63,760 bases of DNA, taken from contig CAUJIP010000078.1 of NCBI GenBank assembly GCA_963205235.1, forward strand, positions 1-63,760, read 5' to 3'. The notes beneath the pieces were generated by a model. That model did not search any database and was not told the origin of the DNA. It saw only the letters and a program-made list of their open reading frames with translations. This DNA comes from Pseudomonadota bacterium (lineage in GTDB: Bacteria; Pseudomonadota; Alphaproteobacteria; Rhodobacterales; Rhodobacteraceae). Position numbers and translations under genes: made by a program. Every line of letters begins with the position of its first letter. Within the stretch, counting starts at the first letter, position 1. Of this stretch, positions 1-63,760 are shown one piece after another.

Positions 1-4
1 CGGT

Positions 5-32
5 CCGGGCCAAGGCGGATGCCCTGGCCCGG
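5..32. repeat. Inverted repeat downstream of the MHS transporter gene
   Basis: A perfect 8-bp stem (CCGGGCCA at 5-12, TGGCCCGG at 25-32) with a 12-nt loop lies just past the 3' end of the minus-strand transporter gene. There is no T-run on either side, so it could slow transcription or protect mRNA ends, but it does not look like a classical intrinsic terminator. Confidence 0.4.
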
Positions 33-42
33 CGCTTTGGCA

Positions 43-1836
43 TCAGCGCGACGAGTCGTCGGCGAAGATGTCTTTCTTGTGGGTTCCGTTCGGCACGAAC
101 AGCGCACCGATCACCACCGTCATCAGGGCGACGACGATCGCATACCACAGGCCCGCATAGATGTTGCCGGTCTGCGCCGAGATCGCGAAGGCGGTCGCGG
201 GCAGCAGGCCACCGAACCAGCCGTTGCCGATGTGGTAGGGCAGCGACAGGCCGGAGTAGCGGATCCGGGTCGGGAACAGTTCGACCAGCATCGCGGCGAT
301 CGGGCCATAGACCATGGTCACCAGGATGATGAGGTAGGTCAGGATCGCGACGATCAGCAGCTTCTGGCCGGTGAAGATGTCGACCAAGTTCTCGGCTTTG
401 GCGATAGAGGTGTTCTCCACCCCCGCCACCGGATAGCCCGCCGCTTTCAGCGCGTCGTTCAGGCCGGTTTCGAAGGCTTTCTTCGCCGCTGCCAGCTCGT
501 CGCCGGTCAGCTTGACAGCGTCATAGGAGGCAACCACCGTCTCGCCAACCTTGACCGAGGCGACAGTCCCCGCCGGGGCGTCTTCGGTGGCCGAGTTGGC
601 CGAAGCCTTCGACAGCGCCGCCTTGGCGATATCGCAGGAGTTGGTGAACTTGGCAGTCCCGACCGGGTTGAACTGGAACGAGCAGTCAGCCGGATCGGCA
701 ACAACGGTGATCACGGTTTCCTGCGCCGCGGCCAGCATCGGGTTGGCCGTGGTGGTCAGCATCTTGAACACCGGGAAGTAGGTCACGGCAGCGATCAGGC
801 AGCCGGCCAGGATGATCGGCTTGCGGCCGATCTTGTCCGAAAGTGCCCCGAAGAACAGGAAGCCCCAGGTGCCGATGATCAGCGACCAGGCGACGAACAC
901 GTTCGCCGAGAAGCTGTCGACCTTGACGATGTTCTGCATGAAGAACAGCGCGTAGAACTGGCCCGAGTACCAAACCACAGCCTGACCGGCGGTCAGACCC
1001 AGCAGCGCGATCAAGGCGATCTTGCCGTTCTTCCAGGTTCCGAAGGCTTCACGCAGCGGCGCTTTCGATGCCGCACCCTCTTCCTTCATCTTCTTGAAGG
1101 CCGGGGATTCGTTCATCTGCAGACGGATGTAAAGCGAGACCGCCAGAAGGATGATCGATCCCAGGAACGGGATGCGCCAGCCCCAGGCGTTGAAGGCCTT
1201 CTGCATCACTGCCGAACCATCTGCGGCGACTGTGGCCACGCCAGCGGCGTCCAGCACCGGCTGGTCAGGATACGAGCCGTTCACATAGCCCTGCACCGAG
1301 ATGATGACGATCAGCGACAGAAGAAGACCAAGCGTCGCGGTGGTCTGGATGAACGATGTATAGAACCCGCGGCGGCCAGCAGGAGCGTGTTCGGCCACAT
1401 AGACCGCAGCCCCGCCGTATTCGCCGCCAAGCGCCAGACCCTGCAACATGCGCAGTGCGATCAGGATGATCGGTGCGGCGATGCCCCAGGAATAGTAGTT
1501 GGGCAACATGCCCACGATAAAGGTCGACAGACCCATGATCATGATGGTCATGAGGAAGGTGTACTTGCGGCCGATGAGGTCGCCCATCATCCCGAACACC
1601 AGCGCGCCGAACGGGCGCACGATGAAGCCTGCAGCGAAAGCAAGCAGCGCAAACACGTTGCGCGTGGCTTCCGGGAACGGCGTGAAGAACTGTGCGCCGA
1701 TGATCGCCGCCAGCGAACCGTAAAGATAGAAGTCATACCATTCGAAGATGGTGCCGGCAGAGGAAGCAAGGATAACCTTCTTCTCTTCCCGGGTCATCGG
1801 ACGCGAGCGTACGCCGGCGTCTGCTGCATTAGCCAT
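43..1836 (-). CDS. MFS transporter, metabolite:H+ symporter (MHS) family
   Basis: A 597-residue polytopic membrane protein of the MHS branch of the major facilitator superfamily (ProP/ShiA-like), which takes up organic acids or zwitterions with protons. The N-terminal segment with FEWYDFYLYG, the loop motif GDLIGRKYT and the second-half GALSDKIGRKP motif are typical. It is longer than the roughly 430-550 residues usual for the family because about 110 hydrophilic residues, with two cysteines, are inserted in a loop of the C-terminal half (about residues 360-480). A strong GAGGGAGG ribosome-binding site precedes the chosen ATG. It is the last gene downstream of acs and adk on the same strand, which suggests uptake of acetate or another short carboxylate; the substrate is inferred from context only. 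Confidence 0.85.
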   Translation of the reverse strand: MANAADAGVRSRPMTREEKKVILASSAGTIFEWYDFYLYGSLAAIIGAQFFTPFPEATRNVFALLAFAAGFIVRPFGALVFGMMGDLIGRKYTFLMTIMIMGLSTFIVGMLPNYYSWGIAAPIILIALRMLQGLALGGEYGGAAVYVAEHAPAGRRGFYTSFIQTTATLGLLLSLIVIISVQGYVNGSYPDQPVLDAAGVATVAADGSAVMQKAFNAWGWRIPFLGSIILLAVSLYIRLQMNESPAFKKMKEEGAASKAPLREAFGTWKNGKIALIALLGLTAGQAVVWYSGQFYALFFMQNIVKVDSFSANVFVAWSLIIGTWGFLFFGALSDKIGRKPIILAGCLIAAVTYFPVFKMLTTTANPMLAAAQETVITVVADPADCSFQFNPVGTAKFTNSCDIAKAALSKASANSATEDAPAGTVASVKVGETVVASYDAVKLTGDELAAAKKAFETGLNDALKAAGYPVAGVENTSIAKAENLVDIFTGQKLLIVAILTYLIILVTMVYGPIAAMLVELFPTRIRYSGLSLPYHIGNGWFGGLLPATAFAISAQTGNIYAGLWYAIVVALMTVVIGALFVPNGTHKKDIFADDSSR

Positions 1837-1856
1837 TTAGGCCTCCCTCATGTTAT

Positions 1857-1932
1857 CCGGTGCGAAACACCGGCCCCTCTTCCGATCGCAGCCGCCTTTC
1901 GGGCAAACCTTCTCCGGTCCCGGAAAACCGGG
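1857..1932. repeat. Two small hairpins in the adk-transporter gap
   Basis: The 160-bp gap between adk and the transporter gene holds two hairpins: CCGGTG/CACCGG (1857-1873, 5-nt loop) and CCCGG/CCGGG (1919-1932, loop AAAA). They may attenuate or process the acs-adk-transporter transcript. Neither is followed by a T-run on the minus strand. Confidence 0.35.
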
Positions 1933-1996
1933 TTCCGCCGAAAGGCCTTGCAACGATCTCTCCCTCCCCGTGACCACTGGCCACGAGGCCCTTTCC

Positions 1997-2659
1997 TTAC
2001 GCCGCCACCCCTTGGACAATCGCGCCCAAAGCCTGCCGGATATCCGCGATGGGACCCATCGCATCCAGCCGCTCCAACACGCCCTTGTCGTCGTAATAGG
2101 TGATCAGCGGTGCCGTCTGGTCGTGATAGGCGGTAAGCCTTTCGCGCACCGTTTCGGCGTTGTCGTCGGCGCGGCGTTTCATCGCCGTGCCGCCGCATTT
2201 GTCGCAAACCCCGGCCTTGGCCGGTTGCTTGAATTCGTCATGATAGCCTTCGCCGCAGCCGGCGCAGGTGTAGCGGCCCGACACCCGGGCCACCATCGCC
2301 TCGTCGTCGACCTCAAGGCTGATCGCGGCGGTGATCTTTTGCCCCGCATCCGCCAGAAGCTCGTCCAGCGCTTCGGCCTGAACTGCCGTGCGCGGAAAGC
2401 CGTCCAGGATCACGCCCTTGGCCACATCGGGCTGCACCATCCGGTCTTTCAGGATCGCCAGCACGATGTCATCGCTGACCAGCTGGCCCGCCTCCATCAC
2501 CGCCTTGGCCTGCTTCCCGGCATCCGTCCCCGCAGCCACTGCCGCGCGCAGCAGGTCGCCGGTCGAAAGCTGGACCAGACCGAAGTCTTCTTCCAGCATC
2601 CGGGCCTGCGTGCCTTTGCCTGCACCGGGCGGACCAAGAAGGATCAGGACCGGACCCAT
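1997..2659 (-). CDS. adk: Adenylate kinase
   Basis: A 220-residue adenylate kinase catalysing ATP + AMP = 2 ADP. The P-loop GPPGAGKGTQ is at residues 9-18, the AMP-binding LSTGDLLR at about 31-38 and DGFPRT at about 86-91. The long-form LID carries a four-cysteine zinc site (C132, C135, C152, C155). The gene starts 3 bp after the acs stop, so the two are almost certainly cotranscribed. Acetyl-CoA synthetase releases AMP, and this enzyme would recycle it. In many alphaproteobacteria adk sits with secY in the ribosomal protein cluster, so this could be a second, dedicated copy; that cannot be decided from this window. Confidence 0.95.
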   Translation of the reverse strand: MGPVLILLGPPGAGKGTQARMLEEDFGLVQLSTGDLLRAAVAAGTDAGKQAKAVMEAGQLVSDDIVLAILKDRMVQPDVAKGVILDGFPRTAVQAEALDELLADAGQKITAAISLEVDDEAMVARVSGRYTCAGCGEGYHDEFKQPAKAGVCDKCGGTAMKRRADDNAETVRERLTAYHDQTAPLITYYDDKGVLERLDAMGPIADIRQALGAIVQGVAA

Positions 2660-2662
2660 GGA

Positions 2663-4621
2663 TCAGCCTCGGTTCATGCGGTTGGCGATCAGGTCATCGA
2701 CCACCGACGGATCGGCCAGCGTCGAGGTATCGCCCAAGGACCCGAAATCATTCTCGGCGATCTTGCGCAGGATACGGCGCATGATCTTGCCTGAGCGGGT
2801 CTTCGGCAGGCCGGGGGCCCACTGGATCAGGTCGGGCTTGGCAATCGGGCCGATTTCGGTGCGGACCCAGGCTTCCAGCTTCTTGCGCAGGTCCTCGGTC
2901 GGCTCGACCCCCTTCATCAGGGTGACATAGGCATAGATGCCCTGCCCCTTGATGTCATGCGGGTAGCCCACGACCGCCGCCTCGGCCACCGCCTCATGCG
3001 CCACCAGCGCGGATTCGACTTCGGCCGTCCCCATCCGGTGGCCGGACACGTTGATCACGTCATCGACGCGGCCCGTGATCCAGTAATAGCCATCGGCATC
3101 GCGACGGCAGCCGTCACCGGTGAAGTAGTAACCCTTGTACTGGCTGAAATAGGCCTCTTCGAACCGCTGATGATCGCCCCACAGCGTCCGCATCTGCCCC
3201 GGCCAGCTGTCGGCGAAGCAAAGGACGCCTTCGGTTTCCGTGGCGTCCTGCACCGTGCCCGAAGCCGGGTCCAGCACCACCGGCTTGACGCCAAAGAACG
3301 GCACTGTGGCCGACCCCGGCTTGGTCGGGACAGCACCCGGCAGCGGCGTCAGCATGTGACCGCCGGTTTCGGTCTGCCAGAACGTGTCGACGATCGGCAG
3401 TTTGCCCTTGCCGACATGGGTGTTGTACCAGGCCCAGGCTTCCGGGTTGATCGGCTCGCCGACCGAACCCAGCACCTTCAGGGACGACAGGTCGTGCTTT
3501 TCAACCCACTCGGTCCCCAGACCCATCAGGCTGCGGATCGCCGTCGGCGCGGTGTAGAACTGGCTGACCTTGTGCTTGGCGCAAACCTCCCAGAAGCGGC
3601 CCGCATCCGGGAAGGTCGGCACGCCTTCGAACATCAGCGTGGTGGCACCATTGGCCAAGGGGCCATAGACGATATAGCTGTGGCCCGTGACCCAACCCAC
3701 GTCAGCGGTGCACCAGAAGACATCGCCGTCATGGTAGTCAAAGGTCATCTGCTGCGTCATCGAGGCATAGACGAGGTAGCCGCCGGTCGTATGCACCACG
3801 CCCTTCGGTTTCCCGGTCGAGCCTGAGGTGTACAGGATGAACATCGGGTCTTCGGCGCCGACTTCGACATAGGGGCAATAGGGCTTGGCCGCCGCCATTT
3901 CCGCGTTCAGGTCAAAGTCGCGGCCTTGGGTCCACGAGGTCTGGTCGCCCGTGCGCTTGGCCACCAGAACCTTGACCTTGTCGGAACAGTGCAGCAGCGC
4001 CTTGTCGGTGTTGTCCTTCAGTCCCGTCTTCTTGCCGGCGCGCGGGGCCCAGTCGGCGGTGACGACCAGCTTGGCGTCACAGTCGTTGATCCGGTTGGCC
4101 AAGGCGTCGGGCGAGAAGCCGCCGAAGACGATGGAATGAATGGCCCCGATCCGGGTGCAGGCCAGCATCGCATAGGCCGCCTCGGGGATCATCGGCATGT
4201 ACAGCACGACTCGGTCGCCCTTGCCGACGCCATGCGCCTTCAGCACGTTGGCCAGACGGCAGGTCTGCTCCAGCAGTTCGCGATAGGAGATGTGCTTGGC
4301 CGGGGTCTTCGGATCGTCAGCTTCCCAGATGATCGCCGTCTGGTCGGCGCGGGTCAGCATGTGGCGGTCGATGCAGTTGGCGCTGACGTTCAGGTGACCG
4401 TCCTCGAACCACTTGATCGACACTTCGCCGGCCTTGAAAGACGTGTTCTTGACGCGCGTGTAAGGTTTGATCCAGTCGATCCGCAGCCCTTCGGCACCCC
4501 AGAACCCTTCGGGGTCCTTGATCGAGGCCGCATAGCGCGCCGCGTAACCGGCGGCATCGACATGGGCCTTTGCCGCAAAATCGGCAGACGGCGGATAAAC
4601 GGATTTGGCGGCGTCAGTCAT
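2663..4621 (-). CDS. acs: Acetyl-CoA synthetase (AMP-forming)
   Basis: A 652-residue, full-length acetate:CoA ligase of the ANL superfamily: acetate + ATP + CoA gives acetyl-CoA + AMP + PPi. The A3 loop [11 protein letters not shown], the acetate-pocket WQTETGGHM region, the hinge [16 protein letters not shown] and the C-terminal [11 protein letters not shown] loop are all present; the lysine of that last loop is the acetylation-regulated residue in known Acs proteins. It is the first gene of the acs-adk-transporter operon. About 315 bp of AT-rich DNA upstream should hold its promoter. Confidence 0.97.
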
Positions 4622-4937
4622 CAGGGCTCTCCTCCAGTCAGGGTCCGGCCGGACCCTTGTGACGCATGATTTCTACTGCCATGACGCCACTTCCCCAAGG
4701 GCAGATTAACACTAAGTAAATATTTTCGTAACCCCATATTTTTCATCAATAATTCTGTAAATTTATTGACGCGCATCCAGTGAATTTTGCAAATTCCTGA
4801 AAAGTCCTCGCGGTAAGTGCTTGGAATTGAACCCGGCAGCGGTAACGGGCGCGTGACCTGGCGCAGAGCGGCCACCAGACCTGCTTCCATCGGCCCTTTC
4901 TGCGGGTCCGGCGGGGCGTCCTGCGATTCGGCTGGGG
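4622..4937. other. Gene-free, AT-rich region upstream of acs
   Basis: This 316-bp stretch between acs and the YoaK-like gene has no convincing coding region on either strand. It is clearly AT-rich between about 4675 and 4800, as expected of a promoter zone for acs. It includes the TTTGCAAA palindrome listed separately. I could not single out one -35/-10 pair. Confidence 0.6.
4782..4796. promoter_or_regulatory. TTTGCAAA palindrome upstream of acs, candidate ScfR/RamB-type operator
   Basis: The 15-bp GAATTTTGCAAATTC has 6-bp arms around TGC and contains a perfect TTTGCAAA palindrome (4786-4793). TTTGCAAA is the core reported for RamB and the related short-chain acyl-CoA regulators (ScfR family, e.g. 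PccR of Rhodobacter). It lies about 165 bp upstream of the acs start. Only one copy is seen, whereas those regulators often use paired sites, so this is tentative. Confidence 0.4.
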
Positions 4938-5708
4938 TCAGGGCTCGACCGGACCGGCACGCTCAAGCACAAGATGCGGTACGGAAATGGCCAGAAGCAC
5001 CATGGCCAACGGCAGCGAAAACATGAAGCCCAGCGCCTTGTAGCCCAGCGCCCCGACAATGCCACCGCACAGGAATGAGACCACCTGCGACACCAGAATC
5101 CCAAGCTTTCTGCGGTCAGCACCCGCCCGGCGCGACCGATGGAACAGCGCATAGAATGCCCGGCCAAGCTCGATCCCGATGTCGGTCACCATGCCTGTTG
5201 CATGGGTCGTGCGGATGCGCGCGCCGGAAAGCTTGGTGATCGTGGCGTTCTGCATCCCCATGATGAAACACAGGCAGGCAATGGAAAACAGCCGGCCCAA
5301 CTCAGAACTGAAAATCCAGCCGAAGGAAAAGCAGAACAGAAATCCCCCCTGGACGGCAATCGGCAGGGAATATTGGTGGTGGCTGCGATGGTCGCGCGCC
5401 CAGTTGATCAACACCGCACTGAACCCCGCCCCCGCCGTAAAAGCCGAGATGGCCAGGACCGACACCATCACCAACCAGAAATTGCCAATCGCCAGATTGT
5501 CGGCCAGCGCGGCCAGATAGCCCGTCATGTGCGACGTATACTGCTGCACAGCAAAGAACCCGCCCGCATTCGCCGCCCCGGCCACCCCGGCCAGGATCAC
5601 GGCAAGGGCATGGTCGTCGCTTTCGCCGCGCTCGGCATGGACCAGCGACTTGCGCACCCGGCGTTTGCCGTGACTGTCCGGGGTTGGCTGAGGGGCGGGA
5701 TCGGTCAT
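4938..5708 (-). CDS. YoaK-family (DUF1275) membrane protein
   Basis: About 256 residues with a charged cytoplasmic N-terminus followed by about six hydrophobic segments. The early AGVAGAANAGGFFAVQQYTS motif and the FIMGMQNATITKLSG region are characteristic of DUF1275/YoaK proteins. The family's function is unknown; membership in the membrane is clear. I chose the ATG at 5708 rather than a TTG 33 bp upstream because the first residues after it (MTDPAP) begin a normal hydrophilic leader. It is separated from acs by a long regulatory gap, so it is probably an independent unit. Confidence 0.8.
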   Translation of the reverse strand: MTDPAPQPTPDSHGKRRVRKSLVHAERGESDDHALAVILAGVAGAANAGGFFAVQQYTSHMTGYLAALADNLAIGNFWLVMVSVLAISAFTAGAGFSAVLINWARDHRSHHQYSLPIAVQGGFLFCFSFGWIFSSELGRLFSIACLCFIMGMQNATITKLSGARIRTTHATGMVTDIGIELGRAFYALFHRSRRAGADRRKLGILVSQVVSFLCGGIVGALGYKALGFMFSLPLAMVLLAISVPHLVLERAGPVEP

Positions 5709-5823
5709 CGGTTCAAATTCGGGTCTGCGGGAATGGCGCAATCATTGCCGCCTGTCCACAAAAGCCTAAGCACCGCCATGTCCATATGCAAGGCGGGGCC
5801 GACGGACTTGGACAAACGGTCAC

Positions 5824-5853
5824 GCCCCTGCCTGCGCAGGATGCAGCAGGGGC
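5824..5853. repeat. Hairpin in the gap between divergent genes
   Basis: Perfect 8-bp arms GCCCCTGC (5824-5831) and GCAGGGGC (5846-5853) flank a 14-nt loop in the intergenic space between the YoaK-like gene and the divergent PNPOx-like gene. Role unknown. Confidence 0.35.
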
Positions 5854-5939
5854 CTTTCGGACAAGGGACGCAAAGCTTGTGGTCCATCAGGCCCTGCCGC
5901 CGCTGGACATAGGCCAGCTTGGGGTCTTACCCTTGCCAC

Positions 5940-6422
5940 ATGTCCAAACGCCCCGATCCCGTTCAGCCCGCCGACGCCGACGCCCGCGCGCTGGCGAAAA
6001 GGCTTCTGTCCCTTGGTCATGCCGCCCTGGCCTGGACCGACCCCGACACCGGCACCCCCGGCATCAGCCGCATCGCCTTTGCCCGCGACCCCGAGGCGGG
6101 GCTTCTGACCCTTGTCTCGGGCCTTGCCCCGCATTTCCGCGCCCTTCGGAACCACCCCGACTGCGCGCTGATGCTGGGGGATGTCGGCGACAAGGGCGAT
6201 CCTCTGACCCATCCCCGGATGATGATCCGCGCGCGGGCAAGCTTTGTCGCCCCGGACGACCCTGCCCGCCCCGCGCTCCGTTCCCGCTGGCTGGACCGGA
6301 ACCCGAAGGCGCAAGTCTATATCGACCTGCCCGACTTTGCCTTTGTACGCCTGACACCGACCTCGGCGCTGCTGAACGGTGGCTTCGCCCGCGCCTTCCG
6401 CCTTGCCCCGGAAGACATGTAA
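5940..6422 (+). CDS. Pyridoxamine 5'-phosphate oxidase-like (HugZ-type) protein
   Basis: A 160-residue protein with the split-barrel flavin-binding fold. Recognisable stretches are a GTPGISRIAFARD strand pair near residue 40, LVSGLAPHFRALRNHPDCALML near 60-80, and a PKAQVYIDLPDFAFVRL segment near 120. Relatives bind FMN or heme (HugZ), but no substrate can be assigned. The ATG at 5940 fits a start at the first conserved hydrophilic residues. A strong hairpin follows, shared with the convergent beta-helix gene. Confidence 0.75.
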   Translation: MSKRPDPVQPADADARALAKRLLSLGHAALAWTDPDTGTPGISRIAFARDPEAGLLTLVSGLAPHFRALRNHPDCALMLGDVGDKGDPLTHPRMMIRARASFVAPDDPARPALRSRWLDRNPKAQVYIDLPDFAFVRLTPTSALLNGGFARAFRLAPEDM

Positions 6423-6449
6423 AAAGGGCGGCCCCGCAGGACCGCCCTT
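6421..6449 (-). terminator. Intrinsic terminator of the beta-helix protein gene
   Basis: Read on the minus strand, a nine-pair GC stem (one G-T wobble) with a TGCG tetraloop is followed directly by TTTTT. The arms are GGGCGGCCC at 6426-6434 and GGACCGCCC at 6439-6447 on the plus strand. It sits 16 bp past the stop of the minus-strand gene and immediately after the stop of the convergent gene, so the stem may serve both. Confidence 0.85.
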
Positions 6450-6464
6450 CACCCCGTCCGGCGG

Positions 6465-8753
6465 TCAGCCCGGAATGTCCATCCGCATGCTGACAATAGC
6501 CGAGCCCTTGACTGCCTCGCCCCACTTCAACTGCACCTCGTTGCCCCCGACGCCCGTCCCGACGAGGGCATGCGGAAACACATAGCGCGTGGCATTCGCC
6601 GCCGTCGTGATCGCCCCTTGCGCCGAAACCGATTCCATCATGCGGATGCGGCCGCCGAAGGGGATATAATCTCCCGCGCTGACGTTCCAGGTATCGGCAG
6701 CCGTGTTCTGCGTATGGGTCACGACCACCGGGTTCATGATCTGCTGGTTGACCTGGTTGAAGGCGTTGCCCTCGACCCGCACGTTGCGTGACCGGGTAAA
6801 GTCCAGCGTCGCAAAGGTGGTATCCAGCATCTCGACCCGGTCGACATTGGTGTTGAACACCCTAAAGCTGTTGCCGGTCAGCGAAAAGCCGTTCAGGAAA
6901 TGCCCCGGCCCATAGGGTTTGACCACCACCCAGCGGAAGGCCGATGACGTGTCGATGGCGATGAAGATATTGCCGACGATGTTCAGCCCGCCGAACGAAA
7001 GCTCGTTCTCGAATTCGGGTGTCGCATCGTGTTCGTTGTTCCACTCGATGAAGCAGTTGTCGATGTAGTTCGCCGAAACGATTGTCGAGATATTGGTCTG
7101 CGTGAAGATCAACCCCGCGCGCCGCACCCCCGCGACAACCTCGTCGCCCTGGAAGAAGTGGTTGGCATGGATCAGATGCCCCGTGCCGTTGACCACTGCG
7201 AAATGCGCAAAACGCACGACCCGGTTGTCGCGGATCTTGGTGTCATTGGCCTGAATGTTCATCGCAATCGTGGTGCGATCCACCGCAGGCAGCGACGTCT
7301 CGTTCGACAGGAATTGGCACATGTCGACGACCAACCCCTGACAACCCGTCCCGCTTGACGTCAAGGCCCGGGCCTGCGGCTGGTTGAACGTGCAGGAAAT
7401 GACCCGGGTGTTGCTTCCCGAATTTGGGAGCATCACCCCCGAACACAGGCCAAGGCAGTTGAATTCGACATCCTCGATCTCGAACTTGGACAGCCCGTCG
7501 AAGCCATTGAAATCAAGCATGTAGCGGAAACGTCGGAAGGTATAGCTTCGGGTGCCCGCCGCGCCATACAGCGACTGTGTCAGCTCGACCGTGCCCGCGC
7601 CGACGTTCTTCGACTTGACATAGACCTCGCGCCCGCCACCCGTGCCGATCACCAGCGAGCCGACCTCGATATTCGCGACATTGGCCACACCGGTCAGGAA
7701 TTTGGGATTGTTGACCGCATAGGTCGCGACCGAAAGGGTGTCGGTGGTTGCCCAGCCCGGCCCCGCAACGGCATTCATCGACCCGTTCCGGATCACCCGG
7801 CGATTGGCAAAGCTGGAAAGTCCGGCGACCGCGGCCACGTCGATCGGCGCATCCATATCCACGCGGCGACCCGACAGGTCCAGCGTCACATGGTCGGTGA
7901 AATAGAACAGCGCCTGCAAGGCACGGCGGAACCCTTCGATCTCGGATCCGAAGGCCTGCTCATAGGTGTTCAGATCATAGTTCCGCACCAGCGTCAGCTT
8001 GCGGTTCGCGGGCATCGACAGCGTGCCTTCAAATCGGATGCGGTTGTTGATCGACACGTCGCTCGTCAGCCGGAAAACGCCAGCGGGAACCAGCACCTCG
8101 CGCCCGTTGGCATCCGCATCCGCCGCCAGAAAGGCCGGAGCATCGTTCGCCACCCCGTTGCCCAGCGCGCCATAGTCGCGCACATCGACCCAGTCCATCA
8201 GCTTGCGGATGAAGACGTTGGTCACGTCCTCGACCACAATGTCGTCAATCCGCACGACACCGCCATTCGGCCCGGTCAGGTCCAGCCCGATATGGCCATA
8301 GACCGCCGTCGTGCCCCAGGCCATGTCGACCCCGGTCCGCGTGGCGGGCGAGATGATCGCCTGCACCGTCACCACCTCGCCATAGGTGGTCAGCGTCACC
8401 GACGGCCCGACCTGCACGACCCCCGCTACATTGGCGTCGGCAATATCGCCCGCCCAGGCCGCGATCCGCACGCTCGGCAGGTTGCCCGACACCGCCTTCA
8501 CCCGCGCCGTCACCTGCAGATAGAGGCCCGGCTGGATCGGCGTCTGCGCAAAGCTGCGCAGTTTCTGCGTGGCCTCGGTCTTCTGCAGTTCCAGACACCC
8601 GGCGAAGTCCTGGTCATTCGACACCAGCGCCGCATTCGGCTGGCCGAGATACGACCCGGACCCGACTGTTCCGTTCTCGCGCGACCACAGGTTCAAGCCT
8701 GCCGAGAATGGCGGCGGCATCAGGACCAGCCCGTCGGTGATAGCCTTGTTCAT
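6465..8753 (-). CDS. Large right-handed beta-helix protein with pectate-lyase-like (PF12708-type) domain
   Basis: A 762-residue protein without a visible signal peptide. The N-terminal 170 or so residues resemble a beta-sandwich ligand-binding domain. It is followed by VDVRDYGALGNGVANDAPAF, the entry motif of the pectate lyase 3 / tailspike family, then a long series of short repeats of the type NxFxxxDxxIxxNxxxN (residues about 200-690), and a C-terminal 70-residue beta domain. Such proteins bind or cleave polysaccharides, and many are phage tailspikes. No phage gene is nearby. No catalytic residue can be named from sequence alone, and the substrate is unknown. It is monocistronic, with its own terminator. 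Confidence 0.75.
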   Translation of the reverse strand: MNKAITDGLVLMPPPFSAGLNLWSRENGTVGSGSYLGQPNAALVSNDQDFAGCLELQKTEATQKLRSFAQTPIQPGLYLQVTARVKAVSGNLPSVRIAAWAGDIADANVAGVVQVGPSVTLTTYGEVVTVQAIISPATRTGVDMAWGTTAVYGHIGLDLTGPNGGVVRIDDIVVEDVTNVFIRKLMDWVDVRDYGALGNGVANDAPAFLAADADANGREVLVPAGVFRLTSDVSINNRIRFEGTLSMPANRKLTLVRNYDLNTYEQAFGSEIEGFRRALQALFYFTDHVTLDLSGRRVDMDAPIDVAAVAGLSSFANRRVIRNGSMNAVAGPGWATTDTLSVATYAVNNPKFLTGVANVANIEVGSLVIGTGGGREVYVKSKNVGAGTVELTQSLYGAAGTRSYTFRRFRYMLDFNGFDGLSKFEIEDVEFNCLGLCSGVMLPNSGSNTRVISCTFNQPQARALTSSGTGCQGLVVDMCQFLSNETSLPAVDRTTIAMNIQANDTKIRDNRVVRFAHFAVVNGTGHLIHANHFFQGDEVVAGVRRAGLIFTQTNISTIVSANYIDNCFIEWNNEHDATPEFENELSFGGLNIVGNIFIAIDTSSAFRWVVVKPYGPGHFLNGFSLTGNSFRVFNTNVDRVEMLDTTFATLDFTRSRNVRVEGNAFNQVNQQIMNPVVVTHTQNTAADTWNVSAGDYIPFGGRIRMMESVSAQGAITTAANATRYVFPHALVGTGVGGNEVQLKWGEAVKGSAIVSMRMDIPG

Positions 8754-8906
8754 CTTCGATTCCCCTCGCTTCGCGCCTGACCAGCGGCAGAAACGGGCCG
8801 GGACATCGTCCCAGGACCCGCGTCGCCATGGGGCAACGGGGTAGCAAGGATGGCTTAACCCTCTCTCAGGGCACCGCGCGCCCGAAGGCCGGGCGAAGCA
8901 ACAGGC

Positions 8907-9308
8907 TCAGACGCCGATTTCAGGCGCGGGCATCAACTGGACCGCGTTGATCAGCCAGCCGTCCGGCGTCTCGATCATCATGTAATCGACATACCAGCCC
9001 GCCCCGGCCTGATCGGTGATCCTGACCCTTTGCCACAGGTTCCCCGCTATTTCGCGCAGGTCCTGCATTTCGACCTCGGCAGGACGGTAGACCATCGGAT
9101 AGCCGTCCCGGACCATCTTGCCAAAGTTCTCCGGCGTGCCGAACAGGCCCTTGATCGTCGGACTGGCAAAGGAAAACGCCCGCTCCATGTCATCGGCCAG
9201 AAAGGCGTCGATCTGGCTTTCGATGGTGGCCGTGATCGGCCCCTCCTGCGCCCCGGCAGGCAGGGACAGGCTGGCGGCAAGGATCAAGGCCTGAACAATT
9301 CTGCGCAT
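8907..9308 (-). CDS. Secreted DUF4864 domain protein
   Basis: A 133-residue protein with a Sec signal peptide (MRRIVQALILAASLSLPAGAQ, cleavage near AQ/EG). The mature part begins with ITATIESQIDAFLADDMERAF and contains the FASPTIKGLFGTPENFGKMV and MIETPDGWLINAVQL motifs that define DUF4864, a cone-shaped NTF2-like family of unknown function. The ATG at 9308 is preferred over a GTG 6 bp upstream because it is better spaced from the AAGGGG ribosome-binding site. Confidence 0.85.
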   Translation of the reverse strand: MRRIVQALILAASLSLPAGAQEGPITATIESQIDAFLADDMERAFSFASPTIKGLFGTPENFGKMVRDGYPMVYRPAEVEMQDLREIAGNLWQRVRITDQAGAGWYVDYMMIETPDGWLINAVQLMPAPEIGV

Positions 9309-9546
9309 CGGCACCCCCTTCGCTTCGGATGCCGCCGAGTCCGGCGCGGCACAGAAAATAGCTAGATTGCCTCCCCTTCAGGTCAAGCCTTTCATCTTTG
9401 CCGAAATATCCTCGCCGAAGGCGCGCTGGCCCAAAGCAAGGAACACCGGGGGTCAGGCAGGCGGACGATACAATGTTCCCGAGAAGGCCGCCGACACCGC
9501 GCCAGACCGCTTGACCTTCCGCCTCGCGCCCAGTCCAGGCCGCCGC

Positions 9547-11127
9547 TTAGGCGACCAGCTCCCCCTTTAGCGCCCGTTCGATCAAAGCCACCGTCTCGGC
9601 CACGCCATAAAGTGCGATGAACCCGCCAAAGCGCGGCCCATCGGACGCCCCCAGCAGCACCTCGTACAGCGCCTTGAACCATTCACGCAGCGGCTCGAAC
9701 CCGTGATCCTTGCCCACGGCAAAAACCATCGACTGCAAGGCCTCGTCGTCCAGTCCCCCGTCCCAGGCCTTCAACCGTGCGACAATATCCTCCATCGCCG
9801 CCCGCTCCATGTGGTTCGGCAGTCGGAACACGCGCGTCGGCGCGATCTTGTCGGCGAAATAGCGCACCGCAAAGCCCGCCGCCGCGTCCAGATCCGGGTT
9901 CGCTTCGGGCGACGCCTCCGGCGCATAGCGCTGGATGAACTTCCACAGCCCGGCCGCATCCTTCGCCGCCGCCACCGAGGCCAGGTTCAACAGCATGCCA
10001 AAGCTGACCACCATCTTCGACACCGGCGGCTTGCCGTTGTGGATGTGCCAGACCGGGTTGTTCACTTGCTGGTCAATCGGCTGATCCGGGAAGGCCCGCA
10101 ATTGCTGGTGATATTCATCCACCGCCCGCGGGATCACATCGAAATGCATCCGCTTCGCCGTCTTCGGCTTCTGATACATGAAATAGCTGAGCGATTCCGT
10201 CGCCGCATAGGTCAGCCATTCATCAATGGTCAGCCCGTTGCCCTTCGACTTGGAAATCTTCTGCCCCTGATCGTCCAGGAACAGCTCGTACGTCATGTGG
10301 TTCGGCTTCTTGCCACCCAGAACCTCACAGATCCCGTCGTAGATCGGAGTATTGGTGGAATGGTCCTTCCCGTACATCTCGAAGTCCACATCCAGCGCCG
10401 CCCAGCGCGCGCCGAAGTCCGGCTTCCACTGCAACTTCACATTCCCGCCCGTGACCGGCAGCGTCCACTCCCGCCCCGCCTCGTCGTCAAAGGTGATCGT
10501 GCCATCCTTGGCATTCACCTCTTTCATCGGCACATACAAGACCCGCCCCGTTTCCGGGTGGATCGGCAGGAAGCAGGAATAGGTCTGCTGCCGCTCCTCA
10601 CGCAACGACGCCAGCATGATCGCCATGATCGCATCATACCGCTCCGCACACAGCCGCAAGGTCGCGTCAAACTTCCCGGACTTGTAGAACTCCGTCGCCG
10701 AGATGAACTCATACTCGAACCCGAACGTGTCCAGGAACCGCCGCAGCATCGCGTTGTTGTGCCCGCCGAAACTGTCGTACTCGCCATACGGGTCCGGGAC
10801 GCTCGTCAACGGCATCTGCATGTACTGACGCAACATCTCTTGCTGCGGCACGTTCTCCGGCACCTTCCGCATCCCGTCCACATCGTCGGAAAAACAGATC
10901 AGCCGCGTCGGAATGTCCGAAATGATCTCGAACGCCCGCCGGATCATCGTCGTCCGCGCCACTTCGCCGAACGTCCCGATATGCGGCAATCCCGACGGCC
11001 CATACCCCGTCTCGAACAGCACATAGCCCTTGGCCGGGTCCTTCCCGCCATAGCGTTTCAGAACCGCGCGAGCCTCTTCAAAGGGCCAGGCCTTCGAATT
11101 CATCGCCGCATCGCGCAGGGAAGCCAT
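9547..11127 (-). CDS. lysS: Class I lysyl-tRNA synthetase
   Basis: A 526-residue class I LysRS, the archaeal type found in many Rhodobacterales and unrelated in fold to the usual bacterial class II enzyme. It charges tRNA-Lys with lysine. The Rossmann signature [13 protein letters not shown] (HIGH-like) is near residue 43 and the KISKSKGNG (KMSKS) motif is present in the middle of the protein. The ATG at 11127 has AGGAG at ideal distance; another in-frame ATG lies 6 bp upstream. The upstream gap is shared with the divergent TerB-like gene. Confidence 0.95.
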
Positions 11128-11235
11128 CTGCATCACTCCTGAAACGCCAGGGACCCTTTGCCCCAAGCCTGCCGTCCTCTATTGCCCCCCCGGCCCCCCG
11201 TCAATATTCTGATCCCAACCCGACAGGAGCATACA

Positions 11236-11655
11236 ATGTCCGAATCCTCTCCCATGTCCCCGCAGGACGCGCTTGTCGCGGTCATGGTCGCCTCTTCCGC
11301 CTCGGATGAGAACATGCGCACCGCCGAGCTTGTGGCCATCACCCGCATGGTCAACCACATGCCGATCTTCGCCGCCTACGACCCCGACCGCATCCAGCGC
11401 GTCAGCCGCACCGTCTTTGACCTGTTCGAAGAGGAAGACGGGCTGGACGCCCTCTTCGGCCTGATCCGCGAGGCTTTGCCTGAGCGCCTGTACGAGACCG
11501 CCTATGCCCTTGCCTGCGACGTCGTCACCGCCGACGGTCGCCATTCCCAGGTCGAGCTTCGCATGCTGGAGGAGGTCCGCGAAGAACTGAAGATCGACCG
11601 CCTGCACGCCGCCGCGATTGAGTGGGGCGCGAGGGTGCGGCATATGGTGGTGTGA
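11236..11655 (+). CDS. TerB-like (tellurite resistance-type) protein
   Basis: A 139-residue, mostly helical acidic protein. It repeats the TerB pattern: DALVAVMVASSASDENM followed by ELVAITRMVNHMP, then YALACDVVTADGRHSQVELRMLEEV, with the conserved acidic D-x-x-x-x-x-E positions that coordinate metal in TerB. The role of stand-alone TerB proteins in alphaproteobacteria is unknown. A GACAGGAG ribosome-binding site precedes the ATG. It ends 37 bp before the low-GC gene, but the base composition changes sharply there. Confidence 0.8.
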   Translation: MSESSPMSPQDALVAVMVASSASDENMRTAELVAITRMVNHMPIFAAYDPDRIQRVSRTVFDLFEEEDGLDALFGLIREALPERLYETAYALACDVVTADGRHSQVELRMLEEVREELKIDRLHAAAIEWGARVRHMVV

Positions 11656-11692
11656 GGGGGTACTTCTTAGTTCAATAATTGGAGAAACTTTT

Positions 11693-12955
11693 ATGAGAGA
11701 ACTTGAAACTTTCTTTAAGAACAATGCGTGGTCCAAAATAGACGTTTCCGACACGAGCAAGATTGATGGATCATCATCGTCCATACTGACGCCATGGGGT
11801 GACGATAGCCTACAAATCCTAATTCCTGCGGATCCCCATGATTCGGCTCCACTTATTGATTCACTCAACAAGGTAATTCTACCGAAACGACTTTCAGCCC
11901 TATTTGAATTGGAGGCTAGACGTCTGGAAGTCATATGGACCGCACTGAAGATTCCGCCTAGTCTAGAAGAAATATCTAAACGAGAATTCACCTTCTGTTT
12001 TCATGGGAAGGAGCACAAATGCTACTTTTCCGAATCCAGTTCGCACCTACTCAATATCGCTCGTCGAGCCGTGCCAATAGGGCAGAGCAATACCAACTTT
12101 CGTAACTTAAACTCATTTAGCCGCTACGCACTGGAACTTGATGGCGCAACACGAGATCGGCTCTTTGGAAAGCCGAAGTCGTTCTATATTGAGAACTTGG
12201 ATTTTGACGAGGAAAGAGTGGTCACTCTTAGCGAGAATCTCAATTTTTACATGTCATACTATGACTACTCGGCGCCCCGCATCCTCGTTCATGATGACAC
12301 TGAAGTAGTCTCGTCAAGTTCTCGCCTCCGGTATAGGACCGGAAAGTTTCCAAATTACATAGACGCAACCCCTATCGATGAAAACCTTCTAAGCTTCTGG
12401 GCAGAGTCTTTCTCAGGAAACGAAATATTACAGTTCATGCTTCACTTTAGAATAATGGAGTATGCATCTTCATCTTATGCCGCCGAGAATCTCCGAAGAA
12501 GAGTTCTACGCTCTGTTTCTAGGCCAGACATTCGAGACAATCCAGGGCGCGTTGCGGATGAGATTGTAGAATTCTTGAATGCATCTGACGCCAAAGTTCA
12601 AGACGACCACTCACGCTTCATTAATACCATTAGGGAAAATGTAACACCTGAGGTCCTATGGTCCGAAATTGAGAAGGAGAGACACGCTTTCTCAGAGCGC
12701 AGACAGTGCGATGGCGGCTTTTGCCTTGAACCGTTGATTGATAAATCCTCGACAATCGAGCAATTCAGACCAAAGGGTGTGGAGAATTTTTCTCGCCAGA
12801 TACGCGAAATCAGAAACGTTCTTTCTCACGGAAAGGACTTCCCGAGGGACGGCGTGTTTCGACCGACGAGAAGGAACCTGCGTCTCCTTCGCCCGTGGGT
12901 GAGTCTCATGGCCCTCGCATCCGGTGAAGTCGTTCTCGGAAGAGTTTCCCGTTGA
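11693..12955 (+). CDS. Unknown protein with C-terminal HEPN-like domain, low GC
   Basis: A 420-residue protein I do not recognise over its whole length. Its GC content is clearly lower than that of every neighbour (mid-40s percent by eye against the mid-60s), and its codon use is different, which points to horizontal acquisition. The C-terminal 60 residues contain IREIRNVLSHGKD: the R374-N-x3-H379 motif of HEPN ribonuclease domains (Rx4-6H), followed by the PTxxNLxxLxPW helix often found after it. Proteins such as ApeA share this layout of a large variable N-terminal region with a C-terminal HEPN domain and act in phage defence. No defence partner is visible beside it. The start ATG at 11693 has GGAGAAAC upstream. 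Confidence 0.65.
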   Translation: MRELETFFKNNAWSKIDVSDTSKIDGSSSSILTPWGDDSLQILIPADPHDSAPLIDSLNKVILPKRLSALFELEARRLEVIWTALKIPPSLEEISKREFTFCFHGKEHKCYFSESSSHLLNIARRAVPIGQSNTNFRNLNSFSRYALELDGATRDRLFGKPKSFYIENLDFDEERVVTLSENLNFYMSYYDYSAPRILVHDDTEVVSSSSRLRYRTGKFPNYIDATPIDENLLSFWAESFSGNEILQFMLHFRIMEYASSSYAAENLRRRVLRSVSRPDIRDNPGRVADEIVEFLNASDAKVQDDHSRFINTIRENVTPEVLWSEIEKERHAFSERRQCDGGFCLEPLIDKSSTIEQFRPKGVENFSRQIREIRNVLSHGKDFPRDGVFRPTRRNLRLLRPWVSLMALASGEVVLGRVSR

Positions 12956-12976
12956 CTTGCGAAACTGACTATTAAT

Positions 12977-12996
12977 CCTTAGATTGCAGTCTAAGG
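12977..12996. repeat. 20-bp near-perfect palindrome after the HEPN gene
   Basis: CCTTAGA (12977-12983) and TCTAAGG (12990-12996) pair perfectly around a TTGCAG centre, 21 bp past the HEPN gene stop. There is no T-run, so it is either a weak terminator or a protein-binding site. Confidence 0.45.
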
Positions 12997-13052
12997 CACC
13001 AAAGCTGGGAGTTAGAAGATGAGTGGCGGCGGCTAACTTATTGAAATGATTG

Positions 13053-13077
13053 CAGAAGCGGCCGGTTGCCGCTTCTG
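13053..13077. repeat. Perfect 10-bp hairpin in the low-GC island
   Basis: CAGAAGCGGC (13053-13062) and GCCGCTTCTG (13068-13077) form a perfect 10-bp stem with a CGGTT loop. It is the strongest hairpin in the gap and has no following T-run on the plus strand. Confidence 0.5.
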
Positions 13078-13349
13078 TCACTTCATGGATTTCCACCGAA
13101 TCACACCTCTCTACGGTGAGATGCGCTTTCGTATTAACGGCATTTGGCATCTCGACTTGAGCCTGCACTTCTTGGAGTGCTTCGCCAGTAGCAACCTTTT
13201 GCCCAAGCTTCAGGCCCGCGATATTTCGTCCTTCGGATGATCTGTCGGCGTATGACTTGAAGAACCAAACGTAGGCTCATCTTCCCCCCTCCCCCCGATT
13301 CGCCCCGCATGGTTAACGCCTCCTCCCCCTCGCCGGGGGCAAGACGAAA

Positions 13350-13389
13350 GGAAGACAAAAGGAAGACAAAAGGAAGACGTTTGTCTTCC
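13350..13389. repeat. Three GGAAGAC direct repeats plus inverted copy
   Basis: GGAAGAC occurs at 13350, 13361 and 13372 with an exact 11-bp period (spacer AAAA). It is followed after GTTT by its reverse complement GTCTTCC (13383-13389) and a C-run ending in TTTT. The inverted copy can pair with any of the three repeats, giving alternative hairpins. On the minus strand the innermost hairpin is followed by TTTT. Confidence 0.6.
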
Positions 13390-13471
13390 CCCCCTTTTGG
13401 CTGATTAAGCCTGCGTTCTCATGGGCTTGCCTTGCGGCCCGCTGCTCTTGCGGCCCCCGCAGCAAATTCCC

Positions 13472-13500
13472 TTGACACAAAGCCCCCTTCTCCGAAATGT
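13472..13500 (+). promoter_or_regulatory. Probable promoter of the nicX-like operon
   Basis: A consensus -35 box TTGACA (13472-13477) is followed after 17 bp by the weak -10 candidate AAATGT (13495-13500), 38 bp before the chosen start of the nicX-like gene. The -35 is convincing and the -10 is not. An unseen regulator, perhaps the TetR encoded in the operon, may be needed. Confidence 0.45.
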
Positions 13501-13537
13501 TTACTCACGGGTTAAGCAATTTCGAGCGGAGGCGTGG

Positions 13538-14590
13538 ATGCTGCAGGAACGGATCGAGGGCAAATGGCTGGCCGCCTTCCGGCGCGTCTTTGCCCTGAAC
13601 GGCATCGGAAACGGCACGCGCGTGGCGATCCTGTCGGAAACCCAGTCCCGCCAAGTCCTTGTTCATCTTAGCGAATTGACCGCCCATGACCTGGGGGCCG
13701 AGTTCTGCATGATCCAGATGCCCACCCCCCGCCAGACCGCCCCCGTGCCCGTGAAATCCACCGGAACCTCATGGGCGATTCAGGGCAACCGGGCGGTAGT
13801 CGAGGCGTTGAAGCTGTGTGAGGTCATCGTCGATTGCACCGTCGAAGGCATCATCCACGCCCCCGAATGGCCCGAGATCGAAGACGCCGGCCGCACCCGT
13901 TTGTTGGTCATCACCAACGAACACCCTGAAATCCTTGAAAGAACTGAACCCAACGCAGAATTGAACGCCAAGGTCCAACTCGGCATCCAGATGCTCCGCG
14001 AAGCCAAAGCGATGCACGTGACCTCCGCCGCCGGAACCGACCTCCACATCAACCTCGAAAACGCCCCCTGCGGCGGCACCGCCGGTTTCGGCACCACCCC
14101 CGGAGCGGTTGCCCATTGGCCCGGCGGCCTCTGCCTCGCCTTCCCCGGCAAAGGTGCGGTGAACGGGCGGATCGTCATGGACGTCGGCGACATGAACCTG
14201 ACGTTCAAGACCTATCTGACCAGCCGGATCGACTTCACCGTAACCGATGATTTTGTCACTGAAATCAAGGGCGAAGGCATCGATGCCCTGCACCTGCGGG
14301 AATACATGGAGGCTTGGGAGGACCGTAACGCCTATGGTCTTTCACACGTCGGCTGGGGGGTGAACCCCGGCGCGAAGTGGGTTAGCGCCGCCATGTATGA
14401 CAAGCGCGACATGCAAGCAGTGGAGTTCCGGGCGATTGCCGGGTCTTTCCTGTGGTCGACGGGTGCCAACCAATATGCCGGGCGCTATACGCTGGGCCAT
14501 TTCGACCTGCCGATGCGCAACTGCACCATCGCTCTTGATGGCCAAGTAGTTGTCAAGAAAGGCGTTTTGCAAGGCGACCTTGCGTCCTGA
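13538..14590 (+). CDS. NicX-like 2,5-dihydroxypyridine 5,6-dioxygenase family protein
   Basis: A 350-residue cytosolic protein whose length and pattern match NicX, the Fe(II) dioxygenase that opens 2,5-dihydroxypyridine to N-formylmaleamate and shares its fold with M29 aminopeptidases. SHVGWG (H270) and HFDLPMRNC (H321, D323) correspond in position to the metal-binding His and His-x-Asp reported for NicX. Around residue 181, where NicX has a glutamate ligand as I recall it, this protein reads GTAGFGTTPG, so that ligand may differ. The ATG at 13538 follows GCGGAGGCG; a longer in-frame extension lacks conserved sequence. It heads a six-gene operon. Ring cleavage of a hydroxylated pyridine-like ring is the likely reaction; the exact substrate is unknown. 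Confidence 0.7.
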   Translation: MLQERIEGKWLAAFRRVFALNGIGNGTRVAILSETQSRQVLVHLSELTAHDLGAEFCMIQMPTPRQTAPVPVKSTGTSWAIQGNRAVVEALKLCEVIVDCTVEGIIHAPEWPEIEDAGRTRLLVITNEHPEILERTEPNAELNAKVQLGIQMLREAKAMHVTSAAGTDLHINLENAPCGGTAGFGTTPGAVAHWPGGLCLAFPGKGAVNGRIVMDVGDMNLTFKTYLTSRIDFTVTDDFVTEIKGEGIDALHLREYMEAWEDRNAYGLSHVGWGVNPGAKWVSAAMYDKRDMQAVEFRAIAGSFLWSTGANQYAGRYTLGHFDLPMRNCTIALDGQVVVKKGVLQGDLAS

Positions 14591-14612
14591 TCCCCAAACC
14601 TCCGAGGCGAAG

Positions 14613-15920
14613 ATGAGCGATATTTCCGACTATTACGACCTAAGCCGCATCCGCCCCGAAGTGCAGGCGGCGCTGCGCAAGATCAACGAGATGGGACCCC
14701 GGTTTGCAGAACGGGCGAAGGCGGTGGATGACGACGCCAGTTTCCCCACGGACAACTACCGCGATCTGGCCGAGGCGGGATTTCTGGGCCTGTCGATCCC
14801 CAAGGAATTCGGCGGCTGGGGCTTTGATCTGGGCGAATATGCCATGGTCGGGGCCGAAATCGGCAAGTACTGCGGCGCGACCGCGCTGACCTTCAACATG
14901 CACAACGGGTCGATGGCCTGGTCGCGGTTCATGTATGAGATGCCGAACCTGACGCCCGAGGAAAAGGCCGAATTCGCCCCCCTGCGTGAACGGCAGTTCC
15001 GCCGGGCGATTGCCGAAAAGGCGATCTATTCCCAGCCGATTTCCGAAGGCGGGCAGAACTGGACGTCAAAGCCGAACCAGACCCAGGCCCGCGCGGTCGA
15101 GGGTGGCTGGAAGATCAACGGTTTCAAGAAGTTCGCGTCTCTGGCGGGCTATTGCGATTACTATACCATCGTCTGCACCGAGGTCTTTGAGGGGATCGAG
15201 CCCCGGCACGAAGACACGATGCTGTTCGTCGTCCACAAGGATACCCCCGGCCTGACGGTCAAGGGCGATTGGGACCCGCTGGGCATGCGCGGCACCAACA
15301 GCCGCGACCTGATCCTGAAGGATGTCATGGTGACCCGCGACGACCTTCTGATGCCGCGTGGGATCTTTGGCAAGACCCTTCCGCATTGGCCGCACATGAT
15401 GGCGACCCTTTCGCCGACTTATATGGGCGTGGCGCAGGGGGCCTTTGACTTCATGGTGGATTACCTGAAGGGCAAGATCCCCGGCCAGCCGCCAATCGAT
15501 CGGCGGATGTATGCGACCAAGCGGATCACCGTCGGGCGGATGTATGCCCGTCTGGCCAACATGCGCGCGCTGTGGTGGCAGGCGTTCTGCGAGGGCAAGG
15601 GCTTTCCGACCAAGGGCGAAGTCATGCGGATGTATGCCGCGCAGTACAACATCATGGAAGGTGTGCAAGAGATTGCCGCGCTGGCCATTCGCACCTGTGG
15701 CGGGCAGTCGATGCTGAAGTCCCTGCCCTTGGAGCGGATGTATCGCGACAGTCGCTGCGGGGCGCTGATGTTGCCCTATACCTCGGAAATCATGGAGGAT
15801 TATCTGGGGGTGCTGGCCTTGTACGAGATGGACGAGATCGACAGCGCCCCCGGCGATGAAGGGGGTGCCAGAAATTCGCTTTGGCGCGGCGAAAGCGGCC
15901 AATTGCGGATGCTGCGCTGA
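14613..15920 (+). CDS. Acyl-CoA-dehydrogenase-fold flavoprotein, possible flavin-dependent monooxygenase
   Basis: A 435-residue member of the acyl-CoA dehydrogenase superfamily. It has an N-terminal helical domain (FGLSIPKEFGG-type motif, here LGLSIPKEFGGWG), a middle beta domain (AYS-like region ISEGGQNWTSKP and DPLGMRGTNSRDL) and a C-terminal helical domain. By hand alignment the catalytic Glu of medium-chain type enzymes (in YEGTSQI) is replaced, with LPYTSEI near residue 388. The alternative base position of isovaleryl-type enzymes also lacks Glu. That argues against simple dehydrogenation and for a group D flavin monooxygenase or another chemistry. A flavin reductase is encoded at the end of the same operon. 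Its stop overlaps the next start (TGATG). Confidence 0.75.
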   Translation: MSDISDYYDLSRIRPEVQAALRKINEMGPRFAERAKAVDDDASFPTDNYRDLAEAGFLGLSIPKEFGGWGFDLGEYAMVGAEIGKYCGATALTFNMHNGSMAWSRFMYEMPNLTPEEKAEFAPLRERQFRRAIAEKAIYSQPISEGGQNWTSKPNQTQARAVEGGWKINGFKKFASLAGYCDYYTIVCTEVFEGIEPRHEDTMLFVVHKDTPGLTVKGDWDPLGMRGTNSRDLILKDVMVTRDDLLMPRGIFGKTLPHWPHMMATLSPTYMGVAQGAFDFMVDYLKGKIPGQPPIDRRMYATKRITVGRMYARLANMRALWWQAFCEGKGFPTKGEVMRMYAAQYNIMEGVQEIAALAIRTCGGQSMLKSLPLERMYRDSRCGALMLPYTSEIMEDYLGVLALYEMDEIDSAPGDEGGARNSLWRGESGQLRMLR

Positions 15921-17206
15921 TGGCAAAGGACCGGGTGCAGGTCACCGGGCGGATTGCGGCAGAACCGAACGCTGTCTGGGCGGTACTGGATGATTTCGCC
16001 GCCGCCTGGCATCCGTGGGTTGCGACAATCCGCGCCGAACGGGATGCACGGGGGGCCTTGGTCCGGGCCTTTACCGTTGGTGGCGAGGCGGGGCTTTACC
16101 GCGAGCAGTTGACCTATCTTTCCGGTTCAGATCGGGTGCTGGCCTATACCCATCTTGAGGGCATCGAAGGCTGCGACCGCTATGATGCCCGGATCACAGT
16201 GACCGAGGCCGAAGGTGGGGATACCCTTGTCACCTGGTCGGCCGAGGTCGAAGCCAGCGGCGCGCGGTTGCAGGCAATCTGCGACGGCACGCGGGCGGTG
16301 TTCGAGGCGGGGCTGGCGGCCCTGCCGGGTGTCTTGGGCCGTGTCCCCAAGGCCGATGGTCCAATGCCTGCGCCGGTACCGCTGGCCCCTCTGGTGTTTG
16401 ACGATCTGCCAAGGCTGGCCTTGACGGTAACGCCCGATCTTGGCGACGGGCGGCTGTGCCTGTTCCTGCACGGGATCGGCGGCGGGCGGGTAAACTGGCA
16501 TTCGCAACTGCAAGCCGTCGGTGGCGTCATCCGCGCGGCGGCGCTGGACCTGCGGGGTTATGGCAACAGCAGCCTTGGGCCGAAGCAGTCCAAGGTCGAT
16601 GACTATTGCGCCGATATCCTTCGGGTCATGGAGAAGCTTGGCGCGAAACGACTGGTGCTTGTGGGGCTGTCCTATGGGTCCTGGATCGCCACCTCATTCG
16701 CGATGCGGCATCCAGAGCTTCTGGACGGGCTGGTCCTGTCGGGCGGTTGCACCGGCATGTCCGAGGCCGGGCCGGATGAGCGTGAGGCGTTCAGAGTCAG
16801 CCGCGAGGTGCCGCTGAACGCAGGCCAGGTGCCCGCCGATTTTGCCCCTGCCGTGGTCAAGGTGCTGGCGGGGCCGGGGGCAAGTGATGACGTCAAGCGG
16901 GCGTTGCTGGGCAGCATGGCGGCAATCCCCGCAGCGACCTATCGCGATGCGCTGGTCTGTTTTACCAACCCGCTGGAAAGGTTCGATTTTTCACGCCTGA
17001 CGATGCCCGTCCTGATGATGACCGGCGAATTTGACCGTTTGGCCCCGCCTGCCGAAATTCGGGGGGTAGCTAGCCGGATCTGGGACGCCGCCCCGCGCCC
17101 CGTCGTGCGGTTCGAAGTGATCCCCGATGCAGGTCATGTCTGCAATGTCGAGGCCCCCGGGGCCTATAGCCGGCACCTTCTTGATTTCATCCGCGACCTG
17201 CCATGA
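15920..17206 (+). CDS. SRPBCC domain fused to alpha/beta hydrolase
   Basis: A 428-residue two-domain protein. Residues 1-140 form an SRPBCC (Bet v1/polyketide cyclase-like) lipid- or aromatic-binding domain: VTGRIAAEPNAVWAVLDDF, then a central strand region and a C-terminal helix. Residues 160-428 are an alpha/beta hydrolase with oxyanion motif LHGIGGG, nucleophile elbow GLSYGS (S251), acid D372 in TGEFDRLAPP and histidine H406 in DAGHVCN, so the triad is complete. In nicotinate and picolinate pathways an alpha/beta hydrolase (NicD/PicE) deformylates the NicX product, and this enzyme could play the equivalent part. The start overlaps the previous stop, which indicates translational coupling. 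Confidence 0.8.
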   Translation: MAKDRVQVTGRIAAEPNAVWAVLDDFAAAWHPWVATIRAERDARGALVRAFTVGGEAGLYREQLTYLSGSDRVLAYTHLEGIEGCDRYDARITVTEAEGGDTLVTWSAEVEASGARLQAICDGTRAVFEAGLAALPGVLGRVPKADGPMPAPVPLAPLVFDDLPRLALTVTPDLGDGRLCLFLHGIGGGRVNWHSQLQAVGGVIRAAALDLRGYGNSSLGPKQSKVDDYCADILRVMEKLGAKRLVLVGLSYGSWIATSFAMRHPELLDGLVLSGGCTGMSEAGPDEREAFRVSREVPLNAGQVPADFAPAVVKVLAGPGASDDVKRALLGSMAAIPAATYRDALVCFTNPLERFDFSRLTMPVLMMTGEFDRLAPPAEIRGVASRIWDAAPRPVVRFEVIPDAGHVCNVEAPGAYSRHLLDFIRDLP

Positions 17207-17889
17207 CCGAACTTCCTCGCCGCCAGTTGAACCGCATCGCCCGCGAACGCGCCTTTCTTGACGCGGCGCTGCAGCTGTTCGCGGCACAGGGCTATTCTGG
17301 CACGACGATGGATCAGGTGGCCGAGGCGGCGGGCCTGACCAAGCCGACGCTGTACCAGTATTTCCCGTCGAAAGAGGCGCTGTTCGCCCGCATGATGCTG
17401 GAAAAGCGCGATACGATGCTGGCGGGTTTTGCCACGCCCGAGGGCGGCGGAATGGTCGAACAGTTGCACGCCTTTGCCTGGCGCTATGCCGACACGGTGA
17501 TGCAGCCGATGATGCTGTCGCTGGCCCGGTTGATCCTGGCCGAGGTGCAGCGGTTCCCCGAAATCGGGCGCGCCTATCAGGCGGCGGGGCCGGATCAGCT
17601 TTTGGCGGCACTGATCGCGTTTCTGGAAGGCCAGCGCGCTGCAGGTCGTCTGCAGTTTCAGGATGCCGAACTGGCGGCCGAGGACCTTTGGGGCCTGATC
17701 CTGTCTGCCCCGCGCACGCAGGCGCTGTATCGTCCCGATCTGCACCAAAGCCGCGAGGCTCTGGCGCGCTATGTCACGAACGGCCTGCAGGTCTTTCTGC
17801 GCGCCTATTCCACCGATCCGAAGGCCGATCTTGACCGGCTTCACACCCTTAAGACCCCCGCAGCCGCAGAGGTGATTCATGACGCTTGA
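17203..17889 (+). CDS. TetR/AcrR family transcriptional regulator
   Basis: A 228-residue regulator with the TetR helix-turn-helix at residues about 12-58 (FLDAALQLFAAQGYSGTTMDQVAEAAG, TKPTLYQYFPSKEALF) and a helical ligand-binding domain, including a TetR_C-like ending. It overlaps the hydrolase gene by ATGA and the next gene by 11 bp. Being embedded in the operon, it probably represses its own operon and responds to a pathway intermediate. Confidence 0.9.
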   Translation: MTELPRRQLNRIARERAFLDAALQLFAAQGYSGTTMDQVAEAAGLTKPTLYQYFPSKEALFARMMLEKRDTMLAGFATPEGGGMVEQLHAFAWRYADTVMQPMMLSLARLILAEVQRFPEIGRAYQAAGPDQLLAALIAFLEGQRAAGRLQFQDAELAAEDLWGLILSAPRTQALYRPDLHQSREALARYVTNGLQVFLRAYSTDPKADLDRLHTLKTPAAAEVIHDA

Positions 17890-19219
17890 CGACTATCTTG
17901 CCGAACCCGCCAACCGCTTTGCCACTGTGGCGATGGCCGATACCAACGGGCTTTTGCGCGGGCAGATGGTTTCGACCAGCAGCCTGCGGGGGATCGTGAA
18001 GAACGGCATGGGCATGGCCCCGGCGCAGCTGGCGCTGGACCCGACCGATGTCTTGCTGACGATCCCCGGCGTCAACGATGACTCGGGGGATTTTCATGAC
18101 GACCCGCTGGCGGTTGACCCGACCAGCGTCCGCCGTCTGCCTTGGTCAAAGCCGGGACATGACCTCTTAGTCCTTTCGAACTTTACCGGCGCTTCAGCCG
18201 AGCTTTGCCCGCGGTCAATCCTGAAATCGGTGCTGGCGCGGGCGGGTGCGGCGGGGTTCGTGCCGAAATACGGGATGGAACTGGAATACACCCTGTTCGA
18301 CGAAACTCCGGAAAGCGCGCGCGCCAAGGGGTATCGCAACCTGAAACCCGCTGCGACCCATGCCAGCCATGACCTGGTGATCTATCAGGCGGTCCAGACC
18401 GAGTGGTACGAGGCGATCAGCGCCATGTGCGACCCCTTGGGCATCAACCTGGCCAAGATGCACGAGGAAATCGGCGCGGGTTTCATGGAGGCTTGCATCG
18501 CGGCGGGCGAAGGGCTGGAGCCTGCAGACCAGTTGATGCTGCTGAAGAACTTCATCCGCGCGCTGGCCCTGCGGCAGGGGCGGTCGGTGACTTTCATGCC
18601 GCGCTGGAATGAACAGGCGGACAGCCAGTCGATCCACCTTCACATCAGCCTGAAGGACAAGGCGGGCAAGCCCCTGTTCCATGATCCGTCGCAGAAGAAC
18701 GGTGTCAGCCAGACCTTCCGGCATTTCCTGGGGGGTCTGCAGAAATATTTGGCCGAAATGACGCTGATCTTCCTGCCCACGGTCAATTCCTACCGCCGCT
18801 TTGCCCCCGGAACCTTTGCGCCGCCCGGCCTGACCTGGGGCTATGAAAACCGCACCACCGCGCTGCGGATCGTGGGCCATGACGCGGGCAGCCTGCGGGT
18901 GGAAAACCGCCTGCCTGGGGCTGATACCAACCCGTACCTGACCGCTGCCGCCACAATTGCCGCAGGCGTCGCCGGCATCATCGAAAAGGCCGAGCCTGAT
19001 CCCGAGACCATCGGATCGGGCTACGCTCAGGAAGCCCCGCGCGACTTTGCCCGATCGATGCCCGATGCGATCGACCGGCTGCGCGGATCGGCCTTTGCCA
19101 AGGATTGGCTGGGTGCGCGCTTTGTCGAAGGGTTCAGTGCAACCCGCTCTGGCCAATACGATGAATTCCGGCGCAAGGTTCCCGATGTGGAACTGGAACG
19201 ATTCTTCGACCTGGGGTAA
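17879..19219 (+). CDS. Glutamine synthetase-like gamma-glutamyl ligase
   Basis: A 446-residue member of the glutamine synthetase family, type resembling PuuA/IpuC-like gamma-glutamyl-amide ligases rather than GlnA. The beta-grasp N-domain contains ADTNGLLRGQMV, the catalytic domain has GMELEYTLFDE near residue 130, the HLHIS metal site and NSYRRFAPGTFAPP with GYENRTTALRI. The adenylylation-loop tyrosine environment of GlnA is absent. Such enzymes attach glutamate to an amine so that it can be oxidised or transported safely. In this operon it would protect or activate an amino group of the substrate; the amine is unknown. Confidence 0.8.
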   Translation: MTLDDYLAEPANRFATVAMADTNGLLRGQMVSTSSLRGIVKNGMGMAPAQLALDPTDVLLTIPGVNDDSGDFHDDPLAVDPTSVRRLPWSKPGHDLLVLSNFTGASAELCPRSILKSVLARAGAAGFVPKYGMELEYTLFDETPESARAKGYRNLKPAATHASHDLVIYQAVQTEWYEAISAMCDPLGINLAKMHEEIGAGFMEACIAAGEGLEPADQLMLLKNFIRALALRQGRSVTFMPRWNEQADSQSIHLHISLKDKAGKPLFHDPSQKNGVSQTFRHFLGGLQKYLAEMTLIFLPTVNSYRRFAPGTFAPPGLTWGYENRTTALRIVGHDAGSLRVENRLPGADTNPYLTAAATIAAGVAGIIEKAEPDPETIGSGYAQEAPRDFARSMPDAIDRLRGSAFAKDWLGARFVEGFSATRSGQYDEFRRKVPDVELERFFDLG

Positions 19220-19222
19220 GCA

Positions 19223-19729
19223 ATGACTGACCTTCGCAGCCGTTTTCTGGAAGGCATGAGCCGGGCGGCAACTTTTGTCGGCGTGGCCACGACAGATGGC
19301 CCGTCGGGGCGGTTCGGGGTGACGATATCCTCGCTGACCTCGGTTTCCGCCGACGGCGACCACCCGTCGCTTTTGGCATGCATCCATCACCGCAGCCCGG
19401 CAGCAGCGGCGATCCTTGGCAACCGAGCCTTTTGCGCGAACCTTTTGCACCAGGGGCAAGAGGGCGTGGCGAACCTGTTTGCAGGACGCGACGGCAAGGA
19501 CCAGGCGGCCCGGTTTGACGAGGCGAAATGGACCGCCGGGACAATCGGTCAGCCACGGATTGACGGTGCGACAGCGCAGTTTGAATGCAAGCTTGCCACG
19601 GCGTTGTTGTGGGAGACGCATTACATCATCGTCGGGGATGTGGTGGGCGTCGATCTGTCAGATGATACGGCAGCGCTGCTTTACGGTCAGCGCGCCTATC
19701 GCAAGGCCGTGGGGTTGGGCGACAGCTAA
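19223..19729 (+). CDS. Flavin reductase (HpaC-like)
   Basis: A 168-residue flavin reductase of the HpaC/ActVB type, supplying reduced FMN or FAD to a partner monooxygenase. The N-terminal ATFVGVATTDGPSGRFGVT and SSLTSVSADGDHPSLLACIHHRSP match the split-barrel flavin-binding core, and GDVVGVDLSDDTAALLYGQRAYRK the end. It follows the GS-like gene by 3 bp. Candidate partners are the dehydrogenase-fold protein at 14613-15920 or a 4-hydroxyphenylacetate hydroxylase encoded elsewhere; the operon favours the first. Its stop codon TAA lies in the end of a mobile-type repeat. Confidence 0.85.
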   Translation: MTDLRSRFLEGMSRAATFVGVATTDGPSGRFGVTISSLTSVSADGDHPSLLACIHHRSPAAAAILGNRAFCANLLHQGQEGVANLFAGRDGKDQAARFDEAKWTAGTIGQPRIDGATAQFECKLATALLWETHYIIVGDVVGVDLSDDTAALLYGQRAYRKAVGLGDS

Positions 19730-19831
19730 AGCCTGTCTGGTTCTGATTGAACCAGGCGGATCGGACAAACGCGGTCGAGCGAAAGCGAGAGGCAGCGATT
19801 TCCGATTCAGATCGAGCCAGACAGGCTCTAG
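19726..19831. mobile_element. About 100-bp MITE-like element with terminal inverted repeats and TA flanks
   Basis: The ends CTAAAGCCTGTCTGG (19726-19740) and CCAGACAGGCTCTAG (19817-19831) are inverted repeats matching at 14 of 15 positions, with partial pairing continuing inward. A TA dinucleotide flanks both sides, as expected after insertion of an IS630/Tc1-mariner-type element, and the interior has no gene. It fills the whole gap between two convergent genes, and its ends provide the TAA of the flavin reductase and the TAG of hpaR. It could also act as a two-way terminator. Confidence 0.7.
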
Positions 19832-20277
19832 TCCTTGGCGCGCGGCAGGGCCTGCAGCGCCTCAAGCATATCCAACAGGCTTTCCAGCCGTTCCAGACCG
19901 AAATCGCGCTCGATCCGGGCAAAGATGCTTGCGCTTTGCGCCGAATGGGTGCGGATCAGCGCCTCGCCCGCGGGGGTAATCGCGGCAATCGTCTTGCGGC
20001 GGTCATCATCGGGCGTCGTGCGGGTGATCAGGCCGTCCTCCTCCATCGCCCTGGCAATCCTGGTCAGGCTTGGCAGCAGAAGGCAGGCCTCGGACGCAAG
20101 CTGGGTCAGTTCGGACGGACCCCGTTCCTGAAGCACGCGCAGGACGCGCCATTTCTGTTCGTTGACCCCGGAAGAGGCCAGCATGTCGCGGATGGGGCCC
20201 ATCACGCTTTCCCGCGCCCGAAGAAGGGCGATGGGCAGCGAGCGTTTGGTGCGACGCAGGGGAAGATCATTTGCCAT
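19828..20277 (-). CDS. hpaR: MarR-family regulator, homoprotocatechuate operon repressor HpaR
   Basis: A 149-residue winged-helix regulator of the MarR family. The recognition region SELTQLASEACLLLPSLTRIARAMEEDGLITR, the wing DDRRKTIAAIT and the RTKRSLPIALLRARESVM N-terminus fit HpaR. The ATG at 20277 gives the usual HpaR length; the longer frame adds 19 unconserved residues. It is divergent from hpaF, and a promoter with an overlapping palindrome lies between them. HpaR is known to repress the hpa meta operon and to be released by 4-hydroxyphenylacetate-type effectors. Confidence 0.85.
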   Translation of the reverse strand: MANDLPLRRTKRSLPIALLRARESVMGPIRDMLASSGVNEQKWRVLRVLQERGPSELTQLASEACLLLPSLTRIARAMEEDGLITRTTPDDDRRKTIAAITPAGEALIRTHSAQSASIFARIERDFGLERLESLLDMLEALQALPRAKD

Positions 20278-20327
20278 ACCCTGACTATCCCCCTGTTTTG
20301 ATTTCTCCTCAAGCCCGCTGCGACAGC

Positions 20328-20377
20328 TTGACACGGGGGCATTCGGGGGCTAGCTTTTACTTAACAAAGCAAGTAAA
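20328..20377 (+). promoter_or_regulatory. hpaF-operon promoter with HpaR operator
   Basis: A -35 TTGACA (20328-20333), a 17-bp spacer and a -10 TAGCTT (20351-20356) form a good sigma-70 promoter. The palindrome TTTACTT (20356-20362) with AAGTAAA (20371-20377) and an 8-bp centre covers the expected start of transcription and ends 8 bp before the hpaF ATG. This is where a MarR-type repressor would block initiation. Confidence 0.65.
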
Positions 20378-20385
20378 CTGATCCC

Positions 20386-20778
20386 ATGCCCCATATCCAG
20401 ATCGACTATTCGCCCAATCTTGAAGCCCGCCTGGACATCGCGGGCCTGTGTGTCGTGCTGCGGGATGCGGCGGTTGCGACCGGGGTCCTGCCGCTGGCTG
20501 GCATCCGGGTGCGGGCAATCCGGGTCGATCATGTGGTGATCGCCGACGGCAACCCTGACCATGCCTTCCTTGACATCGCGGTCCGGCTGCGTGGCGGGCG
20601 CAGCGCCGAGGCCAAGGCGAAGGCGACCGAGATCATCTTTGCCGCGGCGCAGGCTTATTGTGCCGGGGTGATGGCGACATCCTCTTTCATGCTGTCGATG
20701 GAAATGCGGGACATCGACCCAAGCCTTTCGCCCAAGGCCAGTTCCATCCGCAAATACCTGCCCGGAGGTGGCGAATGA
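20386..20778 (+). CDS. hpaF: 5-carboxymethyl-2-hydroxymuconate isomerase
   Basis: A 130-residue member of the tautomerase superfamily that isomerises 5-carboxymethyl-2-hydroxymuconate in the homoprotocatechuate pathway. Proline is the second residue (MPHIQIDYSPNLE), so it becomes the N-terminal catalytic base after Met removal. The VDHVVIADGNPDHAFLDIAVRLRGGR core is typical of CHMI. First gene of the hpa operon; its stop overlaps the hpaE start (ATGA). Confidence 0.92.
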   Translation: MPHIQIDYSPNLEARLDIAGLCVVLRDAAVATGVLPLAGIRVRAIRVDHVVIADGNPDHAFLDIAVRLRGGRSAEAKAKATEIIFAAAQAYCAGVMATSSFMLSMEMRDIDPSLSPKASSIRKYLPGGGE

Positions 20779-22283
20779 GCGATCTTGCAACCCAACTGGC
20801 GAAACTTGACGGTCATCTGGCGCGGTTCCGCGACAAGGGCATCCTGAACCTGATCGACGGTCAGGACGTGCCGGGCGCGGGCGGGGTGTTCGAAACGAAT
20901 TCGCCGGTCGACGAAAGCCTGATCGCGCCGGTGGCGCGCGGCACGGCGGCGGATATCGACCGGGCGGCCAAGGCGGCCAAGGCGGCGTTTCCGGCCTGGG
21001 CGGCGATGCCGGGCGACCAGCGCAAGGCGATCCTGCACCGCATCGCCGATCTGATCGAGGCGCGGGCCGAGGAAATCGCGCTGTGCGAATGCTGGGACAC
21101 CGGGCAGGCCTGGCGCTTCATGTCCAAGGCGGCGCTGCGCGGGGCCGAGAATTTCCGGTTTTTCGCCGATCTGGCCCCAAGCGCGCGCGACGGGCAAAGC
21201 CTGCCGACCAGGGATCACTTGAACGTCACCACGCGGAAACCGATTGGTCCGGTGGGGGTGATCACGCCCTGGAACACACCGTTCATGCTATCGACCTGGA
21301 AGATCGCGCCCGCGCTGGCTGCTGGCTGCACGGTCGTTCACAAACCGGCCGAGTTTTCGCCGTTGTCTGCGCGACTGCTGGCGGAAATCTGCCATGAGGC
21401 CGGTCTGCCGCCGGGTGTCCTGAACCTGGTCAACGGGTTGGGGGAGGAGGCTGGCAAGGCGCTGACCGAACACCCGGACATCAAGGCGATCGCCTTTGTG
21501 GGAGAAAGCCGGACCGGCAGCATGATCATGCGGCAGGGGGCCGAGACACTGAAGCGGGTTCACTTTGAACTGGGCGGCAAGAACCCGGTCGTGGTCTTTG
21601 ACGATGCCGATCTGGAACGCGCGCTGGATGCGGTGATCTTCATGATCTACTCGCTGAACGGTGAACGCTGCACGTCCTCTAGCCGGTTGCTGGTACAGGA
21701 CACGATTGCCGAGAAGTTCCACGCGATGCTGGTTAGCCGGGTGAACAACATCAAGGTCGGCCATCCGCTGGACCCGGCGACCGAGATCGGGCCCTTGATC
21801 CACAAGACCCATTTCGACAAGGTCACCTCCTATGTCGAGATCGGCCATCAGGACGGCGCGAGCCTTGCCGCAGGCGGCAACCGGGTGGGCGACAAGGGCT
21901 GGTTCATCCGCCCGACACTGTTCACGAATGCACGTTCGGATATGCGGATCGCACAGGAGGAAGTGTTCGGCCCGTTCCTGACCTCGCTGACCTTCAAGGA
22001 CGAATCCGAAGCCTTGGCGATTGCCAACAGCACCGCCTATGGTCTGACCGGGTACATCTGGACCAACGACTTGACCCGCGCGATGCGGTTCTCTGACGCG
22101 CTGGAGGCCGGGATGATCTGGGTGAACTCGGAAAACGTCCGCCACCTGCCCACACCCTTTGGTGGCGTCAAGGCCAGTGGTATCGGCCGCGATGGCGGCG
22201 ACTGGTCGTTCGAATTCTACATGGAACAGAAGAACACGGCCTTCGCCCTTGGCCAGCACAAGATCCAGCGGCTGGGGGCCTGA
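20775..22283 (+). CDS. hpaE: 5-carboxymethyl-2-hydroxymuconate semialdehyde dehydrogenase
   Basis: A 502-residue NAD-dependent aldehyde dehydrogenase that oxidises the ring-cleavage product of homoprotocatechuate. It shows the substrate/NAD motif GVITPWNTPFMLSTWKIAPAL, the FVGESRTGS cofactor loop, the catalytic glutamate in FELGGKNPV and the nucleophile Cys in NGERCTSSSR. The RHLPTPFGGVKASGIGRDGGDWSFEFY ending is specific to HpaE-type enzymes. The ATG at 20775 overlaps the hpaF stop. Confidence 0.95.
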   Translation: MSDLATQLAKLDGHLARFRDKGILNLIDGQDVPGAGGVFETNSPVDESLIAPVARGTAADIDRAAKAAKAAFPAWAAMPGDQRKAILHRIADLIEARAEEIALCECWDTGQAWRFMSKAALRGAENFRFFADLAPSARDGQSLPTRDHLNVTTRKPIGPVGVITPWNTPFMLSTWKIAPALAAGCTVVHKPAEFSPLSARLLAEICHEAGLPPGVLNLVNGLGEEAGKALTEHPDIKAIAFVGESRTGSMIMRQGAETLKRVHFELGGKNPVVVFDDADLERALDAVIFMIYSLNGERCTSSSRLLVQDTIAEKFHAMLVSRVNNIKVGHPLDPATEIGPLIHKTHFDKVTSYVEIGHQDGASLAAGGNRVGDKGWFIRPTLFTNARSDMRIAQEEVFGPFLTSLTFKDESEALAIANSTAYGLTGYIWTNDLTRAMRFSDALEAGMIWVNSENVRHLPTPFGGVKASGIGRDGGDWSFEFYMEQKNTAFALGQHKIQRLGA

Positions 22284-22325
22284 CCGCCAACTGCAACCGA
22301 AGACCATCGGACCGACAGGGAGGAT

Positions 22326-23180
22326 ATGATGGGAGAACTGGTTCTGGCTGCAAAATGCACCCATGTGCCGACGATGCTCATGTCAGAGCAGGAGGGGCCG
22401 GTGAAGGGCAAGCGGCAGGCGGCCATTGACGGCCATATGGAGATCGGTCGCCGCGCAAAAGAGTTGGGCGTCGACACGGTGATCATCTGCGACACGCATT
22501 GGGTGATCAACGCGGGCTTCCACATCAACGCGAATGACACGTTCAAGGGGCTGTTCACCTCGAACGAATTCCCGCAGTTCATACAGGACATGCCCTACGA
22601 CTATCAGGGCAACCCGGCCCTGGGCGACGCCATCGCAAAGGCCGCGACCGAGATGGGTGTGCATACCCTGTCGCACCACCTGGACAGCCTTGAGATGGAA
22701 TACGGCACGTTGGTCCCGATGCGGTTCATGAGCCGCGCACACCAGATGAAGGTCGTCTCCATCGCGGCCTGGTGCACGGTTCACAGCCACGAGGAAAGCC
22801 GGGTGATCGGGCAGGCGATCCGCAAGGCGGTCGAGGCATCCGACAGCCGGGTGCTGTTGGTCGCGTCGGGGTCACTGTCGCACAAGATCTGGCCGAACAA
22901 GGATTACGCGGCGAACAACGGGACCTTTACCATCAGCTCGGAATTCAACCGCCAGATAGACCTGCATGTGCTGGACATGTGGCAGCGCGGCGATCACGCG
23001 ACCTTCCTCAAGATGCTGCCGGACTATGCCCAGTTCTGCTGCGGCGAAGGGTCCATGCATGACACGGCGATGCTGTATGGTGCGCTTGGCTGGGACAAGT
23101 ATACCGCCAAGTGCGAGGTCGTGACCCCCTATTTCCCGTCGTCCGGCACCGGCCAGACCAACGTCATCTTCCCGGTCTGA
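22326..23180 (+). CDS. hpaD: Homoprotocatechuate 2,3-dioxygenase, class III (LigB) type
   Basis: A 284-residue extradiol dioxygenase of the LigB superfamily, close to E. coli HpaD/HpcB over its full length. It cleaves 3,4-dihydroxyphenylacetate next to the hydroxyls using Fe(II). The metal-site histidines are visible in AAKCTHVPTM near residue 12 and in DTHWVINAGFH near 60. ASGSLSHKIW near 180 and CGEGSMHDT near 240 are the other conserved family blocks. It is the second enzyme-coding step of the operon and is followed 9 bp later by a second, unrelated dioxygenase for what appears to be the same substrate. Confidence 0.92.
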   Translation: MMGELVLAAKCTHVPTMLMSEQEGPVKGKRQAAIDGHMEIGRRAKELGVDTVIICDTHWVINAGFHINANDTFKGLFTSNEFPQFIQDMPYDYQGNPALGDAIAKAATEMGVHTLSHHLDSLEMEYGTLVPMRFMSRAHQMKVVSIAAWCTVHSHEESRVIGQAIRKAVEASDSRVLLVASGSLSHKIWPNKDYAANNGTFTISSEFNRQIDLHVLDMWQRGDHATFLKMLPDYAQFCCGEGSMHDTAMLYGALGWDKYTAKCEVVTPYFPSSGTGQTNVIFPV

Positions 23181-23189
23181 GGAGGACCC

Positions 23190-24170
23190 ATGCCCGTTCC
23201 CGCCCCGAACCTCTACCCGCCCTTCAACACAATCCGCCTGAGCCATGTCGAATTCGGCGTGACCGACCTTGCGCGCAGCCGCGCCTTCTACGTCGACACG
23301 CTGGGACTGCAGGTCACGCATGAGGATGCGACGACCCTGACCCTGCGCGCGCTGGAAGAACGCGGGCATCACTGCATCATCCTGAAAAAAGCCGACAAGG
23401 CCGAAGCGCGCTATCTGGGCTTCAAGGTCTGGGACGAGGACAATCTTGACCGCGCCGCCGCCTACTTTGCGGCCAAGGGTCTGCCGGTCGACTGGGTCGA
23501 AACCCCGCACATCACCCGCGCCTTCCGCACCCGCGACCCGCAGGGCATTCCGCTGGAGTTCTATGCCCGGATGGACCGCCTGCCGCCGATCCATCAGCAA
23601 TACAAGCTGTACCACGGGGTCAAGCCGCTGCGGATCGACCATTTCAACTGCTTCTCTCCTGACGTTGACGCCTCGGTCGCGTTCTGGAACGAGATCGGCT
23701 TCCGGGTGACGGAATATACCGAGGATGCGGAAACCGGGCGCCTTTGGGCTGCCTGGACGCACAGGAAGGGCGGCGTGCATGACATCGCCTTCACCAACGG
23801 CACCGGGCCGCGCCTGCACCACACCGCGTTCTGGGTGCCGACGCCCTTGAACATCATCGACCTTCTGGACCTGATGTCGACGACCGGCTGGCTGGCGAAC
23901 ATCGAGCGTGGACCGGGGCGGCACGGGATCTCGAACGCCTTCTTCCTGTATATCCGCGACCCGGACGGCCACCGGATCGAGATCTACTGTTCCGACTATC
24001 AGACCGTGGACCCCGACCTTGAGCCGATCAAGTGGGACCTGAAGGATCCCCAACGCCAGACGCTGTGGGGCGCCCCTGCCCCTCGCAGCTGGTTCGAGGA
24101 GGGAAGCCTGTTCACCGGCACCCCCACCGTGCCAAGCAGCCTTAAAGCCACGCCGATCATCGCGCCATAA
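23190..24170 (+). CDS. Homoprotocatechuate 2,3-dioxygenase, VOC (type I) family
   Basis: A 326-residue vicinal-oxygen-chelate dioxygenase resembling the Brevibacterium/Arthrobacter homoprotocatechuate 2,3-dioxygenases (HPCD/MndD). It has two betaalphabetabetabeta repeats (residues about 13-130 and 147-270). The metal ligands map to H151 (RIDHFN), a His of RLHHTAFW (H210/H211) and E264 (HRIEIY). The second-sphere catalytic His appears as H197 in GGVHDIAF, and the YCSDYQTVDPD lid segment is present. The cofactor would be Fe(II) or Mn(II). It starts 9 bp after hpaD with its own GGAGG site, so the operon makes two enzymes of different fold with the same predicted reaction. Confidence 0.88.
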   Translation: MPVPAPNLYPPFNTIRLSHVEFGVTDLARSRAFYVDTLGLQVTHEDATTLTLRALEERGHHCIILKKADKAEARYLGFKVWDEDNLDRAAAYFAAKGLPVDWVETPHITRAFRTRDPQGIPLEFYARMDRLPPIHQQYKLYHGVKPLRIDHFNCFSPDVDASVAFWNEIGFRVTEYTEDAETGRLWAAWTHRKGGVHDIAFTNGTGPRLHHTAFWVPTPLNIIDLLDLMSTTGWLANIERGPGRHGISNAFFLYIRDPDGHRIEIYCSDYQTVDPDLEPIKWDLKDPQRQTLWGAPAPRSWFEEGSLFTGTPTVPSSLKATPIIAP

Positions 24171-24180
24171 GGGGGCCGGA

Positions 24181-25575
24181 ATGGACTGGACGAGCTTTGC
24201 CCGCTGGGGTGCCCGCATCGCCGACTGGGGCGCCACCTATCACCGGGGCCTGCGCGACCGCCCGGTTCGCGCGCCCTTGGTGCCGGGGGCAACGCTTCGC
24301 GCCCTGCCCGCCGCGCCGCCCGAAAGCGGCGAGGCGATGGAGCAGATCTTTGCGGACTTCGAGACGCTGATCCTGCCTGGCATGACCCATTGGCAGCATC
24401 CCCGCTTCTTCGCCTATTTCCCAGCCAATGCCACACCGCCCTCGATGCTGGCCGAGTTCCTGTCCTCGACCATCGCGGCACAGTGCATGCTGTGGCAGAC
24501 CTCGCCCGCCGCGACCGAGCTGGAGACGGCGATGATGTCCTGGCTGGCGCAGGCCGTTGGCCTGACCGGGGTTGAGGGAGTGATCCAGGACAGCGCCTCC
24601 TCCGCCACGCTGGCCGCCGTGCTGGTGATGCGGGAACGCGCGCTGGATTGGGCGGGCAATCAGGCGGGCCTGAGCGGCCAGCCGCGCCTGCGGGTCTATT
24701 GTTCGGACGAGGTGCATACCTCGGTCGACCGGGCGATCTGGGTCGCGGGGATCGGGGCCGACAACCTGATCCGCATTCCGACCACGGGTCCGACACGCGG
24801 CATGGACTCAGAGGCGCTGGACGCCGCGATCCGGGACGACCTTGCGGCAGGCCATCGCCCCGCCGGGGTCATCGCCTGCATCGGCGGCACCGGGACCGGG
24901 GCCTGTGACGACCTGACCAAGGTCCTGGCAGTCGCCAAGGCGCATGGGCTTTATTCCCACGTCGATGCGGCCTGGGCCGGGGCGGCGATGATCTGCCCCG
25001 AGTTCCGCCCGCTCTGGGACGGGATCGAGCTGGCCGACAGTCTGGTCTTCAACCCGCACAAATGGCTGGGCGTGCAGTTCGACTGCGCCGCGCAATTCCT
25101 GCGCGACCCGTCCGATCTGGTGCGGACGCTGGCGATCCGGCCCGAATACCTGAAGACCCACGGCACCGACGGGATCATCAACTATTCCGAATGGTCGATC
25201 CCCCTTGGCCGCCGGTTCCGGGCGCTGAAACTGTGGTTCGTGCTGCGGACCTATGGGCTGGAAGGGCTGCGGCACCGCCTGCGCAATCATGTGCGCTGGT
25301 CGGTCGCGCTGGCGGACCGGTTGCGCGCCCATCCCCGGTTCCAGATCGTGACCGAGCCGGTCCTGTCGCTGTTCACATTCCGGCTAGCCGGGGCGGATGA
25401 TGCGGCGCAGCAGGCCTTTGTCAACCGGATCAACGATGACGGGCGGATCTATGTGACCCAGACCCGCGTCGGCGGTGCGACGGTGGTCCGGTTTCAGGTC
25501 GGGCAGTTCGACGTGACCGAGGCGGATCTGGACATGGCCTATGAAACCTTGGTCAGTCTGGCGGGGGATGCATGA
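24181..25575 (+). CDS. PLP-dependent aromatic-L-amino-acid decarboxylase
   Basis: A 464-residue group II pyridoxal-phosphate decarboxylase. The N-terminal HWQHPRFFAYFPANATPPSMLAE segment is diagnostic for the DDC/tryptophan/tyrosine decarboxylase family. SSATLAAVLV and VDAAWAGAAMICPEF are cofactor regions, and the Schiff-base lysine is in FNPHKWLGVQFDC. It would make tyramine, dopamine or phenylethylamine from the matching amino acid. In this operon that suggests feeding tyrosine- or DOPA-derived carbon into (homo)protocatechuate. It overlaps hpaG by ATGA. The true amino acid substrate is not determinable here. Confidence 0.88.
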   Translation: MDWTSFARWGARIADWGATYHRGLRDRPVRAPLVPGATLRALPAAPPESGEAMEQIFADFETLILPGMTHWQHPRFFAYFPANATPPSMLAEFLSSTIAAQCMLWQTSPAATELETAMMSWLAQAVGLTGVEGVIQDSASSATLAAVLVMRERALDWAGNQAGLSGQPRLRVYCSDEVHTSVDRAIWVAGIGADNLIRIPTTGPTRGMDSEALDAAIRDDLAAGHRPAGVIACIGGTGTGACDDLTKVLAVAKAHGLYSHVDAAWAGAAMICPEFRPLWDGIELADSLVFNPHKWLGVQFDCAAQFLRDPSDLVRTLAIRPEYLKTHGTDGIINYSEWSIPLGRRFRALKLWFVLRTYGLEGLRHRLRNHVRWSVALADRLRAHPRFQIVTEPVLSLFTFRLAGADDAAQQAFVNRINDDGRIYVTQTRVGGATVVRFQVGQFDVTEADLDMAYETLVSLAGDA

Positions 25576-26426
25576 TGCTGGTCACCTTTACCGCAGACGG
25601 CCAGCAGCACTGGGGCGTGACCGCGCCGGGCGGGGTTCTGGCCCTGTCGGCGGAGTTTCCGCAGTGGCGGACCCTGCGCGACGTGATCGCGGCAGGGGCG
25701 ATTGCGCAGGTGTCTGCGGCTGGCGCGGGCCGCGCGCCAAGCCATTCCGAAGGATCGTTCACATATGATCCGCCGATCCCCAACCCGGAAAAGATCATCT
25801 GTGTCGGCGTGAACTTTCCCGACAGGAATGCCGAATACAAGGACGGGCAGGACGCGCCGCCGAACATGTCGCTGTTCATCCGGTTCCCGCGCAGTTTCAC
25901 CGGGCACGGGGCGCCGCTGGTCCGCCCGCCGGAAAGCCCGCAACTGGATTATGAGGGAGAGGTGGCGGTGGTCATCGGCAAGGGTGGCCGTCGCATCCCG
26001 GAGGCGGAGGCCCTGTCCCATGTCGCGGCGCTGACCCTTTGCAACGAGGGCACGATCCGCGACTGGGTGCGGCATGCCAAGTTCAACGTGACGCAGGGCA
26101 AGAACTGGGATGCATCGGGGTCGATGGGGCCGGGGCTGGTGCCGTTTACCGACGCCGCCCAGATCACCGACATTCGGTTGACAACACGGGTGAATGGCGA
26201 GGTCCGGCAGGAGGATCGCACGGGGCGGATGCTGTTTCCGGTCGCACGGCAGATCGCCTATATCTCGACCTTCACGACGCTGGTTCCGGGTGACATCATC
26301 GTCACCGGCACGCCGACCGGTGCGGGCGCGCGGTTCGACCCGCCGATCTGGCTGAAACCCGGCGATGTGATCGAGGTCGAGGCTGAGGGGATCGGCACTC
26401 TGCGCAACGGGGTGACGGACGAATGA
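25572..26426 (+). CDS. hpaG: HpaG-type fumarylacetoacetate hydrolase family protein (OHED decarboxylase/isomerase)
   Basis: A 284-residue FAH-fold enzyme. The core IICVGVNFPDRNAEYKD, LDYEGEVAVVIGKGGR (metal-binding Glu) and TPTGAGARFDPPIWLKPGDVIEVE motifs are all present. In the hpa pathway this enzyme decarboxylates 5-oxopent-3-ene-1,2,5-tricarboxylate and isomerises the product. It is shorter than the fused E. coli HpaG and corresponds to one half. It overlaps its neighbours by ATGA on both sides. Confidence 0.85.
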   Translation: MMLVTFTADGQQHWGVTAPGGVLALSAEFPQWRTLRDVIAAGAIAQVSAAGAGRAPSHSEGSFTYDPPIPNPEKIICVGVNFPDRNAEYKDGQDAPPNMSLFIRFPRSFTGHGAPLVRPPESPQLDYEGEVAVVIGKGGRRIPEAEALSHVAALTLCNEGTIRDWVRHAKFNVTQGKNWDASGSMGPGLVPFTDAAQITDIRLTTRVNGEVRQEDRTGRMLFPVARQIAYISTFTTLVPGDIIVTGTPTGAGARFDPPIWLKPGDVIEVEAEGIGTLRNGVTDE

Positions 26427-27223
26427 CGCCAGAGGATCACCGCGCCGCCGCCCTTGCGCTTTTGCAGGCCGAAGCGACGCGCGCACAGATCGGACTTCTG
26501 TCGCTGGCCTATCCGGGGATGACGCTGGATGACGCCTATGCCGTGCAAGCTGCGCTGATCACGGCGAAGCTGGCGCAGGGGCGCAGGGGGATCGGCTGGA
26601 AGATCGGCCTGACCTCGCGCGCGATGCAGGAGCAATTGAAGATCGACACGCCGGATTCCGGGGTGCTGCTGGATGACATGCTGTTCGAGAGTGGCGCGAC
26701 GGTTCCGAAAAATCATTTCATCCAGCCAAGGGTCGAGGCCGAGATTGCCTTTCTGATGGCCCGCGACCTGTCGGGCGCCGATGTGACGCGCGAGGCGGTG
26801 ATTGACGCGACGGCCCATGTCGCCCCGGCGCTGGAGATCCTGGACACCCGCATTCGGCGGGCCGATCCGGCCACGGGCCGGGCGCGGATCATCACCGACA
26901 CGGTCAGCGACAATGCAGCCAATGCCGGGATCGTGCTGGGACCTCAGCGCCATGCCGTTGGGGCGCATGACCTGCGCTGGGTGGGTGCTGTGGTCAAGCG
27001 CGATGGCGTGGTCGAGGAGACCGGCCTTGGCGCAGGCGTGTTGGACGATCCGGTGACCGGGATCGTCTGGCTGGTCCGGCGGCTGGCGGTCTATGGACAG
27101 GGGCTGAAGGCGGGAGATATCGTGTTGTCCGGCAGCTTTGTCCGCGCCATCGAAGCTCCGCCCGGCAGTGGGTTCGAGGCTGATTTCGGGGCGTTCGGGC
27201 TGGTGCGGATTGACTTCGCCTAG
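26423..27223 (+). CDS. hpaH: 2-oxo-hept-4-ene-1,7-dioate hydratase
   Basis: A 266-residue hydratase of the HpaH/MhpD/4-oxalocrotonate decarboxylase family, adding water to 2-oxohept-4-ene-1,7-dioate in an Mg-dependent reaction. The GWKIGLTSRAMQEQL, QPRVEAEIAFLM (metal-binding glutamates) and GSFVRAIEAPPGSGFEADFG motifs are characteristic. It is the last gene of the hpa operon. The next enzyme, the HpaI aldolase, is not in this window. Its TAG stop overlaps the stop of the convergent hppD within one CTAG. Confidence 0.92.
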   Translation: MTPEDHRAAALALLQAEATRAQIGLLSLAYPGMTLDDAYAVQAALITAKLAQGRRGIGWKIGLTSRAMQEQLKIDTPDSGVLLDDMLFESGATVPKNHFIQPRVEAEIAFLMARDLSGADVTREAVIDATAHVAPALEILDTRIRRADPATGRARIITDTVSDNAANAGIVLGPQRHAVGAHDLRWVGAVVKRDGVVEETGLGAGVLDDPVTGIVWLVRRLAVYGQGLKAGDIVLSGSFVRAIEAPPGSGFEADFGAFGLVRIDFA

Positions 27224-28314
27224 CTCGCCTTCAACACGCCGCGGTCGATCTGGTCCTGTTCGATGCTTTCGAACAGCGCGCGGAAGTTGCCCTCACCGAA
27301 GCCGTCATCGCCCTTCCTTTGGATGAATTCAAAGAAGATCGGGCCGATCACGGTTTTCGAGAAGATCTGCAGCAGGATCCGCGTCTCTCCCCCGTCAACC
27401 ACGCCCTCTCCGTCAATCAGGATGCCGTGTTTCGCCAGCCGGTCGAGCGGTTCGTCATGGCCGACGACGCGGGCCTTGGACGCCGCGTAATAGGCCATCG
27501 GCGGTTTCGGCATGAACTTCAGGCCCCGGTCGGCAATCGCATCGGTCGCGGCATAGATGTCGTCGCAGCCGACGGCGATGTGCTGGATGCCCTCGCCCTT
27601 GTAGCGTTTCAGGTATTCGACGATCTGCCCCGTCTCGCCCCGGTCTTCGTTCACCGGAATGCGGATACGGCCGCAGGGGCTGGTCAGCGCGCGGGAATGG
27701 AGGCCGGTGAACTTGCCCTCGATGTCGAAGAACCGGATCTGGCGGAAGTTGAACAGGCGGGCGTAGAAGTCGAACCAGGTGTCCATGTTGCCCTTGTGGA
27801 CGTTGTGGGTCAGGTGGTCCAAGTAGTGGAAGCCCACGCCCTGCGGTTTGGCTGTGCCCAGCCAGTCGAAATCGGCATAGGGGTGGCGGCCTTCGCCATA
27901 CTGGTCGACGAAATAGATCAACGACCCGCCGATGCCCACGATGGCGGGCAGGTCCAGCTCCTTGCCGGGGCCTTCGTAGGGGGTCGCGCCAAGGCTGACG
28001 GCATGGGCAAAGGCATGGGCGGCATCGACGACGCGCCAGCCCATCGAGGGGGCGCAGGGGCCGTGTTCTTCCACAAAGCGGCGGGCATGGCTGCCGGGGT
28101 CGTCGTTCAGGATGTAGGTGACGTCGCCCTGCTGCCACAGCTCGATGGCCTTGGTCTTGTGGCGGGCGGTCAGAGCGTAGCCCATGCGAGCGAAGAGGTC
28201 GCGGAGTTCCTGCGGCTGTGGGTGGGCGAATTCGACGAATTCGAACCCGTCGGTGCCAGCCGGGTTGTCGGTGCTGATCGCGGCTTTCGGGGCGGAATGC
28301 GGGAAGGGACCCAT
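27220..28314 (-). CDS. hppD: 4-hydroxyphenylpyruvate dioxygenase
   Basis: A 364-residue HPPD that converts 4-hydroxyphenylpyruvate to homogentisate using Fe(II). Metal ligands appear in YLDHLTHNV (His), EGIQHIAVGCDDI (His) and FFEFIQRKGDDGFGEGNF (Glu), and the last motif is also the C-terminal gating region. The ATG at 28314 follows AGGTCTCCC-type spacing and gives the family's usual length. It links tyrosine breakdown to the homogentisate genes at 43-47 kb and is divergent from an Lrp-type regulator. Confidence 0.97.
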   Translation of the reverse strand: MGPFPHSAPKAAISTDNPAGTDGFEFVEFAHPQPQELRDLFARMGYALTARHKTKAIELWQQGDVTYILNDDPGSHARRFVEEHGPCAPSMGWRVVDAAHAFAHAVSLGATPYEGPGKELDLPAIVGIGGSLIYFVDQYGEGRHPYADFDWLGTAKPQGVGFHYLDHLTHNVHKGNMDTWFDFYARLFNFRQIRFFDIEGKFTGLHSRALTSPCGRIRIPVNEDRGETGQIVEYLKRYKGEGIQHIAVGCDDIYAATDAIADRGLKFMPKPPMAYYAASKARVVGHDEPLDRLAKHGILIDGEGVVDGGETRILLQIFSKTVIGPIFFEFIQRKGDDGFGEGNFRALFESIEQDQIDRGVLKAS

Positions 28315-28388
28315 GGGAGACCTCTGACTGAAGGGCGGTTTTCCCAAGTGTTGCACAAGTAAAGCATTGGTCCCGCGCATTCTGGCGC

Positions 28389-28417
28389 TTGAAATCCGGG
28401 CATCATGCGTCAAGTAT
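28389..28417 (+). promoter_or_regulatory. Possible promoter of the Lrp-type gene
   Basis: TTGAAA (28389-28394), 17 bp, then AAGTAT (28412-28417) resembles a sigma-70 promoter 34 bp before the chosen start. Its ends also form the loose inverted pair CTTGA/TCAAG, a possible site for the regulator itself, between it and hppD. Confidence 0.4.
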
Positions 28418-28450
28418 GCAAATATGGACCCTGCCGCGCGAGGTTTCCGC

Positions 28451-28906
28451 ATGCTTGACGCAACCGATTCCCGATTGCTTGCGCTGGTGCAGGCGCGGGG
28501 CGACATCACGGCGCAGGAATTGGGCGAGGCGCTGAACCTGTCCCCCAGTCAGGCCGCGCGACGACGCCAGCGGCTGGAGGCGGAGGGCGTGATCGCCGGA
28601 TACCGTGCGAGGCTTGATCCCGCCCGCCTGGGGCTGACGGTGCAGGCCTTCGTGCAGGTGCAGATGGCCGCGCATAACCCCGAGACGGCGAAAGGGTTCC
28701 TCTCGCTGATCCGCACCCTGCCCGAAGTGGCCGGCTGCTGGACCCTGACGGGCGAGGCGGATTACATGCTGCGGGTCTGGTGCGTGGACTTGAAGGACCT
28801 GAACCGGCTGATCCAGGACCGGCTGTTGCCGCATCCGGCGGTGGCTCGGGTGCAAAGCCAGATCGTGATGGACCAGCCCAAGGCCGATGCGGGGCTGCCG
28901 GTCTGA
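28451..28906 (+). CDS. Lrp/AsnC family transcriptional regulator
   Basis: A 151-residue regulator with an N-terminal helix-turn-helix (LDATDSRLLALVQARGDITAQELGEALNLS, QAARRRQRLEAEGVI) and a C-terminal RAM ligand domain ending in VARVQSQIVMDQ. It is divergent from hppD and so probably regulates tyrosine catabolism in response to an amino acid. The ATG at 28451 has GAGG seven bases upstream; an in-frame ATG at 28424 would add nine residues. Confidence 0.92.
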   Translation: MLDATDSRLLALVQARGDITAQELGEALNLSPSQAARRRQRLEAEGVIAGYRARLDPARLGLTVQAFVQVQMAAHNPETAKGFLSLIRTLPEVAGCWTLTGEADYMLRVWCVDLKDLNRLIQDRLLPHPAVARVQSQIVMDQPKADAGLPV

Positions 28907-28910
28907 CGGG

Positions 28911-29639
28911 TCACCAGTCTGTGGTCGGCAGCGTCACCCCCGCGCCGGTGGCGACATCGACCGAACCGTCGGGATGCATTCGGAAGCGTGTCGCAATGCC
29001 TGCAGCCTGACACAGGGCAAGCCCGCCCACGCAGTCCCAAAGGCCCCCGACGCGAGGTTCGACGTATCCGGCAAGGCGGCCAGCGGCGACCAGCATCAGC
29101 GAGAGGGCGCAGGAGCCGATCAGGCGCGGGGCAAGACCAGCGGCATCGATTGCGGCTTCGGTGGCGTGGCGGTCGGAAACCGGCCAGCGGGGGTTGCGGC
29201 CGATGCCCATCACAGGCGGGGCTTCGGGGCGGGAGCCTTCGGTCAGGCCGGTGATCTGCAGACCATGGGACGGGCCGCCCACGGCCATCAGGCCCATGAC
29301 CGGGGCGATGATGCCGCCAAAGACGGGCTGGCCTTGATCCATCAGGCCAAGCGAGATGGTCCAGAACGGCAGGCCGGACAGGAAGTTCGAGGTTCCGTCG
29401 ATGGGGTCGACCGCCCAGAGTCGGCCCTCGGGCGTGCCGCCATATTCTTCGCCCAGCACGTCGCAATCGGGGAAAGCCTTCCCCAGCAGGCGGCGAAGGG
29501 TCACTTCCACTTCCCTGTCGGCGTCCGTGACGAAGTCGCCGGGGGCCTTCGTTTCAACGTTGCGCTGGTGAAGCCTGTTGAAGAAGGCGAGGGCCTGCGC
29601 GCCGGTTTCGTCAAGGATATTGCTCAGGGTGTCGAGCAT
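28911..29639 (-). CDS. Inositol-monophosphatase-family phosphatase, possibly histidinol-phosphatase
   Basis: A 242-residue Mg-dependent sugar/inositol phosphatase. The three family motifs are clear: GEEYGG, VDPIDGTSNFLSG and WDCVGGLALCQAAG. HisN-type histidinol-phosphatases of alphaproteobacteria have this size, but CysQ or inositol phosphatases cannot be excluded. The ATG at 29639 has GGAAGG in the right place; a GTG lies 21 bp upstream. It follows the ferredoxin gene by about 120 bp on the same strand. Confidence 0.8.
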   Translation of the reverse strand: MLDTLSNILDETGAQALAFFNRLHQRNVETKAPGDFVTDADREVEVTLRRLLGKAFPDCDVLGEEYGGTPEGRLWAVDPIDGTSNFLSGLPFWTISLGLMDQGQPVFGGIIAPVMGLMAVGGPSHGLQITGLTEGSRPEAPPVMGIGRNPRWPVSDRHATEAAIDAAGLAPRLIGSCALSLMLVAAGRLAGYVEPRVGGLWDCVGGLALCQAAGIATRFRMHPDGSVDVATGAGVTLPTTDW

Positions 29640-29759
29640 GCGGGACCTTCCAACTGGCACGGCGGCGTCCGGATCGGCTGGGCACCTCCTCGTGCGCCTT
29701 CGGCTTCTCGTCGGGAGTGCCGTGCGCGAGGAGCGACGAAGTCGACGACGAGCGGCCCG

Positions 29760-30077
29760 TCAGGCTGCGGGCACCCTTACCACGATTCCGTCAAGCTCGG
29801 CGCGCATCTTGATCTGGCACGACAGGCGCGAGGTTTCCTCACGCGGGGCTTCGGCGACATCGAGCATGTCTTCCTCGAACCCCTCGGCCACGCCCGCCCT
29901 GGCAGACCATGCCGGGTCGACCACGACATGGCAGGTCGCGCAAGACAGCGAGCCGCCGCATTCGCCGACGATGCCGGTGACGCCCTTGGCCACCGCCGCC
30001 GCCATCAGGCTGGTGCCTTCGGCCACGTCATGGGTGACAGCGCTGCCGTCCTGCAGAATCCAGGTTGCCTTCATCAT
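29760..30077 (-). CDS. [2Fe-2S] ferredoxin, adrenodoxin/putidaredoxin type
   Basis: A 105-residue ferredoxin with the cluster cysteines C40-x5-C46-x2-C49 and C87, the pattern of P450-linked vertebrate-type ferredoxins. It is made from the same strand as the P450 and GS-like genes and should pass electrons to that P450. No dedicated ferredoxin reductase gene is seen in the window, so a shared reductase is implied. Confidence 0.92.
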   Translation of the reverse strand: MMKATWILQDGSAVTHDVAEGTSLMAAAVAKGVTGIVGECGGSLSCATCHVVVDPAWSARAGVAEGFEEDMLDVAEAPREETSRLSCQIKMRAELDGIVVRVPAA

Positions 30078-30083
30078 CGCCTC

Positions 30084-31376
30084 TCAGATGTACCAGATGT
30101 AATAGTCGCGCAGCGCATCGCCTTCGAGACCGGCGGTCTTTTCAACCTCGATCCGTTTCATGAAGACCTGATGTTCCACCAGTTCGCGGCCCACAGCGGC
30201 GGCAAGCACAGTATCCGCCTCAAGATCATCCATCGCTTCGGCCAAGGATGCTGCGACCCCTTCGCCCGCATCGGTGCGTTCAAAGCAATCACCCGCCTCG
30301 GGGTCCGGCAGGGCATAGCCGTTTTCCACCCCCAGAAGCGCCGCCTGCAACAATGCTGCAAGCGCGGTGTAGGGGTTGCAGCTGGCATCCGCCATCCGGT
30401 GTTCCAGGCGCGTCTTCGGCCCGCCCTCTTCGGACACGCGCACGGTCACGCCGCGATGGTCGCCGCCCCAGTTGCACCAGTAGCCTGACATCGAGGCCGG
30501 TTGCAGGCGCAGGTAGCTGCCCACGGTGGGGGCAAGCAGACCGGCAAGGCCCTTGTGATGCTTCAACCAGCCCGCGACGCAGCCTTTGGCCAGATCGGTC
30601 ATATGGGAAGGGCCACCCTTCGGGCCGTTTGCCAGCACGTTCTTGCCCGCCTTGTCGGCGAAAGAGATGTTGAAATGCACGCCCGAGCCGCCCTTGTTCA
30701 GGAAGGGCTTCGGCAGGAAGGTCAGCAGGATGCCGTGCTCCAGCGCCACTTCGCGGGCCATCTGTCGGAACAGGACCACGTCATCGACGGCCTTCACCAC
30801 CTCGTCATAGGCAAGGGTAAATTCGAACTGCGGCGTGTCGTATTCCGAGGTGATCAGCTCCAGCCGGAAACCGGCCTCTTCGGCGCGGTCCCAGATCGCA
30901 TCGGTAAAGCCGGTCGGGTCGGTAAAGGGGCCGGTGCCATAGACATAGCCGCCGGGGGTGTTCATCGGTTTCAGGCTGCCATCCTCGGCGATTTCAAAGG
31001 CATAGGCCTCAAGCTCGATCCCGACTTTCGGGGTAAGGCCCTTGGCCTCCCACGCGGCCTTGGCGCGTTTCAGGGCGGATCGCGGGCACATCGGGATCAG
31101 TGCGCCGTCGCTGTCGTAAAGGTCGCCGGTGACGACCCTGGTATCGGGCTCCCACCCCTCGCGGATTTCGCTTTCGACCCAGCGCAGTTCCATGTCGGGA
31201 ATGCCCTCACGGCATTTGGTATGGGGGGCGTCAAGGATCAGGTCCTTGTCCCAATGCACGGAAAACAGGGGCCGCGCCATCCGCGTGCCGTCGTTCTTCA
31301 TCTTCGAGGCGGGCAGGTATTTGCCCCGCATCAGGCTGAGGTGGTCGCAGAACATCGCGCGCAGGCGGTCGGCCAT
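30084..31376 (-). CDS. Glutamine synthetase-like ligase (type III-like), P450-cluster copy
   Basis: A 430-residue GS-superfamily protein. VGIELEAYAFE is the first metal motif. SGVHFNISF gives another metal-binding His, SYLRLQPASMSGYWCNWGGDHRGVTVRV the nucleotide region, and TRLEHRMADASCNPYTALAALLQ the C-terminal catalytic part. It differs strongly from the GS-like protein at 17.9-19.2 kb. Mycobacterial cyclic-amine clusters place a GS-like gene with a P450 and a ferredoxin, and bacterial isopropylamine and polyamine routes also use gamma-glutamylation; the same role is inferred here. Only 6 bp separate it from the ferredoxin gene. Confidence 0.82.
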   Translation of the reverse strand: MADRLRAMFCDHLSLMRGKYLPASKMKNDGTRMARPLFSVHWDKDLILDAPHTKCREGIPDMELRWVESEIREGWEPDTRVVTGDLYDSDGALIPMCPRSALKRAKAAWEAKGLTPKVGIELEAYAFEIAEDGSLKPMNTPGGYVYGTGPFTDPTGFTDAIWDRAEEAGFRLELITSEYDTPQFEFTLAYDEVVKAVDDVVLFRQMAREVALEHGILLTFLPKPFLNKGGSGVHFNISFADKAGKNVLANGPKGGPSHMTDLAKGCVAGWLKHHKGLAGLLAPTVGSYLRLQPASMSGYWCNWGGDHRGVTVRVSEEGGPKTRLEHRMADASCNPYTALAALLQAALLGVENGYALPDPEAGDCFERTDAGEGVAASLAEAMDDLEADTVLAAAVGRELVEHQVFMKRIEVEKTAGLEGDALRDYYIWYI

Positions 31377-31404
31377 GGTGGTTTCCCCGTTGTTCGTTTC
31401 TTGA

Positions 31405-32661
31405 TTATTGCAGCGTCACGCGGACCGGCAGGTTTTTCAACCCGGCCACGAAGTTCGACCGCAGGAATTTCTGGTCCCCCGCCGGTTCGATGGATTTGAT
31501 CCGCTTGGCCAGTTCCTGGAACAGGACGCGGACCTCAAGCCGGGCCAGCCACATGCCAAGGCAGAGGTGAGGCCCGCCTTGACCGAAGGCGAGGTGCTTG
31601 TTGGGGTTCCGCGCAAGGTTCACGCGGAAGGGGTCTTCGAACACCGTCTCATCCCGGTTGGCGCTGGCGAACCAATAGAGGACCTTCTGGCCCTTCTTGA
31701 TCTGACGCCCGTGGAGGTCGAAATCCTGCGTGGCAGTGCGGCGGAAATAGCTGGTGGGGCTGGCCCAACGGATGATCTCGTCCGCCATGGTGTCATCGAC
31801 CGCGCCCGACTGGATGAGGGGCAGGAGTTCCGGCTGATGCGCCAGCGCCTGCAAGCCTGCGGCGATGGAATAGCGGGTGGTGTCGTTGCCCGCCGCGACG
31901 ACAAGGCAGAAGAAGTTGCGGAATTCCACCTCCGGCATGACCGATCCGTCATGTCCGGGTTGCAGGATCATGTGCAGGACACCCGAAGTATCCCCCGCCG
32001 CCTCTTTCCGCTTCATCAGGTCTTTCGCATAGACGAACAGCTCCGCCCCGGCGGGCGAGTTGAAGGGCATCATGCGGAATTCGTCGGTCGTCAGCTTGTC
32101 CAGCACATGCGGCGTGAAGTCAGGGTCGGTGTTGGCGATCAGCGCATCGCCCTTTTCCACCAGCCAGGGCAGGTCCTCATCCGGCAGGCCGACGATCCGG
32201 CCCAGCATCCGCATCGGCAGTTCGCGGGCGATTTCCTTGGTGGCGTCGAAGGTGCCCTTTTCCAGCGCCGTATCCAGAATTCCGGTGCAAAGGTCACGGA
32301 TCGCGGTTTCAAACCCCGCCACCACGTTCTTCGAAAACGCCTTCGCCACCTTGACCCGCGTCGTCATGTGTTCGGGCGCATCCGTCTCCTGAAAGGTGCG
32401 GCGGGCGAGGTATTCTTCGTAGCTTTGATCCTCCATCCGGATCCCGCGGGCCGAGGACAGCAGGTCGGGACGGCCGTTCATCGTGTGGATGTCTTCGTGC
32501 CGGGTCAGCGACCAGAAGCTTTCGCCCTGCGCATATTCCGTCCAGTGCACCGGGTCTTCGCGGCGGAGGCGCGCGAAGGTGTTGTGCGGGGCGCCTTGGG
32601 TAAAGGTGTCATGGCTGGTCAGATCGGCGTGGCCGTCATCGGTGGGGGTCCAGACCGTCAT
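31405..32661 (-). CDS. Cytochrome P450
   Basis: A 418-residue soluble P450. The oxygen-activating I-helix reads AAGNDTTR, the K-helix ExxR is EIIR (in DEIIRWASP), and the heme ligand is C367 in FGQGGPHLCLG. It inserts oxygen from O2, with electrons from the adjacent ferredoxin. The ATG at 32661 follows AAGGAG and starts the first conserved region (MTVWTPTDDGHADLTS). It heads a P450-GS-ferredoxin operon and is divergent from a class I amidotransferase. The substrate is inferred from context to be an amine, but this is not proven. Confidence 0.92.
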   Translation of the reverse strand: MTVWTPTDDGHADLTSHDTFTQGAPHNTFARLRREDPVHWTEYAQGESFWSLTRHEDIHTMNGRPDLLSSARGIRMEDQSYEEYLARRTFQETDAPEHMTTRVKVAKAFSKNVVAGFETAIRDLCTGILDTALEKGTFDATKEIARELPMRMLGRIVGLPDEDLPWLVEKGDALIANTDPDFTPHVLDKLTTDEFRMMPFNSPAGAELFVYAKDLMKRKEAAGDTSGVLHMILQPGHDGSVMPEVEFRNFFCLVVAAGNDTTRYSIAAGLQALAHQPELLPLIQSGAVDDTMADEIIRWASPTSYFRRTATQDFDLHGRQIKKGQKVLYWFASANRDETVFEDPFRVNLARNPNKHLAFGQGGPHLCLGMWLARLEVRVLFQELAKRIKSIEPAGDQKFLRSNFVAGLKNLPVRVTLQ

Positions 32662-32691
32662 CGCATTCTCCTTGCCCGAGCGGATTTTCTG

Positions 32692-32697
32692 TATAAT
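32692..32697 (+). promoter_or_regulatory. TATAAT box in the P450/amidotransferase divergent gap
   Basis: A perfect -10 element TATAAT (32692-32697), inside the palindrome ATAATTAT, lies 33 bp before the amidotransferase start. No matching -35 was found at normal spacing, so it may depend on an activator such as the nearby GntR or IclR protein. Confidence 0.45.
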
Positions 32698-32730
32698 TAT
32701 GGATTTGCTAAACATGTAAAGGAAAATCTC

Positions 32731-33435
32731 ATGCATATCGCGGTGCTGGTGACGAACACCGACCAAAGCGCCTTTGCGGCGCGTCATCCCCGCGATGCCG
32801 AGAAGTTCACGGTGCTGTTGAAAGGCGCCCGCCCCGGCTGGCAGGTCACGACATTCGAGGTGACCGAGAATGACTTTCCGGCCAATCTGGAGGGGTTCGA
32901 CGGGCTGTTGATCGGGGGTAGCCCGGCCTCGGTCAACGACGAAACCCATTGGATCGACAGGCTTTCCGACCTGATCCGCCGCGCTTATGCGGACGGCGTT
33001 CCGATGATGGGCGTCTGCTTTGGCCATCAGGCTATTGCGCAGGCCTTGGGTGGCGAGGTCGGGCCCAATCCGGGGCCCTTTGTGCTGGGCACCAGCGAGA
33101 CGCGGTTCACCGCAGCTGCACCATGGATGTCGGGCGATGCGGACAGGATCACCCTTGCCGCCGCGCATGGCGAACAGGTGACGGCACTTCCCCCAGGGGC
33201 CGAGTCCCTTGGCGAATCGGCGGGGTGCAAGGTGGCGGCCTATCGGATCGAAACCAGCGTCTTTGCGACCCAGCATCACCCCGAGATGACACCCGGTTTC
33301 CTGGCTGCACTGGTCGAGGAATTCGCGCCGGAATTCACCCCCGATGTAGGCGACCGCGCCCGCGCTTCGCTGGCGCAGGTGCCGGAAGGCCCGCGCTTTG
33401 CCGAATGGATCGCCCGGTTCTTTGAACAAGCCTGA
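32731..33435 (+). CDS. Class I glutamine amidotransferase-like protein (PuuD-like candidate)
   Basis: A 234-residue class I glutamine amidotransferase domain. The nucleophile elbow GVCFGHQ carries the catalytic Cys, and the His-Glu partners are in ATQHHPEMT. The fold is that of stand-alone GMP synthase-type subunits and of gamma-glutamyl hydrolases such as PuuD. Next to a GS-like ligase, its likely job is to remove the gamma-glutamyl group from a pathway intermediate, but a role in amide transfer is possible. It is divergent from the P450. Confidence 0.8.
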   Translation: MHIAVLVTNTDQSAFAARHPRDAEKFTVLLKGARPGWQVTTFEVTENDFPANLEGFDGLLIGGSPASVNDETHWIDRLSDLIRRAYADGVPMMGVCFGHQAIAQALGGEVGPNPGPFVLGTSETRFTAAAPWMSGDADRITLAAAHGEQVTALPPGAESLGESAGCKVAAYRIETSVFATQHHPEMTPGFLAALVEEFAPEFTPDVGDRARASLAQVPEGPRFAEWIARFFEQA

Positions 33436-33473
33436 GGGCGTATGGCTCAGGATGAAGAGCCGAAAACGCGATG

Positions 33474-33562
33474 TCTTTCGAAAGATGGGCGAGGCCGGAG
33501 TTTTCGAAAACTCCGGCACGGAGCCTTCAAAGGCACCGGTCCGATTTCTTCGAAGAAATCGG
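33474..33562. repeat. Array of palindromes centred on TTCGAA
   Basis: Three palindromes follow one another between convergent genes: TCTTTCGAAAGA (33474-33485), a 24-bp perfect one made of GCCGGAGTTTTC and its complement (33494-33517), and a 22-bp perfect one, CCGATTTCTTC plus complement (33541-33562). GCCTTCAAAGGC lies between the last two. Close relatives occur at 42841-42884. They behave as a dispersed palindromic family and may terminate transcription from both sides. Confidence 0.65.
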
Positions 33563-33597
33563 CGACCTGACGCGGGGTAAGGCTGACTCCATCTGCC

Positions 33598-34251
33598 TCA
33601 GGACAGCGCGGCCAGCAGGTCCATGGCGGTGACCTGATCGAACTGGACATGGCGCTGCATGCGCCCCTCGGCACCGGTCGAGTCCCGGTCAAGGATCAAG
33701 CGCGAGATGTCGCGGTGTTCGGTCGCCGACGCCGTAATCGCCCCCTGAAAGCGATAGCGCGCGCGGTAATAGGCCAGAAGTTTCCGCGCGTTGGTCTTCA
33801 GGGCATCGACCAGAACCGCATTGCCCGAAGCATGGGCGACGCAGGCGTGAAAGCGTAGATTGTGCTGGTAATAACCGTCGGGATCGGCATCGGGGCTGGT
33901 CGCTGCATGGGCCTCACAGGCCCTTACTGCGGCTTCCAGCTCCTCCGCCCCTTGCCGTGACAGGCGGCGGGCAGCAAGGCCTGCGGCCTGACCTTCCAGC
34001 TTGGCATGCACCTCAAGGATCGCCAGAAACTCCTCCAGCGTCGGGCGGAAGATCGTCGCGCCCTTGCGGGGCAGGCGGCGGACCAGACCCAGCGCTTCCA
34101 GATACAGCACCGCCTCCCGCAGGGGGGTGCGCGAGACGCCGAAGGTCTCGGCCAGTTCCGCCTCGTCCAGCGTGTCGCCGGGGTTCAACTGGCCCAGGTC
34201 GATCCGGCTCAGGATATGCTGCACAAGGCTTGGTGCGGTTTCGGACATCAT
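33598..34251 (-). CDS. GntR-family regulator (FCD domain)
   Basis: A 217-residue regulator: an N-terminal winged helix (GDTLDEAELAETFGVSRTPLREAVLYLEALGLVRRLPRKGA) and a helical FCD ligand domain with the metal-binding Asp/His positions of the subfamily (HNLRFHACVAHASGN, TEHRDISRLIL). A GGGGG ribosome-binding site precedes the ATG pair at 34251/34248. It ends an operon with the MBL, HDAC-like and aminotransferase genes and probably senses an amine or acid intermediate. In mycobacterial piperidine clusters the regulator PipR is of the same family. Confidence 0.92.
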   Translation of the reverse strand: MMSETAPSLVQHILSRIDLGQLNPGDTLDEAELAETFGVSRTPLREAVLYLEALGLVRRLPRKGATIFRPTLEEFLAILEVHAKLEGQAAGLAARRLSRQGAEELEAAVRACEAHAATSPDADPDGYYQHNLRFHACVAHASGNAVLVDALKTNARKLLAYYRARYRFQGAITASATEHRDISRLILDRDSTGAEGRMQRHVQFDQVTAMDLLAALS

Positions 34252-34305
34252 TCCCCCTGCCGGTTTGGCGGGCAGCATGCCACGCGCGCCCGGCTTCGTC
34301 ACCCG

Positions 34306-35163
34306 TCAGAGCGTGATCCGCAGACCATCCTGCCCGACATAGAGCGCGCCCTGCCAATGCGGCGCCACAGCCCGGTGCCAGTCGGCAGGCCCGAAGGCCG
34401 GGTCGTCGGATGGGATCAGGTGATGCAAGGCCAGCGCCTTGACCCCGGCCTCGGTCGCCGTCTGCGCCGCATCCGCGGCCATGGTGTGCGACCGCAGCCA
34501 GTGGTGCATCAGCCGGTCGTCGCCATTGCCGATCCGCTTCAACAGGGCCTCCAGCCCCTCGGCCAGCATCGCCTCATGCACCAAGAGGTCGGCCCCCTTG
34601 GCGAAGTCGGCCAGCGCGGGGTTGAAGGCGGTGTCGCCCGAGAAGACGACGCGCTTGCCGTTCGCGGCGAAGGAGAGGGACAGGCTTTCGACCAGCGGCG
34701 GATGGATCGACTGCATCGCCTGCACGGTCAGGCCACCCGTCTGCACGGTCTCACCCGCGCGCAGCGTCGTGAAGCTGACCAGTTCGCGCAGGTCGGGACG
34801 GCCTTCATCCTCGATCCGCGTGTCGATGTCTTCCACCATCGAGGCGATGAAGCCCTGCCAATAGCGCGGCAAGCCCGAGGGGCCGAAGACGCGGACCGGG
34901 GTTTTCAGCCCTGCGGTCCAGGCAGTGTGCAGCAAGGGGCCAAGTTCAAGGTAGTGGTCGGAATGCAGGTGCGTGATGAAGATCAGCGACAGGTCTTTCA
35001 GCGCCAGCCCCTGATCCACAAGCCCCCGCGTGACGCCAAGGCCGCAGTCGATGACGGCCATCTGACCGCCCAAGGACAGGACGGAGGAGGTCGGCATGGG
35101 CGATCCCTTGCGGATCGCGGGGCCGCCCTTGGTGCCCAGAAGGGCGACGAAATCCCCGCTCAA
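34306..35163 (-). CDS. Metallo-beta-lactamase-fold hydrolase (tRNase Z/arylsulfatase-like)
   Basis: A 285-residue MBL-fold protein with an intact THLHSDH metal motif, SGDTAFNP and the ALHHLIPSDD end, so two zinc ions are expected. The fold is of the RNase Z/arylsulfatase type; the substrate is unknown. The start codon appears to be TTG at 35163, which overlaps the stop of the upstream HDAC-like gene (TTGA). That suggests low-level, coupled translation. Confidence 0.85.
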   Translation of the reverse strand: MSGDFVALLGTKGGPAIRKGSPMPTSSVLSLGGQMAVIDCGLGVTRGLVDQGLALKDLSLIFITHLHSDHYLELGPLLHTAWTAGLKTPVRVFGPSGLPRYWQGFIASMVEDIDTRIEDEGRPDLRELVSFTTLRAGETVQTGGLTVQAMQSIHPPLVESLSLSFAANGKRVVFSGDTAFNPALADFAKGADLLVHEAMLAEGLEALLKRIGNGDDRLMHHWLRSHTMAADAAQTATEAGVKALALHHLIPSDDPAFGPADWHRAVAPHWQGALYVGQDGLRITL

Positions 35164-36278
35164 ATGGCACCCGCCAGACCGTAAGCCGTGGCCATGTCAC
35201 CCAAGCGCCGGTTTTCCAATGCCACGAACTCCTCTGGCGGCTGTTGCAGCAGGATGACGTCAAGGAAAGGGTCAACCACCTCGGTCGCCTCTCCCGACAG
35301 GGTTTCCATGATCGCATGACCGCAGAAGGGAACATAGGCTTCGGAATAGCCGCCCTCATGCACCATGACGAGCTTGCCGCCGCAAAGGTCATCTGCCGCC
35401 TGCATCAGGCGCTGGGTCATCGCGCGGTAGGTGCCGGAATGCGCCATCATCCGGGCCAAGGGGTCGAAGGGGTTGGCGTCCAGGCCCGAGGCCACCACGA
35501 TCAGCTCGGGCTGGAAGCGGTGCAGGGCAGGCAGGACGATCCGGTCCATCGCGGCAAGATAGCTGTCGTGTCCGCCACCGGGCAGCAGGGGAATGTTGAT
35601 GTTCGCGCCCGTCCCCTTGCCCTCACCGCGTTCGGCCACCCTCCCCAGATGCGTCGGGTAGCAGGCATTCTGGTGCAGCGAGATCGTCAGCACATCGGGC
35701 CGGTCCCAATAGATCGCCTGCGTGCCGTTGCCGTGATGCACGTCCCAGTCGATGACCGCGACCTTGGCCAAACCGTGGCGGGCCTTCATCTCCTCGATCG
35801 CGACGGGGATATTGGCCAGAAGGCAAAAGCCCATCGACATATGCGGCAGGCAGTGATGCCCGGGGGGCCGCGACAGGGAATAGGCGTTCTGCCAAGCGCC
35901 GGTCAGCACTTTGTCCATCGCGTGAATGGCAAGGCCGGTCGAGATCGTGGCGATGTCGAACCCGCCATGGCTGAAGGGCGATTCCTCGCCCAGATTGCCG
36001 CCCGATCCGCGTGAGAGGCGGCGGAAATCGGAGAGGTAAGTCTCGGGATGGATGCGGCGCAGGGCTTCATCCGTCGCGGGCGGGGCGCTTTCAAGAGCAA
36101 GCTTTCGCGACAGGCCCGAGGCGTCCATCAGGTTCTTGAACCGCCGTTTGGTTTCCGGGCTTTCGGCATGGCCACCGCCCGCCGCGGGCTGCACCCAGCC
36201 GCCCGGAGGCAGAAACAAGACCGCCTCACCCGTCGAGTGCCAAAGCGTGCGTTCGTCAAAGCAGAAGCCGGTGGTCAT
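35160..36278 (-). CDS. Histone deacetylase-family amidohydrolase (acetylpolyamine amidohydrolase-like)
   Basis: A 372-residue member of the arginase/deacetylase superfamily, class II HDAC-like. Zinc ligands are in VIDWDVHHGNGTQ (Asp, His) and ASGLDANPFDPLA (Asp), and the catalytic His pair in RPPGHHCLP. Bacterial relatives remove acetyl or other acyl groups from amines, including N-acetylputrescine. It overlaps the aminotransferase gene by ATGA. Its place among amine genes favours deacylation of an amine substrate. Confidence 0.85.
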   Translation of the reverse strand: MTTGFCFDERTLWHSTGEAVLFLPPGGWVQPAAGGGHAESPETKRRFKNLMDASGLSRKLALESAPPATDEALRRIHPETYLSDFRRLSRGSGGNLGEESPFSHGGFDIATISTGLAIHAMDKVLTGAWQNAYSLSRPPGHHCLPHMSMGFCLLANIPVAIEEMKARHGLAKVAVIDWDVHHGNGTQAIYWDRPDVLTISLHQNACYPTHLGRVAERGEGKGTGANINIPLLPGGGHDSYLAAMDRIVLPALHRFQPELIVVASGLDANPFDPLARMMAHSGTYRAMTQRLMQAADDLCGGKLVMVHEGGYSEAYVPFCGHAIMETLSGEATEVVDPFLDVILLQQPPEEFVALENRRLGDMATAYGLAGAI

Positions 36279-37627
36279 GCTGCCGCGAGCCCCGCATCCA
36301 GCGCCGAGAGGATGGTCTGCACATCGGCGCTGGTGATGACTAGGGGCGGCGACAGGATGATGTTCGGGCCGGACACCCGGACCATCGCGCCCTCACGGTA
36401 GGCGGTTTCCTGAACACGGGCGGTCACCGCCTTGTCAGCGGGTTTCTTCGCCTTGCGGTCCGCGACCAGCTCCATCGCGATCATCAGCCCATGCCCGCCG
36501 CGGACATCGCCGATCAGCGAGTGCTTTTCCATCAGCGCCCGCACGCCCGCGAACAGTTCAGCCCCCCGCGCGGCGGCGTTTTCGTTGACCTTCAGCCGCT
36601 TGGTTTCGGCAAGGCAGGCCAGCGCAGCCGCTGCACCGACCGGGTGACCGGAATAGGTGTAGCCATGGCCAATGGCGGCCTTGCCCGAGGTGTCGCTCTC
36701 AAACACTTGCGCCACGCCTTCGGCGATCATCACCGCGCCGAAGGGGAAGTAGGAATTGGTGATGGCCTTGGCAGTGCAGGCGAAGTCGGGCTTCACGCCC
36801 CAAAGGCGACTGCCGGTCCAGGCCCCGGTGCGGCCAAAGGCGGTGATCACTTCATCGGCGATGAGGAGGATACCGTTCTTCCGGCAGATCGCCTCGACCC
36901 CCGGCATGAAGGACGGATGCGGCGGGATGACGCCACCTGCGCCCAGCACGGGTTCCATGATGAAGGCGGCGATGGTGGCCGCACCCTGAAAGGCGATTTC
37001 ATCCTCCAATGCGGCAAGGCACAGCTTGGCCAGCTTTTCGGGATCGGTTTCGTTGAAGGGGTTGCGATAGGTATAGGGCGCGGGGATGTGGTGGCAGCCC
37101 GGAAGCAAGGGTTCATAGGCCGTGCGGAAGTTCGCATTGCCGTTCACCGAGGCGCCGCCGAAATGGGTGCCGTGATAGCCCTTCTTCAGGGACAGGAACT
37201 TGATCCGCCCCGGCTCGCCCTTGATCTTGTGATACTGCCGCGACAGGCGCAGCGCGGTTTCGACCGAGTCCGAGCCACCGCTGGTGAAGAAGGACCGCGT
37301 CAGCCCGTCAGGCTCGAAGAAGGCCCGCAGTTCCTCGGCCAGTTCGATCACCTTGTCGTTCGAGGTGCCGCGGAAGGTGGAATAATAGGGCAGCGCGTCC
37401 AGTTGGGCGGCGATGGCATCCTTTACCGGCTGGCAGGAATAGCCAAGATTTACGTTCCACAGCCCCCCCACGGCATCCACGACATTGTGCCCGTCAATGT
37501 CGGTGATCCGCACGCCTGCAGCCCCAGTCACGATCACCGGCGGCTGCGCCAGACTGTCGGCGGGCGCGGTCATCGGGTGCCAGATCGACCTTGCATTGTT
37601 GGCCTTCAGGAAATTCGCGTCTTTCAT
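36275..37627 (-). CDS. Class III aminotransferase (omega-amino acid/diamine type)
   Basis: A 450-residue PLP aminotransferase of the class III family. The ADEVITAFGRTG cofactor motif and the Schiff-base lysine in CTAKAITNSYFPFG are clear. FFTSGGSDSVETALRLSRQYH and the HGYTYSGHPVGAAAAL end match omega-amino acid:pyruvate and putrescine/GABA-type enzymes. It would remove an amino group at the end of a carbon chain such as GABA or 5-aminovalerate. The ATG at 37627 sits 16 bp after the IclR stop. Confidence 0.9.
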   Translation of the reverse strand: MKDANFLKANNARSIWHPMTAPADSLAQPPVIVTGAAGVRITDIDGHNVVDAVGGLWNVNLGYSCQPVKDAIAAQLDALPYYSTFRGTSNDKVIELAEELRAFFEPDGLTRSFFTSGGSDSVETALRLSRQYHKIKGEPGRIKFLSLKKGYHGTHFGGASVNGNANFRTAYEPLLPGCHHIPAPYTYRNPFNETDPEKLAKLCLAALEDEIAFQGAATIAAFIMEPVLGAGGVIPPHPSFMPGVEAICRKNGILLIADEVITAFGRTGAWTGSRLWGVKPDFACTAKAITNSYFPFGAVMIAEGVAQVFESDTSGKAAIGHGYTYSGHPVGAAAALACLAETKRLKVNENAAARGAELFAGVRALMEKHSLIGDVRGGHGLMIAMELVADRKAKKPADKAVTARVQETAYREGAMVRVSGPNIILSPPLVITSADVQTILSALDAGLAAA

Positions 37628-37643
37628 CGGTTTGGTCCTTTCG

Positions 37644-38429
37644 TCACGCCAGTGCGCGCCATTTGTCATCTATCGCGGGGGGCAGGGTGCCACCCCAAAG
37701 CTCGGTCAATTCTCGGCCCGCGCGGGTCAGGGCGGCCAGCGTCACGCGGGTCTGGTCAGGTGTCACGCGGCTGCGCGGGCTGGCCACGGCCAGGCCGCCC
37801 GAACAGGCGCCCGCACTGTCGAACAGGGGCACCGCAAAGGAATGCACTTCGGCCTCATAGCCCCCGGCGCTTTCGGCATAGCCAAGGGCTGCGATGTCGC
37901 GCAGGCGTTGGGCAAGCTTGGCGGGATCGGTTTCCGTATTCGCGGTGCGCGACAGCAGCGGTTTCTGCAACTCGGCCGTCTGGTTCGCGCCGTCCAGATG
38001 GGCCAGCACCGCCATGCCAGAGGATGTGGCATGGAACGGCAGCACATGCACGTCATCCATGATGACCTTGGTCCCGAAAGCCCCGGAATAGGCATGCGCA
38101 ATCGACCGCAACTGCCCGCAGGAAAGCACCGACACATGCGCGGTTTCACCCGTGACGCGGGCCAGTTCCTGCAGCACCGGCATCGCGGCCTCACGCATCG
38201 GGACATGCGCCTCGCGCAATGCGGAAAGCCGCAGGACCGCGGGCCCCAGCCGGTATTCCCGCGCGGCGCCGACCTGTTCGACCAGCCCGTGATTCTGCAG
38301 TTCGGACATCAGTCGGTAGCAGGTGGCCTTGTTCACATCCGACAGGCGCGCCAGTTCCGACAGGCCGATCTGGGGCCGCCCTCGGGTAAAGAGGTCCAGC
38401 AATTCCAGCGCTTTGGAGACCGTGCCCAT
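37644..38429 (-). CDS. IclR-family transcriptional regulator
   Basis: A 261-residue regulator: winged helix at the N-terminus (TVSKALELLDLFTRGRPQIGLSELARLSDVNKATCYRLMSELQNHGLVEQ) and an IclR effector domain with GYAESAGGYEAEVHSFAVPLFD. It is divergent from the permease, and two inverted repeats in between are likely binding sites. It is the first gene of the operon IclR-aminotransferase-HDAC-MBL-GntR. Confidence 0.93.
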   Translation of the reverse strand: MGTVSKALELLDLFTRGRPQIGLSELARLSDVNKATCYRLMSELQNHGLVEQVGAAREYRLGPAVLRLSALREAHVPMREAAMPVLQELARVTGETAHVSVLSCGQLRSIAHAYSGAFGTKVIMDDVHVLPFHATSSGMAVLAHLDGANQTAELQKPLLSRTANTETDPAKLAQRLRDIAALGYAESAGGYEAEVHSFAVPLFDSAGACSGGLAVASPRSRVTPDQTRVTLAALTRAGRELTELWGGTLPPAIDDKWRALA

Positions 38430-38493
38430 CTGTCGACCTGATTCTTCTGATCACGGCGGTTTACTTGGCAGTTCCGCCGTGCCTTCATTTCAG

Positions 38494-38545
38494 TTGACAG
38501 AAACCTGCGGGGTCTGTCAAATTGATTTTGAACCGTCGGTTCGAA
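38494..38545. promoter_or_regulatory. Two inverted repeats between iclR-type and permease genes
   Basis: TTGACAGA (38494-38501) and TCTGTCAA (38513-38520) are perfect 8-bp arms 11 bp apart, and the TTGACA can serve as -35 (then TCAAAT at 38517-38522 as a weak -10). Seven bp further, TTTGAACC (38527-38534) and GGTTCGAA (38538-38545) pair at 7 of 8 positions around GTC. These are good IclR operator candidates for controlling the permease operon and iclR. Confidence 0.55.
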
Positions 38546-38641
38546 TAATAAACCATCTACGACGGGCGGGCTACGCCTGCGCCAACCGGAACCAAAGGGA
38601 AGGGAAGACGCGAATGACGCATCCTTATGCACTCGGGGGAC

Positions 38642-40081
38642 ATGATGTCTGATATGGGAACCCCATCGAAAGCCTTGCGCAAGGACGCCCTTGGCGTCGG
38701 CGCGATCACCTTCATGGTCGTCTCGGCCGCGGCACCCCTGACGGGTGCGGGCGGCGGCATTCCGCCCTCGATGCTTCTGGGCAACGGCGCGGGTATCGCC
38801 GGGGCCTTCGCCATCGTGACCCTGATCCTTCTGGCCTTCTCGGTCGGCTATGTCGCCATGGCGCGGCATGTGAAGAACGCGGGCGCCTTCTATGCCTTTA
38901 CCGCGCAGGGCCTTGGCGGCCATCTGGGCGGCGGCGCGGCGATGGTCGCGATCCTGTCCTACAACGCGATGCAGATCGGCCTTCTGGGCCTGCTGGGTGC
39001 GGTCGCCTCGGGCACCTTCGCCGGCTTCGGGCTGGAGCTTCCGTGGTACGTCTGGTCCTACATCGCCATCGCGCTGGTCGCGGTGCTGGGTTATCGGCAG
39101 GTCGACCTGTCGGCCAAGGTTCTGGTTGTCCTGGTGGCGCTGGAGTTCCTGATCGTCGTCGCACTGAACGCGGTGATCCTGGTCAAGGGCGGGGCCGCGG
39201 GTCTGAACGCGGTGCCGTTCCAGCCGTCGCAGATCTTCAGCGGGACCTATTCCATCGCCTTCCTGTTCTGCTTCGCGGGCTTCATCGGCTTTGAAGCCAC
39301 CACGATCTATTCGGAAGAGGCGCGGAACCCCTCGGTCACCGTTCCCAAGGCGACCTACCTTGCCGTTCTGGCCATCGGCATCTTCTACACCATCACCGCT
39401 TGGCTGATGACCATGGGGATCGGTGTCGACAACCTGATGCCGACGCTGCAGGGCCTGCCCGATCCGTCCGCCTTCCTGTTCATCCTGGCCGATACCTATC
39501 TGGGCGCGACCGCTTCGATGATCATGGGCGTGCTGTTCATGACCTCGATCTTCGCCGCCGTGCTGGCCTTCCACAATGCCGTCGCCCGCTACAAGTTCGT
39601 GGCTGGCCGCGAAGGCATCCTGCCCGACCGCGTGGGCACCACCCATGCGCAGCACCTGTCGCCGCATATCGGCTCGATCATCCAGACCGTCCTTGCACTG
39701 GCCGTGGTGTCGCTGTTCGTCGCCCAGGGGCTGGACCCGGTGTTCAACCTGTTCGTCTGGCTGACGCAGCTTGGCACGCTGGGGCTTCTGGGCCTGATGG
39801 CGCTGACCTCCTTCGCTGTCATCGCCTACTTCTCGCGCGATGCGCAGGGGGAAAGCGCACTGTCCACCAAGATCCTGCCCGCAATCTCGGGCCTGATCAT
39901 GGCGGCGCTGTTCGCCAAGATCTTCATGGACTTCGGTGCCCTGACCGGGGCTGCGGGAAACCTGTCGTGGATCCTGCCCGGCCTGACCATCGTAGCGCTG
40001 GTGATCGGCATTGCGCTTGCCGCCATGCTGAAAGGCCGCGATCCGGGCCGTTTTGCCGATCTGGGCAAGAACAAGCTCTGA
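38642..40081 (+). CDS. APC-superfamily amino acid/amine permease
   Basis: A 479-residue transporter with about 12 hydrophobic helices. The first helix reads GVGAITFMVVSAAAPLTGAGGGIPPS, as in the amino acid-polyamine-organocation superfamily, and the ARNPSVTVPKATYLAV loop follows helix 6. PuuP-like permeases are in this family, which suggests uptake of the amine handled by this region. Start at 38642 with CGGGGGA upstream. A GC-rich intrinsic terminator follows 15 bp after the stop. Confidence 0.88.
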   Translation: MMSDMGTPSKALRKDALGVGAITFMVVSAAAPLTGAGGGIPPSMLLGNGAGIAGAFAIVTLILLAFSVGYVAMARHVKNAGAFYAFTAQGLGGHLGGGAAMVAILSYNAMQIGLLGLLGAVASGTFAGFGLELPWYVWSYIAIALVAVLGYRQVDLSAKVLVVLVALEFLIVVALNAVILVKGGAAGLNAVPFQPSQIFSGTYSIAFLFCFAGFIGFEATTIYSEEARNPSVTVPKATYLAVLAIGIFYTITAWLMTMGIGVDNLMPTLQGLPDPSAFLFILADTYLGATASMIMGVLFMTSIFAAVLAFHNAVARYKFVAGREGILPDRVGTTHAQHLSPHIGSIIQTVLALAVVSLFVAQGLDPVFNLFVWLTQLGTLGLLGLMALTSFAVIAYFSRDAQGESALSTKILPAISGLIMAALFAKIFMDFGALTGAAGNLSWILPGLTIVALVIGIALAAMLKGRDPGRFADLGKNKL

Positions 40082-40096
40082 TCCTTTGTCAAACCG

Positions 40097-40124
40097 GGGC
40101 GGCCTGTAATGGGCCGCCCTTTTT
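40097..40124 (+). terminator. Intrinsic terminator after the permease gene
   Basis: GGGCGGCC (40097-40104) and GGCCGCCC (40112-40119) form a perfect 8-bp stem with a 7-nt loop followed by TTTTT (40120-40124). It lies between the permease stop and the aldehyde dehydrogenase start, so part of the transcripts should end here. Confidence 0.85.
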
Positions 40125-40144
40125 CATGCCAATTGGAAACGACC

Positions 40145-41632
40145 ATGGCCCTGACCCAAGCCGATATCGACACGCTCGCCCGGACACCCGTTCCCGCGCA
40201 GAAACTGCTGATCGACGGTCAGTGGCGTGATGGCCAGGGCGGCGAGACGCCAGTCCTGTCGCCCATCGACGGCTCGGTCCTGACGACGCTGTCAGCCGCC
40301 AGCGCAGCCGATGTGGCCAGCGCCACCGCCGCCGCCCGCACCGCGTTCGAGGATGGCCGCTGGTCGCGCATGGCCCCTGCCGGTCGCAAGGCCGTTTTGC
40401 ACCGCCTTGCCGACCTGATCGAGAAACATGCCGTTGAACTGGCCGTCCTTGGCGTTCGCGACAACGGGACCGAGATTTCGATGGCGCTGAAGGCCGAACC
40501 CGGCAGCGCGGCGCAGACGTTCCGCTATTACGCGGAAGCCATCGACAAGATTTACGGCGAAATCGCCCCCACCGCGCCGAATGTGCTTGGCCTGATCCAC
40601 CGCGAACCCGTGGGGGTGGTGGGCGCTATCGTGCCGTGGAACTTCCCCCTGATGATCGGGTCGTGGAAGATTGCGCCCGCCTTGGCGACCGGCAATTCGG
40701 TCGTGCTGAAGCCGGCCGAGACGGCTTCCCTTTCCCTCCTCCGCCTTGCCGCGCTGGCGCTGGAGGCGGGCGTGCCGCCCGGTGTCTTCAACGTCGTGAC
40801 CGGCCCCGGACGGGTGACGGGCGAGGCGCTGGCGCTGTCGCCAGACGTCGATGTCATGGTCTTCACCGGGTCCGGCGCGACGGGCCGCAGGCTGTTGCAA
40901 TACTCGGCGCAATCGAACCTGAAGCGCTGCTATCTGGAACTGGGCGGCAAGTCCCCGAACATCGTCTTCGCCGATGCCCCCGACCTGTCCGCTGCCGCCA
41001 TGGCCGCCGCGACCGCGATCTTTCGCAATGCCGGGCAGGTCTGCGTGGCGGGCTCGCGGTTGCTGGTGCAGGCGTCCGTCCACGACGCCTTTGTCGCCGA
41101 ACTCGCAGCCGCCACGCGCAAGCTGACCCCCGGCAACCCGCTGCACCTGGACACCCAGGTCGGCGCGGTGAACTCGCTGACCCAGCTTGAAGGCAACCTT
41201 GGCTTTGTCGCCGACGCCACCCGCGAGGGCGGCGAGGTGGTCACCGGCGGCAGTCGTGCCTTGCAGGAGACCGGCGGTTACTACATGGACCCGACCATCG
41301 TCACCGGCGTCCGGCCCGAACATCGCCTCTACCGCGAAGAGGTCTTCGGCCCGGTCCTTGCCGTCACCCCGTTTGAGGAAGAGGCCGACGCCCTGCGCCT
41401 TGCCAATGCCAGCGACTTCGGCCTTGCCGCGGGCGTCTGGACCGCGAACCTTTCGCGCGCCCACCGGATGATCCGGGGCATCCGGTCGGGTGTCGTCCAC
41501 GTCAACACCTATGGCGGGTCAGATGTCACCGTGCCCCTGTCGGGGATGAAGCAATCCGGCAACGGGGCCGACAAGTCCCTGCATGCGCTGGAGAAGTACA
41601 CCGATCTCAAGACCGCATGGATCCAGCTATGA
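40145..41632 (+). CDS. NAD(P)-dependent aldehyde dehydrogenase
   Basis: A 495-residue aldehyde dehydrogenase. It has GAIVPWNFPLMIGSWKIAPALATGN, the FTGSGATGRR cofactor loop, the catalytic base in LELGGKSPNIV and the nucleophile Cys in NAGQVCVAGSR. PuuC and related gamma-glutamyl-aminoaldehyde dehydrogenases have this form. In this region it would oxidise an aminoaldehyde. The ATG at 40145 is close behind a terminator, and the stop overlaps the next gene (ATGA). Confidence 0.9.
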   Translation: MALTQADIDTLARTPVPAQKLLIDGQWRDGQGGETPVLSPIDGSVLTTLSAASAADVASATAAARTAFEDGRWSRMAPAGRKAVLHRLADLIEKHAVELAVLGVRDNGTEISMALKAEPGSAAQTFRYYAEAIDKIYGEIAPTAPNVLGLIHREPVGVVGAIVPWNFPLMIGSWKIAPALATGNSVVLKPAETASLSLLRLAALALEAGVPPGVFNVVTGPGRVTGEALALSPDVDVMVFTGSGATGRRLLQYSAQSNLKRCYLELGGKSPNIVFADAPDLSAAAMAAATAIFRNAGQVCVAGSRLLVQASVHDAFVAELAAATRKLTPGNPLHLDTQVGAVNSLTQLEGNLGFVADATREGGEVVTGGSRALQETGGYYMDPTIVTGVRPEHRLYREEVFGPVLAVTPFEEEADALRLANASDFGLAAGVWTANLSRAHRMIRGIRSGVVHVNTYGGSDVTVPLSGMKQSGNGADKSLHALEKYTDLKTAWIQL

Positions 41633-42864
41633 CCACCATCCTTGTCGTCGGCACCTATGACACCAAGGACGACGAACTTTCCTATCTCTGCGGCGTCATC
41701 CGCGCGCAGGGGGGGCAGGTGCTGTCGATGGACGTGTCGGTCCTTGGCAACCCCAAGGCGGCCACCGACATTTCCAAGCACCAGGTCGCGGAAGCCGCAG
41801 GGTCGTCGATAGACGCCGCCATCGCGTCCGAGGATGAGAATTTCGCCATGCAGGTCATGGCGCGGGGCTCGGCCACGCTGGCACAGCAGTTGCACCGCGC
41901 AGGCAAATTCGACGGGGTGATCGTGCTGGGCGGGTCGATGGGTACCGACCTTGCGCTTGACCTCTGCTCGGCCCTGCCCCTGGGCGTGCCGAAATACATC
42001 GTCTCGACCGTCAGCTTCTCGCCGATGCTGCCGCCCGAACGCATTGCCGCCGATGTGCAGATGATCCTGTGGGCGGGCGGGCTTTACGGGTTGAACTCGA
42101 TTTGCAAGGCCTCGCTTTCGCAGGCCGCCGGGGCCGTTTTGGGTGCGGCCCGCGCGGTGGAACCCCCGAAACGCGACCGCCCGCTGATCGGGATGACCAG
42201 CTTCGGCAAGACGGTCTTGCGCTATATGGTCAGCCTGAAACCGGCGTTGGAGGCACGGGGGTTCGAAGTCGCGGTCTTCCACGCCACCGGCATGGGCGGG
42301 CGGGCTTTTGAATCGCTGGCGGCTGAGGGCGCCTTTGCCGCCGTGCTGGACTTTGCGCCGCAAGAGGTGGGCAACCATCTGTTCGGCTCGGCCATCAGCG
42401 CGGGTGGCGACCGGATGACCAGCGCCGGGGCAAGGGGCATTCCGCAGATCGTTTCCATCGGGTGCTATGACCTTGTCGATCTGGTCGGCTGGCAACCCAA
42501 ACCCACGCATCTTGAAGGCCTGCCAGACCACGCCCACAACCGCCTTCTCTCGTCGGTCGTGCTGGACGCCGAAGGCCGCCGCAAGGTCGCGCGAACGATC
42601 ATGGACAAGCTGGCCGGGGCCAAGGGTGAAACCGTCTTCATCCTGCCCACCATGGGCGGCAACGAATGGGACCGCGAAGGCGGCCCCCTGCACGACGCCG
42701 ACGCGCTGGCTGCTTTTGTCACGGAAATCCGCAAGGCCTGCCCGCCGAATGTCCGGTTGGTGGACCTTGACGCCCATATCAACGACGCCGCTTTCAGTGA
42801 TGCCGCATTGAACATCATCGACGGCTGGATCGCCAAGGGCACGATTTCTTCGAAGACATCGTAA
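41629..42864 (+). CDS. Tm-1-like (UPF0261) protein
   Basis: A 411-residue protein related to the bacterial homologues of the tomato Tm-1 resistance protein. The N-terminal part (ILVVGTYDTKDDELSYLCGVIRAQG, VLGGSMGTDLAL) is the ATP-binding Tm-1-like domain. The C-terminal part, with PTMGGNEWDREGGPLHD, resembles TIM-barrel fold enzymes. Its function in bacteria is unsettled. It is translationally coupled to the aldehyde dehydrogenase, so it should serve the same pathway. The last residues (GTISSKTS) are encoded by a palindromic repeat and are probably an accidental tail. Confidence 0.85.
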   Translation: MTTILVVGTYDTKDDELSYLCGVIRAQGGQVLSMDVSVLGNPKAATDISKHQVAEAAGSSIDAAIASEDENFAMQVMARGSATLAQQLHRAGKFDGVIVLGGSMGTDLALDLCSALPLGVPKYIVSTVSFSPMLPPERIAADVQMILWAGGLYGLNSICKASLSQAAGAVLGAARAVEPPKRDRPLIGMTSFGKTVLRYMVSLKPALEARGFEVAVFHATGMGGRAFESLAAEGAFAAVLDFAPQEVGNHLFGSAISAGGDRMTSAGARGIPQIVSIGCYDLVDLVGWQPKPTHLEGLPDHAHNRLLSSVVLDAEGRRKVARTIMDKLAGAKGETVFILPTMGGNEWDREGGPLHDADALAAFVTEIRKACPPNVRLVDLDAHINDAAFSDAALNIIDGWIAKGTISSKTS

Positions 42865-42884
42865 CGAAGCCTGCAAAGGCTTCG
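42841..42884. repeat. Two palindromes at the 3' end of the Tm-1-like gene
   Basis: A near-perfect 22-bp palindrome (42841-42862, ACGATTTCTTC with one mismatch in its complement) and a 20-bp one, CGAAGCCT/AGGCTTCG around GCAA (42865-42884), follow each other. The first covers the end of the coding sequence and the first base of its TAA stop. Both have relatives in 33474-33562. They separate the convergent Tm-1-like and MarR genes and could act as a two-way terminator. Confidence 0.65.
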
Positions 42885-42893
42885 GCAACGCAT

Positions 42894-43334
42894 TCAAGGC
42901 GCGTCGATCAACCGCCGCAGCATCTCGTCCAGCTTGGCCGAGGCTTCTGGCCCGACCGTCCCCCGCAGCGTGCGGTCATGCGCCTGTGCGAGGTTCCCCA
43001 GTTCGGCATAGGCCGCACGGCCCCTTGCAGTCAGCGACAGGATTTCCGCCCGCCCATCCTCGGGCGAAGGTGCGCGGGCCAGCATCCCGTCACCCTCCAA
43101 CGCCGCCACCGCGCGGCTGACCTTGGTCTTCTCGATATGGCTTCGTGCGCAAATATCCCGGGCCGTCATCGCGCCGAACTGCCCCAGATGCGCCAGCACC
43201 CGCCACTGCGTTCTCGTCATGCCATAGCGGTCGCGGTAGACCGCCTGAAACGCGCGTGACGTCGCCTCGGCCGCTTGGTTCAGCAGGTAGGGCAGAAAGC
43301 TTTCTAGGTCGAAACGGTCGGGTGCCCGTGTCAT
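42894..43334 (-). CDS. MarR-family regulator of the homogentisate genes
   Basis: A 146-residue MarR-type winged helix protein (MTARDICARSHIEKTKVSRAVAALEGDGMLARAPSPEDGRAEILSLTARG). It overlaps the maiA gene by ATGA and is in the same transcription unit. A 20-bp palindrome lies over the promoter of the divergent hmgA. It is the likely repressor of maiA-marR and hmgA-fahA, released by an aromatic acid intermediate. Confidence 0.9.
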   Translation of the reverse strand: MTRAPDRFDLESFLPYLLNQAAEATSRAFQAVYRDRYGMTRTQWRVLAHLGQFGAMTARDICARSHIEKTKVSRAVAALEGDGMLARAPSPEDGRAEILSLTARGRAAYAELGNLAQAHDRTLRGTVGPEASAKLDEMLRRLIDAP

Positions 43335-43957
43335 GCTGGCTGCACCCGGTCAGGATGCGCGGCGGCAAAGGCGGGCAGCGCTTCGCAGGCCTCGGCAATC
43401 GCCCTGACGCGAGGGAAGGGGTCCAAAGACACATTCCAGCGCCGGGCGTTATAGACCTGCGGCACCAGACAGATGTCGGCAAGGCTGACACTGTCGCCGT
43501 TGCAGAACCGCCCCGCGGTCCCTTGCGCCAGCAATCCCTCGACACCTTCAAGCCCCAGCGGAATGAACTGACCCATCCAGTCAGCCAGCGGAATGCCGCC
43601 CCGCGTTTCGGCAAATCGTGCGACGCGCGGGTTGCAGACGGGGTGAATGTCCACCGCCACCGCCTGCGCCAAGGCCCGCACCCGCGCGCGGCCACCGGGA
43701 TCGGCGGGCAGCCATCCGGCGCGGCGGGTTTCGTCCAGATACTCAAGGATCGCCAGCGATTGCGTCAGCAGAAGACCGTCAATTTCCAATGCAGGAACAA
43801 GGCCTTGCGGGTTCCGCCCCAGATTGGCCGCGCCGCGCTGTTCGCCCTTGGTCAGGTCGACCGCAACCGCCTCATAAGCCAGCCCCAGCAGGTTCAACCC
43901 GATCCGCACCCGGTACGAAGCCGAACTGCGCCAATAGTCGTAAAGCCGGATCGTCAT
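43331..43957 (-). CDS. maiA: Maleylacetoacetate isomerase
   Basis: A 208-residue glutathione transferase of the zeta class. The active-site motif YDYWRSSASYRVRIGLNLLG (Ser-Ser-Cys/Ala type) is at residue 6-25, with LTQSLAILEYLDETR and the C-terminal helical domain. It isomerises maleylacetoacetate to fumarylacetoacetate, between homogentisate dioxygenase and fumarylacetoacetase. It is divergent from hmgA. Confidence 0.93.
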   Translation of the reverse strand: MTIRLYDYWRSSASYRVRIGLNLLGLAYEAVAVDLTKGEQRGAANLGRNPQGLVPALEIDGLLLTQSLAILEYLDETRRAGWLPADPGGRARVRALAQAVAVDIHPVCNPRVARFAETRGGIPLADWMGQFIPLGLEGVEGLLAQGTAGRFCNGDSVSLADICLVPQVYNARRWNVSLDPFPRVRAIAEACEALPAFAAAHPDRVQPA

Positions 43958-43992
43958 CGCCCGTTACCCCCGCATTGCATAACAAGTTTAGC

Positions 43993-44021
43993 TTGACTTG
44001 GTTGCAATCGCAACTAATTAT
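43993..44021 (+). promoter_or_regulatory. hmgA promoter with overlapping 20-bp MarR-type palindrome
   Basis: TTGACT (43993-43998) and a -10 near TAATTA (44015-44020) flank TTGGTTGCAATCGCAACTAA (43998-44017), which is a palindrome except at its centre and at one outer pair. GTTGC/GCAAC are perfect inner arms. The site lies between the divergent maiA and hmgA genes, so one repressor could control both directions. Confidence 0.65.
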
Positions 44022-44062
44022 TCCCACAGATTCGACACCCCGCCGCCAGACCGGAGGACCAG

Positions 44063-45427
44063 ATGACCAGCCATTCCCTGCCCAAGGGCATGATCCGCGC
44101 CGCTTCCGTCGCGGGCCCGCACGAAGGCTATATGCCCGGCTTCGGCAATGATTTTGAAACCGAGGCGCTGCCCGGTGCCCTGCCGCAGGGCATGAACAGC
44201 CCGCAGAAATGCAACTACGGGCTTTACGGCGAACAGCTCTCGGGGACCGCATTCACCGCACCCAGCCACCAGAACGAACGCACCTGGTGCTACCGCATCC
44301 GGCCTTCGGTCAAGCATACGCATCGGTTCCAGAAGATCGCGGTCCCGCACTGGAAGTCCGCGCCGAACATCAACCCCGACATCATCAGCCTTGGCCAATA
44401 CCGCTGGGACCCGGTCGCCGTGCCGCAGGGTGAGCGTTTGACCTGGATCACCGGCATGCGCACGATGGTCACGGCGGGCGATGTGGGCACCCAAGCAGGC
44501 ATGGCCAGCCACATGTATCTGGTCAATACCAGCATGGAGGACGAGTATTTCTTCTCGGCCGACGGTGAACTCCTCGTCGTCCCGCAAGAAGGTCGCCTGC
44601 GCTTCTGCACGGAACTGGGCGTGATCGACCTTGAGCCGAAGGAAATCGCCATCCTGCCGCGCGGCCTCGTCTATCGGGTCGAGGTGCTGGAAGGCCCCGC
44701 GCGCGGCTTTGTCTGCGAAAACTACGGGCAGAAGTTCCAGCTTCCCGGTCGGGGCCCGATCGGCGCCAACTGCATGGCCAACCGGCGCGACTTCAAGACC
44801 CCGGTCGCCGCCTATGAGGACCGCGAGGTTCCGTCCAAGGTCTACGTCAAATGGTGCGGCCAGTTCCATGTGACCGAGATCGGCCACAGCCCGCTGGACG
44901 TCGTCGCCTGGCACGGCAACTATGCCCCGGTGAAATACGACCTGCGCACCTATTGCCCGATTGGCGCGGTCCTGTTCGACCACCCCGATCCTTCGATTTT
45001 CACAGTTCTGACCGCCCCTTCGGGCATCGAAGGCACCGCAAATATCGACTTTGTGCTATTCCGCGAACGCTGGATGGTGGCCGAGAACACCTTCCGCCCG
45101 CCGTGGTACCACAAGAACGTCATGTCCGAACTGATGGGCAACATCTATGGCGTCTATGATGCCAAGCCCAAGGGCTTTGTCCCAGGCGGCATGTCCTTGC
45201 ACAATTGCATGCTGCCGCACGGGCCGGACCTGAACGCCTTTGAGCATGCCTCGAACGAACCGATGGTGCCAGTCAAGCAAGATGACACGATGAGTTTCAT
45301 GATCGAGACCCGCTTCCCGCAGCACCTGACCGAATGGGCAGCGACGGCGGGACATCTGCAGGACGATTACATCGACTGCTGGGGCAGCCTTGAGAAAAAG
45401 TTCGACGGGACGCCGGGCGTAAAGTGA
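44063..45427 (+). CDS. hmgA: Homogentisate 1,2-dioxygenase
   Basis: A 454-residue Fe(II) dioxygenase that opens the homogentisate ring. [19 protein letters not shown] at the N-terminus, the [19 protein letters not shown] segment and the metal region [18 protein letters not shown] are diagnostic. The ATG follows GGAGG. It is first in a + strand unit with fahA, and its promoter carries a MarR-type palindrome. Confidence 0.97.
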
Positions 45428-45438
45428 TGATCGGCGGA

Positions 45439-45487
45439 CCGGGGGTTTCACACCCCCGGACCCCCGTGGAGTATTTTTGCCAAGAGG
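45439..45487. repeat. Hairpin plus GAGTATTTTTGCCAAG-type dispersed repeat between hmgA and fahA
   Basis: A CCGGGGG/CCCCCGG stem is followed by GGAGTATTTTTGCCAAGAGG (45467-45486). Related sequences in the opposite orientation are at 9398-9420 (TTTGCCGAAATATCCTCGCC) and 63052-63067 (TCGCCAAATATCCTCG). I recognise this as a repeat often seen between genes of Rhodobacteraceae. Here it reaches into the ribosome-binding zone of fahA. Confidence 0.6.
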
Positions 45488-46756
45488 ATGGGCCAAGCCT
45501 TGGGTCTTTTGAAGTCGTGGGTGACAAGCGCCAATGCGCCGGGCCATCCGTTCCCGCTGAACAACCTGCCCTGCGGGGTGTTTTCAACTGGCGAAGAAGA
45601 GCCGCGCTGTGGCGTGGCCATCGGGGATTTCGTGCTGGACGTGGCCGCACTGGAGGAGGAGGGCCTGCTTTCACTTGCCGGCGGCCCGTTTCTGGACGTG
45701 CCTTTCTGGAACGACCTGATGGAGGCGGGAGCCGAGGTCTGGGCGGTGCTGCGGGCGCAACTGACAGTGCTTTTGGCGGAAGGTTCGAATGATCAGGCCG
45801 CAGTCGAGCCCCATCTTGCGCCCCTTGCCAAGGTGGACCTGCACCTTCCTTTCCTTGTCAGCGAGTACACTGATTTCTACGCCGGTCGCCATCACGCGAC
45901 CAATGTCGGCACCATGTTCCGGGGGGCGGAAAACGCCCTGCCGCCGAACTGGCTGCATATCCCGATCGGCTATAACGGGCGGGCGTCCTCGGTCGTCGTG
46001 TCCGGCACGCCGGTGCGCCGCCCCTGGGGGCAGGTGAAGGGTCCGGACCATGCCGTCCCCGCCTTCCAGCGCAGCCGCCGCTTTGACATCGAGCTTGAGA
46101 TGGGCGCCGTGGTCGGCACGCCGTCCGATGGCCCGGTGACCGTGGCCGAGGCCGACGCGATGATCTTCGGCTATGTCCTTCTGAACGACTGGTCGGCGCG
46201 CGACATCCAGGCCTGGGAATACCAGCCGCTGGGTCCGTTTCAGGCCAAAGCGACCGCGACCACGATCTCCCCCTGGATCGTGATGAAGGCGGCGCTGGAA
46301 CCCTTCCGCACGTCTACCCCCGCACGCGCGATCGACCTCTTGCCGCATCTGCAGGAACCGGGGCCGATGCTTTACGACATCGCGTTGGAGGTCGGCCTGA
46401 CCCCGGAAGGTGGGGTGGAAACCGTCATCTCCCGCACCAACTATGCCGAGATGTACTATTCCGCCGCGCAGCAACTGGCGCATCACACCACCAGCGGTTG
46501 CCCGATGAACACCGGCGATCTTCTGGGTTCGGGCACCATTTCCGGCCCGACCAAGGACAGCCGTGGCAGCCTTCTGGAGCTTAGCTGGGGCGGCAAGGAA
46601 CCGATTGCGGTCGGCAATGGCACCCGCACCTTCATCGAGGACAACGACACCCTGACCCTGCGCGGGCAGTGTAAGGGCGACGGCTATACCATCGGCTTTG
46701 GCGACTGCGTGGGCCAGGTCATCCCCGCCCTGCCGGACCCCTACGCGAGGTCCTAA
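45488..46756 (+). CDS. fahA: Fumarylacetoacetase
   Basis: A 422-residue FAH that splits fumarylacetoacetate to fumarate and acetoacetate, the last step of tyrosine breakdown. The N-domain LNNLPCGVFSTGEEEPRCGVAIG, the VSEYTDFYAGRHHATNVGTMFRG active-site region and FDIELEMGAVVGTP are all typical. The start is uncertain. Most homologues begin near the LKSWV motif, seven or eight residues later, and here the first residues (MGQALGL) come from DNA next to a repeat, with AGAGG only one base from ATG. Confidence 0.93.
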   Translation: MGQALGLLKSWVTSANAPGHPFPLNNLPCGVFSTGEEEPRCGVAIGDFVLDVAALEEEGLLSLAGGPFLDVPFWNDLMEAGAEVWAVLRAQLTVLLAEGSNDQAAVEPHLAPLAKVDLHLPFLVSEYTDFYAGRHHATNVGTMFRGAENALPPNWLHIPIGYNGRASSVVVSGTPVRRPWGQVKGPDHAVPAFQRSRRFDIELEMGAVVGTPSDGPVTVAEADAMIFGYVLLNDWSARDIQAWEYQPLGPFQAKATATTISPWIVMKAALEPFRTSTPARAIDLLPHLQEPGPMLYDIALEVGLTPEGGVETVISRTNYAEMYYSAAQQLAHHTTSGCPMNTGDLLGSGTISGPTKDSRGSLLELSWGGKEPIAVGNGTRTFIEDNDTLTLRGQCKGDGYTIGFGDCVGQVIPALPDPYARS

Positions 46757-47322
46757 TGCACCCAGCCCGCCCTCTGCCAGTCGCGGACCGCGTCGATCGG
46801 ATAGATCAGCATCAGCGTGTTCAAGGCCAGCCCGTCGCGGACGACGGCGGTCGTCAGCACTTCGGTACCAAGGACAAGGACGACCGTCGCCCAGACCGGC
46901 ACACGCGCGGCAATCAGGAAGCCAAGCACCATGAAGATGCTGTCGGCGACCGAGTTGATGACGGAATCGCCATAGTAATCCAGCGAGATCGTCACTTCGC
47001 GAAAGCGGTTGATCACAAGGTCGGTGTTTTCGCCCACCTCCCACAACAGCCCGGTCACCCCGACCGCCAGCAGACGCCAGTCCAGGCCACGGATCCGGGC
47101 GATCAGCCAGAACAGGCCAAAGAACAGAAGCCCGTGGTTGATATGGCCGAACGTGTACCAGTTCGTCAGATGCTGCGAATTCTCGGAGCTGAACACCTGG
47201 CCATGCCACAGCTTGACGGTGCCGCATTTTCAGATCCACGGATGCCCCATCGCCGCCAGCGCAAGACCCTGCACCGCGAACATCACGGCAAGCAGGACAT
47301 AGGTTCGACCTTGCACGATCAT
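46753..47322 (-). pseudogene. DUF2585 membrane protein gene interrupted by an in-frame TGA
   Basis: From the ATG at 47322, 30 codons (MIVQGRTYVLLAVMF... to GHPWI) are followed by TGA at 47230-47232. After it the same frame continues KCGTVKLWHGQVFSSENSQHLTNWYTFGHINHG through 159 codons to the stop at 46753. In DUF2585 proteins this place is, as I know the family, a CxCG motif (ICxCGxxKLWHG), so TGA stands where a Cys codon (TGC/TGT) is expected. The rest is intact, with four predicted membrane segments. It may be a fresh pseudogene, a sequencing error, or translated from the GTG at 47196 as a 147-residue form; recoding is a remote alternative. It is convergent with fahA, overlapping it by four bases. 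Confidence 0.75.
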
Positions 47323-47375
47323 GCGCCAAGAACAGCACGACTTGCCGTCTCCGTCCACCCGGAAAGGAATTCACA

Positions 47376-48326
47376 GTGACCAAGGCTTTCGCATCGCAGG
47401 GTGACCTGTCGGAAAAGAAGATCAGCTTCACCGAGATCGGCGAGGGGCTGTACGCCTTTACCGCCGAGGGTGACCCGAATTCAGGTGTGATCATCGGGGA
47501 TGACAGCGTGATGGTGGTCGAGGCGCAGGCCACCCCGCGCCTGGCGCAGAAGGTGATTGACTGCATAAGGGGCGTGACCGACAAGCCGATTTCCCATGTC
47601 GTCCTGACCCACTACCACGCGGTCCGCGTCCTTGGTGCCAGCGCCTTCCACGCCCCGCAGGTGATCATGTCGGAAGCCGCCCGCAACATGGTGGCGGAAC
47701 GCGGGCAAGAGGATTGGGACAGTGAATTCCAGCGGTTCCCGCGCTTGTTCCAGGGCCACGAAAGCATTCCTGGCCTGACTTGGCCCACCACCACCTTCAA
47801 CGGCAAGATGACCGTCTGGCTGGGCAAGCGCCGGGTCGACATCCTGCAGCTTGGACGCGCCCATACGGCGGGGGATGCGGTGATCCATGTCCCCGACCAG
47901 AACGTGATGTTCACCGGCGACATCGTCGAGGCCCATTCCGCCTGCTACTGCGGCGACGGCCATTTCGCCGAATGGGGGCCTACGTTGGAGGCAATCCGCG
48001 CCTATGACCTTGACGCCATAGCACCCGGTCGGGGGGATGCGGTGATCGGGTCAAAGGCGGTGAATTCGGCGCTGGACCGAACCAAGGACTTCGTCGAGTC
48101 CACCTACAAGCCCGTCGCCCGCGTCGCCGCCCGGAACGGCAGCCTGAAAGAAGCCTGGGACGCCTGTCGCGCCGAATGCGACCCCAAGTTCAAGGATTAT
48201 GCGATCTACGAACACTGCCTGCCCTTCAACGTCGCCCGCGCCTATGACGAAGCGCGCGGGATCAGTCATCCCCGCATCTGGACCGCCGAGCGCGACCTTC
48301 AGATGTGGGCCGCATTGCAGGGGTAA
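47376..48326 (+). CDS. MBL-fold protein with degenerate metal motif
   Basis: A 316-residue metallo-beta-lactamase-fold protein of the SoxH/hydroxyacylglutathione hydrolase-like type. The usual HxHxDH reads H79-Y-H81-A-V83-R84, so the Asp and third His are missing. Later ligands (GRAHTAGDAVI, FTGDIVEAHSACYCGDGHF) remain. Two-metal catalysis may be impaired or changed. The start is a GTG at 47376 after GGAAAGG. It lies 3 bp before the flavoprotein hydroxylase, so it belongs to the homogentisate-side operon. Confidence 0.8.
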   Translation: MTKAFASQGDLSEKKISFTEIGEGLYAFTAEGDPNSGVIIGDDSVMVVEAQATPRLAQKVIDCIRGVTDKPISHVVLTHYHAVRVLGASAFHAPQVIMSEAARNMVAERGQEDWDSEFQRFPRLFQGHESIPGLTWPTTTFNGKMTVWLGKRRVDILQLGRAHTAGDAVIHVPDQNVMFTGDIVEAHSACYCGDGHFAEWGPTLEAIRAYDLDAIAPGRGDAVIGSKAVNSALDRTKDFVESTYKPVARVAARNGSLKEAWDACRAECDPKFKDYAIYEHCLPFNVARAYDEARGISHPRIWTAERDLQMWAALQG

Positions 48327-48329
48327 ACC

Positions 48330-49937
48330 ATGACCGCACATTCCACGCTTGCCTTCACCCTTTACCCCTATGCCCGGTCCGCTGATCAGGACCGCACCAC
48401 TCCGGCCCATCACAAGGTCATCGTCGTCGGTGGCGGCCCGGTGGGCCTTGCCATGGCGCTGGACCTTGGCCTGCGCGGCGTGCCGGTTCTGGTCCTGGAC
48501 GACAACGAAGGCGTGGGTGAAGGCAGCCGCGCCATCTGCTTCTCCAAGCGCTGTCTGGAGATTTGCGACCGTCTGGGCGCTGCCGGACCGATGATGGACA
48601 AGGGTGTCGTCTGGAACGTCGGCAAGGTGTTCCACGACGACCGGCTCTTGTATGAATTCAACCTGCTCCCAGAAGGCGGCCATGCCTTCCCGGCCTTCAT
48701 CAACCTGCAGCAGCCCTATTTCGAGAAATACCTGCACGACGCCATCCTTGCCGCGCAAGCCAAGGGCGCGCCGATCGAGATGCGGGGCGGCAACCGCGTC
48801 ACCCAAGTCACCCCCGATGCCACCGGGGCGACGCTGGAAATCGACACGCGGGACGGTTCCTATACCCTGCGGACCGACTGGCTGATCGCCTGCGACGGTG
48901 CCCGCAGCCCCCTGCGCGGCATGCTGGGTCTGGGCTTTGACGGGCGGGTGTTCGAAGACAACTTCCTGATCGCCGACGTCCGGATGAAGGCCGACTTCCC
49001 GACCGAACGCTGGTTCTGGTTCGAACCGCATTTCAAATCCGGGGCCTCCGCGCTCCTCCACAAACAGCCCGACGATGTCTGGCGGATCGACTTTCAACTG
49101 GGCTGGGACATCGACCGCAAGGCCGAGCTTGACCCCGCCAAGATCCGCGCCCGGGTCGATGCGATGCTGGGGCCGGATGTCAGCTATGACCTTGTCTGGA
49201 CCTCGATCTACACGTTCCAGTGCCGCCGGATGGACCGCTTCCGGCATGGCCGCGTCCTTTTCGCGGGCGACGCCGCGCATCAGGTCTCGCCCTTTGGCGC
49301 GCGCGGGGCGAATTCCGGCTTGCAGGACGTCGACAACCTTGGCTGGAAACTGGCCGCCGTAATGGCCGGGCAAGCGCCCGACAGCCTGCTGGATACCTAC
49401 GAAGTCGAACGCATCCACGGCGCGGATGAGAATATCCTGAACTCCACCCGCGCGACCGATTTCATCACCCCGAAATCGCCGGTGTCGAAGATGTTCCGCA
49501 ATGCGGTGCTTGACCTTGCCGCGACGCAGCCCTTTGCCCGGACCATCGTGAACTCGGGCCGGTTGTCGGTGCCCTGCACCTATGACGGGTCTGCCCTGAA
49601 TGGCCCGGACAGCGATCAGATGCCCCCGCGCAGCCGCCCCGGTTCTGTCTGCCCCGATGCGCCGACGCCCGAGGGTTGGCTTCTGAACCGGCTCTCCACC
49701 GGCTTCACCCTCTTGACGATCAACGCCGACGCGCCCGAGACCCTGACCGCCCACGGCCAGACCATCCCCCGCCTTGCCCTGACCACCACGCCCGAACTGA
49801 CGGCACGCTATCTGGGCAGCGCAAACGGGGCCGTCTACCTGATCCGCCCCGACCACCATGTCGCCGCCCGCTGGGAAACCTATGACGAAGCGGCGGTCAC
49901 CAAGGCCCTCGCCCGCGCGCTGGGAAAGGACGCCTGA
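48330..49937 (+). CDS. FAD-dependent aromatic hydroxylase (MhaA-like candidate)
   Basis: A 535-residue class A flavoprotein monooxygenase: GGGPVGLAMALDLGLRG dinucleotide-binding motif, the DG motif CDGARSPLRGMLGL and FAGDAAHQVSPFGARGANSGLQD for FAD ribityl binding. A 61-residue protein starts on the last base of its stop codon. In Pseudomonas putida U, 3-hydroxyphenylacetate 6-hydroxylase consists of a similar flavoprotein (MhaA) and a small coupling protein (MhaB) and produces homogentisate. The location next to hmgA-fahA supports the same role; MhpA-like chemistry is the alternative. Confidence 0.85.
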   Translation: MTAHSTLAFTLYPYARSADQDRTTPAHHKVIVVGGGPVGLAMALDLGLRGVPVLVLDDNEGVGEGSRAICFSKRCLEICDRLGAAGPMMDKGVVWNVGKVFHDDRLLYEFNLLPEGGHAFPAFINLQQPYFEKYLHDAILAAQAKGAPIEMRGGNRVTQVTPDATGATLEIDTRDGSYTLRTDWLIACDGARSPLRGMLGLGFDGRVFEDNFLIADVRMKADFPTERWFWFEPHFKSGASALLHKQPDDVWRIDFQLGWDIDRKAELDPAKIRARVDAMLGPDVSYDLVWTSIYTFQCRRMDRFRHGRVLFAGDAAHQVSPFGARGANSGLQDVDNLGWKLAAVMAGQAPDSLLDTYEVERIHGADENILNSTRATDFITPKSPVSKMFRNAVLDLAATQPFARTIVNSGRLSVPCTYDGSALNGPDSDQMPPRSRPGSVCPDAPTPEGWLLNRLSTGFTLLTINADAPETLTAHGQTIPRLALTTTPELTARYLGSANGAVYLIRPDHHVAARWETYDEAAVTKALARALGKDA

Positions 49938-50122
49938 TGCTGATCACCACCCCGAACCTGTCCCGCCCCGACGACAGCTATGCCCGCCTGATCGCCACGC
50001 ATGAGGGGCTGAGCGAGGCCGAAAGCCACGCCCTGAACGCCCGTCTGATCCTGATCCTGATGAACCACATCGGCGACGCTGACGTGCTGGCGCAGGCGAT
50101 GGAACTGGCCCGCAAGGCCTAA
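49937..50122 (+). CDS. Small DUF2783 protein, possible MhaB-like coupling protein
   Basis: A 61-residue soluble helical protein (PDDSYARLIATHEGLSEAES, LNARLILILMNHIGD) of the DUF2783 family. Its ATG shares a base with the stop of the preceding hydroxylase (TGATG), so the two are coupled. MhaB of the two-component 3-hydroxyphenylacetate hydroxylase is similarly small, and I suggest equivalence by position and size only. Confidence 0.75.
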   Translation: MLITTPNLSRPDDSYARLIATHEGLSEAESHALNARLILILMNHIGDADVLAQAMELARKA

Positions 50123-50194
50123 GTCCCCAACTCTGCTATTGCCTAACACGGGGCGGCGGATCACGCTGCCCCCATTGCATTGCAGGAGCCCCCG

Positions 50195-51475
50195 ATGCGC
50201 AAATCTCTTTTCCGACTGATCCTTGCCGCCCTTTCCCTGACAGCCCCAGCAGCCCAAGCCTTCTGCGGCTTCTACGTCGCCCGCGCGGATGGTGAGCTTT
50301 ACAATCAGGGCTCGATGGTCGTCTACACCAGGTCCGGGAACAATTCGGTCATCACCATGTCGTCCGACTATACCGGCGACCCGTCCGAATTCGCGGTGAT
50401 CGTGCCAACGCCCAAGGTCCTGAACCGCGATCAGGTGACGACCGTCCCCGCCGACACCGTCGCGCATCTGGACCGCTATACCGCGCCAAGGCTGGTGGAG
50501 TATTTCGATAGCGACCCCTGTGAACCGGAAGTCCTTTATGAAATGGTGGTCGGCGCGGCCCCCGACGACGAACCTTCTAGCGCCGAACGCCGCCAAGGCG
50601 CCCGCTCGCTTGGCGTCACCATCGAACGCGAATTTGCGGTCGGTTCCTATGACATCCAGATGCTGTCCGCCAAGCAGTCCGACGGGCTGGCCGAATTTCT
50701 GCGCGGCGAAGGCTATCAGCTTCCCGAAGGGGCCGAAGCCGCGTTGAAGGGCTACATCGACATGGGGATGAAATTCTTCGTCGCCAAGGTGAACCTGACC
50801 CGCCACGCCGCCGATGCGACCCAGGACCTTGAACCCCTGCAACTGCATTTCAAGTCCAAGGACTTCATGCTGCCGATCCAGTTGGGCAAGCTGAACGGCG
50901 ATGGCCCGCAAGACCTGATCGTGCTGGCGCTGGCCAAGGAAGGCCGGGTCGCGCTGACCAATTACATGACCAAGGAAGTCCCTTCCAACATCGACGTCCC
51001 CGTCTTCGTCGCCCAGGTCTTCCCGCAGTTCTACCGCGCCATGTTCAACCGCGCGGCGGGCGACAACGCGGCCTTCCTGGAATATGCTTGGGACATGGCC
51101 TGGTGCGACCCCTGCGCCGATGATCCCCTGACCCATGACGAGATGAAAGCCCTTGGCGTCACCTGGGTCAGCAAGGCCGAGGCCGCGACCCCCAATCTTT
51201 TCGTCACCCGCCTGCACATCCGCTATTCGAAGACCAGCTTCTTTGAAGACCTGAAATTCGCCGTCACCGACAACCGCGACAACTTTCAGGGCCGCTATGT
51301 GATGAACCACCCGTTCGAGGGCGAGATTACCTGCGAGGAAGGCAAGCAATACGTCGCCGACACCCGCAAGCGCATTCAGGACGAAGCCGAAATCTTACGC
51401 GACCTGACCGGGTGGAAGGCGGCGAACATCGCCTCGAACATCGCCAAGACGGTGGCAAAACGCTACCGCCCCTGA
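50195..51475 (+). CDS. DUF2330 secreted protein
   Basis: A 426-residue exported protein with a Sec signal peptide (RKSLFRLILAALSLTAPAAQA, cleavage before FCGFYV). The mature protein has CGFYVARADGELYNQGSMVVY at its start and an FAVIVPTPKVL strand, as in DUF2330. Several cysteines (CDPCADD, CEEGKQY) could form disulfides. Function unknown. The ATG at 50195 follows GCAGGAG. It is separate from the homogentisate operon. Confidence 0.8.
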   Translation: MRKSLFRLILAALSLTAPAAQAFCGFYVARADGELYNQGSMVVYTRSGNNSVITMSSDYTGDPSEFAVIVPTPKVLNRDQVTTVPADTVAHLDRYTAPRLVEYFDSDPCEPEVLYEMVVGAAPDDEPSSAERRQGARSLGVTIEREFAVGSYDIQMLSAKQSDGLAEFLRGEGYQLPEGAEAALKGYIDMGMKFFVAKVNLTRHAADATQDLEPLQLHFKSKDFMLPIQLGKLNGDGPQDLIVLALAKEGRVALTNYMTKEVPSNIDVPVFVAQVFPQFYRAMFNRAAGDNAAFLEYAWDMAWCDPCADDPLTHDEMKALGVTWVSKAEAATPNLFVTRLHIRYSKTSFFEDLKFAVTDNRDNFQGRYVMNHPFEGEITCEEGKQYVADTRKRIQDEAEILRDLTGWKAANIASNIAKTVAKRYRP

Positions 51476-51493
51476 CCGGGTGGCGCGGCCGGC

Positions 51494-52132
51494 CTACATC
51501 TCTTGCAGGCGCTTTGCCAGAAGATCGACCAGCGGATCCGCCAGAAGCGACGGATCGGGAAAGCGCAGGCTGTTGATCGTGTCCTGCGTGGCCGTTGACA
51601 GGCCGGGCGCGATCAAGGTCGAAAGCGTCTCGATCGGAACCGGGCAGCGATCAAAGTTCTGCTGCACGGCCTGGGTCAGAAGGGCCGGATCGGCAAGCGC
51701 GGCATCAAGCTCGGTCACATCGTCAAAGAAGGCCGTCGTGACCCGGTCGGCGCCGATGCTGGTCGCAACGTCATACAGGATTTCGCCTTCGCCCGCCGGA
51801 GAGGCGATGTCGACAAAGGTCGCGCAGGTTTCCACGTTCCGGGCGGCGTCAAAATCACAATGCCCGTTCGAAGCCTGATAGAACCGCACTGTCCTGTCCG
51901 TCCGGAAGGCGTCCAGATCGACATGATAGATGAACCAGTCACCATTGGCCCGCTGCTCGACAAACGACAGCGCGCAGCGCAGCGCCAGCGTCTCGCCGGT
52001 CAGCGTCTCATCCGATGGCGCGTAGGCCCCGGAATAGGGGTAATCCTCGGCTCGTCCGGACCCCGCCATGCCGACCAGCGGAACCACCGCAAGCAGGACC
52101 GCCAAACCAGTGCTTCCAAGACCCTGCTTCAT
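51494..52132 (-). CDS. Secreted protein of unknown function
   Basis: A 212-residue protein with a signal peptide (MKQGLGSTGLAVLLAVVPLVGMAGSGRA, cleavage before EDYPYSG). The mature domain has cysteines in pairs (LRCALSFVEQ, GHCDFDAARNVETCATF) but no motif I recognise. It follows dacB with a 43-bp gap on the same strand and may be cotranscribed. Confidence 0.65.
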   Translation of the reverse strand: MKQGLGSTGLAVLLAVVPLVGMAGSGRAEDYPYSGAYAPSDETLTGETLALRCALSFVEQRANGDWFIYHVDLDAFRTDRTVRFYQASNGHCDFDAARNVETCATFVDIASPAGEGEILYDVATSIGADRVTTAFFDDVTELDAALADPALLTQAVQQNFDRCPVPIETLSTLIAPGLSTATQDTINSLRFPDPSLLADPLVDLLAKRLQEM

Positions 52133-52175
52133 CCGTTCCCCTTTGCGCCTGGCGACACCAGGCCTTGCGATGCCT

Positions 52176-53660
52176 TCAGCCATAGGCCCCGGCCCAACGG
52201 TTGATCAACTGCCCCTGCAACCGGCGTGAGCGTTTGGTCCAGGCATGGCCGCCTTCGGGTTCCTCGCGCAGGGCGACCGGCACGGCATCGCGCCGGGCCG
52301 GGTCGCCGGTGAAGATCGCGAACACAAGTTCCCGCCCGCCCGGAGGCACGATATACCCGGCCAAGGCCGAGACAAAGTTCAGCGTCCCCGACTTGGCCAC
52401 GACCTTGACCTTGCTGCCTTCGATCACATTGCCCTTGTCGTCCTTCATCCCGACCTCTTTCAGGATCGCCTTCAACCCGCGCTTTTCGCGTTCGGCCTGC
52501 ACCAGCATCCGTGCCATGCCCGCCGCCGTCACCCGCGACGTCCCGCCAAGCCCGGAATGGTCATGCATGTCGAACGCGACACCAAAGACCTGCCCCACCC
52601 AATCCGACATCGCCTTGGCCGAGGCTTTCAGCCCCGACTGCCCCGAAGACGCCAGCCCGACGCATTCCGCCGTCAGGTTGGTCGAAAACTTCAACATGTC
52701 CTGCAACAGGTCCGGCAAGGCCTCGCTTTCCACCCGCCCAAGTTCGGTCCCGGCAGGCAGCGCATCGGCCCGGTCCGCCTTGTCCAGCTTGATCCCCTGG
52801 GCGCGCGCCAAAGTGCGGAACACTTCGGCCACATAGGCCCCCGGATCGCGCACCGGCAACCAACGGCTGCCATCCTTGCCCAAGGCAGACGAGGCGACCG
52901 TCCATTTCTCGACCTTGCCCGCCTTGTAGGTGAACAAGGGCGCATCCCGCTTGGCGACCGAAACCTCGACCATCTCGACCACCGGAACGAACCGGTCGCC
53001 CCGCGCGTCAACTGTGCAAGTCCAGTCGCCGCCCGCCTTCTTCCATTCGAAATAGGCCCGGTTGAAATTCAGGTTCAACCCGGAAATCGCGGCGTTATAG
53101 CCGACATGCTCTGGCTGATCGGCGGCGATTTCCGTCAACTGCGGCAACGCGCCTTCCCAATACAGGAACCGCCCCGTCACGCCCTTCAGCCCATCCGCCG
53201 TCAGCCGCGCCACCAGATCGCCCAACTGGTCGGTCTGCAAGGTCGGATCGCCCCCACCCACCAGCACCAGATCGCCCTGCACGATACCGCCCGATACCGG
53301 CCCGGTTGCCAGCACCCGCGTCTTGAACCGGAACCCTGCCCCCAGCTTTTCCAGCGCGAAAAGCGACGTCACCGTCTTGGCCACGCTGGCCGGGGGCAGC
53401 AGCAGCTCGGGGTTTCTTGAATCAAGCACGTCGCCCGACTTGCCATCAACCAGCACAAAGGCGACCTCGCCGCCCAACTTGGCCGCCGCGATCAGGTCGG
53501 CGACTTCGCCCGCTGAAACGCCACCCGCCGCATGGCCAGCACCCGTTGACCCCGGTCTCGGCATCGGACGGGGCGAGGTTGCCATGGTCTCGCCCAGCGC
53601 TGGCAGCGCCGCACCGGCCAGAAGCCCGCCCAACAACATGCGCCGTGTAAGCACCGTCAC
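52176..53660 (-). CDS. dacB: D-alanyl-D-alanine carboxypeptidase/endopeptidase (PBP4)
   Basis: A 494-residue periplasmic class C penicillin-binding protein (peptidase S13) that trims peptidoglycan peptides. The SxxK box is SVAK in PPASVAKTVTSLF, SxN is STN in KFSTNLTAEC and the third box is KSG in VVAKSGTLNFVSALAGY. The export signal (LTRRMLLGGLLAGAALPALG) has a twin-arginine-like RR. The start codon is GTG at 53660. Confidence 0.92.
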   Translation of the reverse strand: MTVLTRRMLLGGLLAGAALPALGETMATSPRPMPRPGSTGAGHAAGGVSAGEVADLIAAAKLGGEVAFVLVDGKSGDVLDSRNPELLLPPASVAKTVTSLFALEKLGAGFRFKTRVLATGPVSGGIVQGDLVLVGGGDPTLQTDQLGDLVARLTADGLKGVTGRFLYWEGALPQLTEIAADQPEHVGYNAAISGLNLNFNRAYFEWKKAGGDWTCTVDARGDRFVPVVEMVEVSVAKRDAPLFTYKAGKVEKWTVASSALGKDGSRWLPVRDPGAYVAEVFRTLARAQGIKLDKADRADALPAGTELGRVESEALPDLLQDMLKFSTNLTAECVGLASSGQSGLKASAKAMSDWVGQVFGVAFDMHDHSGLGGTSRVTAAGMARMLVQAEREKRGLKAILKEVGMKDDKGNVIEGSKVKVVAKSGTLNFVSALAGYIVPPGGRELVFAIFTGDPARRDAVPVALREEPEGGHAWTKRSRRLQGQLINRWAGAYG

Positions 53661-53779
53661 CCTCCCGTTTTGCGCGAGTTAGCCCCAGTTCATGCGATTC
53701 CACCAGTGGGGCATTCTGATCGCTTGTGTTTTCATATTACCTGACTAAAGTCCGCTAAAATATCTGACCAAGGTCTGCC

Positions 53780-54658
53780 ATGCCCCTTGACCCCATCGCC
53801 CGCCTTCGCCGCTTCAATCGCGCCGTCACGCGCGAGGTCGGGGCACTGGATACCTCATTCCTTGGCCGGGGCCGCCCCCTTGGCATGGCGCGTGTGTTGC
53901 AGCTTGTCCGTCCCGAAGGCACTGATGTCGCCCGCATCCGCGACCGGCTTGATCTTGACTCAGGCCTTCTCAGCCGCTTCCTGCGCAGCCTGGAATCCGA
54001 AGGGCTGATCCAGACGGAAACCGACCCCGCCGACCGCCGTCGCCGCATTGCCCGGCTGACGCCCAAGGGCCAAACCGAAATGGCAGCCTATGAAGCCATC
54101 GGCTTTGACCGCGCCAAACGCCTACTGGCCCGCGCCGGATCGCGGACAGACGAGGTTGTCGCCGCCATGGACTTGATCGCCACCCTCTTGAACCGCGACC
54201 AGGTCGAAATTCGCCCCGCCGACCCAGACACAGCCGAAGCCCGCGCTTGCCTGACCGCCTATTTCACCGAACTTGCCCAGCGCATTCCCGGCCTCGACAT
54301 GGGGAAATTGCCGGTCCCCGACCCCGAAGCCGCCAGCTATCGCCCGCCCCATGGCCGGTTCCTGATCGCCTGGTCTGACGATCTGCCCATCGGCTGCGTT
54401 TCCCTTCGCCCGCTTGATCCCGAAACGGCCGAGGTCAAACGCCTTTGGGTCGCCGACCACGCCCGCAGCCAGGGCCTCGCCCGCCGCCTGATGCAGATGA
54501 TCGAGGGTATGGCGCGCGACATGGGAATGACAACGCTCAAGCTGGATACCAACAGCGCCCTGACCGATGCCCTTGCCCTCTACCGGGCCACCGGCTGGCG
54601 CCAGACCGAACCCTATACCGGCCCACCTGCCGATATCTGGCTTACCAAGGCACTCTAG
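53780..54658 (+). CDS. Fused MarR-type HTH and GNAT acetyltransferase
   Basis: A 292-residue two-domain protein. Residues 1-140 are a MarR winged helix ([48 protein letters not shown]) and residues 145-292 a GNAT acetyltransferase ([32 protein letters not shown] with the acetyl-CoA R/Q-x-x-G-x-A-type loop). Such proteins occur widely; their targets are mostly unknown. Divergent from dacB. Confidence 0.9.
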
Positions 54659-55260
54659 CCCCGCTCCGACCGCCAGCCCCCCTTGGCCCGGATCTCGGTC
54701 GATGAGGCATCGTTCAGCGGCAGGTTCACGAAACACCAGACCGGCGGCTTGCGCCCGCGCAGGTTTTCGCCCCGGTCCACCTGATGCACCCGGAACGCCC
54801 GCGCCGCGACCGACATCCGCGCCTGCACGCCCGCACCGGGCCGCGCCAGCACCCCCACCGCGACCGAGCGCAGGATGTCCCGCCAACGACCCCAGCGATG
54901 GAATTGCCGAAGGTTGTCCGCCCCCATCAGCCAGACAAAGGTCACCCCCGGATAGATAGCGCGCAGCCGGGAAATCGTGTCAAACGTCGCCCGCGTTCCC
55001 AACCGCTCTTCCAGCGCCGTGATCTTGACACAAGGATGCTGCATGACTTGCCGCGCGCGCCCGAGGCGATCCCCCATCGGCGCCGGCTGCCGCGCCTTCA
55101 GCGGGTTTCCGGGCGAGACCAGCCACCAGACCTGATCCAGCCCCATCCGCTTCAACGCCTCGCGGGTGATATGCACATGCCCCTCATGCGCCGGATCAAA
55201 CGACCCGCCGAGAAGGCCGATGACCATGCCTTTGGTGGCTAAGGGGAAACCAACTTTCAA
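54655..55260 (-). CDS. nadD: Nicotinate-nucleotide adenylyltransferase
   Basis: A 201-residue NadD of the nucleotidyltransferase superfamily, making NaAD from NaMN and ATP. The [14 protein letters not shown] motif (HxGH) is at residues about 18-31, and the ISSTEIR-type motif appears as [11 protein letters not shown] near the end. The exact start (M1 or M12) is unclear. It overlaps the HNH gene by 4 bp. Confidence 0.93.
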
Positions 55261-55871
55261 GTATCAAGCCCGCCAGCGCCGTGATGCCGTTTTCGGTGAC
55301 AGTTGGGGCAAAGGGCGATGACATTTTCGGCCACGTCAAGTCCCCCACGACCCAGCGGTAGAATGTGATGGACTTCCAGAAACGGGCGACCGGCGGGGGT
55401 CAGGAACGGGGCTGGCTTCCGGCAATCGCCACAAGATCCCTTTGCTCGCCATTCCGCCTCTTGCCGGACATGGGCCGAGCGCAGAAATCTTAACATCGCG
55501 ACTTCCCGTGTGGCAGTGCTGCCTGCGATCTCGACTTGGGCCTCAGACCAGTTCACGTCCTTTGACCCGGGGTTGTGAAGCCCAAGCCCTATCCGTCGAT
55601 GCTGACGCGGCTGGAAGGTCACGACCTTGATTTGTGGAAGGTCCAAGTGCAAGCGGCGCTGCAGATTGTCGGACGTGAGCCTTTCTTTGCCCCAGCTGAC
55701 CTGCTCTCCAGCCAGTTCCAGTGCCAGCCCAACAACCGCCTTCAGGTCCCAAGGCTCGCCGTCGCGCGGATCGATCACATAGCGGTTAAGGGACTGCTCC
55801 TTGAAAGTCCCAAGATCGCCTCTTCGAACCCGGTCCAGCGCCTCCAGCAAATGCGCAAGCGTGATCGACAT
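55257..55871 (-). CDS. HNH endonuclease with McrA-like N-terminal region
   Basis: A 204-residue protein. The C-terminal HNH domain has a four-Cys zinc site (CGDC and CPNC) around [19 protein letters not shown], with the catalytic HH and Asn. The N-terminal 60 residues ([25 protein letters not shown]) resemble the N-terminal part of ScoMcrA-type modified-DNA restriction proteins, but the modified-base-reading domain was not recognised. It may be a type IV-like nuclease or a harmless HNH orphan. The ATG at 55871 is chosen because upstream sequence is not conserved-looking. Confidence 0.8.
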
Positions 55872-56027
55872 TTCTGCCCCATCTTCGATCGGGCCTGTGT
55901 GAGGCTTAGCGGGCCTGACTGTCAAGCTTTTCACCCGCCTTCCCCTGACCGCCGCCGTTGCCCTTCGCCCGAACAATCGCTACACAGCCGCCAACACCAC
56001 AATCCGCCGTCCGATCAGGAGCGTCCC

Positions 56028-57683
56028 ATGGCCAGCTATCAATACGTCTACCACATGGAGAACGTCTCCAAGACCTACCCCGGCGGCAAGACCTGCTTTG
56101 AGAACATCCACCTGAACTTCCTGCCCGGCGTGAAGATCGGCGTCGTCGGCGTGAACGGCGCGGGGAAATCCACGCTGTTGAAGATCATGGCCGGGATGGA
56201 CAAGGACTTCAAAGGTGAGGCCTGGGCCGCAAAAGGTGCCAAGGTCGGCTACCTCGCACAAGAGCCGCACCTCGACCCCAAGCTTACGGCCAAAGAAAAC
56301 GTCATGCTAGGCGTGGCCGAGCAGACCAAGATCCTGGAACGCTACAACGAACTTGCGATGAACTACTCGGACGAGACGGCGGATGAGATGGCCGCCCTCC
56401 AGGACCAGATCGACGCCGGCAACCTCTGGGAACTGGAAGCCACCGTCGGCGTCGCGATGGACGCGCTGCGCTGCCCGCCCGATGATGCCGATGTCACCAC
56501 GCTTTCGGGCGGGGAACGCCGCCGCGTCGCGCTCTGCAAGCTGCTGCTTGAAAAGCCCGACATGCTGCTTCTCGACGAACCCACCAACCACCTTGACGCC
56601 GAGTCGATCGCTTGGCTGCAGAAGCACCTGATCGACTACAAGGGCACGATCCTGATCGTCACCCACGACCGCTATTTCCTCGACGATATCACCGGCTGGA
56701 TCCTGGAACTCGACCGCGGCCGGGGCATCCCCTACGAAGGCAACTACTCCGCCTGGCTCGACCAGAAGGCCAAGCGGATGCAGCAGGAAGCGCGTGAGGA
56801 CAAGACCAAGCAGAAGGCCCTGGAAAAGGAACTGGAGTGGATCCGTTCCGGTGCCAAGGCCCGTCAGGCCAAGGGCAAGGCCCGCCTCAACCGCTATAAC
56901 GAAATGGCCGGCCAGACCGTCAGCGAACGCGCCACCACCGCGCAGATCATCATCCCGAACGGCGAACGTCTGGGCAACAAGGTGATCGAGGTTGTGGGCC
57001 TGAAGAAACACATGGGCGACAAGCTTCTGATCGAGGACCTGACCTTCACCGTCCCGCCGGGAGCCATCGTCGGCGTGATCGGCCCGAACGGTGCGGGCAA
57101 ATCCACGCTCTTCCGCATGATCATCGGGCAGGAACCCCCAGATGAGGGCACGATCAAGCTGGGCGACACCGTGAAGCTGGCCTTCGTCGATCAGTCGCGT
57201 GACGCACTTGACCCCAACAAGAACGTCTGGGAAGAAATCTCTGGCGGGGCCGAGGTCATTCATCTGGGCGACATGCAGATGAACTCCCGCGTCTACACGG
57301 GCGCGTTCAACTTCAAGGGCACCGACCAGCAGAAGAAGGTCGGCCTCCTGTCGGGCGGTGAGCGTAACCGCGTCCACATGGCCAAGCTGTTGAAATCCGG
57401 CGGCAACGTCCTCCTCCTCGACGAGCCGACCAACGACCTCGACGTCGAGACCCTGCAGGCGCTTGAGGCGGCCATCGAAGACTTCGCCGGCTGCGCGATC
57501 ATCATCAGCCACGACCGCTTCTTCCTCGACCGCCTCTGCACCCACATCCTCGCCTTCGAAGGCGACGCCCATGTCGAATGGTTCGAAGGCAACTTCCAGG
57601 CCTACGAGGAAGACAAGGTCCGCCGCCTCGGCCCCGACGCGCTGGAGCCGAAGCGGGTGAAGTACAAGCGGTTTGCGCGGTGA
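56028..57683 (+). CDS. ettA: Energy-dependent translational throttle protein EttA (ABC-F)
   Basis: A 551-residue ABC-F ATPase with two nucleotide-binding domains: Walker A GVNGAGKSTLL and GPNGAGKSTLF, signatures LSGGERRRVAL and LSGGERNRVHM, Walker B LLLDEPTNHLD and LLLDEPTNDLD. The arm and linker (KRMQQEAREDKTKQKALEKELEW) are of EttA type. It binds the ribosome E site and gates the first elongation cycle according to the ADP/ATP ratio. The ATG at 56028 begins MASYQYVYHMENVSK, as in EttA proteins. Confidence 0.95.
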   Translation: MASYQYVYHMENVSKTYPGGKTCFENIHLNFLPGVKIGVVGVNGAGKSTLLKIMAGMDKDFKGEAWAAKGAKVGYLAQEPHLDPKLTAKENVMLGVAEQTKILERYNELAMNYSDETADEMAALQDQIDAGNLWELEATVGVAMDALRCPPDDADVTTLSGGERRRVALCKLLLEKPDMLLLDEPTNHLDAESIAWLQKHLIDYKGTILIVTHDRYFLDDITGWILELDRGRGIPYEGNYSAWLDQKAKRMQQEAREDKTKQKALEKELEWIRSGAKARQAKGKARLNRYNEMAGQTVSERATTAQIIIPNGERLGNKVIEVVGLKKHMGDKLLIEDLTFTVPPGAIVGVIGPNGAGKSTLFRMIIGQEPPDEGTIKLGDTVKLAFVDQSRDALDPNKNVWEEISGGAEVIHLGDMQMNSRVYTGAFNFKGTDQQKKVGLLSGGERNRVHMAKLLKSGGNVLLLDEPTNDLDVETLQALEAAIEDFAGCAIIISHDRFFLDRLCTHILAFEGDAHVEWFEGNFQAYEEDKVRRLGPDALEPKRVKYKRFAR

Positions 57684-57723
57684 AGAGTTAACAAAGGGGG
57701 ACCTGTTGGCCCCCCTTCTCTTC
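57682..57723. terminator. Hairpin terminator after ettA
   Basis: The stem AAGGGGG (57694-57700)/CCCCCTT (57711-57717) with inner pairs ACC/GGC lies directly after the ettA stop. The outer arms GAAGAG/CTCTTC (57682-57687, 57718-57723) enlarge it. The T-run is short (TT), so it is weak by sequence, but it fits a two-way terminator for ettA and the convergent small gene. Confidence 0.6.
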
Positions 57724-57740
57724 GTCCGCCTGACTTTGCC

Positions 57741-57938
57741 TCAGCGGCTTTTCGACCCGCGATCCCAGCCTTCGCGATAAGCGTCGCGATCACGATGTTC
57801 GTCCTTGGTGTAGCCGCCGGAGAAGAGCTCGCCGATCAGGCCCTTCTCGTGCGGAGGGTTGAAGTCGTTGGTCTTGCCGTCATCGACACCTTGGGAATAG
57901 GATTTGGCGGCGTCATAGTCGGAAGAGTGCTTGCTCAT
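57741..57938 (-). CDS. Small hydrophilic protein of unknown function
   Basis: A 65-residue protein (MSKHSSDYDAAKSYSQGVDD, ending EHRDRDAYREGWDRGSKSR) rich in Asp, Lys, Arg, Gly and Tyr with no membrane segment. The composition is like small stress or desiccation proteins, but I do not recognise the family. The ATG at 57938 is preferred to an upstream ATG by the clean MSKHSS start. Confidence 0.6.
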   Translation of the reverse strand: MSKHSSDYDAAKSYSQGVDDGKTNDFNPPHEKGLIGELFSGGYTKDEHRDRDAYREGWDRGSKSR

Positions 57939-57988
57939 TTCAGACCTCATTTTGTTTGCCGCACCATTGCGGACAACAATCCTATGCC

Positions 57989-58765
57989 ATGGAGAAGCAC
58001 CGAATCGCGTCAGGTGAGCCTTATGAGAAACCGGACATTCATTTGATCGAGACCAACATCGAAATTCTCGAGGATCTTATTCGTGCGGTCGGGGGACCGA
58101 CTGCAGTACTGAAGCTTTGGTCCGCACGATTCCCAGATGAACCAAGTCGAGAGACTCTTTATCAATGGCGGAATCGCCAATACTTTCCCGGCGGTGTCGT
58201 GGCCTATCTTCGCCTTTGTGCATGCTTGGATGTCGATCCCGTTGTACTCGCTGCGCCCAAGTCTCTGGGAGAAACATCTCTGGGAGATCGACTGCTGTCG
58301 ATGGCCCTTCAACCGTTCTCGGGGCGCGGACTGAAAGCAACTGACATCATCGCCCTCTTTGGCCCTCGGCGAGCATGGCCCAGCCCTGAAATGACCACGC
58401 CATATTTCGAGCGGCAGTGGTTTGCCGTCGAGTTTCCAAATCCCGGCCAGAGGTACTCGCGCTACGAGACTCTGAAACTGACAGTCGGTCGAAACACCCC
58501 GCCACGCGTTATTCACTTCGCATACCGCAACGGTCCGGACCATCATTGGCGCATGTATGGAAGCATCATGGTACGCTGCAATCTTGTCCGATTGTTCGAC
58601 TTCTTCCGCGCGACAGGTACCAGTGCGCTTGACGAAGACGGGAGCACCTTGGTTCAGACCCGCTTTGGCGAAGGTTCATGCGACTTCCGGCTTGCTTCGC
58701 TGCACGAATTTGCTGTTGAACACTATGGCGATCATCCAGAGATTCCGTGCCTTCGCTTCGCGTGA
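57989..58765 (+). CDS. Unknown protein with possible N-terminal HTH
   Basis: A 258-residue protein I do not recognise. Residues about 20-90 (ETNIEILEDLIRAVGGPTAVLKLW, RETLYQWRNRQYFPGGVVAYLRLCACLDVDPVVL) look like a Cro/CI-type helix-turn-helix domain. The rest, with aromatic and basic residues, is probably a ligand or effector domain. Codon use and lower GC than its neighbours suggest acquired DNA. It is divergent from the small gene at 57741. Confidence 0.6.
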   Translation: MEKHRIASGEPYEKPDIHLIETNIEILEDLIRAVGGPTAVLKLWSARFPDEPSRETLYQWRNRQYFPGGVVAYLRLCACLDVDPVVLAAPKSLGETSLGDRLLSMALQPFSGRGLKATDIIALFGPRRAWPSPEMTTPYFERQWFAVEFPNPGQRYSRYETLKLTVGRNTPPRVIHFAYRNGPDHHWRMYGSIMVRCNLVRLFDFFRATGTSALDEDGSTLVQTRFGEGSCDFRLASLHEFAVEHYGDHPEIPCLRFA

Positions 58766-58928
58766 CCAATTTTCGGCCTACCCGCCCAATCCCCAAACCT
58801 TAACGCCACCCTAACGCCGGCCCCATACTCTTGGAATCTGGCACCCCGAAACGCCTCCCACTCCCGGCCACACTCCCCTTCCCCGCTGCCACCCCCCACC
58901 CCTATATTCCCCCCAAAGGCAGGCCCCC

Positions 58929-59279
58929 ATGACCACACCCACCACCACCCCCGCGCCTTCGATCCATGGGGTCGGCAAGGTGACCATCAGTCTCCTCTCC
59001 GCACTCCTCCTCGCCACGGGCCTGCCCGCCCAAGCGCAGGATGCCGAAACGCAGGCTCTGCTTGCCGATGAGGCGATCTTGAACAGCCGCTGCCGAGGTG
59101 GGTCGGGCGATGACACCGACACTTGGCAGGCCTGCGGAGCGCGGGATTATGTGGGCTGGCTTCTGTCCGAACGCGGTTACTGCTACGGCAAGGACGGCCA
59201 GTCGGGGGCCGAGATGGAATGGCACGCCTGCACCGAAGGCTCGCTGACCATGCCAAAGCCCGCTTTCGCGCAGCCATAA
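58929..59279 (+). CDS. Small secreted protein of unknown function
   Basis: A 116-residue protein with a signal-like hydrophobic stretch (VTISLLSALLLATGLPAQAQ, cleavage after AQAQ) and four cysteines in the mature part (SRCRGG, WQACGARDY, YCYGKDG, WHACTEG), likely two disulfides. I do not recognise the family; in the mature part the order of the Cys residues is the only clear feature. The start follows GGCAGG. Confidence 0.6.
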   Translation: MTTPTTTPAPSIHGVGKVTISLLSALLLATGLPAQAQDAETQALLADEAILNSRCRGGSGDDTDTWQACGARDYVGWLLSERGYCYGKDGQSGAEMEWHACTEGSLTMPKPAFAQP

Positions 59280-59341
59280 ACCGGGCCAAGCCCCCCTGCC
59301 AGACCGGATATGGCCCTACGGGCAATCGTTACGATTTCCCT

Positions 59342-59363
59342 AACGTCCACAGCCAACCCATTG
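59342..59363. repeat. 22-bp repeat copy 1 (AACGTCCACAGCCAACCCAT...)
   Basis: AACGTCCACAGCCAACCCAT plus TG matches 63220-63241 at 20 of 22 positions, in the same orientation. Both copies lie in intergenic DNA near palindromic GTCCAC/GTGGAC sequences. Function unknown. Confidence 0.5.
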
Positions 59364-59412
59364 GAATCCCTTGTGGAACCCAAACTGTCCACTGTGGACA
59401 CTTCCAGCCCGA

Positions 59413-59769
59413 TCACATCGGTTTCAAGGTCTCCTTGCCGACCCCGTTCGACCCGGCCACCGTCCAGGTCCCCTGCAGCGTGCCATCTTTCAGCACCTTG
59501 TAGATCACCATCCCCACGTTCCCGTTCATCACGTACGAGGCCGCGAAGGCGTTGTCCTGCCGCATGCAGATCCCCACCGCCTCATCCCCCGCGATCAGCC
59601 ATCTGATCTCGCAAGTGACATCCGAGGTCGCGGTGATCGTGACCGACCCGACATAGGTCCCGCCGTTGAAATCCTCGCCCACCAGCGCATACCGCCCCCC
59701 GATATCCTGCGCGCCCGCCCCGCTTGCCATACTTGCTGCCAGAAGCAACGCCCCCAGACTGTTCCGCAT
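59413..59769 (-). CDS. Small secreted protein of unknown function
   Basis: A 118-residue protein with a Sec signal (MRNSLGALLLAASMASGAGA, then QDIGG). The mature domain is beta-rich (GGTYVGSVTITATSDVTCEIRW, AGDEAVGICMRQDNAF, GNVGMVIYKVLKDGTLQGTW), with two cysteines, and resembles small lipocalin-like or DUF-type periplasmic proteins. Function unknown. Confidence 0.6.
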   Translation of the reverse strand: MRNSLGALLLAASMASGAGAQDIGGRYALVGEDFNGGTYVGSVTITATSDVTCEIRWLIAGDEAVGICMRQDNAFAASYVMNGNVGMVIYKVLKDGTLQGTWTVAGSNGVGKETLKPM

Positions 59770-60064
59770 GTCCTCGCTCCCATTTCAGGTCCCTGATGGA
59801 AGCATAGCAGGATCGGCCGACCGGCCAAGACTTTGGATTACCGGCACCGCCAGACCCTGAGGGCCTCGGATCACACGCGGCAGCGACCCCGACCACCCCT
59901 CCCGAACAATCGTTCGCTCTGGCCAGAAGCCCTGCCTTTCTCACCCGCCGCCCCTTACCAATCCCCTAACGCCCCGCCCAACCTCCCCCCTGCCTCAAAA
60001 CCGGCTTCTCAAGACCCAGTTTTCCAGTCACACTGACTGAATTGTCAGTCGGAAGGAGAAGCCA
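59770..60064. other. Intergenic region between a secreted protein gene and the phosphatase gene
   Basis: These 295 bp have no convincing gene. They hold the presumed divergent promoters. The only clear structure is ACTGAC/GTCAGT (60032-60049) just before the ribosome-binding site of the next gene. Confidence 0.5.
60032..60049. repeat. ACTGAC/GTCAGT inverted repeat before the phosphatase-like gene
   Basis: Perfect 6-bp arms ACTGAC (60032-60037) and GTCAGT (60044-60049) around TGAATT lie next to the GGAAGGAG ribosome-binding site (60051-60058). They could be an operator or an mRNA hairpin that limits translation. Confidence 0.4.
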
Positions 60065-61573
60065 ATGCGTCCCCAGACCCTGCTTGCCACCCTCATCCTC
60101 ACTGCCACCCCCAGCCTTGCCGAGGACAGCGTTCCTTTGCGGGTCATGAGCTTCAACATCTGGTACGGCGGGGTGCAGGTCAGCCAGACCGAGGTGATCG
60201 ACATTCTGAAAGCCTCCAACGCCGACATCATCGGCCTGCAGGAACCCGACGGCCAGACCGCGATCCTGGCCGCCGCCGCGGGTTACCCCTACGTCGACTT
60301 GCGCCGCCATATCATCAGCCGCTACCCCCTGTTCGACCCCAAACTGGGCGAGCGGACCGAAACAGGCCAGACCGTCTATCCCTTCGCAGGTCTTGACAGC
60401 GACGCGCCGCAGGTCTGGGCCATGGTCGCCCCCGGCAAGGTTGTGGCGGTTGGCAATCTTCACCTCACCTCCGACCCCTATGGCCCCGACCTTCTGCGCG
60501 ACGGCGCGACGGTCGCCGAGGTTCTGCAAGGCGAAACCGATACCCGTCTGGCCGAGATCGACCCCTATGCCGCCGCGATGGAGCCGCTGATCAAGGCTGG
60601 CACCCCGGTCATCGTGACCGGCGATTTCAACTCGCCCTCGCATCTTGACTATACCAAGGCCGCCATCGGCCTGCGCCCCGCCATGATTGACGAGGTTCCC
60701 TGGCCGGTCAGCCAAAGGATGCTTGCGGCGGGATTCATCGATGCCTTCCGCACGGCCCATCCCGACCCCGTTGCCCGCCCCGGTCTGACCTATTCCCCCG
60801 GCTTCCCCTGGCCCGTGACCCGCGACGGCGAAAGCCTTGACCGTATCGATTTCGTCTATGCCGCCAACGCCGGCGTCACCTCGTCCGAGATCTGGGGTGA
60901 ACCCGGCAATCCCGATGTCGACAAGGGCTTTGCCCCTTGGCCCTCGGACCACCGCGCCCTGATCGCCGACCTGACCGTCACCCCGGTTGACGCCCCCGCG
61001 ATGATTGCCATCGAACCCCGGCTTGTCCCGGAAGGCGGCACTTTCGTCGCCCGTGGCTTTCTGCCGGGTGACGCGATCTGGGGCGTCCGCATCGTGCCGC
61101 GCGGCGGCGATCCCGCGACCGATACCGTCACCTCGGTCGAGGGGATGGAACCGACCTGGAACCGCGCCTTCCGCTTTTCCACGCTTGGCCTTTCCCCCGG
61201 CCCCTGGGATGCCGTGCTGATCGACGAGGCTGGCACCGAACAGGCCCGCACCCGCTTTTCCGTCCTTGCCCAAGGCGGCAAGCCCAGCCTGACAATCGCG
61301 ACCCCTTCAGTCAAAGCCAAAGAGCCGCTTTCCGTCAGTTGGACCGGCGCGCCCGGCTTCAAATACGACTGGATCGGCGTCTATGCAGCGGGCGACCCGA
61401 ACCTTTATAACTACCTTGCCTTCGCCTATACTGGGGCCACGCTGGATGGCAGCATGGACCTGACGCCCGACCTTTATTATCAGGTCCTTGACCCCGGCGC
61501 CTATGAACTGCGGCTGATGTCGGATGACCACTATGTCGTTCTGGCCACAGCCCCGTTCACAGTAACCGAATAA
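60065..61573 (+). CDS. Secreted endonuclease/exonuclease/phosphatase-fold protein
   Basis: A 502-residue exported protein with a short signal peptide (RPQTLLATLILTATPSLA). Residues about 25-310 are an EEP domain: RVMSFNIWYGG, IIGLQEPDG (metal Glu), VIVTGDFNSPSHLD (Asp/Asn) and PWPSDHRALIADL (catalytic Asp-His). The C-terminal 180 residues form two beta-sandwich domains (IEPRLVPEGGTFVARGFL and SVSWTGAPGFKYDWIGVY). Substrates may be nucleic acid, sphingolipid or inositol phosphates; none can be chosen from sequence. Confidence 0.85.
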   Translation: MRPQTLLATLILTATPSLAEDSVPLRVMSFNIWYGGVQVSQTEVIDILKASNADIIGLQEPDGQTAILAAAAGYPYVDLRRHIISRYPLFDPKLGERTETGQTVYPFAGLDSDAPQVWAMVAPGKVVAVGNLHLTSDPYGPDLLRDGATVAEVLQGETDTRLAEIDPYAAAMEPLIKAGTPVIVTGDFNSPSHLDYTKAAIGLRPAMIDEVPWPVSQRMLAAGFIDAFRTAHPDPVARPGLTYSPGFPWPVTRDGESLDRIDFVYAANAGVTSSEIWGEPGNPDVDKGFAPWPSDHRALIADLTVTPVDAPAMIAIEPRLVPEGGTFVARGFLPGDAIWGVRIVPRGGDPATDTVTSVEGMEPTWNRAFRFSTLGLSPGPWDAVLIDEAGTEQARTRFSVLAQGGKPSLTIATPSVKAKEPLSVSWTGAPGFKYDWIGVYAAGDPNLYNYLAFAYTGATLDGSMDLTPDLYYQVLDPGAYELRLMSDDHYVVLATAPFTVTE

Positions 61574-61616
61574 CCCCGCGCCGCCCCAAGGGTGCCGCCC
61601 AGACGGAAAAGGCCCG

Positions 61617-62993
61617 ATGGACCCCGCAACCCTGACCGCAACTGACCTTGTCGCCCTGATCCGCGCCAGAAAGCTGTCTGCGGTCGAGGCGACGCAGGCC
61701 ACCCTTGCCCGAACCGACCGGCTGAACCCCGGTTTGAACGCCATCGTGCAGTTGCGCCCTGACGGCGCGCTTGCAGATGCCGCAGCGGTCGATGCCGCCC
61801 TGTCGCGGGGCGAAGACCCCGGACCGCTGGCCGGGGTGCCGGTCACCGTCAAGGTCAACATTGATCAGCAAGGCTTTGCCACCACCAATGGCCTGCGCAT
61901 TCAGCAAGACCTGATCGCCACCGAAGACAGCCCCCCGGTCCGGAACCTGCGCCGGGCGGGGGCAATCATCATCGGGCGCACCAACACCCCGGCCTTTTCC
62001 CTGCGCTGGTTCACCCGAAACTCCCTGCACGGCGCGACCAAGAACCCCGCCTTCCCCGGCCTGACACCGGGCGGATCGTCCGGCGGGGCCGCTGCCGCCG
62101 TGGCAGCCGGGCTTGGCCCGATCGGCCATGGCACCGATATCGCAGGCTCGATCCGCTATCCGGCCTATGCCTGCGGCATCCACGGGCTGCGCCCCGGCCT
62201 TGGCCGCGTTGCCGCCTTCAACGGCACGGCAGGTGACCGGTTGATCGGTGGGCAAGTGATGGCCGTCTCCGGCCCGCTTGCCCGCTCGGCGCCTGACCTG
62301 CGGCTGGCGATGCAAGCCCTCTCGCAACCCGATCCGCGCGATCCCTGGTGGACACCCGCGCCACCCGCCGCCCCTACCCCGAAGCGCGCAGCTCTCGCCC
62401 TCGCCCCCGATGGCCTGCAAACCGCGCCCGAGGTGCGCGACGCCCTCACCGCCGCCGCCCGCGCCCTGCAATCCCTTGGCTGGGTGGTCGAGGAACCGCC
62501 CCTCCCGCCCTTGCGCGAAGCCATGGAACTGCAACTGACCCTCTGGCTGGCCGAATTCAGCCTTGGCGGCACCGATGCCCTCGCGCGTGAGGGTGACCCC
62601 GACGCGACATTCGTCCACCGTGAGCTGACGCGCCTTGTCCCGCCGACAACGCTGGAAAGCTTCATGCGCGCGCTGCAGTCCCGCGCCCGCCTTGCCCGGC
62701 TCTGGCGCGGTTTCTTCGCCGATTGGCCGGTGGTGCTGATGCCGATCTCGGGCGAGCTTCCCTTCCCCGACCACTACGACACCACCAGCCCCGAAGCCTT
62801 CGCCCAGGTGGTCGAGGCGCAATTGCCCCAGATCGCCCCGCCCTTCATGGGCCTTCCCGGCCTTGCCCTGACAACGGGCCGTACCGCCACCCATCCGCTT
62901 GGCATCCAGATCATCGCCGACCGGGGGCGCGAAGACCTGCTCCTCGATCTCGCCGACCTCCTCGCCCCAACGGTCAAGGCCGTCACGCCCTAG
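61617..62993 (+). CDS. Amidase (amidase-signature family)
   Basis: A 458-residue amidase-signature enzyme. The Ser-Ser-Lys machinery is visible: catalytic Lys in PVTVKVNIDQ, the GGSSGGAAAAVAAG signature with the bridging Ser, and the nucleophilic Ser in TDIAGSIRYPA. Such enzymes hydrolyse amides of unknown type (GatA-like or catabolic). It follows the phosphatase-like gene by 43 bp on the same strand. Substrate not determinable. Confidence 0.9.
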   Translation: MDPATLTATDLVALIRARKLSAVEATQATLARTDRLNPGLNAIVQLRPDGALADAAAVDAALSRGEDPGPLAGVPVTVKVNIDQQGFATTNGLRIQQDLIATEDSPPVRNLRRAGAIIIGRTNTPAFSLRWFTRNSLHGATKNPAFPGLTPGGSSGGAAAAVAAGLGPIGHGTDIAGSIRYPAYACGIHGLRPGLGRVAAFNGTAGDRLIGGQVMAVSGPLARSAPDLRLAMQALSQPDPRDPWWTPAPPAAPTPKRAALALAPDGLQTAPEVRDALTAAARALQSLGWVVEEPPLPPLREAMELQLTLWLAEFSLGGTDALAREGDPDATFVHRELTRLVPPTTLESFMRALQSRARLARLWRGFFADWPVVLMPISGELPFPDHYDTTSPEAFAQVVEAQLPQIAPPFMGLPGLALTTGRTATHPLGIQIIADRGREDLLLDLADLLAPTVKAVTP

Positions 62994-63282
62994 TCCGGGA
63001 CGCAACCCCACAGGTGCCAACGAAACCCTCTCCCCCCAATTTCTCCTGTCGCCAAATATCCTCGGGGGGAGGGCGTGCCGATAGGCACGACCTGGGGGGC
63101 GAAGCGCCCCCATGCCCGAGGAGGAGGCGAAGCCCGACGACGAGACAAAAGACTTGCGACCCTGAAAGGGGAGCTCCGTTTGAAAACCGCTACGGCTGGG
63201 CACAGCTTAAGAAATCGTAAACGTCCACAACCAAGCCATTGTTTAAAAATGACTTTGGAAATCTGCCCAGCGTGGACAGACC
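62994..63282. other. Repeat-rich intergenic region
   Basis: These 289 bp have no gene. They contain the TCGCCAAATATCCTCG repeat (63052-63067), hairpins CGTGCC/GGCACG (63074-63089) and GGGGGCG/CGCCCCC (63095-63111), and the second copy of the 22-bp repeat (63220-63241). They separate the convergent amidase and MoeB/ThiF-like genes. Confidence 0.6.
63220..63241. repeat. 22-bp repeat copy 2 (AACGTCCACAACCAAGCCAT...)
   Basis: The partner of the copy at 59342-59363, with 20 of 22 bases identical in the same orientation. It lies 40 bp past the 3' end of the MoeB/ThiF-like gene. Confidence 0.5.
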
Positions 63283-63760
63283 TCAGTGCCGCGCCCCACA
63301 GACCACGCAATCCGCCCGCCGCTTGACCCCGATCACCCGCGTCTCGGCAAAAAGGGCGTCATGGATCATCAACCGCCCAGCCAGCCCCTCACCCGCCCCG
63401 GTGATCCACTTCACCGCCTCCATCGCCATCACCCCGCCGATCACCCCCGGCAATGGCGCCGCAACCCCGGCCACCGCACAGGATGGCACAAGGTCCGCCG
63501 CCGGCTGCACCGGGAAGACGCAGGCATAGCATGGCCCGCCCTTCGCAGGATCGAACAGCGACACCTGCCCCTCCCACTGCGTCAGCGCGCCCGAGATCAG
63601 CGGCTTTCCCGCCGCCACGCAGGCCCGGTTGACCAGATAGCGGGTGGCGAAATCATCGGTCCCGTCCAGCACCAGATCATAGTCGGCCACCAATTCCGCC
63701 GCATTGCCCTCGTCGAACGCCCGGTTATAGGGGCGCACCTCGATGAACGGGTTCAGCGCC
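63283..63760 (-). CDS. MoeB/ThiF-family adenylyltransferase, truncated by the window end
   Basis: The C-terminal part (about 158 residues) of an E1-like enzyme that adenylates the C-terminus of ThiS or MoaD. LVLDGTDDFATRYLVNRACVAAGKPLISGAL (conserved Asp of the family) and the zinc-binding pairs CYACVFP and CVVCGARH are present. The N-terminal ATP-binding Rossmann part is beyond the window. MoeB and ThiF cannot be separated from this fragment. Confidence 0.88.
   Translation of the reverse strand, partial: ALNPFIEVRPYNRAFDEGNAAELVADYDLVLDGTDDFATRYLVNRACVAAGKPLISGALTQWEGQVSLFDPAKGGPCYACVFPVQPAADLVPSCAVAGVAAPLPGVIGGVMAMEAVKWITGAGEGLAGRLMIHDALFAETRVIGVKRRADCVVCGARH

Follow-up and report, generated by a model that had tools for sequence, protein, structure and literature searches.

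A conserved six-gene unit with a NicX-like dioxygenase, tentatively read as an operon for N-heteroaromatic ring opening

Six adjacent genes in the window (the whole stretch of 63,760 nucleotides that was analysed) encode a NicX-like dioxygenase, an acyl-CoA-dehydrogenase (ACAD)-fold flavoprotein, a hydrolase, a TetR-type repressor, a GS-like ligase, and a flavin reductase. Our leading, but tentative, reading is that they form one TetR-controlled catabolic operon, whose products would hydroxylate an N-heteroaromatic ring, most likely a tryptophan-derived ring of the indole type, and open it to an anthranilate-like product. Its genomic links are to anthranilate and gentisate genes rather than to pyridine or maleamate genes. 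A preliminary description of this DNA knew of no described pathway with this gene combination, and no description of the six-gene unit was found in the open-access papers searched.

Layout, conservation, and promoter of the unit

The six open reading frames were confirmed at their positions on the plus strand (Table 1). The junctions between them are, in order, a 22-base gap, a 1-base overlap (the hydrolase ATG with the stop of the ACAD-like gene), a 4-base overlap, an 11-base overlap, and a 3-base gap, which bears out the earlier view of a co-transcribed-looking unit with tight overlaps. Searches with the hydrolase used 15923-17203, which is in frame and leaves off the first Met.

Table 1. 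Positions of the genes and promoter elements in the window
Feature	Position	Strand	Basis
TTGACA -35-like box of operon promoter	13472..13477	+	Same box at matching place in most relatives' upstream regions, by eye
Probable TetR operator, imperfect dyad GTTTACTCACGGGTTAAG, overlaps -10 region	13499..13516		Motif and matrix match
NicX-like Fe(II) ring-cleaving dioxygenase, predicted	13538..14590	+	350 aa; match to solved NicX 7cn3, active-site positions
ACAD-fold flavoprotein, probable oxygenase component of two-component monooxygenase	14613..15920	+	435 aa; ACAD N/M/C domains
SRPBCC + alpha/beta hydrolase fusion, probable deformylase/amide hydrolase	15920..17206	+	428 aa; Polyketide_cyc2 + Abhydrolase
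TetR/AefR-type repressor	17203..17889	+	228 aa; TetR_N + TetR_C_7
GS-like amine ligase, altered glutamate-loop motif	17879..19219	+	446 aa; Gln-synt_C
Flavin reductase, RutF/HpaC-like	19223..19729	+	168 aa; Flavin_Reduct

Relatives were picked by the NicX-like protein alone, giving 83 loci: 3 on plasmids and 80 on genome contigs, these last being the best 80 among 140 matches that were confirmed. By tblastn, all six genes are present in the same order in 68 of these loci and the first three in 80, which argues that the grouping is not due to chance. A contig end cuts 5 of the 15 incomplete loci (L025, L061, L076, L087, L096); in the remaining 10, at least one of the TetR, GS-like, and flavin reductase genes was not found by tblastn. 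Thus, the gene order, whose conservation the preliminary description had left to be checked, is kept in relatives, and the alternative it had named, genes that do not stay together, does not describe these 83 loci. A larger set of 94 loci includes two duplicates (L137 = L054 and L139 = L102). Carriers of NicX-like relatives are mostly Rhodobacterales and rhizobia; by record titles, many are soil rhizobia and freshwater Rhodobacterales. An APC permease lies near the unit in 58/83 relatives. Transporters vary by lineage (APC or TctABC) and so do not point to one charge of the substrate.

The TTGACA box was not listed by a generic promoter scan of the window. In 60 of 84 loci, the strict form of the operator motif, YTTWACYNNNNRGTWAAR, is found no more than 250 bp from nicX; the copy in the window departs from it in the first base. 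In the genome of the window, TTWACYNNNNRGTWAAG matches only this promoter site, where the reversed control pattern matches as well (1 forward, 1 reverse); thus, the evidence that the site is probably a TetR operator is its place, not its count. Matches to the strict pattern are present in 7 of 11 unit genomes, in 3 of which (G178, G026, G274) they lie away from nicX. A wider TetR regulon was considered and rejected, since 1.67 Mb of loci contain no second good operator, only two weak sites with matrix scores of 11.1 and 10.6 versus 19.2 for the site in the window. Candidate targets for the TetR and FCD regulators are the 13499-13516 site and, in relatives, ATTTTCGAAAAT.

Properties of the predicted proteins

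No Pfam or NCBIfam model matches the NicX-like protein, but it aligns with solved NicX (7cn3) over about 330 residues (E 4e-57). In the alignment to 7cn3, H105, H189, H265, and H318 are H in 94/94 loci, and D320 is D in 93/94; we take these five positions to be the ligands and catalytic residues. Among 10 distant NicX relatives, 9 have F in place of H105, indicating that not all five are needed throughout the NicX family. Unit-type relatives form a separate NicX clade (48-89% identity, whereas the next group does not exceed 37%). An M29 peptidase function was rejected, because the NicX positions are kept and no peptidase model matches. The unit resembles the NicX system in this alignment, in the retained active-site positions, and in having a hydrolase gene nearby. 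Unlike that system, it has no NicC-type oxygenase, and close NicE and NicF homologues are nearly absent from unit genomes.

The unit shares with group D two-component flavin monooxygenases an ACAD-fold protein, here the probable oxygenase, and a flavin reductase within one operon. The reductase is in order with the other five genes in 68/83 loci and was not found in several others. As to a loss of the catalytic glutamate of acyl-CoA dehydrogenases, the C-terminal motif of the ACAD-like protein, read without a reference alignment, is LP(Y/F)(T)(S/T)EIMEDY across 92 loci and lacks the YEG-type motif, an ACAD feature. The domains and the conserved order agree with the earlier proposal of a reductase/flavoprotein pair acting with a NicX-type ring opener and a hydrolase. 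Both rhizobial-type reductases checked (2/2) carry a fused LysR effector-binding domain, as might be expected of a substrate-stimulated reductase by analogy with HPAH C1, which is one. The top solved chains for this domain are named only as probable regulators; one is presumably HinK, a clue that led nowhere. The hydrolase and TetR are one open reading frame in 5 relatives. A Dolichospermum homologue of the ACAD-like protein (44%), alone on a plasmid with no context, was set aside.

The GS-like protein has the GS catalytic domain (Gln-synt_C, 277.8 bits), in agreement with the earlier suggestion of a GS-like amine ligase. Like the gamma-glutamyl amine synthetases PuuA, IpuC, TdnQ, and GmaS, it contains Gln-synt_C, and the GlnA, type III, and PuuA-like models of NCBIfam match it below their cut-offs (167.4 bits against a cut-off of 650 for PuuA-type NF045547; 186.1 against 469.6 for type III TIGR03105). 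It differs from them in that the GSGMH-type loop is DSQS(I/A/T/M)H and PGYEAP is PGTFAP; the nearest solved chains, 5dm3 and 11zs, have an altered loop too. The unit in the window has no GATase; one follows the unit in L141, L142, and L146, and the GATase of the window (32731-33435) lies with a P450 module. GS homologues of Rhizobium leguminosarum and Burkholderia G4 (37%) were in GS-ALDH-GATase-like amine contexts and were uninformative. Several loci have the first three genes but no GS-like gene, and the order of steps first suggested, with the amine glutamylated at the outset, finds no support here.

Genes associated with the unit

Co-occurrence was scored in 12 unit genomes, defined by a NicX match with E below 1e-100 (48-100% identity), versus 280 others. 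There are 22 NicX-matching genomes in all, and the other 10 (28-35%) were taken to carry relatives of the ordinary NicX kind. One genome counted among the unit genomes, G289 (NicX match 48%), is without the GS-like gene, and its hydrolase is without SRPBCC. A bifunctional FMO/OYE enzyme, belonging to the NCBIfam salicylyl-CoA 5-hydroxylase/oxidoreductase family, is present in 11/12 unit genomes versus 108/280 others (Fisher p 3e-4), in a sample whose 12 genomes are related (8 genera, with 3 and 2 genomes from single genera). Its architecture is presumably that of the 2-aminobenzoyl-CoA (anthranilate) monooxygenase/reductase. This monooxygenase is common overall (119/292 genomes), and it is absent from G061, where the unit is present.

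On contig C125 of the window's own genome, the monooxygenase is found with a CoA ligase, an ACAD, a hydratase, MarR, an SDR, and a thioesterase. Of 94 loci, 9 carry the CoA ligase, which is 75-79% identical to the one in the kynU-TDO-anthranilate cluster of Sagittula, close to the unit: directly behind the permease in 6, beyond one additional opposite-strand gene and followed by TDO in 2, and some 3 kb off on the opposite strand in 1. The monooxygenase itself adjoins the unit in 2/94 loci (L141 and L142, one genus). The 2-aminobenzoyl-CoA degradation module is thus linked to the unit by co-occurrence and, in some loci, by adjacency, but it is a separate module, which the unit would feed.

In 35 of 84 loci, gentisate dioxygenase (GDO) is encoded in the neighbourhood of the unit. 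A rare palindrome, TTTTCGAAAA, has 58 sites in 1.67 Mb, of which 31 lie immediately upstream of nicX and 25 at the start of GDO, leaving 2 elsewhere. It is present at both nicX and GDO in 19 of the 35 GDO loci, and in Gemmobacter caeni, the GDO operon on another contig carries the same palindrome. Of 10 extra palindrome sites examined, 6 are without an evident link, and the window's own nicX promoter does not have the palindrome. One search of the window's own genome, with no positive control there, did not find GDO, and thus the gentisate branch is not general. Among the open-access papers listed for tryptamine/gentisate clusters and for Sagittula, none was on point.

A possible indole-type route and its alternatives

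In the proposed route, the flavin reductase would supply reduced flavin to the ACAD-fold oxygenase, which would hydroxylate the N-heteroaromatic ring at the carbon adjoining the N-bearing CH. NicX itself cleaves 2,5-dihydroxypyridine between C5 and C6; the NicX-type enzyme of the unit would insert dioxygen between the C-OH and the CH-N carbon, yielding a carboxylic acid and an N-formyl amide, from which the SRPBCC-hydrolase would strip the formyl group. Applied to indole, or in the same way to a substituted indole, this sequence would run from indole through indoxyl and N-formylanthranilate to anthranilate. The anthranilate-type product might then enter the 2-aminobenzoyl-CoA route in the window's own genome and a co-regulated gentisate-type route in relatives. 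The GS-like enzyme may gamma-glutamylate a primary amine, belonging either to the substrate or to a by-product, and the APC permease would import it. The unit contains no indole- or tryptophan-specific gene, and indole itself as the substrate would leave the permease and the GS-like gene without explanation.

Rather improbable is the alternative that an aromatic amine (anthranilate-like or an arylalkylamine) is gamma-glutamylated, its protected ring hydroxylated, and the benzene ring then cleaved by the NicX-like enzyme, as GDO would do. Gamma-glutamylation of aniline follows the same logic, and the combination of GS-like gene, GATase, and oxygenase recurs: GS-like, flavin reductase, and GATase in L141 and L142; GS-like, GATase, and P450 in Sagittula and Novosphingobium; and GS2, P450, and GATase in the window, whose P450 is associated with the unit (7/12 versus 38/280 genomes, p 6e-4). 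Moreover, a flavin amine oxidase occupies the GS place in L143 and L139. However, the loci that hold the first three genes without the GS-like gene argue against this scheme, as does the fact that we know of no NicX-type enzyme that cleaves a benzene ring.

In a narrower form of the view in the preliminary description, which we consider unlikely, the unit would break down a pyridine-type acid or betaine, either a hydroxypyridine or a compound like homarine (an N-methylpyridinium), by a NicX-type C5-C6 opening. The trio of monooxygenase, NicX, and hydrolase does resemble NicC/NicX/NicD, and the closest solved structure to the NicX-like protein is a 2,5-dihydroxypyridine dioxygenase. Deformylation of a C5-C6-cleaved N-methylpicolinate would give a product of the N-methylglutamate type, and a homarine operon, homABCDER, reportedly yields N-methylglutamate; this operon was not found in the open-access papers searched on homarine catabolism, and PMC12817926 led no further. 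Nevertheless, a close NicE homologue is present in only 1 of the 12 unit genomes (G124, 65%) and a close NicF in none, with weak NicF matches (32-40%) in G124, G274, and G178. In contrast, NicE and NicF were both found, at 64-100%, in 4/4 ordinary-NicX genomes tested as controls, out of 10 such genomes and including the source of the query; the family labels there are Isochorismatase and Amdase, and the NicD candidate has no Pfam match. The benzenoid (anthranilate and gentisate) genes associated instead, and the many soil and freshwater carriers, also weigh against a pyridine substrate, and the nicotinate/picolinate-type route of the preliminary description is not supported.

That the unit belongs with the homoprotocatechuate genes that follow it immediately downstream, in a route for aromatic amino acid amines such as tyramine or dopamine, is very improbable and was rejected despite the adjacency: HpaR, HpcD-like, HpaE, HpaD, PLP decarboxylase, and HpaH genes adjoin the unit in the window, and the same decarboxylase and HpaE lie beside it in L088, but HpaD does not co-occur with the unit (2/12 unit genomes versus 25/280 others, p 0.31), same-genus G155 and G171 carry the unit with no HpaD match, and window-type HpaD at 40% or more is found in 0/94 unit loci.

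The indole-type reading can be compared with two known systems. Indole is oxidised by ACAD-family flavoproteins, according to part of one paper (PMC4577076), and the iac operon for indole-3-acetate, together with the Type II indole-oxidising ACAD flavoproteins described there, shares with the unit an ACAD-fold oxygenase with a flavin reductase and indolic chemistry. However, iacA is not close to the ACAD of the unit. Queries with the iac-like iacA-F and iacH of Sagittula gave no homologue at 40% or more in 94 unit loci, and iacG (reductase) matched in one locus only (L036, 42%); the iac labels on the Sagittula genes were assigned here from annotation order. The iif/ind operon also combines a flavin reductase with an oxygenase, and anthranilate is its proposed product in a passage of a review (PMC6221969). 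In the portion of PMC4577076 that covers it, IifA is a DLH-family hydrolase, IifB an SDR, and IifC a StyA/MoxY-like flavoprotein, and the regulator is AraC-type. Set against these descriptions, the unit has no DLH-type IifA, SDR IifB, StyA-like IifC, or AraC-type regulator, and IifC, being StyA/MoxY-like, was rejected as a model for the unit oxygenase.

An N-formylanthranilate route for indole was proposed from metabolites in 1953, and no gene was known for anthranilate-to-gentisate metabolism, as stated in a section of the 2018 review PMC6221969. A bolder form of the indole-type reading, which we consider doubtful, is that the unit represents a new, widespread route for tryptophan-derived indolic amines, in which a non-heme iron enzyme of the NicX type, working as an indoxyl-type 2,3-dioxygenase, would yield N-formylanthranilate, with hydrolase-TetR fusions in some lineages and co-regulation with a GDO operon, and in which the unit or its partners would hold the anthranilate-to-gentisate step.

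Most of the unit proteins carry no annotation beyond peptidase M29, acyl-CoA dehydrogenase, or glutamine synthetase, and such labels hide the pathway. The two fusions in relatives, hydrolase-TetR and reductase-LysR-domain, are unusual; each joins an enzyme compactly to a sensor and lends itself to direct testing. If the proposed route is correct, the unit would provide candidate genes for opening of indole-type rings via N-formylanthranilate, its genes would be tied to the metabolism of anthranilate to gentisate, and NicX-type chemistry would reach from pyridines to benzo-fused rings.

Gene content and conservation of the unit

The six + strand genes at 13538-19729, which the preliminary description had picked out as a tightly packed operon, are indeed joined by short junctions: in order, a 22-base gap, overlaps of 1, 4, and 11 bases, and a 3-base gap. 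Pfam and NCBIfam identify an acyl-CoA dehydrogenase (ACAD)-fold flavoprotein, a SRPBCC plus alpha/beta hydrolase protein, a TetR protein, a glutamine synthetase (GS) catalytic domain, and a RutF/HpaC-like flavin reductase. The first, NicX-like protein has no family match in Pfam or NCBIfam and matches the solved 2,5-dihydroxypyridine dioxygenase 7cn3. The window, contig C78 of its genome, has relatives mainly among Rhodobacteraceae. The loci compared are the best 80 of 140 confirmed NicX-like matches in genome contigs plus 3 fetched plasmid loci. Of these 83 loci, 68 have all six genes in order and 80 keep the order of the first three. Among 292 Rhodobacterales genomes, the NicX-like query gave 22 matches, 10 at 28-35% identity and 12 at 48-100%; the latter 12 are treated here as the unit genomes.

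Positions H105, H189, H265, and H318 of the NicX-like protein are histidine in 94 of 94 loci (two of them duplicates) and D320 is aspartate in 93; we take their active-site roles from NicX. The H105 position is phenylalanine in 9 of 10 distant NicX relatives, which argues against a family-wide need for all five positions. The hydrolase retains a GLSxGxW nucleophile motif together with an aspartate and a histidine motif. The GS-like protein has DSQSxH at the place of canonical GSGMH and PGTFAP at that of PGYEAP, altered motifs suggesting that its donor or acceptor may be other than the usual one. A solitary 44% ACAD homologue lies on a cyanobacterial (Dolichospermum) plasmid, adjoining a Tn3 transposase region (L153:11974-13221).

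Features in the window and in two related loci (L070, L104)
Feature	Coordinates	Strand	Basis
Variant of dyad CTTAACTnnnnAGTTAAG	13499-13516		
HpaR, HpaD (both above cut-off), HpaE, HpcD-like (below cut-off), HpaG-like, HpaH-like (homoprotocatechuate genes)	19828-27223		
PLP decarboxylase, inside homoprotocatechuate genes	24181-25575		
HPPD	27220-28509		Pfam
Whole second module, with 2Fe-2S ferredoxin (-) and second GS-like gene (-)	29760-33435		
P450 of second module	31408-32652	-	
GATase, divergent from P450	32731-33435	+	
Histone-deacetylase-family amidohydrolase	35160-36278		
ORFs resembling maleylacetoacetate isomerase, homogentisate dioxygenase, fumarylacetoacetase	43331-46756		Sequence reading only
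Flavin reductase-LysR domain fusion without DNA-binding domain	L070:15703-16866		Domain search
Flavin reductase-LysR domain fusion without DNA-binding domain	L104:17701-18879		Domain search

Regulation and the gentisate genes

Downstream of a TTGACA box, the -10 region is overlapped by a dyad, CTTAACTnnnnAGTTAAG, whose strict motif occurs in 60 of 84 upstream regions; it is probably the natural operator of the unit's own TetR. Among 11 loci fetched around unit genes, five (L141, L142, L143, L145, L146) encode hydrolase and TetR in a single ORF of ~650-670 residues, an enzyme joined to a repressor; all four of these that were run against Pfam show SRPBCC, hydrolase, TetR_N, and TetR_C_7. Both rhizobial-type flavin reductases tested carry a C-terminal LysR substrate-binding domain (closest solved chains, 3fzv and 6m5f).

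A gentisate dioxygenase (GDO) gene, whose product matches the Silicibacter pomeroyi enzyme 3bu7 (E 2e-170), lies near the unit in 35 of 84 loci. The gene group around it varies in completeness: of 83 loci, GDO is found in 37, a FAH-family hydrolase in 40, a nitrilase-like protein in 22, a second flavin reductase in 38, and a divergent FCD regulator in 26. Of the 58 copies of the palindrome TTTTCGAAAA in 84 sequences (1.67 Mb), 31 lie upstream of nicX and 25 at the GDO start, leaving 2 elsewhere. Both sites are present at 19 of the 35 GDO loci; 6 have the GDO site alone, 3 the nicX site alone, and 7 neither. Because the palindrome is shared by both sites, the unit and the GDO operon probably form a single regulon in many relatives, under the FCD protein. 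A single search of the window's own genome (3.79 Mb), without a positive control there, gave no GDO match.

The 12-base form of the palindrome has 36 copies in 16 genomes (reversed control, 0). Ten extra places include one GDO operon (Gemmobacter caeni, separate contig) and three MFS-histone-deacetylase-like operons, whose deacetylase is ~60% identical to the window's amidohydrolase; at the other six examined, no link is evident. In three Mesorhizobium genomes, the MFS operon with this homologue bears the ATTTTCGAAAAT palindrome. At window position 33501, one of the 2 copies elsewhere forms the loop portion of a hairpin, GGAGTTTTCGAAAACTCC, at a point where two genes converge; this is probably a terminator, not an operator.

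Metabolic neighbours and the pyridine route

The nicotinate/picolinate-type chemistry of the preliminary description is not supported. Close NicE and NicF homologues (64-100%) occur in all four genomes tested that carry an ordinary NicX, a distant relative (one of the four was the source of the queries), whereas 1 of 12 unit genomes has a close NicE (G124; weaker match in G289) and 0 of 12 a close NicF (weaker matches in G124, G274, and G178). As expected, isochorismatase-family and Amdase-family neighbours of an ordinary NicX (L150) fit NicF and NicE.

Other neighbours point to anthranilate. Two loci of the Rhodobacterales genus g21 (L141, L142) have the unit beside genes of a bifunctional FMO/OYE enzyme, named salicylyl-CoA 5-hydroxylase/oxidoreductase, with the architecture of 2-aminobenzoyl-CoA monooxygenase. 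These genes also occur in Sagittula stellata, along with kynU, tryptophan 2,3-dioxygenase, and a CoA ligase, adjoining a unit-type GS (55%), GATase, P450, and an iac-like operon. In nine loci, a CoA ligase sharing 75-79% identity with the Sagittula one lies near the unit; in two Shinella loci, tryptophan 2,3-dioxygenase follows. In tests over the 292 genomes that ignore relatedness (the 12 unit genomes come from 8 genera), the FMO/OYE enzyme occurs in 11/12 unit genomes versus 108/280 others (p 3e-4), P450 in 7/12 versus 38/280 (p 6e-4), and GDO in 4/12 versus 11/280 (p 2e-3); HpaD has no significant association (2/12 versus 25/280, p 0.31). The second-module P450, associated with the unit, is present in 45 of 292 genomes, and the module likely carries out a gamma-glutamyl-protected oxidation. 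AraC-controlled GS-GATase-P450 operons with unit-type GS (55-58%) occur in Sagittula and Novosphingobium (L157:28873-32180; L154, ~12001-15324).

A candidate indole-type ring opening

NicX cleaves the bond of the hydroxylated carbon to the CH on the ring nitrogen, giving an N-formyl group and a carboxylate. Indoxyl offers the same bond geometry as the NicX substrate, and its cleavage would yield N-formylanthranilate. The oxygenase/reductase pair would introduce the ring hydroxyl, the NicX-type enzyme would open indoxyl to N-formylanthranilate, and the hydrolase would remove formate from the N-formyl product. Cleavage of this type would account for the oxygenase/NicX/hydrolase trio and the anthranilate link. 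The gentisate link would follow from the anthranilate-gentisate route, which PMC6221969 gives as known, its gene as not known. The GS-like gene and the permease, in whose place some loci have a TctABC-type transporter, are not explained by the indoxyl scheme unless the substrate bears an amine, as do tryptamine or a relative; a flavin amine oxidase at the GS place in two loci (L143, L139) fits such a substrate.

The operon picked out in the preliminary description is real, and the reading given there finds partial support. Tentatively, the unit most likely serves the oxidative opening of an indole-type N-heteroaromatic ring derived from tryptophan. It brings known enzyme families together in a new combination and does not amount to a new kind of system.
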